A stretch of 31,980 bases of DNA from a virus (IMGVR_UViG_3300031862_000763:1-31980), one strand, 5' to 3'. Shown: positions 1 through 31,980, numbered from the stretch's first letter. A program made the numbers and translations. The notes: generated by a model not told the origin, from the sequence alone.

Positions 1-162
1 ATGAAGTGGGACGGTTTTCTCATGACTTCCTTCCAGATGATGGGCAGCCTCCACTTCTCGCTGGAGCTTTCCGGCTATCCTGACGTCGGCAAGACAAACG
101 AGTTCTTCGACCGGCTGAAGGGTAAAAAAATCCGGGTGATCGTCGAGGAGGTGCAGCAGTGA
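1..162 (+). CDS. Small hypothetical protein (possibly 5' partial)
   Basis: An open frame of 53 codons runs from an ATG at the window edge to TGA at 160-162. The product ends in a basic then acidic stretch (GKKIRVIVEEVQQ). I recognise no family. Because the ATG coincides with base 1, the true start may lie upstream of the window. It is the first of a series of small rightward genes and is followed after 24 bases by the coiled-coil gene. Confidence 0.5.
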   Translation: MKWDGFLMTSFQMMGSLHFSLELSGYPDVGKTNEFFDRLKGKKIRVIVEEVQQ

Positions 163-186
163 TCTTCTACTTCAGCTGCGCCTGAG

Positions 187-984
187 ATGGCCGGAGCAGC
201 CATGCCCTCTCCATCTCAGACCATCCAGGACTTCCGCACGGCAGCCGAGCTGAGCAGCTATGAGCCTGCCCAGCTCCGGCGCACGATCGAAGAGCATGAG
301 GCCAGGATCCAGGCGCAGGATAGCATCATAGAGCAGCAGCTCAGGGCCATAGAGGAGCTGGAGGAGAAGCTCGACCGGATGCAGCAGATCAAAGCCCCAT
401 CGGCCCATGCAGACGGCTTCCGGCTCCTGGCCGAGATCAGCGACCTCAAGGAGCGGAATAAGAGGCTTGAAGATGCACAAAATCACCTTGAAGAGAGCTT
501 CGAAAATCTCTTTCAGGCTCAGATGGACTTTTTGGAGACGGCCCTGGAGACTCTTGAGAAGCTATCCGCATCCCCGGAGGTCAAAAGCCTCTATGCCAGA
601 GCCAACAAGCAGGCCAGGGCAATTGAGAGGGCCAGGGATGTCGGCCAGGCTTCAGGCATCAATGCACTCAGGCAGATGACAGATTTGCTGAGCGAAGTTA
701 CTCTGTTCCTGATCAATAGACCGCTCCTCACCTTTGTTCGCTCGGATCGCTATCGGGGCGAGATACTCTTGGCCGCTTTGAACCGGGATCAAAAGGCCAT
801 CTCGACCCCGGAGGCAATCAGGATCCTGGTCGAGAACGAGGACAAGAGCATAGATGCAAAGCAAGCCCTGCGAGCTATGCGCTGGGCTGCGAATTACCAT
901 CCCGATCAGGCAAGATTTCAGCAGCGCGGAGCAAGGCGCAAGTCCTGGCTCTGCAGAATCAATGGCAATGAGGCTGATAGGTAA
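187..984 (+). CDS. Coiled-coil protein, unknown function
   Basis: The product is 265 residues. Residues about 25-110 are rich in Glu, Leu, Gln and Arg with heptad-like spacing (for example RAIEELEEKLDRMQQI), so a coiled coil is likely. The C-terminal third (about 180-265) looks globular, is basic, and ends RRKSWLCRINGNEADR, which could bind nucleic acid. An in-frame ATG at 202 is better placed behind a GGAG at 193-196 and may be the real start. The gene precedes the operator cluster at 1008-1262. No family is recognised; a regulatory or replication-accessory role would be guesswork. Confidence 0.7.
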   Translation: MAGAAMPSPSQTIQDFRTAAELSSYEPAQLRRTIEEHEARIQAQDSIIEQQLRAIEELEEKLDRMQQIKAPSAHADGFRLLAEISDLKERNKRLEDAQNHLEESFENLFQAQMDFLETALETLEKLSASPEVKSLYARANKQARAIERARDVGQASGINALRQMTDLLSEVTLFLINRPLLTFVRSDRYRGEILLAALNRDQKAISTPEAIRILVENEDKSIDAKQALRAMRWAANYHPDQARFQQRGARRKSWLCRINGNEADR

Positions 985-1007
985 TGAATAGCGTCGACCG
1001 ATCCATA

Positions 1008-1022
1008 TTGACAAGTTGTCAA
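1008..1022. promoter_or_regulatory. Operator-like palindrome 1
   Basis: TTGACAAGTTGTCAA is a perfect palindrome of 7-bp arms around one central base. It is the first of four copies in a stretch with no convincing gene. The spacing and identity of the copies suggest binding sites for one dimeric protein, such as a viral repressor or partition/replication initiator. Confidence 0.75.
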
Positions 1023-1032
1023 GAATTTGACG

Positions 1033-1053
1033 ATCTTGACAGTTTGTCAAGAT
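1033..1053. promoter_or_regulatory. Operator-like palindrome 2
   Basis: The core is TTGACAGTTTGTCAA at 1036-1050. The palindrome extends to 21 bp, with 9-bp arms around a central GTT. It differs from the other copies in the middle bases but keeps the TTGACA/TGTCAA half-sites. Its centre is 28 bp from that of copy 1. Confidence 0.75.
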
Positions 1054-1157
1054 GTCCCTGTGACGCTCCAGGTGGAGCCGAAATGGGACGATTTTCCAGG
1101 GAGGGATAAACTCGCGATAAGATTGTACTGAAAGATAAATCAAGCCTACTGTATCAT

Positions 1158-1174
1158 ATTGACAACTTGTCAAT
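1158..1174. promoter_or_regulatory. Operator-like palindrome 3
   Basis: ATTGACAACTTGTCAAT is a perfect palindrome with 8-bp arms. Its left flank (CATATTGACAA) matches the flank of copy 1, so these two may be a duplicated unit. Confidence 0.75.
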
Positions 1175-1243
1175 GTTAGTTTACGGTCTATTGCGTCGGG
1201 GTCCAAGGTCGGGGTGTCTGAGGGGTAGAGCGAGATAGGAGCA

Positions 1244-1262
1244 TCTTGACAACTTGTCAAGA
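1244..1262. promoter_or_regulatory. Operator-like palindrome 4
   Basis: TCTTGACAACTTGTCAAGA is a perfect palindrome with 9-bp arms. It lies about 75 bp before the ATG of the gene at 1336, where bound protein could block transcription. The 987-1335 stretch holds these four sites and no convincing gene. Confidence 0.75.
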
Positions 1263-1335
1263 AAGTAAATTTGAGCGGAAATCAAGTTCATTGGATTTAG
1301 GAAGTGGGATTGATGAGACATTGGAGGAAATACAG

Positions 1336-1743
1336 ATGCAGATCTTCTGCATAGCCGACAGCGTAGAGGAGGAGTTCTTTGGCCCCTTCACCGACCGGGT
1401 CCTGGCCGAGAAGGTGCTCAAGATCGTGCAGATGGCGGTCGATGATGGGGCAGAGCTGCGAACAGTCGAAGCTGATCAGCATGCCACCGAGCTCAAAGCA
1501 GGCCTGCTTCCCTGGAAGATCGAGGTGGAGCTATCGGGAAAGGAGGTACGGGATACTCAGGTCAGCCTGACCTGGCCGCCGGCCGGAGAAGGGATCGTGG
1601 AGGAGCGGGATTGCTACATACGGTACTTCTTCTGGGCCCGGTCCAGCGGCGAGGCCATCAGGAGATTGGGCGGCGTCAGAAGGAATCCCTCCACCCAGGG
1701 TCTGACGGCAGCCCTGCCGAGGAGCACTGATTCTCATGTCTAG
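1336..1743 (+). CDS. Hypothetical protein downstream of operator cluster
   Basis: The product is 135 residues, beginning MQIFCIADSVEEEFFGPFTD. The frame is open further upstream to a TTG inside operator 4, but the ATG at 1336 has a good GGAGGA (1323-1328) before it, so I take that start. The protein is acidic and mixed alpha/beta in appearance, with no membrane segment and no family I recognise. It overlaps the next gene by 8 bases and is the first gene after the operators, so it is the likeliest target of their control. Confidence 0.65.
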   Translation: MQIFCIADSVEEEFFGPFTDRVLAEKVLKIVQMAVDDGAELRTVEADQHATELKAGLLPWKIEVELSGKEVRDTQVSLTWPPAGEGIVEERDCYIRYFFWARSSGEAIRRLGGVRRNPSTQGLTAALPRSTDSHV

Positions 1744-1876
1744 CGAATTTCTTTTCGAGCAGATCACCGAGCGCCTGGAGGAGCTCAGCGATAAGCAGCT
1801 CACCAATCTCATCGAAGTGATCCGGCAGGTCCAGGTAGAGCGAGAAGATGACAAAATTGCAGCGAGCGTGACCTGA
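1736..1876 (+). CDS. Small acidic helical protein
   Basis: Forty-six residues, beginning MSSEFLFEQITERLEELSD. It starts inside the end of the upstream gene and its TGA overlaps the ATG of the ASCH gene, so it sits in a coupled operon. A GAGGAG lies about 10 bases before the ATG. The sequence is predicted to be helical and could be a small dimer. No family is recognised. Confidence 0.6.
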   Translation: MSSEFLFEQITERLEELSDKQLTNLIEVIRQVQVEREDDKIAASVT

Positions 1877-2214
1877 TGCTTCTCTTCAAGCCCAGGCATG
1901 TGGCTCCTATTATCTCCGGCCGGAAGATAGAGACCCGCCGTCTCTGGAGGTCCTGGAGAGCCAATGTCGGCAGCATCCAGAAGGCCAAGACCGTGATGCT
2001 CTCAAAAGACTATTTCGCCCTGCTGGAGATCCTGGAGCGCTGGGAGGAGCGCTTAGGCGACATCTCGGATCAGAGCATCTATAACGAGGGCTACGACAGC
2101 CGGGATGAGTATTTTGCGTCCCTGGCAGAGATCAACGCCAGGGTCCTGAAGAAGATCACAATTCCGTTGGAGGATTTGCTGGTAAAGGTACTGAAGTTCA
2201 GGAGGGTAATATGA
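1876..2214 (+). CDS. ASCH domain protein
   Basis: 112 residues. The N-terminus (LLFKPRHVAPIISGRKIETR followed by RLW) is the hallmark of ASCH domains: a hydrophobic strand, a helix, then G-R-K-x-x-T-R-R. The family has a PUA-like beta-barrel fold and is thought to bind RNA or modified nucleotides; some members are nucleases or amidohydrolases. Such small proteins are common in methanogen genomes and their viruses. The gene is coupled to its neighbours by overlaps at both ends. The exact substrate is unknown. Confidence 0.8.
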   Translation: MLLFKPRHVAPIISGRKIETRRLWRSWRANVGSIQKAKTVMLSKDYFALLEILERWEERLGDISDQSIYNEGYDSRDEYFASLAEINARVLKKITIPLEDLLVKVLKFRRVI

Positions 2215-2399
2215 ATCAAATTTTCAACCTTCGCCGGAAGCCTGGCGAGCCGCAGGTGAGCGCCTACTTCTGCAAACAGACCGGCCCGGAGAGTCAGGAG
2301 GGGAGCACCGGAGTAGTGCTGCGCTGCAGGGGCGGCAACAGGGCCGTCACGGCACTGATCGATGAACTCAATAAAGCCGTTCCCGGAGACGAAGCATGA
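2211..2399 (+). CDS. Small hypothetical protein
   Basis: 62 residues. GGAGGG at 2201-2206 is a strong ribosome binding site for the ATG at 2211, which overlaps the preceding stop codon. The product has a central strand-rich segment (STGVVLRCRGGNRAVTALID). No family is recognised. Both flanking genes overlap it by 4 bases, supporting that it is translated. Confidence 0.6.
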   Translation: MNQIFNLRRKPGEPQVSAYFCKQTGPESQEGSTGVVLRCRGGNRAVTALIDELNKAVPGDEA

Positions 2400-2548
2400 G
2401 TCAAAAGAAAGGTGCTAAGGGCCCGTTCTATCGTGCAGCAGGCAAGGAGCCAAAGGCCAGGTATCAGAGCATGTATCAATTGGCTCCGGCCGAAAGGGCT
2501 GAACGCCGATTGGAGAAGGTCAGGCGAGAGCAGGAGTGTGGAGCATGA
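2396..2548 (+). CDS. Small basic protein
   Basis: Fifty residues, beginning MSQKKGAKGPFYRAAGKEPK and ending in an arginine- and glutamate-rich helix. It starts by an ATGA overlap with the upstream stop and ends with an ATGA overlap into the next gene, the normal spacing in this operon. The N-terminal basic part could contact nucleic acid. No family is recognised. Confidence 0.55.
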   Translation: MSQKKGAKGPFYRAAGKEPKARYQSMYQLAPAERAERRLEKVRREQECGA

Positions 2549-2739
2549 GCCAGGGCGATGTGTTGGATTGGCTCCAGACCCATCCTGGCTGGCACAAGCC
2601 GCAGGAAGTGGCCCAAGGGCTAGGGAAGAATGTGGCTAAGACAAAGCTTCTGCTTTTGCGGCTTTGGCATCACCATGACATTGAGCGGCGGGAGATAGAT
2701 TCGCAAAGATGCGAATACAGGTATCCGGAGAAGGTATGA
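2545..2739 (+). CDS. Small winged-helix-like DNA-binding protein
   Basis: 64 residues. The pattern DVLDWLQTHPGWHKPQEVAQ, then a second helix (KNVAKTKLLLLRLWHHH), then a strand-like tail (IERREIDSQRCEYRYPEKV) matches a compact winged-helix fold, as in many archaeal viral regulators. I chose the ATG at 2545 over the upstream GTG at 2536 because it fits the ATGA overlap with the preceding gene. Regulation of early viral transcription is plausible but not shown. Confidence 0.6.
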   Translation: MSQGDVLDWLQTHPGWHKPQEVAQGLGKNVAKTKLLLLRLWHHHDIERREIDSQRCEYRYPEKV

Positions 2740-3005
2740 AGAATTGCATCATCGTCAACCGGGCTAAGCGAAACCGGGAAAGCGATTACGTTGACCTTCA
2801 AGTTGCCACCCTTATCGGCGATCATGAGGGCGAAGAGCTCTGCATCGAGGAGCTTGTCACAGTCGCCGAAAAGGAGATGTCGAAATTCTCATGGACCAAT
2901 GACAAAATTCGTAATTCAGTGAACAGGCTTGAGAAAAGAGGGAGGATGGCGAGCAAGCACTTAATCAGGGAGGGGCGGCTGTGTCGGGTGCCATATCTGA
3001 TCTAA
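2736..3005 (+). CDS. Putative winged-helix protein
   Basis: 89 residues. After a short N-terminal part the sequence reads IEELVTVAEKEMSKFSWTND followed by KIRNSVNRLEKRGRMASKHL. This is a helix-turn-helix pattern in which the second helix precedes a wing. The start ATG at 2736 has GGAGAAGG just upstream and overlaps the previous stop. It forms a pair with the preceding winged-helix-like gene, so the two could be paralogous regulators. Confidence 0.6.
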   Translation: MKNCIIVNRAKRNRESDYVDLQVATLIGDHEGEELCIEELVTVAEKEMSKFSWTNDKIRNSVNRLEKRGRMASKHLIREGRLCRVPYLI

Positions 3006-3367
3006 AAGGCTCTTACGACGTCGTAAGAGTACAAAACATCTATTATGGAGAACAAGATTTTGGAGAAAGGTTCTTGCCTACCCCCATCTTCGGCTATAAG
3101 CACTTCATCGCCGAAGAGACACGGTTGCTATACCGGGGCCACCAATTTTCAATGTCTGAGTGGCCGTCTCATCTGCCTCCAAAGTTCATTCAAATCCAAG
3201 GCCGCTCGGCCAAAGAGGAGTTCAGCATCTACAATGACCGGCCCGAGATTCACATCCAAACGCGGTCTGGGGCAGTGCTGACTCTGGATGCTTGCCCATG
3301 TGGAGGTCGGCTGGTGCTTGACCGCAATGGCGATCTCTACTGCGAGGTTTGCTTTCAAATATATTAA
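2981..3367 (+). CDS. Zinc-ribbon protein, unknown function
   Basis: 128 residues from a GTG start. AGGGAGGGG lies about 6 bases upstream, and the start overlaps the previous gene by 25 bases. The C-terminus holds CPCGGRLVLDRNGDLYCEVC, a CxC...CxxC ribbon likely to bind zinc. The N-terminal hundred residues are not recognised. A 20-bp palindrome (3010-3029) lies inside the first codons, so a later start cannot be ruled out, although no in-frame ATG occurs before the MSEWPSH segment. Confidence 0.6.
   Translation: MSGAISDLKGSYDVVRVQNIYYGEQDFGERFLPTPIFGYKHFIAEETRLLYRGHQFSMSEWPSHLPPKFIQIQGRSAKEEFSIYNDRPEIHIQTRSGAVLTLDACPCGGRLVLDRNGDLYCEVCFQIY
3010..3029. promoter_or_regulatory. Perfect 20-bp palindrome
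   Basis: CTCTTACGACGTCGTAAGAG is a perfect inverted repeat with no spacer. It lies just after the stop codon of the upstream gene and within the first codons of the zinc-ribbon gene. It could be a protein-binding operator. As RNA it would need to open a loop, so a DNA site is more likely. Confidence 0.5.
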
Positions 3368-3368
3368 G

Positions 3369-3533
3369 ATGACGAGAACCAGGCGCTTCTACAACCGCCC
3401 GAACCGCATGAAGGACTTCTATCATCCGTATCGGGTTCTGTGCTGCGGGCACTGTCAGCGATGCAAAGATCCAACGGTCTCCAAGCGCCGCAGGCTGCAT
3501 TATCAGTATGAACTTCGCAGGATCGCAACCTGA
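3369..3533 (+). CDS. Small Cys-rich basic protein
   Basis: 54 residues, beginning MTRTRRFYNRPNRMKDFYHP. It contains CCGHCQRC, a possible metal-binding knuckle, and is highly basic (many Arg and Lys), so nucleic-acid binding is likely. The frame is open further upstream, but the ATG at 3369 follows the previous stop by one base. It is the last gene of the first cluster. Confidence 0.5.
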   Translation: MTRTRRFYNRPNRMKDFYHPYRVLCCGHCQRCKDPTVSKRRRLHYQYELRRIAT

Positions 3534-3621
3534 AGGAAAAGCCAACTAAAGCAGGCATAAAAAGCGGCCATGACGGACAATGCCCGCCAGCATCACAGTC
3601 ACCAAGCGTCTCGACGGAGAC

Positions 3622-3632
3622 CATAAAATAAA
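3622..3632 (+). promoter_or_regulatory. Candidate archaeal TATA box for packaging/head operon
   Basis: CATAAAATAAA lies in the intergenic region just after a small hairpin (GTCTC/GAGAC, 3608-3621). With usual archaeal spacing, transcription would begin near 3650-3660, at the structured leader that precedes the terminase genes. The assignment rests on sequence and position only. Confidence 0.4.
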
Positions 3633-3636
3633 CCTT

Positions 3637-3765
3637 AGCTATGGTGAGAATAGCTTTTGTATGGTGGCAGACTCCATCGCACTGTGACTGGGCGATGCCT
3701 GCCATTTCATAGTCACCGCATCGCCACGATGCGTCAGACACGGACCCGGTTGCCATTTAGCCGGG
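3637..3765 (+). ncRNA. Structured leader RNA upstream of terminase genes
   Basis: This gene-free stretch can form several stems in a row. AGCTAT/ATAGCT (3637-3642 with 3650-3655) is followed by TTTT. GGCAG/CTGCC (3666-3670 with 3699-3703) encloses ATCGC/GCGAT (3676-3680 with 3692-3696). The loop GTGACT (3684-3689) matches AGTCAC (3711-3716), giving a possible pseudoknot. CGCATCG/CGATGCG (3717-3723 with 3727-3733) and CCCGG/CCGGG (3745-3749 with 3761-3765) complete the series. It may be a regulatory 5' leader; a role as a separate RNA is also possible. Confidence 0.5.
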
Positions 3766-3795
3766 CCATCCTCCATATTCAGGATTGAAAGATGA

Positions 3796-4230
3796 ATGAC
3801 CAACTGCTCCATCTGCGCCAGCAAAATCAAGCACAGGATAGACCAACTTATAGTGACTGGCGCGTCAAATCGCGCCATCTCGCGCCAGTTCCCCGACTTC
3901 TCGAAAGATGCTGTCAGGCGGCATCGGCCTCATGTTTCAAAGAAAATTCAGGAAGCCAATGAGGAGCGGGAAAAGGAGCACGGTCTCCAGCTCGATAGCC
4001 TTCTGAAGGAGACCGTGGAGGGCCTCCGGGACCTCGCGGATAACGCGAAGCATGCTGAAGATTATAAGGCGGCGGCCTCAGCACTTGGTCATATAATCCG
4101 GGTTGCGGAGATTTTGTCGAAGATGATTGATCCTGAGAATTATGGAAGGTCGCTTGAGACGCTGACGGATGAAGAACTGAATGCAGAAATCGCAGAGCTT
4201 CTCCAGAGAGCTGAAACTCAGGCTTCGTGA
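3796..4230 (+). CDS. Putative small terminase subunit
   Basis: 144 residues. The N-terminus has C4-x2-C7 followed by a helix-turn-helix-like segment (RIDQLIVTGASNRAISRQFP then DAVRRHRPHV), as in many phage small terminase or DNA-recognition proteins. The rest is helical (EERE...LLKETVEGLRDLADNA), suited to oligomerisation. It sits directly before the terminase ATPase gene and overlaps it by 50 bases. In tailed viruses this subunit recognises viral DNA and loads the motor. The family match is by pattern and position, not by a diagnostic motif. Confidence 0.65.
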   Translation: MTNCSICASKIKHRIDQLIVTGASNRAISRQFPDFSKDAVRRHRPHVSKKIQEANEEREKEHGLQLDSLLKETVEGLRDLADNAKHAEDYKAAASALGHIIRVAEILSKMIDPENYGRSLETLTDEELNAEIAELLQRAETQAS

Positions 4231-5017
4231 TGGGCTTCTAGAAGGGCGGCGGCGAAGGCATGCTTTTCAGCGGTCCAGGTGGGTCGAAGATCTCGGACTA
4301 ATTCGAGACAAGGAAGATAACCCCGTCCATCTAGATCCATGGCAAATTGCGATGCTGGATTCAGACAGCAAACGGATCTGTCTGAATATCCATAGGCAGG
4401 GCGGCAAGTCCGCCATGTCCTCCCTGATATGCCTTCACACGGCGATCTTCAAGAAGCGAAGCCTCTCACTGATCATCGCTCCGGCGCTCAGGCAATCGCA
4501 GGAAAATTTCAAGAAGATCCAGGACTACATTGATCTCTTGCCTAGAAGTCCGAAGTTCCATGAGTTCACTAAGCTGTCTCTGCAATTCGAAAACGGTTCA
4601 AGAATCCTGACCCTTCCGGGTGGCAACGAAGGCAGGACTATAAGGGGCTTCTCCCGGCCGGATGTCATAGTCGAGGATGAGAGTGCTCAATGCTCTGAGG
4701 AGCTTTTTGATGCCATTCTCCCGATGATGACCACGTATCCGCAATGCAAGTTCATCCTCTGTTCGACACCCTTCGGCCAGCGCGGGCACTTCTATAAGAT
4801 CTACACTGAGAATCAGGCATGGGAGAAGCATAAGTTACGGGCCGATGAGAACCCGAGGATCTCAAAAGACTTCCTTGCCGAAATGAGAGAATTGAGAGGA
4901 CCGTACGTTTTCGCACAGGAGTATGAATGTGAGTTTGTGGCATCGGAGACGCAATTAATTTCACATGAGAGTATCCTAAAATCTCTGAACAGTGAAATAC
5001 CAATTATTGAAATATGA
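4181..5017 (+). CDS. terL: Terminase large subunit, ATPase part (split gene)
   Basis: 278 residues forming the motor half of a terminase. A Walker A-like motif (HRQGGKS, residues 71-77) follows the adenine-binding region (DPWQIAML). Walker B with the catalytic acid is VIVEDE (162-167), and CSTPFG (194-199) is the coupling motif. The protein ends after the linker (VASETQLISHESILKSLN) just where the nuclease domain should begin; full-length terminases usually run on for about 200 residues. The missing domain is encoded at 5609-6187, beyond an HNH module. The TGA overlaps an ATG at 5014, the start of the former nuclease gene. Confidence 0.92.
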   Translation: MQKSQSFSRELKLRLRDGLLEGRRRRHAFQRSRWVEDLGLIRDKEDNPVHLDPWQIAMLDSDSKRICLNIHRQGGKSAMSSLICLHTAIFKKRSLSLIIAPALRQSQENFKKIQDYIDLLPRSPKFHEFTKLSLQFENGSRILTLPGGNEGRTIRGFSRPDVIVEDESAQCSEELFDAILPMMTTYPQCKFILCSTPFGQRGHFYKIYTENQAWEKHKLRADENPRISKDFLAEMRELRGPYVFAQEYECEFVASETQLISHESILKSLNSEIPIIEI

Positions 5018-5037
5018 GAAAATACGTATCAGTAGAC
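5014..5037 (+). pseudogene. Stub of original terminase nuclease start
   Basis: The ATG overlaps the ATPase stop (ATGA) and reads MRKYVSVD before running into the HNH module. The intact nuclease gene at 5609 begins MTFILALD, with the same hydrophobic pattern ending in the first catalytic Asp. I infer that this is the remnant of the earlier gene start, cut off at its catalytic codon by the module. The remnant is very short, so the inference leans on the two other cases. Confidence 0.45.
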
Positions 5038-5054
5038 GCGATACATATAAATAG
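5035..5054 (+). promoter_or_regulatory. Conserved TATA promoter of HNH module 1
   Basis: This 20-base block matches the blocks at 6209-6228 and 12941-12960 at most positions. It contains ATATAAATAG at 5045-5054. The first stem of the RNA leader begins 30 bases after the start of this box, the distance expected for an archaeal transcription start. Confidence 0.65.
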
Positions 5055-5074
5055 TAAGCAGCTAATCACTATCT

Positions 5075-5155
5075 GCTGGATAGGTCGGCCAACCGAAAAG
5101 GGATTTTCCGAGATCCCCTGCCAGCTTCAAATCTTCTCGGACACTATCGGAGGTG
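5075..5155 (+). ncRNA. Pseudoknotted HNH-leader RNA, copy 1
   Basis: Stem A is GCTGG/CCAGC (5075-5079 with 5121-5125). Inside it lie a small GGT/ACC hairpin (5083-5085 with 5092-5094), a GAAAA linker, and stem B GGGAT/ATCCC (5100-5104 with 5113-5117) with the 8-nt loop TTTCCGAG. The loop bases TCCGAG pair with CTCGGA at 5136-5141. A second target, TCGGA at 5147-5151, runs into the ribosome binding site GGAGGTG (5149-5155). The stems differ in sequence from copies 2 and 3 but pair in the same way. Confidence 0.8.
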
Positions 5156-5161
5156 TATTTC

Positions 5162-5608
5162 ATGAGAAGCAAAGCAGCTCAAAAAAAATACGAAAAGTAC
5201 CAAAAAGCATATCGCAAGGCACACAGAGAGGAAAATAGAGCATATTGTAAAGCTTATCGTCTTGCGCATTTAGAAGAGCGAAAGGCGTATGATAAAGCGC
5301 GAGGGAAGATATATTACGAACAGAACGTCGATAAAATACGCACACATCGCCGAAAAGTTCATCTTTCTTATTACGATTCAACAAAAAACAAGTATTTGAA
5401 AATGCATGGCAGTCGGTGCGCTTGCTGTGGATATGACAAGAATATAGCGGCGCTTGAATTTCATCATGTCAACGGAAAGACGAAAGGAATTTCATTTATG
5501 ATAAGTCGGCATGAATCAGATGAATTGCTAAAAGCCGAAATCGATAAGTGTGTCCTGCTTTGCGCAAATTGCCACGCTGAACACCATCACGGTGGATTGC
5601 GGTATTAA
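5162..5608 (+). CDS. HNH endonuclease of module 1
   Basis: 148 residues from the ATG at 5162, six bases after GGAGGTG; an in-frame GTG at 5153 is less likely. The N-terminal half is a highly charged Lys/Tyr/Ala-rich helix. The C-terminal half is an HNH nuclease: zinc ligands CACC, the core EFHHVNGK, then CANCHAEHHH. Such free-standing HNH enzymes cut DNA and spread by homing. The gene is richer in A and T than the flanking terminase genes, suggesting separate origin. Its TAA is directly followed by the ATG of the terminase nuclease gene. Confidence 0.85.
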   Translation: MRSKAAQKKYEKYQKAYRKAHREENRAYCKAYRLAHLEERKAYDKARGKIYYEQNVDKIRTHRRKVHLSYYDSTKNKYLKMHGSRCACCGYDKNIAALEFHHVNGKTKGISFMISRHESDELLKAEIDKCVLLCANCHAEHHHGGLRY

Positions 5609-6187
5609 ATGACGTTCATCCTAGCTCTTGATCCTGCCCAGCTCCGAGACTGGAGTGCCCTGGCGGCTGTGGACATGCAATACAGACCAGCCGAGAGGCG
5701 TTTCGGCTACGATCTTGTGGCCATGAACCGCAAACAGGGCCTTCCTTATGATCAGATAGTTGATTGGGTTGTTAAGACTCTGAAGAATCCTGCCTTCAAT
5801 CAGAAGCAACCGCCTGAATTCCTCCTAGATTCCACGGGCGTTGGCGTGGCTGTCAGAGATATGCTCGCAGCCAAGGGCGTGAAGCTCAAGGCAGTGACAA
5901 TTACGGCAGGCGAGAGCATCACAAGGCAAGGCCCTATAATCCATCTCGGCAAGGCGAGGCTCATCGGCAAGTTCCTGGGGGCCTTCGATGCTGGCAAGGT
6001 TCACGTCAACCCGAACATGCCTATCTGGCCTGCCGTCGAGCGAGAAATGCTATCCTTCCGGGCCGAGATGAGCGCACAGAGGCGCGTGAAGATGGAAGCC
6101 GAACAGGGCGAATCAGACGATATGCTTTTTAGTTTGGCTTTATGCATTTGGTACGGAGAAGAAATATTAAGAGGCGGCAGACTATGA
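5609..6187 (+). CDS. Terminase large subunit, nuclease part (split gene)
   Basis: 192 residues with the RNase H-like fold of terminase nucleases. The first metal-binding Asp is in ILALDPAQLRDWSAL (D8), the second in FLLDSTGVG (D74), and the third in ESDDMLFSLALCIW (D170/D171). These are the normal landmarks of the C-terminal half of a large terminase. The start codon abuts the HNH stop codon (TAAATG), so it is translated as a separate chain. It presumably assembles with the ATPase part to cut concatemers during packaging. Confidence 0.85.
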   Translation: MTFILALDPAQLRDWSALAAVDMQYRPAERRFGYDLVAMNRKQGLPYDQIVDWVVKTLKNPAFNQKQPPEFLLDSTGVGVAVRDMLAAKGVKLKAVTITAGESITRQGPIIHLGKARLIGKFLGAFDAGKVHVNPNMPIWPAVEREMLSFRAEMSAQRRVKMEAEQGESDDMLFSLALCIWYGEEILRGGRL

Positions 6188-6208
6188 TCTGCGTTATCGA
6201 TATCCAGC
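6184..6208 (+). pseudogene. Stub of original zinc-ribbon gene start
   Basis: An ATG overlapping the nuclease stop reads MICVI and then continues through DIQR into the module promoter. The intact gene beyond the module begins INILCVICGQDI, which shares the LCVI/ICVI part at protein level and TGCGTxAT at DNA level. I infer that the module was inserted in or just after this start. The remnant is very short. Confidence 0.4.
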
Positions 6209-6228
6209 GACACGATATATATGAATAG
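6209..6228 (+). promoter_or_regulatory. Conserved TATA promoter of HNH module 2
   Basis: This is the second copy of the conserved block, with ATATGAATAG at 6219-6228. The core of the first RNA stem (TGAGGC, from 6248) lies 29 bases after the start of the box, as in module 3. Confidence 0.65.
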
Positions 6229-6243
6229 CATCGTCACTATTAG

Positions 6244-6328
6244 CAAGTGAGGCTAGGGTAGCTCCCGAAAGCTGCTTTTCTGAGAGCAGTTGCCTCACTT
6301 GAAACTTCTCAGAACACTATCAGAGGTG
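6244..6328 (+). ncRNA. Pseudoknotted HNH-leader RNA, copy 2
   Basis: Stem A is 10 bp here (6244-6253 with 6292-6301, core TGAGGC/GCCTCA). Inside are GGG/CCC (6256-6258 with 6264-6266), GAAA, and stem B CTGCT/AGCAG (6272-6276 with 6285-6289) with loop TTTCTGAG. Loop TCTGAG pairs with CTCAGA at 6308-6313. The loop has U where copies 1 and 3 have C, and both downstream targets (6308-6313 and TCAGA at 6320-6324) have A instead of G, so pairing is kept. GAGGTG at 6323-6328 is the ribosome binding site. Confidence 0.85.
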
Positions 6329-6381
6329 TGATTTAATGAGAGAAACCATCGTATTTAATGGAATAGCTTATCACAGATACC

Positions 6382-6389
6382 CCAATTCG
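6382..6389. repeat. Target-site duplication, left copy
   Basis: CCAATTCG directly precedes the left end of the insertion sequence. The same 8 bases follow its right end at 7559-7566. Removing the element and one copy restores the endonuclease reading frame. Confidence 0.9.
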
Positions 6390-6448
6390 GGTAGTCTACC
6401 GTAAACAAGTTTATATGCCTTCGTTGCATGATTTAATCGGGGAAAGCA

Positions 6449-6916
6449 ATGAAGACAGATCGATTAGCTTTAGCGGGTTCGTTTTGTTGGAATAGAGACT
6501 GTCCTGGCTATGGCAAAGTAGATCACGGAAACATAGTCCGGTATGGTCGGACTGACAAGGGCACGCAGCGTTTGAAATGCAAAATCTGTGGCAGAGTATT
6601 CGTAGGGAATAAAGGGACCATATTTTATGGCTTGCATCATAGCCCAAAAGAAATCCTAGAATGCCTGGCTATGCTTGCCGAAAGGAACAGTCTGGCAGCC
6701 ATCCATAGAATAAAAGGGATAAAAGAAGAAACAATTGTGGATTGGCTCCGCAAAGCGGCAAATCATGCTGAAGAGATTGAGGCACTGCTTCTGGCTAACC
6801 ACCATCTAACCCGTGTCCAGCTCGATGCCATGTGGACCTACGTAGGTCACAAGGGGGAAAAAGTAACCATCCCGAGGAGCCCGATCGAGGCACATTCTGG
6901 CGAGGCACTGCAATAG
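6449..6916 (+). CDS. IS1-family transposase, first frame (InsA-like)
   Basis: 155 residues. A zinc-finger-like start (CWNRDCPGYG then LKCKICGRVFVGNKGT) is followed by a helix-turn-helix region (SLAAIHRIKGIKEETIVDWL), as in InsA proteins that bind the element ends. The frame also includes the first catalytic Asp in QLDAMWTYVGHKG and then ends 23 residues later. The remaining catalytic residues are in the -1 frame starting near 6856, so a full transposase needs a frameshift. Without it this product would be a DNA-binding repressor. Confidence 0.85.
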   Translation: MKTDRLALAGSFCWNRDCPGYGKVDHGNIVRYGRTDKGTQRLKCKICGRVFVGNKGTIFYGLHHSPKEILECLAMLAERNSLAAIHRIKGIKEETIVDWLRKAANHAEEIEALLLANHHLTRVQLDAMWTYVGHKGEKVTIPRSPIEAHSGEALQ

Positions 6917-7545
6917 ACGTTGATACGAGGCTGAGAGTGGGACGTGCAATAGGAAAGAATGAGGAAGAAGTCGCAGCGGTTATGATGTTGCAAATAAAAG
7001 ATCGCTGCAACCCCATTGAACCCCCTGCAATATCGAGCGACGGAAACGACAGTTATCCTGAAGCAATGCTTGAAACCTGGGGAAAGTTGCCTGAATACAC
7101 TGGTAGAGGAAGGCCTCCAATACGCAAACAACCGCAGCCTGGTTGGAAATGCCTTCAAGTGACGAAGCATCGATCTGGTGGCAGGTTGATCCGCGTCACT
7201 CACAGAGTAGTTTATGGAGATCCTAACGAGGTGCCAAATTTTATGGGCTTGAATACGGCCTACGTCGAAAGGACGAATCTAACTTCGCGGCAAATGAATG
7301 GACGAATGGTTCGAAAGACCCTATCATTCTCTAAAGAGGAGAAGATGCTGAAAGCTTCTTGTTCCTTGGAGGATGCGGTCTATAACTTTGCGAGACCTGT
7401 TAAATCCTTACGAAAAGAAGCTAATAGTGATCAGCGACGATGGGAGCACAGATCTCCTGCCATGGCAGCTGGTATAACCGATCATATCTGGACAATTGAC
7501 GAAATTATGATGATGTTAGTGGTTCCTGAAGAGAACAACGCATAA
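6832..7545 (+). CDS. IS1-family transposase, second frame (InsB-like, made by -1 frameshift)
   Basis: The frame is open from about 6832, but the conserved part begins near GTAIDVDTRLRVGRAIGK. It carries the second catalytic Asp (SSDGNDSYPEAM) and the final Glu region (NLTSRQMNGRMVRKTLSFSK then E). At 6853-6863 the sequence is five G then five A then G. Slipping back by one base on AAA there joins VGHKGEK to SNHPEEP and gives one transposase of about 365 residues. The ATG at 6832 is probably not used as a start. Confidence 0.8.
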   Translation: MDLRRSQGGKSNHPEEPDRGTFWRGTAIDVDTRLRVGRAIGKNEEEVAAVMMLQIKDRCNPIEPPAISSDGNDSYPEAMLETWGKLPEYTGRGRPPIRKQPQPGWKCLQVTKHRSGGRLIRVTHRVVYGDPNEVPNFMGLNTAYVERTNLTSRQMNGRMVRKTLSFSKEEKMLKASCSLEDAVYNFARPVKSLRKEANSDQRRWEHRSPAMAAGITDHIWTIDEIMMMLVVPEENNA

Positions 7546-7558
7546 TGGGGTGACTACC

Positions 7559-7566
7559 CCAATTCG
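7559..7566. repeat. Target-site duplication, right copy
   Basis: CCAATTCG directly follows GACTACC, the right end of the insertion sequence, and matches the left copy exactly. Confidence 0.9.
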
Positions 7567-7943
7567 AAGTCACAAACAAATTGTGTATATTTCACAGGAT
7601 CGATCGACGGAAAAACCGTAAGACTTCACCAAGAAATCTTCAAACAGCATCACGGCGACATTCCAGTCGGACATCATGTACATCATAAAGATGGAAATCC
7701 TCTGAACAATTCAATAGAAAATCTCGTCTTGTCTTCAGAGCACGATCACCATTCTTATCACACCATAGAAAACGCGGACAGTCTATACAAAGGCAAGAAA
7801 GCCTTTTGGAATAAACAAAAATATCGCGAAGTTGTGTGCTTGGAATGTGGCAAAAGATATCAAACTCGCTCAACCAGAGACGCAAAATTCTGCTCATCGA
7901 ATTGCTGGAACAGATCTCACGCTAAATCGAAAAGGAAACCGGG

Positions 7944-8171
7944 TTGATTAATATTCTATGCGTCATATGCGGCCAGGATATCTCCGAGCTCAGGCAAAAG
8001 CCCGTGCCCATTGCTCGACTGGAATTCCGCCCCTACATCGGCCAGCAGGAACCCGGCCAGGACAACCTCTCAGGGCTGGAGGCCTGCCAGGAATGCTACG
8101 AAAGTGTGCTGAAGAACCGCTCCAAGGCCATCGCCCAATACGGAAAGATCAAGGATACTGATGCTCACTGA
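7944..8171 (+). CDS. Four-cysteine zinc-ribbon protein
   Basis: 75 residues with CVIC (C6, C9) and CQEC (C48, C51), a likely zinc ribbon. It begins at a TTG overlapping the stop codon of the HNH gene, an unusual arrangement suggesting that the module replaced the original ATG (see the stub at 6184). It ends 11 bases into the portal gene, so it belongs to the head operon. Its function is unknown; a small protein between terminase and portal may help packaging. Confidence 0.65.
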   Translation: MINILCVICGQDISELRQKPVPIARLEFRPYIGQQEPGQDNLSGLEACQECYESVLKNRSKAIAQYGKIKDTDAH

Positions 8172-9540
8172 TTTATCGTGGATATCAAAGGCCCGACCCT
8201 GGCCTCCAGAGGATCAGGATGAGGCCAGCCGGCTCAAAGAGCACGCCTTCAACCGCCAGGTCTACAATAATCAGCATGAGGTCTTCAGCAAATACGCCGC
8301 CTATCTGCAGGACAAGGCAGACGATGATAAGAAAATCCCCATCATCCTCGGCTGGGGCGAGAAGGCCACAACTAATTATATAAATCTCTGCATAGGTGAG
8401 CCGTTAGATGTCGAAATAGACAACGTGGACTCAGTCGAGGAACGTCCAGATGAAGAGGTCCTGATTGATGTCTCACGATACGGCATAGGCCTCTATGAGC
8501 CGACCCAAGAAGGCATCATGGCTCAGAACCCGGAAAACTGCTACATGGTTACAGGTCTGGGCAATTTCCGAAAGGTCACAGCATATGTATTCTTCCGCAC
8601 GTTCAAGGTTGAAAAGCTGGAGTATGTCAAGCTCACGATCCATGGCAAGGGCTTCATACAGCATCTTATCTATGAAATTGCCAATGGGAAGCTCGGAGAT
8701 CGTCAGGATCTGAAAAGGTTTGTACCGTTCGCAGATCTGAAGGTCGATGCCGAGGGCAAGCAGAGTACCGGCGTCGATGACATTCTGATAGTCCGGGTCG
8801 ACAATGCGCTCAGCTCGGAGAGGCGCTATGGCCGATCTGACTATACGCCTTCCGTGGTCTCGCTGATCGAAGCTCTGGAGTTGGCATTTTCCCGGCGAGA
8901 GGAAGTCCTGGCGAAGTTTGCCCGGCCGGTGTTCATGGCACCGGAGAGCGCTTTCAATCATTTCAATCATGCCAAGCAGGTTTGGGAGATCCGGCTCGAT
9001 GCTCCCCTGATGGTCGAGCCCGGCAGCATGGAAGCAAAGTATCTTACCTGGCAGGCCGAACTCGGTGCTGTCGAGAACGCCATCAAGGACAAGATGGATC
9101 AGCTTCTCTACATGCTCGACCTGGTGAAGCAGGAGGAGCTCGGCACCGCTCAGAGCGGCACAGCCCTGGCATTCAGGCTGATCCCGACGACCTCTCGGGT
9201 GCGCAAGTTCGCCAACAGTCTGAAGAAGGCCATCCCGAAGGTCCTGAGCCTCAAGAGCAAACTCGATGTCGCTCTAAAGGTTGAAGGCGCAATAGCTTTT
9301 GAGCCTGAAGCGGTTTCGGTGGTGCCACAGGACGGCATCCCCAGAGATCCCCTGCAGACGGCCACATGGGCGACGATGGCCTTTTCAACGCAGGGCATGA
9401 GCCTGGAGACTTACGTCTCGCTGACTCAGGGCCTGGAGCCGGATAGCGACGCTCTGATGGCCGAGGTGGCCAGGATCAAAGGCGCACAGCCAGCCGCGCC
9501 AGCGGCACCGACGATAGAGCTGCCACCGCTTGGACAATGA
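8161..9540 (+). CDS. Portal protein (SPP1 gp6-like)
   Basis: 459 residues, the usual size for this family. Position after terminase, the segment SSERRYGRSDYTPSVVSLIE, the long helical part (AELGAVENAIKDKMDQLLYM) and SGTALAFRLIPTTSRVRKFA followed by a helix all match SPP1-type portals. The Pro/Ala-rich tail (AQPAAPAAPTIELPPLGQ) is probably disordered. Portals form the dodecameric ring at one capsid vertex through which DNA enters and leaves and to which the tail joins. The ATG at 8161 overlaps the preceding gene. Confidence 0.85.
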   Translation: MLTDLSWISKARPWPPEDQDEASRLKEHAFNRQVYNNQHEVFSKYAAYLQDKADDDKKIPIILGWGEKATTNYINLCIGEPLDVEIDNVDSVEERPDEEVLIDVSRYGIGLYEPTQEGIMAQNPENCYMVTGLGNFRKVTAYVFFRTFKVEKLEYVKLTIHGKGFIQHLIYEIANGKLGDRQDLKRFVPFADLKVDAEGKQSTGVDDILIVRVDNALSSERRYGRSDYTPSVVSLIEALELAFSRREEVLAKFARPVFMAPESAFNHFNHAKQVWEIRLDAPLMVEPGSMEAKYLTWQAELGAVENAIKDKMDQLLYMLDLVKQEELGTAQSGTALAFRLIPTTSRVRKFANSLKKAIPKVLSLKSKLDVALKVEGAIAFEPEAVSVVPQDGIPRDPLQTATWATMAFSTQGMSLETYVSLTQGLEPDSDALMAEVARIKGAQPAAPAAPTIELPPLGQ

Positions 9541-9600
9541 GGATAATTTCTCAAGGGAGCTCCTGGGGAACGAGAGCTCAAATTAGCACAAAAGGATAAC

Positions 9601-10494
9601 ATGGCTGATTCTCCGCTCTCCGACGCTCAGGCCCAGCGGCTCATCAAGCTCTACGATGAAGCCGAGAAGGAGATCCTGAAGGAGTGCAACCGGCTGCTCC
9701 TAAAGAATCCCGAAAGCTACAGTATGGCCTGGCAGAAGACCATCCTCCAGCGAGTTCAGCAGATCCGGGCCGATCTCCTGGCCGGATCGAGGACCTGGTG
9801 CCAGGAAGCCATCCCGGCCAGCTACATGAAGGGCGTGGCCTGGGCCGATGCGGACCCTCTGGCCGGGAACAAGGTCCTCGCTGGCTTCGGTCAAATTCAT
9901 CAACAGGCTGCGCAAGTGCTGGCAGAGAATACGTACAGCCGCTTCATTGGCGTAGATCAGATTGTAGGCCGCCAGGTGGACGATCTTTTCCGATCCGTGG
10001 CCCTGGAGAATATCAAGGGCTCTGTGATTGGCTATGAGACGACCGCCAAGGCGGCCAGAAGGATCCGGGAGGACCTGGCGGAGCGCGGAATTACAGGCTT
10101 TCGTGATAGGGCGGGGCGAGATTGGAGTCTATCTCGCTATGCGAAGGTGGCCGCCCAGGAATCCACTAATCAAAGCTTCCGGCAAGGCACCCTAAACCGC
10201 TTCCAGGAGAATGGGCATGATCTCGTTCGCCTCTCCAGCCATTCGGGGAGTTGTAAGCAATGCCAGCAATTTGAGGGCCGGACGTTCAGCTTGTCGGGTA
10301 ATGACACAGAGTACCCCTCGCTCGATGAAGCGCGAGCGGGTGGCGTGTTTCATGTGGGCTGCCTGCACACGATCTCTCTCGCACCCGAGGAAAAGGACCG
10401 CTTCATAGGGCGGCTGCATGGGGCGGAGGGCGAGGAAACGAGACAGATCGAGATAGATAGGTTGGCGGCGGCATATGCCCGCGAGCATTCATAG
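9601..10494 (+). CDS. Minor head protein (SPP1 gp7 / phage minor capsid type)
   Basis: 297 residues. The central part (RYAKVAAQESTNQSFRQGTL then NRFQENGHDLVRLSSHSGSC) and the C-x2-C pair (CKQC) followed by FEGRTFSLSG and GVFHVGCLHTISL form the conserved C-terminal domain of minor capsid/head morphogenesis proteins found next to portals. These proteins sit inside the head near the portal and may be ejected with DNA. AGGAT precedes the ATG. The upstream 60-bp gap contains a short GAGCTC inverted repeat. Confidence 0.85.
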   Translation: MADSPLSDAQAQRLIKLYDEAEKEILKECNRLLLKNPESYSMAWQKTILQRVQQIRADLLAGSRTWCQEAIPASYMKGVAWADADPLAGNKVLAGFGQIHQQAAQVLAENTYSRFIGVDQIVGRQVDDLFRSVALENIKGSVIGYETTAKAARRIREDLAERGITGFRDRAGRDWSLSRYAKVAAQESTNQSFRQGTLNRFQENGHDLVRLSSHSGSCKQCQQFEGRTFSLSGNDTEYPSLDEARAGGVFHVGCLHTISLAPEEKDRFIGRLHGAEGEETRQIEIDRLAAAYAREHS

Positions 10495-10496
10495 TT

Positions 10497-10590
10497 ATGT
10501 GGCCGGAAACCAGCGGTTCCCCTGTGCTCAGCCGGGAATGCACCGAACGTCCTTAGGGCCTTGTAGGTGGCGGAGATGAGACGGCCACAT
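10497..10590 (+). ncRNA. Candidate multi-stem RNA between minor head and scaffold genes
   Basis: A perfect 9-bp stem (ATGTGGCCG at 10497-10505 with CGGCCACAT at 10582-10590) closes a 76-nt segment. Inside are TTCCC/GGGAA (10517-10521 with 10534-10538) and a weaker CACC/GGTG (10541-10544 with 10566-10569), together resembling a three-way junction. It begins three bases after the upstream stop codon in a gene-free stretch. Only one copy is present, so there is no covariation support. Confidence 0.45.
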
Positions 10591-10621
10591 TTCACAATCA
10601 TCTTTTCACAAGAACAGCCAA

Positions 10622-10643
10622 CGCCGGGCTTGATCGGCGGGAG
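10622..10643 (+). promoter_or_regulatory. Hairpin overlapping scaffold ribosome binding site
   Basis: CGCCG/CGGCG (10622-10626 with 10635-10639) closes an 8-nt loop. The ribosome binding site GGGAG (10639-10643) touches the 3' arm and the ATG follows at 10652. Folding could reduce initiation at the scaffold gene. Confidence 0.4.
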
Positions 10644-10651
10644 ATATTTCT

Positions 10652-11335
10652 ATGGCAGGTAACCCAGCAACAGCGCCTACGCCTGGCGCTAACCAACAGG
10701 CGGGTAACACTCCGACGCCGGGACAGGACCCACAGTCGGGAGACAACCAACAGCAACAGCAGACACCGGCTGCAACTCCGGGGATTCAGCAACATCAGCC
10801 AGCTCCGTTCATTATGAACCAGGAGCAATTCAATCAGCGTTGGGCTGAAAAGCACGCAGACATCGAGAAAGATCTTGGCATGCCCCTCAAGGACGCCAAG
10901 GCCCTGATCGAGTCCACCAAGAAGCCCCCAGCTCCAGCAACATCAACAGAGACGCTTACAGGGGCGGAACTTAGGATGGCAAAGATGGAAGCGCTCATGC
11001 TGGCCGGAGTGCCGTCCAAGAAGATACCTGGCCTTCTTTCAAGAGTTCAGGGGAAAAGCAAGGCAGACATCGAGGCGGATATCAAATTGATGGTGGCTGA
11101 TGGCTTCATTATCATCCAGGGGCCCAAGCCCGCTGCACAGCCTCAGCAGCAACAGCAGCAGATGCCGGCGACAACGCCCACCGCTGCTCAGGGTGCAGGG
11201 AACACCGGCGTACCTGCTTCTGGAGAAAAGACATTCACAGAATCGCAGATTGCCGCAATGTCTCCAGAGGAGTATGAGAAAAATCGCGATGCGATTTTCA
11301 AGGCCATGGAGGCGGGGGCGATCAAGAAAGGTTGA
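10652..11335 (+). CDS. Scaffold protein
   Basis: 227 residues, low complexity. The N-terminus is rich in Pro, Gln, Gly and Thr, a predicted helical middle (QFNQRWAEKHADIEKDLGMP; AELRMAKMEALMLAGV) follows, then another Gln/Pro/Ala linker and a helical C-terminus (ESQIAAMSPEEYEKNRDAIF). This composition and the position directly before the major capsid gene fit head scaffolds, which direct shell assembly and then leave. The C-terminal helices are the usual coat-binding part. Confidence 0.75.
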   Translation: MAGNPATAPTPGANQQAGNTPTPGQDPQSGDNQQQQQTPAATPGIQQHQPAPFIMNQEQFNQRWAEKHADIEKDLGMPLKDAKALIESTKKPPAPATSTETLTGAELRMAKMEALMLAGVPSKKIPGLLSRVQGKSKADIEADIKLMVADGFIIIQGPKPAAQPQQQQQQMPATTPTAAQGAGNTGVPASGEKTFTESQIAAMSPEEYEKNRDAIFKAMEAGAIKKG

Positions 11336-11341
11336 TTTTAG

Positions 11342-12220
11342 ATGACTCTAAGCAATTTCATCCCATCAATATGGGTAAACGAGGTTCAGAGGAACCTTGA
11401 GAAGTACCTGGTTTACGCCCAGGTTGGTATCGTTAATCGCAACTACGAAGGTGAGATCACCGGTGCTGGAGACACCGTAAAGATCAATGGCATCGGGCCG
11501 GTGACTGTTCACAAGTACAAGAAGAATACTGATCTTCCCGATCCCGAAACCCTGACCGATGCTCAGAAGACTCTTCCGATCGATCAGCAGGACGATTTCA
11601 ACTTCCAGGTGGACGACATAGATGCCATGCAGACCAAGCCAAAGGTGATGGCAGCCGCCATGCTGGAAGCATCCTATGCCCTCAAGGACGGTGTTGATCA
11701 GTACATAGCGAGCCTCTACACCGATGCCAGCGCCGCCAACCTGATCGGCTCAGATGCAACCCCCAAAGTTCCCAACAACGTTGAGAACGATGCCCAGAAC
11801 TGCTATAATCTGCTGGTGGACAGCGCTGTCAAGCTCACCAAATCCCGTGTGCCCATAGAGGGCAGGTTCGTAATCGTTCCACCTGAGTATTATGGCCTGC
11901 TCCTCAAAGAGAAGCGGTTCATAGACTATTCGAAGGCGGGGACCACCGCCGGACTCAGGAATGGTGAGGTGGGCATGGCAGCTGGTTTCCAGGTCTTGCA
12001 GAGCCATAACGTGCCATGCACGACTGCGGGTGATGGAGCACAGTCCAAGTTCAAGATTCTCTTCGGCACCTCCAGGGCCATCACCTTCGCCAATCAGATT
12101 GCTAAGATCGAGCCCTACCGGATGGAGAAGAGGTTTGCCGATGCCGTCAAGGGCCTGAACGTGTACGGCGCAAAGGTCGCTAGGCCCGAGGCGCTGGGTG
12201 TTCTGACCTGTAATGTGTGA
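11342..12220 (+). CDS. Major capsid protein (HK97 fold, P22 coat-like)
   Basis: 292 residues. The start (MTLSNFIPSIWVNEVQRNLE), the early strand region (GAGDTVKINGIGPVTVHKYK), the helix with KPKVMAAAMLEASYALKDGV and the late segment RMEKRFADAVKGLNVYGAKV followed by ARPEALGV are typical of P22/gp5-like coat proteins. Size, position after the scaffold and high gene order conservation support the call. It builds the icosahedral shell. It is followed after 9 bases by the decoration-type gene. Confidence 0.88.
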   Translation: MTLSNFIPSIWVNEVQRNLEKYLVYAQVGIVNRNYEGEITGAGDTVKINGIGPVTVHKYKKNTDLPDPETLTDAQKTLPIDQQDDFNFQVDDIDAMQTKPKVMAAAMLEASYALKDGVDQYIASLYTDASAANLIGSDATPKVPNNVENDAQNCYNLLVDSAVKLTKSRVPIEGRFVIVPPEYYGLLLKEKRFIDYSKAGTTAGLRNGEVGMAAGFQVLQSHNVPCTTAGDGAQSKFKILFGTSRAITFANQIAKIEPYRMEKRFADAVKGLNVYGAKVARPEALGVLTCNV

Positions 12221-12229
12221 GGTGATGCG

Positions 12230-12640
12230 ATGAAGAAAATTCTTTCTATCCTTTTCGCCCTGATGCTCGTGGGCATGGCCGGCGCGGCTACTCAGATCAA
12301 CCAGTATAATCAGTCCTGGACGCTCACAACCAACAGCGGACCGGACATCTGGACTCCTGCCGCTACCAGCATGTATGTTTGGGCCGTGACTGGCGGAAAT
12401 CAGTATCTTGTGGTGAATACCACTGTAGACAGCGGCGAGAACGGCATTAACCTAACGGTGCAGTCGGGCGGCTTTTGGGGTGGCGCAGCTGGAAATGCTA
12501 CGGTCACTCTGGAGAAAAACAGGACCTATATTCTTGGGCCATTCGATCTCAGCCGCTTCAAGACCACTGGAGAAAAGATCCAGTTCGCCTTGAATGCCAC
12601 CAGAGGCAAGATGTTCTGCATCGGCGGGGTGAAGGGATAA
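12230..12640 (+). CDS. Decoration-type capsid protein with signal peptide and N-glycosylation sequons
   Basis: 136 residues. The N-terminus MKKILSILFALMLVGMAGAA is a classic Sec signal peptide: Lys pair, hydrophobic core and Ala-x-Ala-like end. The mature part is strand-rich, with QYLVVNTTV and NRTYILGPFDLSRF resembling small head-decoration domains in which a GPF motif closes the barrel. Six N-x-S/T sequons are present (N27, N63, N74, N89, N97, N122). GAGGTGAT precedes the ATG. A decoration protein that is exported and glycosylated would be unusual; a secreted or cell-surface role is the alternative. Confidence 0.65.
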   Translation: MKKILSILFALMLVGMAGAATQINQYNQSWTLTTNSGPDIWTPAATSMYVWAVTGGNQYLVVNTTVDSGENGINLTVQSGGFWGGAAGNATVTLEKNRTYILGPFDLSRFKTTGEKIQFALNATRGKMFCIGGVKG

Positions 12641-12798
12641 TGTGGTTCCGAAACAAGAATACTGGGGCCGAGTGGGATATCACCGACCCCAACACTCTGG
12701 CCAGAGTCAAGGCCGATCCCACGACCTATGAGGAGGTCAAGCCCGAAGAGCCCGCAAAGCCCGAAAAGAAGATCAGAGAACCGGATAAATCCGGCTGA
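12640..12798 (+). CDS. Small hypothetical head-region protein
   Basis: 52 residues. The first half (MWFRNKNTGAEWDITDPNTL) is strand-like and ends in a PTTYEEV segment. The second half is a charged Pro/Glu/Lys tail, probably disordered. Proteins of this size and design are frequent between capsid and connector genes of siphoviruses, but their role is not known. Its ATG overlaps the previous TAA. Confidence 0.6.
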   Translation: MWFRNKNTGAEWDITDPNTLARVKADPTTYEEVKPEEPAKPEKKIREPDKSG

Positions 12799-12819
12799 TC
12801 TTTATTTCTTTGTGAAATC

Positions 12820-12936
12820 ATGACCGACGTCGCCAACTCCTACATTATAACATTAGGGGAAGCTGACCAGATGGCCGTCACCAGGCCCAATTCTTCAGCC
12901 TGGACAGGCTCCGGGAAGGCCGCCATAAACACATAG
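12820..12936 (+). pseudogene. Stub of original head-tail connector start
   Basis: 38 codons beginning MTDVANSYIITLGEADQMAV and including an SSAW then GKAAINT segment, ending at TAG just before the HNH module. This is the typical start of head-tail connector proteins: a strand, 'leeAd', then Trp and a helix. The intact connector gene beyond the module (13858) begins with a diverged version (VYISLTDSKTWIAAHIKSTE, then W and DDAAKT). I infer that the module cut off this start and supplied a replacement. Confidence 0.65.
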
Positions 12937-12940
12937 CAGA

Positions 12941-12960
12941 GACACGACATATATAAATAG
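12941..12960 (+). promoter_or_regulatory. Conserved TATA promoter of HNH module 3
   Basis: This is the third copy of the conserved block. ATATAAATAG lies at 12951-12960 and the RNA stem TGAGGC starts 29 bases after its first base. Confidence 0.65.
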
Positions 12961-12979
12961 CATTGTCGCCAATGGCGAT

Positions 12980-13059
12980 TGAGGCTAGGGTAGCTCCCGA
13001 AAGCACCTTTTCCGAGAGGTGTTGCCTCATCTAACTATCTCGGAGCACTATCGGAGGTG
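12980..13059 (+). ncRNA. Pseudoknotted HNH-leader RNA, copy 3
   Basis: Stem A is TGAGGC/GCCTCA (12980-12985 with 13024-13029). GGG/CCC (12988-12990 with 12996-12998), GAAAG and stem B CACCT/AGGTG (13004-13008 with 13017-13021) with loop TTTCCGAG follow. Loop TCCGAG pairs with CTCGGA at 13039-13044. A second target TCGGA (13051-13055) runs into the ribosome binding site GGAGGTG (13053-13059). Stem B shares no sequence with copies 1 or 2, yet pairs perfectly. Confidence 0.85.
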
Positions 13060-13064
13060 CCAAA

Positions 13065-13886
13065 TTGCCTATATACCAGAATAAGGATTGGCTACTGGAA
13101 GAGTACGTAAATCAGAGACAACCTACCACCACGCTCGCGAGAAAAGCCAACCGTGACGTATCTACAATCTGTTATTGGCTGAAAAAACAAGGTATTCCTC
13201 TGAGGTCGCCGGGGGAGACTCTGCAAGGGCGGCGTTGGACTGAAGAACAGAAGAGATCTCTCAGGGAGAAGCGCAAACAGCCGGAAAGAATTGTAGTTTC
13301 GCCCGAGTGGTTGCATTATCATTACGAAGTTCTATCAGAAACGACTTATGAAATAGCGGCTCGGATAGGATGTGCTCCCACATGTATCCAAGCAAAGCTT
13401 AAGAAGTTGGGCATAAAGTCGAAACACGGCCTCCGAAAGAAGAATGTTCCCGAGAGTCTCAGAAAAAGGCAGGCCGAAGCTTGGAAAGGTTCTCGAAATC
13501 CAATGTACGGTTCGCACAGAATAGGCAATGCCAACCCCATGTATGGAAGGCGCGGGCCGGACAATCCGCAATGGCGCGGCGGGAGATCATTCGAGCCCTA
13601 TTGCCCTCATTTCAATCAAGCTTTGAAGGAGTCAGTTAGGGACGAATTCGGTAGGCGTTGCTTTTTATGTGGTAAAGATGAAAAAAGCAATTGTAGAAGG
13701 CACCACATCCACCACGTGGACTACAACAAAGGACAAGGATGTGGGCAACGGTGGAGTCTCGTTCCTCTATGCGGAAGTTGCCATGGCAAGACCAATAAAA
13801 ACCGTTGGCACTGGTTCAATTTGATGGCGAACTACTGGGTAATGGACTTGGAGATAAATGCAAATGGTGTATATTTCCCTGACTGA
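13065..13886 (+). CDS. NUMOD3/HNH homing endonuclease of module 3
   Basis: 273 residues from a TTG five bases after GGAGGTG. The first 130 residues hold two helix-turn-helix-like segments (TLARKANRDVSTICYWLKKQ and TYEIAARIGCAPTCIQAKLK). Residues about 150-170 contain NPMYG repeats (RNPMYGSHRIGNANPMYGRR), the NUMOD3 DNA-binding motif. The C-terminus is HNH: CFLCGKDE, RHHIHHVDYNKG, then LVPLCGSCHGKTN. The domain set matches phage homing endonucleases of the GIY/HNH modular type. It ends 29 bases inside the connector gene. Confidence 0.88.
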   Translation: MPIYQNKDWLLEEYVNQRQPTTTLARKANRDVSTICYWLKKQGIPLRSPGETLQGRRWTEEQKRSLREKRKQPERIVVSPEWLHYHYEVLSETTYEIAARIGCAPTCIQAKLKKLGIKSKHGLRKKNVPESLRKRQAEAWKGSRNPMYGSHRIGNANPMYGRRGPDNPQWRGGRSFEPYCPHFNQALKESVRDEFGRRCFLCGKDEKSNCRRHHIHHVDYNKGQGCGQRWSLVPLCGSCHGKTNKNRWHWFNLMANYWVMDLEINANGVYFPD

Positions 13887-14367
13887 TTCAAAAACCTGGA
13901 TCGCGGCTCACATCAAGAGTACAGAGCGCATTGGCTGGGACGCCCTAGATGATGCTGCCAAGACAATTTGTCTACAGGAGGCCGAGGACAGGATTGATTC
14001 TCTGCCGCTACGAGGTCAGCGCTACGAGGATTTTTATTTTTACAACGGTGCCCAAAAGGACATCAACGGCGACGGCCTCACGCAGATCCAAGAGTTCCCC
14101 AGGGTCATCGACGGCGTGACGTGTGACTGGGATCATGGCACAAGCCTGCCAATTGTGCCGCATGCTGTGAAGAATGCTGTCTGTTGGGAGGCGGTGGTTA
14201 TTGCCTCCGGCAGCAGCAGGAGAGTTCTTCAGGAGCAGGGCGTGCAGAGCTTCAGCATCGGCGGCAAGCTCTCGGAGACCTTCCGGGCCGGGGCAGGAAC
14301 TGAGGGCTTGATATCGGCTCAGGCTAGGCGGTATATGCGCAAGTTCGTCGGAGCTGAACTTAGATGA
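13858..14367 (+). CDS. Head-tail connector (adaptor) protein
   Basis: 169 residues (start at 13858 or the ATG at 13864). An N-terminal strand and helix precede LQEAEDRIDSLPLRGQRY, followed by a middle part and helices ending RRYMRKFVGAELR. This is the layout of gp6/YqbG-like connectors that bind the portal and extend the neck. A stub of a different version of its start lies upstream of the HNH module, so the present N-terminus appears to have come with that module. It overlaps the next gene by 4 bases. Confidence 0.7.
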   Translation: MQMVYISLTDSKTWIAAHIKSTERIGWDALDDAAKTICLQEAEDRIDSLPLRGQRYEDFYFYNGAQKDINGDGLTQIQEFPRVIDGVTCDWDHGTSLPIVPHAVKNAVCWEAVVIASGSSRRVLQEQGVQSFSIGGKLSETFRAGAGTEGLISAQARRYMRKFVGAELR

Positions 14368-14684
14368 GCCTCCTGGACGCCTACCTTCCGGCCCTGGGCG
14401 AGTCAGTGACCTGGAAGGCAAAGGGCGCGGTCAATGAGTACAATGAGCCCACATATACCGATACTACAATCACAGTCATTTGGTATGACGATCAGAAGTT
14501 AATTCGAAACGAGCAGGGCGAGGAGCTGCAGCAGCTTGCCTACATCCAGACCACGGCACTGATCCAGCAGGGAGACGCGATCATCCGGGGTGGCTACACG
14601 TGGCCGATCGTCGGGATCCAGAAGACACCTACTTTCGAGGGTGAGCAGTTCCGGATAGCGAATTTGGGGCAGAGGATGATCTGA
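14364..14684 (+). CDS. Head closure (stopper) protein
   Basis: 106 residues, strand-rich, with TVIWYDDQKLIRNEQGEELQ and a C-terminal GYTWPIVGIQKTP. Size, beta content and position directly after the connector fit the SPP1 gp16-like stopper that seals the portal channel after packaging. The assignment is by order and fold pattern. Confidence 0.6.
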   Translation: MSLLDAYLPALGESVTWKAKGAVNEYNEPTYTDTTITVIWYDDQKLIRNEQGEELQQLAYIQTTALIQQGDAIIRGGYTWPIVGIQKTPTFEGEQFRIANLGQRMI

Positions 14685-15022
14685 TGGCCCGCGTAACCTG
14701 GAATGGCGACCGCCTGGCAGCAGCCGCAAAGCAAGCGGCTCTTGAAGTCACCCGCATGACCGCGGAAATCGTGAAGGGCGAGGCTGTGAACAAGTGCCCT
14801 CTGGAGAGCAGTCAGACCCGTAACTCTGCCGCAGTCACAGACCTGCAGAAGGGGGCCGAAATCAGCTTCAATACCCCGCAGGCGGCCTGGCTGCACGAGA
14901 GCGAAAATTATCGACCGAGTCATGCGGGCACTGGTCCGAATTATCTCCGGGCCCCGCTCCTGGAGAGCGAGGAGAAATTCCACAAGGACGTAGCAGCGGC
15001 GATGAAGGCGATTTTCGGATGA
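14684..15022 (+). CDS. Head-tail joining protein (HK97 gp10-like)
   Basis: 112 residues. An N-terminal helix (AAAAKQAALEVTRMTAEIVK) is followed by GEAVNKCPLESSQTRNSAAV, a strand pair, and AAWLHESENYRPSHAGTGPN, then a C-terminal helix. This is the recognisable layout of gp10-like or minor capsid joining proteins (A...CP..tG.Lr.S, then H). Overlaps with both neighbours support expression in the head-tail operon. Confidence 0.65.
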   Translation: MARVTWNGDRLAAAAKQAALEVTRMTAEIVKGEAVNKCPLESSQTRNSAAVTDLQKGAEISFNTPQAAWLHESENYRPSHAGTGPNYLRAPLLESEEKFHKDVAAAMKAIFG

Positions 15023-15165
15023 AGATTTCTTTTCATGAGATCGACTGGGATAGCATCATCCAGGATGCGAATGAGGATGATCTGCACTGGCTCCGGCTTA
15101 AGGTCGATCGCAAGCTAGGCAACCTAAAAATAATGAGGAAGACAATAATAAGAAAAGAGGAATAA
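15019..15165 (+). CDS. Small basic hypothetical protein
   Basis: 48 residues, beginning MKISFHEIDWDSIIQDANED and ending in a Lys/Arg/Ile-rich helix. Its ATG overlaps the previous stop. The A/T-rich end differs in composition from the neighbouring genes. No family is recognised. Confidence 0.5.
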   Translation: MKISFHEIDWDSIIQDANEDDLHWLRLKVDRKLGNLKIMRKTIIRKEE

Positions 15166-15185
15166 AATAATTATGAGGTGAATTG

Positions 15186-15605
15186 ATGGCAGAAAATGAT
15201 TGGTTAGATAAAGATGGGATATGCCACTTTACGGGTGAAGCGGCGAAAATGCCCTCCGGGGTCTGGATCGCTGGAGGCTTCACTGACCTCTTAGAGCTGG
15301 TCGTGGGAATTGTCTGGAATAAGCCTGGCCCTGGGTTCGCCGTCATGGATTGGGATGTAGGGCAGCCGATACCGAAAGAGGTTGCCGATAGAGTTCTCGG
15401 CCTGAAGATGGATACGGAAACTATCAACTATATTCAGGCAGAAAATGATGGACGCGGAATACTTTTGGCCGAGGCGGGCGGGGATGCGCAGGAGAACGGC
15501 ATTACACCAGCTCAATGGCAGGAGAAGTACCACTCCAATGGCGTGGCCACCATCGCCAGAATGCGATTCTTCAAGTTCGTCAAAGGCGGTGGGGTGCATT
15601 TCTGA
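15186..15605 (+). CDS. Hypothetical protein
   Basis: 139 residues from ATG 15186, with a GAGGTGA upstream. It includes a Gly/Trp/Pro-rich middle (GIVWNKPGPGFAVMDWDVGQ) and a C-terminal helix and strand. There is no signal peptide, membrane segment or family I recognise. It lies between joining proteins and the holin-like pair, so it may be a neck or accessory virion protein. Confidence 0.6.
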   Translation: MAENDWLDKDGICHFTGEAAKMPSGVWIAGGFTDLLELVVGIVWNKPGPGFAVMDWDVGQPIPKEVADRVLGLKMDTETINYIQAENDGRGILLAEAGGDAQENGITPAQWQEKYHSNGVATIARMRFFKFVKGGGVHF

Positions 15606-15817
15606 TGAGTGACCAGTTTTATGTGACGAAGAAAAGCGGTGTCAAGAGGGGCGATATCGTCAAAGGCACCGGAGAGGACGAGGAGCAACTATTGACGGAA
15701 GGCACCAAGGAGAAAGGCCCCTGGTACAACAAGTCGGACTTCCGGGATAGGCAAAGACTGATCGATACCTGCTTGGAGCGGGGCTGGATCGAGTTTATGG
15801 AAAAGAAGGTGGAGTAG
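15605..15817 (+). CDS. Small hypothetical protein
   Basis: 70 residues from an ATG overlapping the previous stop (TGATGA). The sequence (KKSGVKRGDIVKGTGEDEEQ then LLTEGTKEKGPWYNKSDFRD) suggests a small beta domain followed by a helix. It ends exactly one base before the ATG of the membrane protein gene. No family is recognised. Confidence 0.6.
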   Translation: MSDQFYVTKKSGVKRGDIVKGTGEDEEQLLTEGTKEKGPWYNKSDFRDRQRLIDTCLERGWIEFMEKKVE

Positions 15818-16048
15818 ATGCCCCAATATGGAGAAGGATTCATAGTGACTATGACGCTGATCATTATGTCAGGTCTAGTTTTCATAGCCGCATGCTTCGC
15901 AAATCCGGAAAATCAATTGGTACTGACCATTGTGGGCGTTATGGGTGCAACCCTTGCGGCTGTGACCAACAACTGGCTGCCCACTAGAGGGCAGACATCC
16001 AACCAGATTGTAGCCGAAGCGCTTTCACCCGAGCAGCCCAAGCCCTGA
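15818..16048 (+). CDS. Two-helix membrane protein, holin-like
   Basis: 76 residues with two hydrophobic segments (about 8-27, IVTMTLIIMSGLVFIAACFA; about 33-50, LVLTIVGVMGATLAAVTN) and a polar tail. This is the design of small class II holins, which permeabilise the host membrane at the end of infection. The following gene encodes a coiled-coil tail-anchored protein, a common partner. No lysis enzyme is recognisable in the window, so the call rests on topology. Confidence 0.5.
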   Translation: MPQYGEGFIVTMTLIIMSGLVFIAACFANPENQLVLTIVGVMGATLAAVTNNWLPTRGQTSNQIVAEALSPEQPKP

Positions 16049-16054
16049 GGTCGC

Positions 16055-16336
16055 ATGGTCCCGCCCGATGCTCTGCCTGCCGATGAGCCGAAAACCGACA
16101 GGGATTGGCTCATTATGATTTCCAAAGATCTAAAGGCAGTCATCAAAAAGATTGAGGGTAAAGATGGTGTGTGCGATAAGCAAAAGGAACAAGAGGAAAA
16201 GATTGGAGCTCTTCAAGCGCAAATTGAAGAGCTTAAAAGAGGACGATTCCAACAAACCGTTCTCCTGATCTTCCTCATAATCCTCATTGGTGGAAGATAT
16301 GTCCTCGGGCCGACCAGCATCCCGATAGTGCCATGA
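16055..16336 (+). CDS. Tail-anchored coiled-coil protein, XhlA-like
   Basis: 93 residues. A polar N-terminus leads into a coiled coil (KEQEEKIGALQAQIEELKRG) and a single C-terminal membrane helix (QQTVLLIFLIILIGGRYVLG). This resembles hemolysin XhlA-type proteins, which accompany holins. It lies 6 bases after the two-helix membrane protein, so the two may act together at the membrane. Confidence 0.5.
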   Translation: MVPPDALPADEPKTDRDWLIMISKDLKAVIKKIEGKDGVCDKQKEQEEKIGALQAQIEELKRGRFQQTVLLIFLIILIGGRYVLGPTSIPIVP

Positions 16337-16449
16337 CCTGGTTCGGCATCGCCAACAAGATGCCCATTCCTGAGCGGGATGTCTGGAAATGTCAAGAAAA
16401 GCAATGCCCCTGGCTGAAGGAGATATCTGATGAGGCTGAATCTCTTTGA
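16333..16449 (+). CDS. Tiny hypothetical protein
   Basis: 38 residues, with a CQEKQC pair. The ATG overlaps the preceding stop, and the next gene's ATG lies inside its end. The coupling is the main support for it being real. Confidence 0.4.
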   Translation: MTWFGIANKMPIPERDVWKCQEKQCPWLKEISDEAESL

Positions 16450-16567
16450 TTTTCTGGATGCTACCGGTTGGATCGGAGACATCAAGATAGACAAGTCTCA
16501 GGGCTTCCCCGACGTGATTTTCGTGGAGTTCACGGGCCAGGATCAGAAGGATTGGAGAAACACATGA
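16430..16567 (+). CDS. Tiny hypothetical protein
   Basis: 45 residues (MRLNLFDFLDATGWIGDIKI...). A GGAGATATCTG stretch precedes the ATG, which overlaps the previous gene by 20 bases. It ends with an ATGA overlap into the next gene. No family is recognised. Confidence 0.45.
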   Translation: MRLNLFDFLDATGWIGDIKIDKSQGFPDVIFVEFTGQDQKDWRNT

Positions 16568-16770
16568 GAGTCATCGAAGCCTTCCTGAGGATGGCAACAG
16601 GCCGTTTCGTCTGGATTGACGTCCCAAGCACGTCTCCGATGGAAGGCAAAGTCGAAGCCTTCGATGAAGAGCATGTCCTTCTCTCGTGCGAATTGGGCCT
16701 TTTCGCCGTGGCTATCGATGATATAGCGAGTGCTCATCTGACCCATCAAATGGAGATCATAGCACCATGA
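16564..16770 (+). CDS. Small beta-rich hypothetical protein
   Basis: 68 residues. After a short helix the sequence (RFVWIDVPSTSPMEGKVEAF...HVLLSCELGLFAVAIDDIAS) looks like a five-strand small barrel, but I see no diagnostic motif. Four-base overlaps on both sides place it in the neck/tail operon. Confidence 0.55.
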   Translation: MRVIEAFLRMATGRFVWIDVPSTSPMEGKVEAFDEEHVLLSCELGLFAVAIDDIASAHLTHQMEIIAP

Positions 16771-17159
16771 GCTTCCTTGAGGATCTCGCCATCCAGCTCG
16801 CCACCGTCGGCGTGGGCGTCTATCCCGGCACATCGGCCACCCGGACGATCTACATCGGCGAGATGCCGGACACCCCGGATGCCTGCATAGCCCTCTATGC
16901 CCGCCCTGGCAGGCCTAAGGAGCTGTACACGGACATCCAATACCCGGAGCTACATGTAGAGGTCCGGGCGGCCACGTATGCAGCAGCACAGACCAAGGCC
17001 GAAGCGGTAGACGCGGCCCTGCACAGCCAGCATGACGTGACTCTGAGTACCCACAAGTACATCACCATTAGGGGACGAGGCGTGCCGGCGAAGCTGGAAA
17101 CGGATGGTAGGAACCGGACGATCTTCTATCAGAATTTTGAAATCACGAAAGGAGCATAG
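16767..17159 (+). CDS. Tail terminator / completion protein
   Basis: 130 residues. A helix (FLEDLAIQLATVGVGVYPGT), the strand YIGEMPDTPDACIALYARPG, the segment LHVEVRAATYAAAQTKAEAV with helix, and a closing strand NRTIFYQNFEITKG follow the alpha/beta layout of minor capsid/tail-completion proteins of phages. These cap the tail tube and join it to the neck. Its place directly before the tail-tube genes supports the call. Confidence 0.7.
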   Translation: MSFLEDLAIQLATVGVGVYPGTSATRTIYIGEMPDTPDACIALYARPGRPKELYTDIQYPELHVEVRAATYAAAQTKAEAVDAALHSQHDVTLSTHKYITIRGRGVPAKLETDGRNRTIFYQNFEITKGA

Positions 17160-17161
17160 AT

Positions 17162-17332
17162 ATGAAGAAAGAGGTTGATGTATCTGTTCTGGGGGAAACG
17201 CCCGGATCGGCATACGTAGAGGCGAATGATAGAAAATGCGAGCACTTTGATGAGTGTCAACTGTCCACACAGGTACTCTTCTATCTGGACGCCTGCCGCT
17301 CATGCGAGATAGCACAGAAATTCAAGAAGTAA
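17162..17332 (+). CDS. Small Cys-containing hypothetical protein
   Basis: 56 residues with CEHFDEC and CRSC, four cysteines that could bind a metal. The ATG lies two bases after the previous stop. It ends immediately before an A/T-rich intergenic stretch with a hairpin. Confidence 0.5.
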   Translation: MKKEVDVSVLGETPGSAYVEANDRKCEHFDECQLSTQVLFYLDACRSCEIAQKFKK

Positions 17333-17344
17333 TTTTTATCTAGC

Positions 17345-17367
17345 TACTATTTTTTCTAATAATAGTA
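17345..17367 (+). terminator. A/T-rich hairpin with T-tracts before tail-tube gene
   Basis: TACTATT/AATAGTA (17345-17351 with 17361-17367) surrounds a T-rich loop, with further T-runs on each side (17333-17338 and 17375-17380). It lies in a 95-bp gap that is much richer in A/T than its surroundings. It may end head transcripts or hold a tail promoter. Confidence 0.4.
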
Positions 17368-17427
17368 TCATCGTATTTTTATCAAATCGTTTTCAGGTCA
17401 AAAAAGCAATACGTCGAGGTATAGAAA

Positions 17428-17853
17428 ATGACTGAAGCAAGTTCTGGAATGCTCGGTACGCTTTGGATTTGCGCTACCGAGGAAGGCACGTATGTAAAGC
17501 TGGGAGAGTTGAGCGACTTGAAGCTCAAGATCGACGGAAAGGAGATCGATACATCAAACGTCGATGATGATGGCTGGGGTAGCTCAATCAGCGGCGCGAA
17601 ATCCTGGGAGGTCACGCCCACCAACAACCTGATCCTCACAGACGCAGGCTATGCGATCCTCATCGCTGCCATCCTGGCGGGCTCAAACATCTTTGTGAAG
17701 GCACTGGCCAGCGGCACGCCCACCGCTACCCCAAAGGGCTTCGGCGGAAAGGCAGGGGTCAACAGTGCCAACCTCGTTCTGGCGGGCACGAACACCCAAC
17801 AGAAAGCCGATTGGACGATAAAGGGCCGCGGCGCGCTCACTCAGTTGAGCTGA
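17428..17853 (+). CDS. Tail tube protein 1
   Basis: 141 residues. The core LKLKIDGKEIDTSNVDDDGW, SSISGAKSWEVTPTNNLIL and the final strand ADWTIKGRGALTQ are typical of TP901-1-like major tail tube proteins. It polymerises into the hollow tail around the tape measure. A GAGGT lies just upstream. The following gene is a longer paralog containing a nearly identical core. Confidence 0.75.
   Translation: MTEASSGMLGTLWICATEEGTYVKLGELSDLKLKIDGKEIDTSNVDDDGWGSSISGAKSWEVTPTNNLILTDAGYAILIAAILAGSNIFVKALASGTPTATPKGFGGKAGVNSANLVLAGTNTQQKADWTIKGRGALTQLS
17521..17552. repeat. 32-bp exact direct repeat, copy 1
   Basis: Bases 17521-17552 are identical to 18499-18530 and encode KLKIDGKEID in both tail-tube genes. 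Identity over 32 bases including third codon positions points to recent exchange or duplication. Confidence 0.9.
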
Positions 17854-17862
17854 GGCTAGAGC

Positions 17863-18801
17863 ATGACTTCAGCAGTGAGCGGCCTGTCTGCCGCTCTCTA
17901 TCGGGATGAGCCGGAGGAGTATGTCGTCACGGCTCTAGGAAGCAACAGAGATCTTTGCTTCGTATCGAAGAATCATGCCGTCCCGTCGATTGAGATTGTG
18001 GTCGCAGGAAACAATACACCTCTAACGATAGATGTCACTGGATCCGATGTCGTCATAAATAGTGCTACGGACGCGGGTGGGGCCGCCACAAGTACAGCCG
18101 CTGCAATCCTGGCAGCAATGGCGTTGGATGCAGAGGCAACCGCTCTCTGGTCCGCAAGGCTCCCACCTGGGCAGACGGGCGCGGGCATACCGGGCGCGGT
18201 CGCCCACGCGCACGGGGCCAATGGGGTCGTCTTCACTTCGCTGGCACTGGCGGATTCTGGCGATCACCTCACCTATCAGGCCGCCGCAGGATATCGCTAC
18301 TGGTCTTCTTGCACGCTCATCGAGAAGCAGGTACACGGCGCGGGCCAATGGGTGAATATCACCAGCTCCTGCGTGATCAATCTTCTGAGGGGCAGCATCA
18401 CCGTAGCTGCAGCTCTGAATTCTGATGATCTGGTGCGGGCCACCGGCGTTCGGCGGGCTGAAACGGCTTTTCGCAAGGTGATGCTCCTCTATGACGGCAA
18501 GCTCAAGATCGACGGAAAGGAGATCGATACGACTAATCTGGATGATGCCGGCTGGGGCTCTGCAATCTCAGGAAAGAAGAGCTGGGAGTTCACCGCGGGG
18601 GCATTCTACTATGACGGCTCGATCCCAATCGATGACATTGGCTCTAGCCTCATAGCGAAGTTCTATGCGATCTATGCGACCGCGAAGAGCTTCGTAGGCT
18701 ACGGCACCCTGGGTTCGCTGGAGAACGTTCTGGCCAATCCGAACGACGCCCAAAAGCAGACGATCACCTGCAAGGGCACAGGCGAGATCTATCCGGAGTG
18801 A
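17863..18801 (+). CDS. Tail tube protein 2 with long N-terminal extension
   Basis: 312 residues. From about residue 200 the sequence (ETAFRKVMLLYDGKLKIDGK, then EIDTTNLDDAGWGSAISGKK) repeats the tube-protein core. The first 200 residues include SIEIVVAGNNTPLTIDVTGS and an Ala/Thr-rich helix (AATSTAAAILAAMALDAEAT), a pattern found in phage tail proteins with an immunoglobulin- or adhesin-like extra domain. It may be a minor or decorated tube subunit, or the main one. It lies 9 bases after tube gene 1. Confidence 0.7.
   Translation: MTSAVSGLSAALYRDEPEEYVVTALGSNRDLCFVSKNHAVPSIEIVVAGNNTPLTIDVTGSDVVINSATDAGGAATSTAAAILAAMALDAEATALWSARLPPGQTGAGIPGAVAHAHGANGVVFTSLALADSGDHLTYQAAAGYRYWSSCTLIEKQVHGAGQWVNITSSCVINLLRGSITVAAALNSDDLVRATGVRRAETAFRKVMLLYDGKLKIDGKEIDTTNLDDAGWGSAISGKKSWEFTAGAFYYDGSIPIDDIGSSLIAKFYAIYATAKSFVGYGTLGSLENVLANPNDAQKQTITCKGTGEIYPE
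18499..18530. repeat. 32-bp exact direct repeat, copy 2
   Basis: This copy matches 17521-17552 exactly and lies in the tube-like core of the second tail-tube gene. Confidence 0.9.
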
Positions 18802-18820
18802 ACAATACTCTCTTTAGGGC

Positions 18821-18874
18821 GGGGCTGTGATGCTTCGATGCGGAGCCCCTCCCTCGGAGAGACTTTCGAGGGAG
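18821..18874 (+). promoter_or_regulatory. Double hairpin with ribosome binding site in 3' arm
   Basis: GGGGCT/AGCCCC (18821-18826 with 18844-18849) is followed by an 8-bp hairpin CTCCCTCG/CGAGGGAG (18849-18856 with 18867-18874). The last bases, GGGAG, are the only good ribosome binding site for the ATG at 18885. Folding would hide it and could set the level of the chaperone gene. Confidence 0.5.
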
Positions 18875-18884
18875 ATAAGATACT

Positions 18885-19424
18885 ATGGAAGATACTGGAA
18901 AGAGTTTCATAATACTGGACATGGACGAAGAGAGAACCTTGCGCTGGAACTTCAGGAACATGCAGAGGTTTGAATCGAGAGCAAAGGACATCCTGAAGAG
19001 GCATGAGATCTTCAAGCCCGGCCTGCCTCTGCATGCTGGATTCGTGCTGGCCAATTTCCTCAAGATAGCTGACATACTGGAGGCAGCCGTGGCCGCTGCC
19101 ATCGGCGTCTCCGGGATCGAGGGCAAGAAGGGCGAGCCTTCTGAGGCAGCAGAGGCTATTCAGGCCTACATCGACAAGGGTGGCAATCTGGAGACCCTGC
19201 AGAGGGAAGTCTACCACAGCTATCTAGTCGTGAATGACCCTTCTTCTATTGTGGAGTGGGAGGAGAACATCGCCAGGGAGGAAGAAACCAAGCAAATCAA
19301 CCGAGACAAAATGGAAGCTCGGCTGGAGATCGCCCGACTGGAGCTGGCGGACGATCAGAAGAAGATCGAGACACTCAAGAAACTTTCTGGCAACGTGCCT
19401 CCAGAATCGGCTACGTCGAGTTAG
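18885..19424 (+). CDS. Tail assembly chaperone (gpG-like)
   Basis: 179 residues. An N-terminal strand (KSFIILDMDEERTLRWNFRN) is followed by a helical domain, then a long charged helix (EEETKQINRDKMEARLEIAR). The position before the tape measure and the overlap with a -1 frame are the hallmarks of lambda gpG/gpGT-type chaperones, which coat the tape measure during tail assembly. The start codon lies behind a hairpin holding the ribosome binding site. Confidence 0.65.
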   Translation: MEDTGKSFIILDMDEERTLRWNFRNMQRFESRAKDILKRHEIFKPGLPLHAGFVLANFLKIADILEAAVAAAIGVSGIEGKKGEPSEAAEAIQAYIDKGGNLETLQREVYHSYLVVNDPSSIVEWEENIAREEETKQINRDKMEARLEIARLELADDQKKIETLKKLSGNVPPESATSS

Positions 19425-19705
19425 GGCTCAGCCCGGAAGAATTTCTCTCACTCACAACAAATGAACTGAATGCCCTCGACGCCCATCGGAAACGGGAAGA
19501 GGCACGAGAGCATGAGTTGGCGGCCTTTTCGGGCTTCTGTGCAGGCTTGGCAATAGCAAAGTGGCGTACTGAAGGCCTCAACGGATTCGATCAATTCTAC
19601 ATCAAGCCTAAGCCGAATTCCGGCCCGGTGGCCAAGACGCCTTCTCTCGACGACCACATCGAGATGATGCGGCGCGTCGGGGAAGGCGGGCCGCCGCTTA
19701 ACTAA
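19256..19705 (+). CDS. Tail assembly chaperone extension (gpT-like, -1 frame)
   Basis: This frame is open from 19256 but has no convincing start; the meaningful part begins near GYVELGLSPEEFLSLTTNEL (about 19409) and runs to 19705. The segment LSPEEFLSLTTNELNALDAH is typical of gpT-like proteins. It lies in the -1 frame relative to the gpG-like gene, so a fusion made by ribosomal frameshifting in 19256-19424 is the natural reading. No clear slippery heptamer is seen; the run AAGAAAC at 19377-19383 is the nearest candidate. Confidence 0.55.
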   Translation: MGGEHRQGGRNQANQPRQNGSSAGDRPTGAGGRSEEDRDTQETFWQRASRIGYVELGLSPEEFLSLTTNELNALDAHRKREEAREHELAAFSGFCAGLAIAKWRTEGLNGFDQFYIKPKPNSGPVAKTPSLDDHIEMMRRVGEGGPPLN

Positions 19706-19768
19706 TTTTTCCAAGTTCATTGAATAGCATTCTTCGAAAATAATTTCTGATTAGCGGAGACTTTCTAC

Positions 19769-22700
19769 ATGGTCGAAGTTGGCAGAGCCACAGCTGTATT
19801 GGACGTCGATGAGTCAAAATTAGCCGCAGGCTTTGCAAGGGCCAGGCAGCAGGCCACAGCGGCCATTGGCGGCATAGAGCAGACTGCCAACCAGCAGCTT
19901 TCTGGCGGCATGGCCGGGATTAGCGGCGGCCTGCAGAAGAGTCTCTCAGGCGGCAGCTTCGCCAACATCGGAAAGGGTCTCGGCACTAACCTGGTGCAGG
20001 GCATCACAGCTCCCTTTGGCGCATTGGGGAATGTCGCTGGATCTGCAGCTACCGCACTAGGGCCGGTTGGCATTGCCGCAGTGGCCGGAACTGCTGCGGT
20101 GGTGGGTCTTGGCATGGCCTCCTCCAGGGCGGCCATGGAATGGGAAGCCGGCATGTCTCAGATATCTAAGACAACCGGCATAGAGAAGGGCTCTCAGGCT
20201 TTCAAGGATCTAGATAGCGACCTCACGAACCTCTACTCGACGATGCCCACGACGGTCTCGGAGATCCAGAGCGTGGCGGCTGCAGCCGGTTCCCTGGGCA
20301 TCGAAAAAGATAGCATCGCAGGCTTCACTAATGTTGCCCTGCAGATGGGCTCAGCCTTCGATATACCGGCTGAAGAAGCCGCAGTGGCCATCGGAAAGAT
20401 CAAGGGCCAGCTCAAGAGTCTGCCTGAAGGAGCGGCGGATTCAGCAGACTTCGCTCAAAAGTTCGGCTCTGCAGTAGACTACGTCGGCAACAACTTCAAC
20501 GCCACTGAGAAGGACGTCCTGGAATTCTCCACCAGGGTTTCCGGCTCCATGTCATCCCTCGGGGCCGGGGCCTACGAGGTCGCTGGTTGGGGCGGCATGC
20601 TCTCCAGCGTCTTCCCCTCCGCAGAGAGGGCGGCGGGATCATTCGATAGCCTGCTCACTCAACTCACCACCAATACCGACAGCCAATCAAAAGCAGCAGA
20701 ACTCCTCGGTGTCTCGACTGATGAGTTCATGCAGTCCATGAGCACCGATCCGTCTGACACTTTGCTCAACATCGGCAAGGCGATGGAGGGCCTACCGGCT
20801 GACAAGCTCCTCACCACAGCCAAGGCACTGGGTGGGTCCTACGGCATGGACACTCTCGTCAAGATGGTCGGGCACACTGAAGAGTGGGGCAAGGCCATCA
20901 AGGACACAACCGAGGCAGGAAAGAAGGGCGAGAGCATCGGCACCAGCTTCGCGGCTGGGGCCAACAGTGCAAAAGCTCAGCTGCAGATCCTCAGCAACTC
21001 TGTCGGCGCCATCTTCAAGGACATAGGTGGACCGATCAACAATGCCCTGACGCCTGTCATCTCCGGCGTGGCTGGTGGTCTGAACAAGATCAGGGCAATC
21101 GGTGAGAACCTCTGGGAGCCTCTCACGGCGGGCCTGAGTCCGGTCACGTCGGGGATCTCGGCGGTAGCTGGAGCAATCGGGGACTTGGCCGGGATGGAGC
21201 TCGACGGCCTGGTGGCAGGGGCCAAAGGCATCAATTCTGCTTTCCAGACAGGCAAGGCTTTTGTTTCCGCCTTCAAGACGGAGCTAACTTCAGTCATCAC
21301 AGGTTCATCTCAGTTCCAGCAGCTCCAAAGCTACGTCGAGCAGGCCGGAACCGCGTTCGAAAATGCAAAATCTCAGGTGACGGAGTTCCTGGGCGGTATC
21401 ACATCCGGAGCGAGTGGGGCTATCTCCAGCCTAACTAGCCTGGTTTCAGAGGGATTGTCCCCTGTCACTGATGCAATAGGTGGCCTTCTCGATTCATCGG
21501 GCGTCTCTGGTGCGATAGGCGGCGTGAGTGACTTCTTTGGCCGGGTCTATGATAAGGCCATGGTCAGCCTCGGCCAGAAGACCGAGGATGCTGTCGAAGA
21601 CGGCACCAAAGAGGGCATGGAAGAGGGCGCAGAAGGTGCAAAAGCGGGGATAACCGGTTCAGTATCCTCAGCTGTGAATAGCGCTTTTGATGAGGCATAT
21701 AGCGCCCTAACTAAGGCGGGTGTCTCGAAGGATCTCGCTGGCTACATGGCGGCCTTCAAGATGTCGGATACAGAAGCCCTAGCGGCGATCAACCGCAACC
21801 AAGATTACAATACCGACGTTGAACAGCGCGGCATATCGCTGAATTTCAAAGGCATCCCGATCACGGGCAGCTTCATCACAAACGAGGGTTCTCAGTTCCA
21901 GGCATCGATGTCTTTCGGCGGAAAGACATACAACAGAACCCTGTCCTGGCCACTCGGAAGAGACACAATCTCAAACGCCTATAAGAGCATCATAGCCCAA
22001 GCGAGCAAGGATCTGGGCACCGACATAATGGCGGGCCTAACCGATATCGATAAACAATTGCTTGAGGGAAAAATAGACCAGGCGACCTACAACGCAAAGA
22101 TGGCGCTCGGAGCAAACGTCGAGGTCGTCGAGGTCGACACGTATCTCAATTTCGCAGACAACCTCAAGGGTGAGATGGAGGGCGCTGGCGAGGAGATCAA
22201 CCAGGCGTTCCTATCCGGCCTGACGCCCGACTCAGCCGCCATCGAGTCTCGGCTGGAGAGCATCCGTCGCCTCAAGTTCTACGATCCGGAGGAGGCCAAG
22301 AGGCAAGGGGCAGACAATGCGATCGCATATCTGAATGCCTTGAAGGACGCTCTCGATTCATACGAGAAAGCCAAAGTAAAGTACTTGGCCGAACCAGATA
22401 ACGAGAATGCGAGAGCGGAATTCGACCGGGCACTTGAAAATCTGCAGGCAATAGCTGATCAGAACCCGCTCAAAGTCAAGGTCGATGCCGATACCAGCCT
22501 CTTCAATACCGCCATGGCGAATGTGGCCGGCTCGATCGATCTCAAGAAGCTGCTCTCGGACCCTGCAGAGTTCAAAGCAGCCGTCATGGACATCCCGGAG
22601 TTCATGGCGAATACCTTCCAGCCCGCCCTGGGAGAGCAGATCGACTTCTTCAAAACCCAATGGCATAGCGGCATAGGCGAAGCTCAGCAGGAGACAAGAG

Positions 22701-23701
22701 ACTTCGTTGATGCGATGGTCATCGCAGCGAATGACATGCCAAACCTCTTCTCCCTCGATCAGATCATCACCCTCCAGCAGTACGCCCACGGTCTCATCGG
22801 TGTGGAGCAGGCGATCGACGAACTATCAGCAGGAATGGACAAGCTGGCGGAGAAGACAAAATCCGCATCGGTTGGATATGATGCCCTCAAAAAATCATTG
22901 GAGGATACCTCTGAGTGTGCCATATCCGACTTTGCGCAGTGGCAGGAGTCACAAGAAGGCCTCTTCGCAGGCAGCTACATCGGGCCGGGCGGCAATGCGT
23001 ATGTGCAGTGGAAAGAGGATTCCATAGCAGCAATTGCAGAGACCCAGGCCGCTATGAGGTCAGTAGGCGGCGCTGTTCTTGGAAAAGACTACACGCAGAC
23101 CGTGCAGATGCAAGTCACGCTTGACACCACCAAGGCCGAGACGGACATCACCGCTCTTGAAACTGAAATTAAAAAAGAGCAAGAGATGCCCCTCCAAATC
23201 AACGACACCCAAGCCAAGGCCGCCATTGCAGGAATTGACGCGGCGGCCAGCAAGCCCGTCACAAAGATCGTCTACGTACAGGAGGTGAGCAGCGGCGGAA
23301 GCAGTGGGAATGACTGGCTTAGCAGCGGTTATGGCGGAGGGTACAATCCGTATTCGGGAGCCTACGCCGATTATACTGGCGACTTCACGCCTGAGACCGG
23401 AGGTATGCAGGGCGGTGAGTATTGGCTGCCGACATTCGGCACTGGTGACGTCTTCGTGCCTGAGCCCACGTTGGCCATCGTCGGCGACAGGCCGGGCGGG
23501 GAGTGGATCGGTGGCATTGACCAGGCCGTGGTCAGGTTCGGCGGCGGCAGCAAGGCAGGCGCAAACATAGTCGTGAACTATAGCCCGGTAATCAATGCAG
23601 CTGCCATGAGCCAAGAGGAGCTGGCAGCCCTCCTGGATGAGCATGACACGAAGCTGATCGAGAAGATTGGTGCTGAGCTGAATCGCTCGCAATACTGGTG
23701 A
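19769..23701 (+). CDS. Tape measure protein
   Basis: 1310 residues, the longest gene. The N-terminal part holds the TP901-type core: WEAGMSQISKTTGIEKGSQA, TVSEIQSVAAAAGSLGIEKD, FTNVALQMGSAFDIPAEEAA and GAGAYEVAGWGGMLSSVFPS. Ala/Gly-rich hydrophobic stretches (for example about 105-125) may insert in the membrane. The rest is helical, ending in a Gly/Ser/Tyr-rich linker and a compact C-terminus. It sets tail length and occupies the tail lumen; at roughly 0.15 nm per residue the tail would be near 190-200 nm. GCGGAG precedes the ATG. Confidence 0.9.
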   Translation: MVEVGRATAVLDVDESKLAAGFARARQQATAAIGGIEQTANQQLSGGMAGISGGLQKSLSGGSFANIGKGLGTNLVQGITAPFGALGNVAGSAATALGPVGIAAVAGTAAVVGLGMASSRAAMEWEAGMSQISKTTGIEKGSQAFKDLDSDLTNLYSTMPTTVSEIQSVAAAAGSLGIEKDSIAGFTNVALQMGSAFDIPAEEAAVAIGKIKGQLKSLPEGAADSADFAQKFGSAVDYVGNNFNATEKDVLEFSTRVSGSMSSLGAGAYEVAGWGGMLSSVFPSAERAAGSFDSLLTQLTTNTDSQSKAAELLGVSTDEFMQSMSTDPSDTLLNIGKAMEGLPADKLLTTAKALGGSYGMDTLVKMVGHTEEWGKAIKDTTEAGKKGESIGTSFAAGANSAKAQLQILSNSVGAIFKDIGGPINNALTPVISGVAGGLNKIRAIGENLWEPLTAGLSPVTSGISAVAGAIGDLAGMELDGLVAGAKGINSAFQTGKAFVSAFKTELTSVITGSSQFQQLQSYVEQAGTAFENAKSQVTEFLGGITSGASGAISSLTSLVSEGLSPVTDAIGGLLDSSGVSGAIGGVSDFFGRVYDKAMVSLGQKTEDAVEDGTKEGMEEGAEGAKAGITGSVSSAVNSAFDEAYSALTKAGVSKDLAGYMAAFKMSDTEALAAINRNQDYNTDVEQRGISLNFKGIPITGSFITNEGSQFQASMSFGGKTYNRTLSWPLGRDTISNAYKSIIAQASKDLGTDIMAGLTDIDKQLLEGKIDQATYNAKMALGANVEVVEVDTYLNFADNLKGEMEGAGEEINQAFLSGLTPDSAAIESRLESIRRLKFYDPEEAKRQGADNAIAYLNALKDALDSYEKAKVKYLAEPDNENARAEFDRALENLQAIADQNPLKVKVDADTSLFNTAMANVAGSIDLKKLLSDPAEFKAAVMDIPEFMANTFQPALGEQIDFFKTQWHSGIGEAQQETRDFVDAMVIAANDMPNLFSLDQIITLQQYAHGLIGVEQAIDELSAGMDKLAEKTKSASVGYDALKKSLEDTSECAISDFAQWQESQEGLFAGSYIGPGGNAYVQWKEDSIAAIAETQAAMRSVGGAVLGKDYTQTVQMQVTLDTTKAETDITALETEIKKEQEMPLQINDTQAKAAIAGIDAAASKPVTKIVYVQEVSSGGSSGNDWLSSGYGGGYNPYSGAYADYTGDFTPETGGMQGGEYWLPTFGTGDVFVPEPTLAIVGDRPGGEWIGGIDQAVVRFGGGSKAGANIVVNYSPVINAAAMSQEELAALLDEHDTKLIEKIGAELNRSQYW

Positions 23702-23706
23702 TGTGA

Positions 23707-26442
23707 TTGCAACAGAAAATCGACATGAGGCTGGCTCGGTGGATCAAGAAAGCCCCGCAGTATTATGGCGAGACATACATTGACTCCATGGTCGTTTTCA
23801 ATGACAAACTCTACGGAGGGACTTTTGAAAGCGGGCTGCTGTTCGAGTGGAATGGCTCAGATGCATGGATCTTGAGGGCGTCTCCCCTTGGTGAGATACC
23901 AAACCACGAGCATGACATATGTTCGCTGGCGGTTTTCAATGGCAAGCTCTACGGCGGAACCTCTCCACGTGGCAAGTTGGCTGAGTGGAATGGATCCAAT
24001 GCCTGGGTCGAGAAGGCTCCTCAATTTGGAGCTGAGACACACATCTATTCATTGGCGGTTTTTAATGGTAAGCTCTATGGAGGGTCATATCCTCATGGTA
24101 AGCTATTAGAGTGGAACGGATCCAACGCTTGGGTAGAAAAGGCCCCACAGTTGGGCAGCGAGACCGCCGTCAACTCCCTCACAGTTTTCAATGGCAAGCT
24201 CTACGCCGGAACATACCCTCACGGCAAGCTGTATGAATGGAACGGCATTGATGCCTGGGTCGAGAGAGCTCCTCAATCAGGCGGCGAGACCGATATTTAT
24301 TCGTTGGCGATTCTCAATGATAAGCTCTATGGAGGAGGGTATGGTACAGGCAAGCTGTTTGAGTGGAACGGTTCTGATGCCTGGGTCGAAAAAGCACCCC
24401 AGTTAGGCAGCAATACCATACGCTCCCTAGTCGTTTTCAATGGCAAGCTCTACGCAGGTACGTATTGGTATAACTACAATAACGGCGGTGGAGAGCTATT
24501 CGAGTGGAACGGCACCGACGCCTGGATAGAAAAAGCACGTCAGTTGTATAGTCAAATGGAGATCACCTGTCTGGTGGTTTTCAATGAAAAGCTCTATGGT
24601 GGAGCGGCCCCGGATGGCCTGCTATTCCAGCTCACATGGGCGGCTGACAAACCCGCCCCTACACAATCTGATGTAAAAATATATGTCATCCCCCCCGACA
24701 TCGCTTTCGACCGGAGCGAGCTCGATCGGTATTCCATCCGCGCCCTGAACTGGAATCTGAAGAGATATCGACAAGACGACTCGCTCAAGCCGAGGGAGCT
24801 GGAGCTGACAGTAGATCGCAGGACCCCGCTCAGGGAGTTCTATGAGGTCCTCGTGGTCGATGAGGTGCCGGTCTTCCGCGGGTATGTAGAACGAGAGCTG
24901 AGCGTCACAAAGGAAAATAGGAAATACCTCTGTAAAGGGCATGAGGCGAAGCTATACCATCGCTTCATGCCGAAGATGGCTTTCACCGTCAGTACAGCGA
25001 CTCTAAATGAAGTTTTGCGAGACAATTTTGTCCCATCTTTATACTATCCGAGTAATCCTGGAATACTGTTTTGTGCCAATAACTACTGGCCGCCAGGCAC
25101 AGAGTATACGATATACGATTCTGCAAAAAATATAGCCCTACTCAGGTTCAAGGACACCAATATTGATATTGGAGATGCTAATTTATTTGTCCGGGATGCA
25201 GAGGGCAACACCCTAAAGCTACTGACAAAATATGATGCCCTTTCAGACTTACAGAGCTATGATCTCAGTTACTACGTCAACACCAACAAAGACCTCTACA
25301 TCAGAGTGGTAGACTCCAAGTGGTACGTCCTGGGTGGCCTGTGGGCTGAGAAGGTTTTCGACACAAAAGTACGCATGGGAGAGCAGGATATCTGGTGGAA
25401 TCGGCTGTTGAACGGGGCGCTGTATTGTGATGGTGATGAGATCGCCTCGTTGCTTTTCGCTTTGGCAAAGTCCCACAACTATTTCGTCTCCATTAGAGAT
25501 GATTATGAGTACACATATCTCGATTTCAAGCTCACCAGCGGTCGAGGAGTCGGCACCGGACTGGTGACGCTGCATGAAAGTGACCTGCTGAGCTTCGAGA
25601 AGACCACTACCTCAAAGCCTCCTGCCCAGGCGATCATAGGCCGGGGCGAAGGCAACCAGATATATTCGGCGGTTGATATGCACATCAAGAGCGGGCTGTA
25701 CGATGTCGAACAATTCACCGACACGTATCGCAGGCTGGCCGGGAAGCTAATCGCTTTGACCAAGGCATCTTTGGCCGCCCGGCAACAGGCCTCTACCTGG
25801 GCCGTGAAATCCAAACCCAAAAAGGTCACCTCTCTCGTCCCAGGGGATTTTGTCAAGCTGCTCATAGACGGCGAAGCTGAAGAGATCCCTCAGATAGCAC
25901 AGATGGATAATACACCGGATAAGGTCACGCTCCAGCTCGGCGAGAGGGTGCCGGGTTTCGTCGATGCCTGGAAGGCACGCAGCATCTCAGAGCAGACGTT
26001 CAAGGATTACAAGCTCTGGGAGGCTTGGCCGGAAGTCACACAGTCGGTGACGTTCAAGCCTCGGGACCTGGTTCATAATACCTGTGCCGTTGGTTCGTTA
26101 GTCTTCACCGTGCCTGCTGGGGTCACGAGCGACGTGCGCTCTCTTGTGACTCTCGACCTGAGCTGCAGCCTCTCTGATGCTTTCGCTGCGGAGAGGAATG
26201 CATGGTATATCGCCATCAGCATTGGTGGAAGTAGTGGCCTGTTCGGCGTATTCGAGGAGATCCCTCTCGAAGATTCACTACACATCGATATCACAGATAT
26301 AGTGACTGCCGGGGCGAATAACACTGTGCAGATTGTTGCAAAATACCTGGGCAACTTCACGAACTACCACAGCGATTGCTCGGGGCATCCTGACATCACG
26401 TGCAGCGGGACTATGAAGTTTTGGAGGATTAATCTACTATGA
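23707..26442 (+). CDS. Tail hub/adhesion protein with N-terminal seven-repeat propeller
   Basis: 911 residues (TTG start at 23707, or ATG 23725). Residues about 25-310 hold seven repeats of about 42 residues built on LAVFNGKLYGGTYPHGKLYE, then WNGSDAWVEKAPQLG, likely a seven-bladed beta-propeller. Residues about 320-911 read as a tail hub-like part: IRALNWNLKRYRQDDSLKPR, VVDEVPVFRGYVERELSVTK, and a jelly-roll-like C-terminus (HIDITDIVTAGANNTVQIVA). It probably forms the tail tip and binds host surface sugars or protein. It follows the tape measure, as hub genes do. Confidence 0.65.
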   Translation: MQQKIDMRLARWIKKAPQYYGETYIDSMVVFNDKLYGGTFESGLLFEWNGSDAWILRASPLGEIPNHEHDICSLAVFNGKLYGGTSPRGKLAEWNGSNAWVEKAPQFGAETHIYSLAVFNGKLYGGSYPHGKLLEWNGSNAWVEKAPQLGSETAVNSLTVFNGKLYAGTYPHGKLYEWNGIDAWVERAPQSGGETDIYSLAILNDKLYGGGYGTGKLFEWNGSDAWVEKAPQLGSNTIRSLVVFNGKLYAGTYWYNYNNGGGELFEWNGTDAWIEKARQLYSQMEITCLVVFNEKLYGGAAPDGLLFQLTWAADKPAPTQSDVKIYVIPPDIAFDRSELDRYSIRALNWNLKRYRQDDSLKPRELELTVDRRTPLREFYEVLVVDEVPVFRGYVERELSVTKENRKYLCKGHEAKLYHRFMPKMAFTVSTATLNEVLRDNFVPSLYYPSNPGILFCANNYWPPGTEYTIYDSAKNIALLRFKDTNIDIGDANLFVRDAEGNTLKLLTKYDALSDLQSYDLSYYVNTNKDLYIRVVDSKWYVLGGLWAEKVFDTKVRMGEQDIWWNRLLNGALYCDGDEIASLLFALAKSHNYFVSIRDDYEYTYLDFKLTSGRGVGTGLVTLHESDLLSFEKTTTSKPPAQAIIGRGEGNQIYSAVDMHIKSGLYDVEQFTDTYRRLAGKLIALTKASLAARQQASTWAVKSKPKKVTSLVPGDFVKLLIDGEAEEIPQIAQMDNTPDKVTLQLGERVPGFVDAWKARSISEQTFKDYKLWEAWPEVTQSVTFKPRDLVHNTCAVGSLVFTVPAGVTSDVRSLVTLDLSCSLSDAFAAERNAWYIAISIGGSSGLFGVFEEIPLEDSLHIDITDIVTAGANNTVQIVAKYLGNFTNYHSDCSGHPDITCSGTMKFWRINLL

Positions 26443-28418
26443 CCATGAAGCCGCCTTATTGCGAAATTAACGGCCTGGTCTGCACAGATGTCGTCTCCTC
26501 GGTAGATATCCGAGGGGGAGACCTCAAATCAAGCGAGCAGGCCATTCCCGGCAGGAGAACGGGAGACATCCTCGATGCGGGCAGGAATCCTCGCACAATC
26601 CAGGTGAATGCCAGGTTTCTGACTGAAGAGGACCTGGACGACTTCATAGCGCATGTCAATTCCGCTCCGGAAGACTGCGAGGCGTATCCCTTCCGAGACG
26701 ATCGATGCGCCTACATCAAGAAGGCCCACGCACAGGTGAGTGATCCCGAAGTAGCCACCATCGAAGGCGAGGAGACTACTTTCTTCCGGGGCAAGGCGAT
26801 GCTGCACACCAGGGAGCCCTGGATGTACGGCATCGAGAAGGGCGTGCGCTACGAGAGCCCACAGGCTTTGCCTATAACTACCAGCCTCGAACATGAAGGC
26901 ACAGTCGAGAAGCTTGCTGCTCTGGATAAGCTCTGCGCCCGGGGGCAGTATAAGTACGGCCTTGGGTATGTCGAGGACCTCAAGCTGACCTTCACACCCA
27001 CCGGAGGGAGCGCGCGGGATATTCTGCTCTGCTCGAAGATGATGACGGATGATATCTTTGAGGTCGACCGATTTGGAGACGTCGAGCACAGTTATGAGAA
27101 CGATTTCGACTGCACGTTCTCCAAGTTGCAGTCAGATCTGCACAGTGCTACATATTGTGCATATTGCTCCATCACAGATGAGAAGCTCACAATCAGCGGC
27201 GAGGGTAGATGCGTTTTCCCATTCTACGGCCCGCTTCCGCTCAGTGCGGAACGGCCATACCTTGATTTTGATGTTGTCTCGATCGGAGAATACGCTCCGA
27301 AGATTGTGGCCGGAGTTCTTAGCGACCTTTCTGACCTCACCGAGATTGTGACAGACCTGCACATAGGCACGAATCGAGTCCATATTCCTGGCTACGAAGG
27401 CCAGAGGGATTTCTTCATGGGCTTCATTGAGCGGCGGTGCTGGGTCTCTGGTCCCAATCTGGCTACGGCGCGGGTCTACTTGACGGGCGGAGGTGACTCC
27501 GGGAACGCCATCTGCATGGGCGGCTACACGGGCGGCAACGTTGCTGTAACTGAAGAATTCAACGGCACGGCCTGGAGCGCAGGCGGTAATCTCGCCACGG
27601 CGCGGAGAATGCTGGCGGGCGGAGGAGATGCCGGGAACGCCATCTGCATGGGCGGCCTCACGACCGTCGTCTCCGCGGTGACTGAAGAATACAACGGCAC
27701 GAGCTGGGGCGCAGGAGGCAACCTTGCCACGGCAAGAAGAGAGCTGGCGGGAGGAGGGAACGCTGGGAACGCCATCTGCATGGGTGGCGATACCGGCGCC
27801 ATGTCTGCGGTCGCCGAAAAATATAATGGCACAAGCTGGAGCTCTGCGGGAAATCTCACACTCGCACGGGAGGCGCTCGCGGGTGGCGGAATCTCCTCTT
27901 CAGCCGTGGCGATGGGAGGATATGATGGCTCATTCCAGTATCCTACCGCCGAGATCTACGACGGCACGTCATGGAGTCAGGTGAGCCCAATGGCCGTGGC
28001 CAGGTCATATTTGGCGGGGGACGGTGACCAGTTTACTGCCATCTGCATGGGCGGCGTAGTCTGGCAACCTGTAGCGACCACGGAGACATTCGATGGAACA
28101 AGCTGGAGCACAGGAGGCAACCTGATCACAGCCCGCTATGGCCTGACAGGAGGCGGGATGAGTTATGATGCTATCTGCATGGGCGGAATCATTCCTGGTA
28201 ATGGGCTTGAGGGAACCTTGATGAATAATACCGAGACTTATGGCCGAAATGGCAGCATCGTACTGGAGAGCATCAAGGCTGTAGTGCAGCGCTACATCGA
28301 TCCAGACACAATTCCTACAGTTGATCCAGAGGATACCTTTGAGCTGAAGATAGACAGCGATGGAGCTGAAGAGCTGGCATATCTGGAGCTATATTTCAGG
28401 GATGCCTGGTGGTTCTAA
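26439..28418 (+). CDS. Distal tail protein with inserted kelch-like repeats
   Basis: 659 residues. The first 140 residues (CEINGLVCTDVVSSVDIRGG, GRRTGDILDAGRNPRTIQVN, TEEDLDDFIAHVNSAPEDCE) resemble the ring-forming N-terminal domain of distal tail proteins. Residues about 335-590 are six repeats of about 45 residues based on GGNLATARRxLAGGGDAGNA, ICMGG and TEEYNGTSW, a kelch-like propeller common in environmental tail proteins. A final strand-rich part (RYIDPDTIPTVDPEDTFELK) returns to the tail fold. The propeller is probably a receptor-binding insertion. It overlaps the preceding gene by 4 bases. Confidence 0.65.
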   Translation: MTMKPPYCEINGLVCTDVVSSVDIRGGDLKSSEQAIPGRRTGDILDAGRNPRTIQVNARFLTEEDLDDFIAHVNSAPEDCEAYPFRDDRCAYIKKAHAQVSDPEVATIEGEETTFFRGKAMLHTREPWMYGIEKGVRYESPQALPITTSLEHEGTVEKLAALDKLCARGQYKYGLGYVEDLKLTFTPTGGSARDILLCSKMMTDDIFEVDRFGDVEHSYENDFDCTFSKLQSDLHSATYCAYCSITDEKLTISGEGRCVFPFYGPLPLSAERPYLDFDVVSIGEYAPKIVAGVLSDLSDLTEIVTDLHIGTNRVHIPGYEGQRDFFMGFIERRCWVSGPNLATARVYLTGGGDSGNAICMGGYTGGNVAVTEEFNGTAWSAGGNLATARRMLAGGGDAGNAICMGGLTTVVSAVTEEYNGTSWGAGGNLATARRELAGGGNAGNAICMGGDTGAMSAVAEKYNGTSWSSAGNLTLAREALAGGGISSSAVAMGGYDGSFQYPTAEIYDGTSWSQVSPMAVARSYLAGDGDQFTAICMGGVVWQPVATTETFDGTSWSTGGNLITARYGLTGGGMSYDAICMGGIIPGNGLEGTLMNNTETYGRNGSIVLESIKAVVQRYIDPDTIPTVDPEDTFELKIDSDGAEELAYLELYFRDAWWF

Positions 28419-28979
28419 ATGATCCCAAAGTTTGTAGAAAGGAATGAGGGGACACTGATTCGGGACAGGGGCGCATGGGCGGCAAATGCAGTGTACTCTA
28501 TTTGGAATGTACTCACCGAAAGCGGGATAGTATATCGCTGCAAGCTAGGGCATGTTGCCACGAGCGCAAATAAGCCAGGCACAGGAGCGTCCTGGACCAC
28601 CTACTGGGAAGTGTTCGGGCCAGCGGGAAATAGCAGGGGGTTCTCATTACTCTTCTATGAGGGTGGGACAGTGCTCACCACGGGAGTGAAATTCGCATGC
28701 GAGTTCCCCCTTGCTTGTCAAATAACCAATGGAAAGATTGTATCTGTGAATAACACCCCAGGCAGCTTGCACGTGGCTTTGTGGAAGTGTGCATATGCAG
28801 ATCTACCACCCACCCCAGCAAGCCACAACACCATCAAGACTTTTATGCTCAGCGCTCCGGCCGTCAAGTCATCTGAAAATACCGTCAACCTGAATATAAA
28901 TGCAGGGGACTGGATATTTTTCAACCTAGACTATGTTCTTGATATCTCGATGGCGGCGTTCTCTGTAACTTTGGTGTAA
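28419..28979 (+). CDS. Tail fibre-like protein with possible carbohydrate-binding start
   Basis: 186 residues. The N-terminal WAANAVYSIWNVLTESGIVY, then RCKLGHVATSANKPGTGASW and WTTYWEVF follow the pattern of CBM5/12-like chitin-binding modules found in phage fibres. The C-terminal half is strand-rich and could be a tip domain. It sits among propeller-bearing adhesion genes, consistent with a host-surface role. Confidence 0.55.
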   Translation: MIPKFVERNEGTLIRDRGAWAANAVYSIWNVLTESGIVYRCKLGHVATSANKPGTGASWTTYWEVFGPAGNSRGFSLLFYEGGTVLTTGVKFACEFPLACQITNGKIVSVNNTPGSLHVALWKCAYADLPPTPASHNTIKTFMLSAPAVKSSENTVNLNINAGDWIFFNLDYVLDISMAAFSVTLV

Positions 28980-28981
28980 AC

Positions 28982-29659
28982 ATGACGACTTTGGAAGTTT
29001 ACAAGGAAGCACTGGTACAGATCGAGTCGAGCGATGTGCTTGATCCAGAGGAGATGCTCCGGCTGGAGGGCCTCACCGAAGAATTGAAGCATGCGGTAGC
29101 CACGCATACGATGTACCGGACGCCTACAGAGGCTCTCACCAGCGTCCTGAACCACGTCAAGCATCCCACCCCGGCCAGCAAATACCATCAGGCCAAGCTA
29201 GAGCAGACGGTCATGTTCAACAACCTGATGACGCTCAGCTTCGACTACCGAGAGGCTCTGATCGACCTTGCCGAAACGGCGGAGCAGATGAAATCGGCAA
29301 GCGGCTTTGAGCTAGAGCGGCTCAAGGTAAAGCACGATCGTCTCACCTACCGGCTCTCCTGGATGAGGAATGAGGCTAAGGAGAGGCTCAGGGAGATCGA
29401 GATGTGGAGCCAGATTAAGACCCGGCTCGGAGCTGCAGCACCTTTCGACCACGATAACAAGGATACTGATCAGCTACAGGGACTGACGCTGCGCTACCTC
29501 CAGGAGCTGCCGGCAGCCGTGCGGGCCGGGACGGATGTGGGCGGCGCGGTGAACATAATCGCCCAGGCCGCAACGATGCTCGCCGAATGTGAGCGCCGCG
29601 GAATACCTCTTCCGAAGAACCTTGTGGAGCGCAGCAAGAGGCTGCTCAAGGGTGCCTGA
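28982..29659 (+). CDS. Helical protein between adhesion genes, unknown
   Basis: 225 residues, almost wholly helical (LEVYKEALVQIESSDVLDPE; LIDLAETAEQMKSASGFELE; RNEAKERLREIEMWSQIKTR). No signal peptide or membrane segment is present. It could be a fibre chaperone or a structural rod, since it lies between two adhesion genes, but I recognise no family. Confidence 0.6.
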   Translation: MTTLEVYKEALVQIESSDVLDPEEMLRLEGLTEELKHAVATHTMYRTPTEALTSVLNHVKHPTPASKYHQAKLEQTVMFNNLMTLSFDYREALIDLAETAEQMKSASGFELERLKVKHDRLTYRLSWMRNEAKERLREIEMWSQIKTRLGAAAPFDHDNKDTDQLQGLTLRYLQELPAAVRAGTDVGGAVNIIAQAATMLAECERRGIPLPKNLVERSKRLLKGA

Positions 29660-30523
29660 ATGGTCTGGGTAACTAGCGGTAGCCTGAACACCGCCAGAGA
29701 TGAGCTGGCGGGCGGAGGGAACGCTGGGAACGCCATCTGTATGGGTGGCGAGTGCAGTGATCCGACCGATATCACAGAAGAGTACAATGGCACCTCCTGG
29801 AGCTCTGGAGGCAATCTGGGAACGGCCAGGACGGGGGCAGCAGGGGGCGGCAATTCCGCTGATGCAATATGTACTGGTGGCTTCGGTGCAGACTTTTACT
29901 ACCCAACATCGACGGAGGAGTACAACGGCACGAGCTGGGGTGTGGGCGGGGAGCTCCCCACAGCGAGAAAATACTTAGCAGGAGGCGGAAATTCTGCTAA
30001 TGCCATCTGCATGGGCGGATATTATTATATTGAAGAACCGGAAGAATACACAATTTATGATGTCACAGAAGAATACAATGGCACTGCCTGGAGCAGCGGA
30101 GGGAGTCTCGGCACGGCCAGATATTACCTTGCGGGCGGCGGGAATTCTTCTGACGCCATCTGCATGGGTGGCTATGATGGCGAGAACTATTCAATTGTAG
30201 CAGAAAAATACAACGGCACCTCCTGGAGTTCTGCCGGGAGCTTAGCGGCAGCCAGGGAGGGGCTGGCGGGTGGCGGGAACTCTTCGGACGCAATTTGTTT
30301 CGGCGGGTTTGATGGCTACTATCTCGGGACTACAGAAAAGTACAACGGCACGATCTGGAGCGCAGGCGACGACCTGAATATCGCCCGCTACTATCTGGCA
30401 GGGGGTGGACTGTCTGGAAATGCTATCAGCATGGGCGGGCACAGGATAGGCTTTACAGCAACCACGGAAACGCTGACAGACGCCCCGCCCTTCCCGCCAA
30501 GGTTCTACATGATATGGATCTGA
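29660..30523 (+). CDS. Stand-alone kelch-like propeller protein
   Basis: 287 residues consisting almost entirely of six repeats of the same type as in the distal tail protein (TARxxLAGGGNSxDAICMGG, then TEEYNGTSWSSGG). A short Pro-rich tail (DAPPFPPRFYMIWI) follows and may attach it to the virion. It begins directly after the previous stop. The likely role is receptor binding, possibly as an exchangeable second adhesin. Conserved Cys in most repeats (AICMGG) is notable. Confidence 0.7.
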   Translation: MVWVTSGSLNTARDELAGGGNAGNAICMGGECSDPTDITEEYNGTSWSSGGNLGTARTGAAGGGNSADAICTGGFGADFYYPTSTEEYNGTSWGVGGELPTARKYLAGGGNSANAICMGGYYYIEEPEEYTIYDVTEEYNGTAWSSGGSLGTARYYLAGGGNSSDAICMGGYDGENYSIVAEKYNGTSWSSAGSLAAAREGLAGGGNSSDAICFGGFDGYYLGTTEKYNGTIWSAGDDLNIARYYLAGGGLSGNAISMGGHRIGFTATTETLTDAPPFPPRFYMIWI

Positions 30524-30574
30524 AACAGCGGGCTGCCCCTAACCCCCTACACGGGGAACCATTCCTGCAGCAGT

Positions 30575-30643
30575 AATTCGGGGGCGGGAGGTCCTCGGCT
30601 CGCAATTCAGGGGGCACAGGATCTCTGCCAGTAATTAGGGGGC
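30575..30643. repeat. Three tandem ~29-bp iterons
   Basis: AATTCGGGGGC (30575), AATTCAGGGGGC (30604) and AATTAGGGGGC (30633) recur every 29 bp, each followed by a similar purine-rich tail. The exact spacing suggests binding sites for a protein, such as the integrase arm sites or a replication/packaging protein. They lie in the gene-free 30524-31062 stretch. Confidence 0.55.
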
Positions 30644-30669
30644 ATGAGCTGTATGCTGTCTGTTATCCT

Positions 30670-30690
30670 TCAAGGCGAAATTCGCCTTGA
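30670..30690. repeat. Palindrome with 10-bp arms
   Basis: TCAAGGCGAA and TTCGCCTTGA flank one central A, a perfect inverted repeat. It is the first of a run of strong hairpins. Confidence 0.7.
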
Positions 30691-30698
30691 CCCTTCAG

Positions 30699-30720
30699 GT
30701 GGGGTCGAGCGCGACCCCAC
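30699..30720. repeat. Hairpin with 9-bp arms
   Basis: GTGGGGTCG and CGACCCCAC flank AGCG. It lies 9 bases after the preceding palindrome. Confidence 0.7.
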
Positions 30721-30762
30721 CCTTGCTGCTTAACGCCAGCAGACTGGCGAGTGCTACTTGTT

Positions 30763-30790
30763 GGGGGAGGGGGACCAGCCGCCCTCCCCC
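30763..30790. repeat. Hairpin with 9-bp G/C arms
   Basis: GGGGGAGGG (30763-30771) pairs with CCCTCCCCC (30782-30790) around a 10-nt loop. The left strand is pure purine. Confidence 0.7.
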
Positions 30791-30805
30791 TTGCTGTAAC
30801 ACTGT

Positions 30806-30831
30806 TTAAGGGGGAGGTACGTCCCCCTTAA
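30806..30831. repeat. Hairpin with 9-bp arms
   Basis: TTAAGGGGG (30806-30814) pairs with CCCCCTTAA (30823-30831) around the loop AGGTACGT. Confidence 0.7.
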
Positions 30832-30840
30832 CAACCCCCT

Positions 30841-30874
30841 GTAGCGGGCTTCGCCCTACGGGCGGGATTCCCGT
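30841..30874. repeat. Overlapping small hairpins
   Basis: GTAG-C-GGGC/GCCCTAC (30841-30859) has a one-base bulge and a TTC loop. GCCC/GGGC (30853-30863) and ACGGG/CCCGT (30858-30874) compete with it, so alternative folds are possible. Confidence 0.5.
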
Positions 30875-30886
30875 GGCTGGGTCGGC

Positions 30887-30904
30887 CCTGGGGCAGGCTT
30901 TTTT
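30887..30904 (+). terminator. Hairpin plus T-run, likely terminator
   Basis: CCTG-GGG-CAGG is followed by CTTTTTT. It is suited to ending rightward transcription from the adhesion genes before the convergent integrase gene. Confidence 0.5.
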
Positions 30905-30951
30905 CTATGTCACTTTATAGATTAGATTGAAAAATGCCATAGAACTTTTTT
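30903..30951. terminator. Second stem with T-run in convergent region
   Basis: TTCTATG (30903-30909) pairs with CATAGAA (30938-30944), followed by CTTTTTT on the plus strand and a T-run on the minus strand within the loop. It could act in either direction between the converging genes. The rest of 30952-31062 shows only GC-rich repeats (GCCGGC, CCGCCGG) and no gene. Confidence 0.35.
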
Positions 30952-31062
30952 GAGGGTGGACCGTTCCAGGCGTGTTACTATGCTTCATCGCCGCCGGTTG
31001 CTCTCTCTCGGTCTGCTGCGCCTGGGTCCAGCGAAGATGGCGGCAGCCGGCAGCGCACAAAA

Positions 31063-31980
31063 TCAAATTCCTAGCTGCGGCACATGCGCCAGGTAGCTCT
31101 GGCGCACATCTGCGGGGTCAATGTGGAAGTAGATATCCACAGCTTCCTTGATCGTATCCCCCCGGAGCCAAGCCACATATTCCCGGCGCATGCCCGCGCG
31201 CAAGAGATGCGTGGTGAACCAGTGCCTACCGCAGTGGGCGCTGAAGTGGTCTTCCATCTTGGGCGAGGCCGGATCATGCAGGTCGCATTGCAATGCCGCC
31301 TTCTCAATGACATGGACGATGCTGCCTTTGTCGATCCGCTTCCCCCAGGTGCTGATCCAGAGGGACGGGTCGGTAGGCTTCCGCTGCTCCCGGATCTCCA
31401 ACCACCGGCGCAGGATATAGGCGGCCTCGTCGTCGAAGAAGACGGTGCGGTTGGACCGCTTCTTTTTTGGCTTCAGGGTGATTGACTGATTCTGCCAGTT
31501 GATATCCTGGACTTCCATCGACAGGAGTTCGCCTCGTCGGACGCCGGTCTTGGCAAGGACGATGAGCATGGCCTTGTCTCGGATGTCCACCGCCGCGCCG
31601 ATGAGCCGGGCCATGTCGTCAATGCTGATCAGCTTGTGAGTATGCTCTTCTGAGTCGGTCTTATAGGGCTTAAGGTATCTCTTTCGTATATCTTGGATGG
31701 GGTTCCCTTTTTTCATCTTCCAGTATATCATATACTCATAAAGACTGGATAGAGCGGCCATCCTCCCTCGGATGGTCCTGGTTGTGAGTCCTCGCTGCCT
31801 GCACTCTTCTATGTAGGCTACGATGTCCTCTTCCTTGGCCGAAGAGAGTGAGACTTTCCGGCCCCGAAAAAAATTCTCTAACTGCTTTAGACTCCGGCCG
31901 TAGGCATAGATTGTCTTAGGATCTATATGCCTGGTACGGGCATCAGCAGACCAGAGGGTGATGAGGTCGGGCTCCGGCAT
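31063..31980 (-). CDS. int: Tyrosine integrase
   Basis: 305 residues reading leftward from an ATG at the window edge. The N-terminal core-binding domain (about 5-105) includes TIYAYGRSLKQLENFFRGRK. The catalytic domain has R148 (TGVRRGELLS), a Lys-rich beta-hairpin (TLKPKKKRSNRTVFF), the H249-x2-R252 box (AHCGRHWFTTHL) and the nucleophile Y284 (VDIYFHID). The usual LGH histidine is replaced by D275 in AWLRGD, as in related methanogen provirus enzymes. It catalyses site-specific integration and excision. The iterons and hairpins downstream of its stop may include its attachment site, but no attP core could be identified. Confidence 0.92.
   Translation of the reverse strand: MPEPDLITLWSADARTRHIDPKTIYAYGRSLKQLENFFRGRKVSLSSAKEEDIVAYIEECRQRGLTTRTIRGRMAALSSLYEYMIYWKMKKGNPIQDIRKRYLKPYKTDSEEHTHKLISIDDMARLIGAAVDIRDKAMLIVLAKTGVRRGELLSMEVQDINWQNQSITLKPKKKRSNRTVFFDDEAAYILRRWLEIREQRKPTDPSLWISTWGKRIDKGSIVHVIEKAALQCDLHDPASPKMEDHFSAHCGRHWFTTHLLRAGMRREYVAWLRGDTIKEAVDIYFHIDPADVRQSYLAHVPQLGI

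Follow-up and report, generated by a model that had tools for sequence, protein, structure and literature searches.

Leaders and inserted elements in the window

The window, meaning the whole stretch of 31,980 nucleotides that was analysed, is an IMG/VR virus record. Judged by capsid protein, the named virus nearest to it is Caudoviricetes sp. vir515 of Methanosarcinales (53% identity), and the host of the window virus is therefore likely archaeal. The window carries three leaders, all on the plus strand like every other feature described here. Each of them starts 26-28 nt 3' of a TATA box, ends with a ribosome-binding site and is followed by an open frame. Archaeal TATA boxes lie at 5046-5053 (TATAAATA by reading, about 27 nt 5' of stem A) for leader copy 1 (5075-5155), at 6216-6227 (TATATATGAATA) for copy 2 (6247-6328) and at 12950-12959 (TATATAAATA) for copy 3 (12980-13059).

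Copy 1 belongs to element 1 (5018-5608), which comprises promoter, leader and an HNH endonuclease gene (gene 1, 5162-5608, 148 aa; phrog_2255 HNH endonuclease, E 3.6e-20) and is inserted precisely where the terminase ATPase and nuclease genes overlap by ATGA. Sixteen relatives have these as two separate genes that directly abut or overlap, nearly all of them at an ATGA or TGA/ATG junction. A split-terminase intron was considered and rejected, since the two genes are separate in all relatives. With or without the insertion, each terminase half has a start and a stop of its own.

The region of element 2 (6184-7943) includes the start of gene E (6184-6198), leader copy 2 and a broken HNH gene 2. 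Gene E, a small, zinc-ribbon-like gene that is intact in relatives, is cut after approximately five codons and resumes at about position 7944. HNH gene 2, the remnant of which matches phrog_15471, is interrupted by an IS1-like element with identified ends and a CCCCAATTCG target duplication. The initial description of HNH genes behind all three leaders needs qualifying in that the gene behind copy 2 is no longer whole.

Element 3, with HNH endonuclease gene 3 (13065-13886, 273 aa; phrog_8446 HNH endonuclease, E 2.3e-29), cuts a head-tail adaptor gene that is intact in the related locus L188. An orphaned N-terminal piece of 38 codons (12820-12936), matching the N-terminus of the intact relative in L188, lies on the 5' side of the element, and the adaptor gene continues on its 3' side with a replacement N-terminus (13858-14367; phrog_477 head-tail adaptor Ad1; relatives L188-L190 and L151). 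The genes cut by elements 2 and 3 appear to obtain a new N-terminus from the inserted element. For elements 1, 2 and 3 alike, relatives possess the intact empty site expected of a homing insertion, which establishes from the sequences that these elements are mobile. Leader and nuclease gene therefore arrive together.

Fold and family of the leader RNA

All parts that the first-pass annotation had assigned to the leaders could be read in the three copies at the positions it gave: stem A, a 3-bp hairpin, a GAAA linker, stem B, an 8-nt loop and a downstream complement of this loop. In copy 1, stem A is formed by 5075-5079/5121-5125, the hairpin by 5083-5085/5092-5094 and stem B by 5100-5104/5113-5117, with the loop at 5105-5112. 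The corresponding positions are 6247-6253/6292-6298, 6256-6258/6264-6266, 6272-6276/6285-6289 and 6277-6284 (loop TTTCTGAG) in copy 2, and 12980-12985/13024-13029, 12988-12990/12996-12998, 13004-13008/13017-13021 and 13009-13016 in copy 3. The RNA folds as a three-way junction of stem A, the short hairpin and stem B, in which the UAG and GAAA(A) linkers are conserved. The GAAA linker gives the junction a resemblance to the hammerhead, which was rejected as the CUGAUGA strand is absent.

Both the family and its fold are established by sequence comparison. A covariance model (R1) was built from the loci L012, L023 and L058 only, without sequences from the window or sequences that pass RF02996. 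In the window, R1 matched the three leaders (E = 8.1e-19 for copy 3, 1.6e-15 for copy 2 and 3.7e-10 for copy 1) and gave no further match with E up to 1. Since L012 is close to copies 2 and 3, the match to copy 1 tests the model most independently. A second model, R2, includes window sequences; R1 and the loop-blind set 2 described below are the cleaner tests. Chance would give 0.01 occurrences of the word TATCRGAGGTG in the window; it has three, and none of 100 shuffles reached that number.

Pattern scans of viral contigs yielded further leaders whose stem sequences differ while pairing is kept; L035, which lacks the fold, was excluded. A first genome-wide pattern (TTTTCCGA...CTATCGGAGGTG) gave nothing but chance matches on genome contigs. 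Across 35 distinct homologous cores, 96.7% of the cells are paired, 140 cells are double changes, and all 14 stem pairs show changes on both sides. The covariation score is 0.723 compared to 0.173 in shuffles, and 0/500 shuffles reached any of these measures. This alignment was fitted to the structure; slid controls drop to 41-52% paired. Together with the recovery of the window copies by R1, these changes confirm the covarying fold proposed from the three copies alone. The reading as a pseudoknotted leader is likewise upheld, as a pairing potential seen in the sequence.

The proposal that no described class has this arrangement did not hold. The window leaders are, by sequence and structure, divergent kin or a subfamily of the int-alpA RNA class (RF02996). 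The order of parts is the same: stem A, UA(G), hairpin, GAAAA, stem B with a loop of about 9 nt, the second strand of stem A, a linker and a 3' word complementary to the loop. The loops of the window leaders likewise match a 3' terminal word. Alignment and cross-detection by R1, which also finds the int-alpA loci L132, L146 and L125 (E 1e-5 to 1e-4), indicate that secondary structure and junction nucleotides are common to both groups. Window copies 2 and 3 and proteobacterial int-alpA have the very same hairpin word, CUAGGGUAGCUCCCGAA. The window copies score below the RF02996 gathering cut-off of 35.8 bits: copy 1 reaches 26.9 bits (E 2.5e-5 for its genome), and no RF02996 match was reported for copies 2 and 3 (copy 3 was searched at E up to 10). 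An Rfam scan of the window at gathering cut-off returned nothing relevant. Two homologous phage leaders lie above the cut-off (L085, 38.5 bits; L049, 37.2 bits). The int-alpA class was reportedly first published in a 2017 report of 224 candidate structured RNAs. It is not known to have a function: Rfam types the class as 'Gene; sRNA', and a search for int-alpA in one literature library found no function and a single unrelated mention.

The leader had been seen as a feature of HNH genes and of an archaeal virus, a setting that proved too narrow. The int-alpA family is present in 21 of 185 gammaproteobacterial and 12 of 149 planctomycete genomes, with no credible copies among 249 Bacillota genomes. 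The sole Bacillota match of model R2 (L169, 1/249 genomes) is TPP riboswitch-like by sequence, lies 5' of a transporter gene and was dropped. Copies were found in cultured phages of Enterobacter, Salmonella, Klebsiella, Pseudomonas, Vibrio and Psychrobacter, and one close variant occurs in E. coli prophages (50 of 5,426 complete genomes), beside a DUF551 gene or an unannotated frame. Upstream of bacterial copies, TATAAT-like hexamers peak 3-8 nt 5' of stem A; TATAAT precedes the leader in many bacterial viruses, as the archaeal TATA box does in the window. Transcription is predicted to begin at or just before stem A.

The genes behind the leader encode nucleases (HNH, GIY-YIG, DUF559-type, endonuclease VII) as well as integrase, YhcG, ORF6N/Bro-N, KilA/Bro types, DUF1376, lambda P, Rha, TPR and many unknowns; NCBIfam gave no match for ten downstream proteins. 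Hence, further copies with compensatory changes do stand 5' of HNH and other mobile nuclease genes, and the RNA, not the enzyme, is the constant part, as had been suggested. A HEARO/OMEGA RNA goes with a single IscB/IsrB/TnpB-type nuclease, whereas here the partners belong to many unrelated families. The earlier exclusion of this class and of group I introns was upheld, the latter by the lack of any Rfam intron match in the window.

One loop and two matching sites

The pairing of the stem-B loop with a downstream word, noted at first reading, was found again, but it is only half of the design. The new observation is that the loop is complementary to two direct repeats: site 1, located 3' of stem A, and site 2, where the word recurs at the ribosome-binding site. 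The RF02996 model (71 positions) does not contain site 2, because it ends near site 1. In copy 1, site 1 is CTCGGA (5136-5141; duplex with the loop -8.8 kcal/mol) and site 2 is TCGGAGG (5147-5153; -7.9 kcal/mol), 8 nt 5' of the ATG at 5162. Copy 3 has the same two words at 13039-13044 (-9.4 kcal/mol) and 13051-13057 (-7.9 kcal/mol), the latter 7 nt 5' of the TTG at 13065. In copy 2 the loop (UUUCUGAG) has changed from C to U, and the matching G to A change is found in both targets, CUCAGA and AUCAGAGG; the first-pass annotation had noticed the change in one of them. Site 1 (CTCAGA, 6308-6313) forms a duplex of -8.2 kcal/mol with its own loop and of only -3.5 with the loop of copy 3. For site 2 (TCAGAGG, UCAGAGG in the RNA; 6320-6326, 9 nt 5' of the ATG at 6336) the values are -6.4 and only -1.7 kcal/mol. 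Over the three copies, loop duplexes range from -8.2 to -9.4 kcal/mol at site 1 and from -6.4 to -7.9 kcal/mol at site 2.

The same relation recurs in other members of the family. L144 has the loop CUCUCAC and GUGAGAG at both sites, L123 the loop UUCUAGU with ACUAGAA and ACUAGAGG, and L175 the loop AGACCUGUCA with UGACAGGUCU and UGACAGG. In a set of 66 leaders (set 1), the best pairing with the own loop scored 16.15, compared to 11.86 +/- 0.37 after loop permutation, and the second-best pairing 13.95, compared to 8.37 +/- 0.46; neither value was reached by any permutation. When loops were permuted within Gammaproteobacteria, within Planctomycetota or within viruses, 0/1000 permutations reached the observed values. 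Set 2 (72 leaders from viral contigs, among the matches listed) was found solely by the hairpin word CTAGGGTMGCTCCCGAA and is therefore blind to loop and sites. Here, the best pairing was 15.58 versus 10.56 +/- 0.40 and the second-best 12.97 versus 7.20 +/- 0.39, and no permutation reached either value. Permutation cannot wholly remove relatedness; the within-group tests and a series of DUF1376 leaders lessen that worry. In front of these homologous genes the loops differ and both sites have changed in step (loop/site 1/site 2: TCATCAC/GTGATGA/TGATG; TTTCAC/GTGAAAG/TGAAAG; CGTCAC/GTGACGA/GACGA; CTTCAC/GTGAAGG/TGAAGG). A few leaders parse poorly or have no convincing second site, for example L145, L227 and L228.

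Covariation of the loop with both sites and the position of the leader 5' of start codons are thus established. The end of site 2 is a median of 8 nt from the start codon in set 1 and 5 nt in set 2 (among the matches listed). Site 2 contains no Shine-Dalgarno-like tetramer in 29 of the 72 set 2 leaders (among the matches listed), and the match between loop and site 2 is therefore not merely an anti-Shine-Dalgarno pairing. A pairing of the junction GATAG with CACTATC between the two sites was also considered and dropped, since many copies have CUAG instead.

A putative translational switch and known systems

A bistable translational switch is the most likely reading, because the two loop pairings are exclusive and site 2 is the ribosome-binding site. 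We propose that the leader is probably a 5' UTR that toggles between two pseudoknots and controls translation initiation of the inserted genes. The stem-B loop would pair with either site 1 or site 2, never with both. Pairing with site 1 would leave the ribosome-binding site free (ON); once this pairing is lost, the loop would cover the initiation region via site 2 (OFF). We infer that both pseudoknots form and that some signal, such as a ligand, a protein, or ribosome or RNase traffic, would shift the balance between them. Site 1 pairing is proposed as the ON state because site 1 is synthesised before site 2 and usually binds the loop more strongly (site 1 in 41 leaders versus site 2 in 12 in set 1, and 51 versus 12 in set 2, among the matches listed). 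The switch would travel with mobile and accessory genes and limit or time their expression. The two sites could also serve something other than switching, and if site 1 wins both kinetically and energetically, the switch reading would not account for the alternative state.

If the signal is a small molecule or ion that archaea and bacteria share, the leader would be a riboswitch whose ligand is bound by the three-way junction and its conserved UAG and GAAA(A) linkers, with the two pseudoknots acting as expression platform. This is possible though rather doubtful. The unpaired junction nucleotides are conserved in copies from the Methanosarcinales virus, proteobacteria, planctomycetes and phages, the downstream genes are unrelated, and the covarying alternative pairings suggest two exclusive states as in translational riboswitches. 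However, the downstream genes have no shared metabolic theme, there is no known ligand, and Rfam gave no riboswitch family match in the window. A static, portable leader is unlikely: its folded end, with stem A at the predicted +1, would stabilise the mRNA and insulate the ribosome-binding site, and site 1 would keep the loop off site 2. The greater strength of site 1 in both sets and the service to genes inserted in many contexts fit this idea, which leaves the covariation-kept match at site 2, even outside a Shine-Dalgarno sequence, unaccounted for. The Rfam type might point to a trans-acting small RNA, but nearly all parsed copies directly precede an open frame, site 2 being a few nt from its start, and each copy has both loop targets in cis, changing together with its own loop, making this highly improbable. 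Least credible of all is a guide RNA (OMEGA/HEARO-like), intron or self-cleaving ribozyme of an HNH element: leader and HNH gene do form one mobile unit, but many of the genes behind the leader encode no nuclease (DUF1376, integrase, ORF6N, Bro-N, lambda P, TPR), no Rfam ribozyme or group I/II intron matches the window, and the terminase halves are complete genes.

The data recast int-alpA, catalogued so far as an sRNA with no assigned function, as a cis-acting leader with a proposed, testable two-state mechanism. Its range now takes in planctomycetes, many phages and an archaeal virus besides proteobacteria, and one RNA device is seen to serve homing nucleases of several superfamilies as well as integrases, replication genes and other accessory genes. 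The copies in cultured phages and E. coli prophages make it directly testable. More tentatively, the window leaders and int-alpA may form one cross-domain class of RNA sensors of viruses and mobile elements, in which a signal found in both archaea and bacteria decides whether the loop takes a decoy or the ribosome-binding site, thereby timing the expression of inserted selfish or accessory genes.

In translational pseudoknot riboswitches such as preQ1-II, SAM-II and SAM-V, pairing of a loop into the ribosome-binding region controls initiation. Compared to these, the leaders described here lack a known ligand, carry a direct repeat that offers two alternative targets and precede unrelated mobile-element genes. 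RNA structure at the ribosome-binding site holds down the expression of homing endonuclease genes of the T4 group (I-TevI, segB, Aeh1 mobE; review PMC2988022), a precedent for the RNA control of homing endonuclease translation that we propose here. Those structures are simple hairpins of local extent, and a late promoter located within the hairpin relieves them, whereas the window leaders have one conserved complex fold with two putatively exclusive pseudoknots and serve unrelated genes in archaeal and bacterial viruses. Like elements 1-3, mobE in Aeh1 nrdA is a homing HNH gene inserted into an essential phage gene (PMC2988022). In the window, unlike in nrdA, the terminase split predates the insertion, and elements 2 and 3 seem to re-equip the gene that they cut.

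Leaders and the inter-site word

Between the two repeats that are complementary to the stem-B loop, site 1 and site 2, the three leader copies carry the word CACTATC (5142-5148, 6315-6321 and 13046-13052 of the window). Comparison of this inter-site word among leader copies revealed that it is absent from proteobacterial int-alpA, almost invariant across the viral UCCGA subgroup and also present in a planctomycete copy (L122). One phage contig harbors two leaders, located at about 2960-3027 (L015) and at 1384-1455 (L119). Their loops differ (UUUCCGAG versus GUCUUG), and the genes behind them encode one HNH and one GIY-YIG protein. The covariance model of the family, built with the window sequences included, also matched a Bacillota genome (L169) at an apparent TPP riboswitch 5' of a transporter-like gene. 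We rejected this locus as a family member and attribute the match to chance structural likeness.

Insertions and interrupted genes

The HNH gene 3' of leader copy 2 is disrupted by an IS1-like element (6389-7560) with the ends GGGTAGTC/GACTACCC and the target duplication CCCCAATTCG. Elements 2 and 3, both leader-HNH insertions, each interrupt a gene that, on the 3' side of the insert, starts with a new N-terminus similar to the lost one (7944 and 13858), as if the inserts carried replacement coding sequence.

Repeat-rich proteins and terminase

Three repeat-rich proteins are encoded at 23707, 26439 and 29660 (region 23707-30523), two of which share the repeat type AGGGNAGNAICMGG / EEYNGTSWSSGG. 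The two tested against Pfam gave no match; these proteins perhaps serve as tail components or adhesins. The large terminase is split into neighboring genes for the ATPase and nuclease parts (4181-6187). The same side-by-side arrangement was found in all 16 relatives having both halves (L152-L168), and an ATGA overlap is the usual junction of the two genes in the window virus and these relatives.
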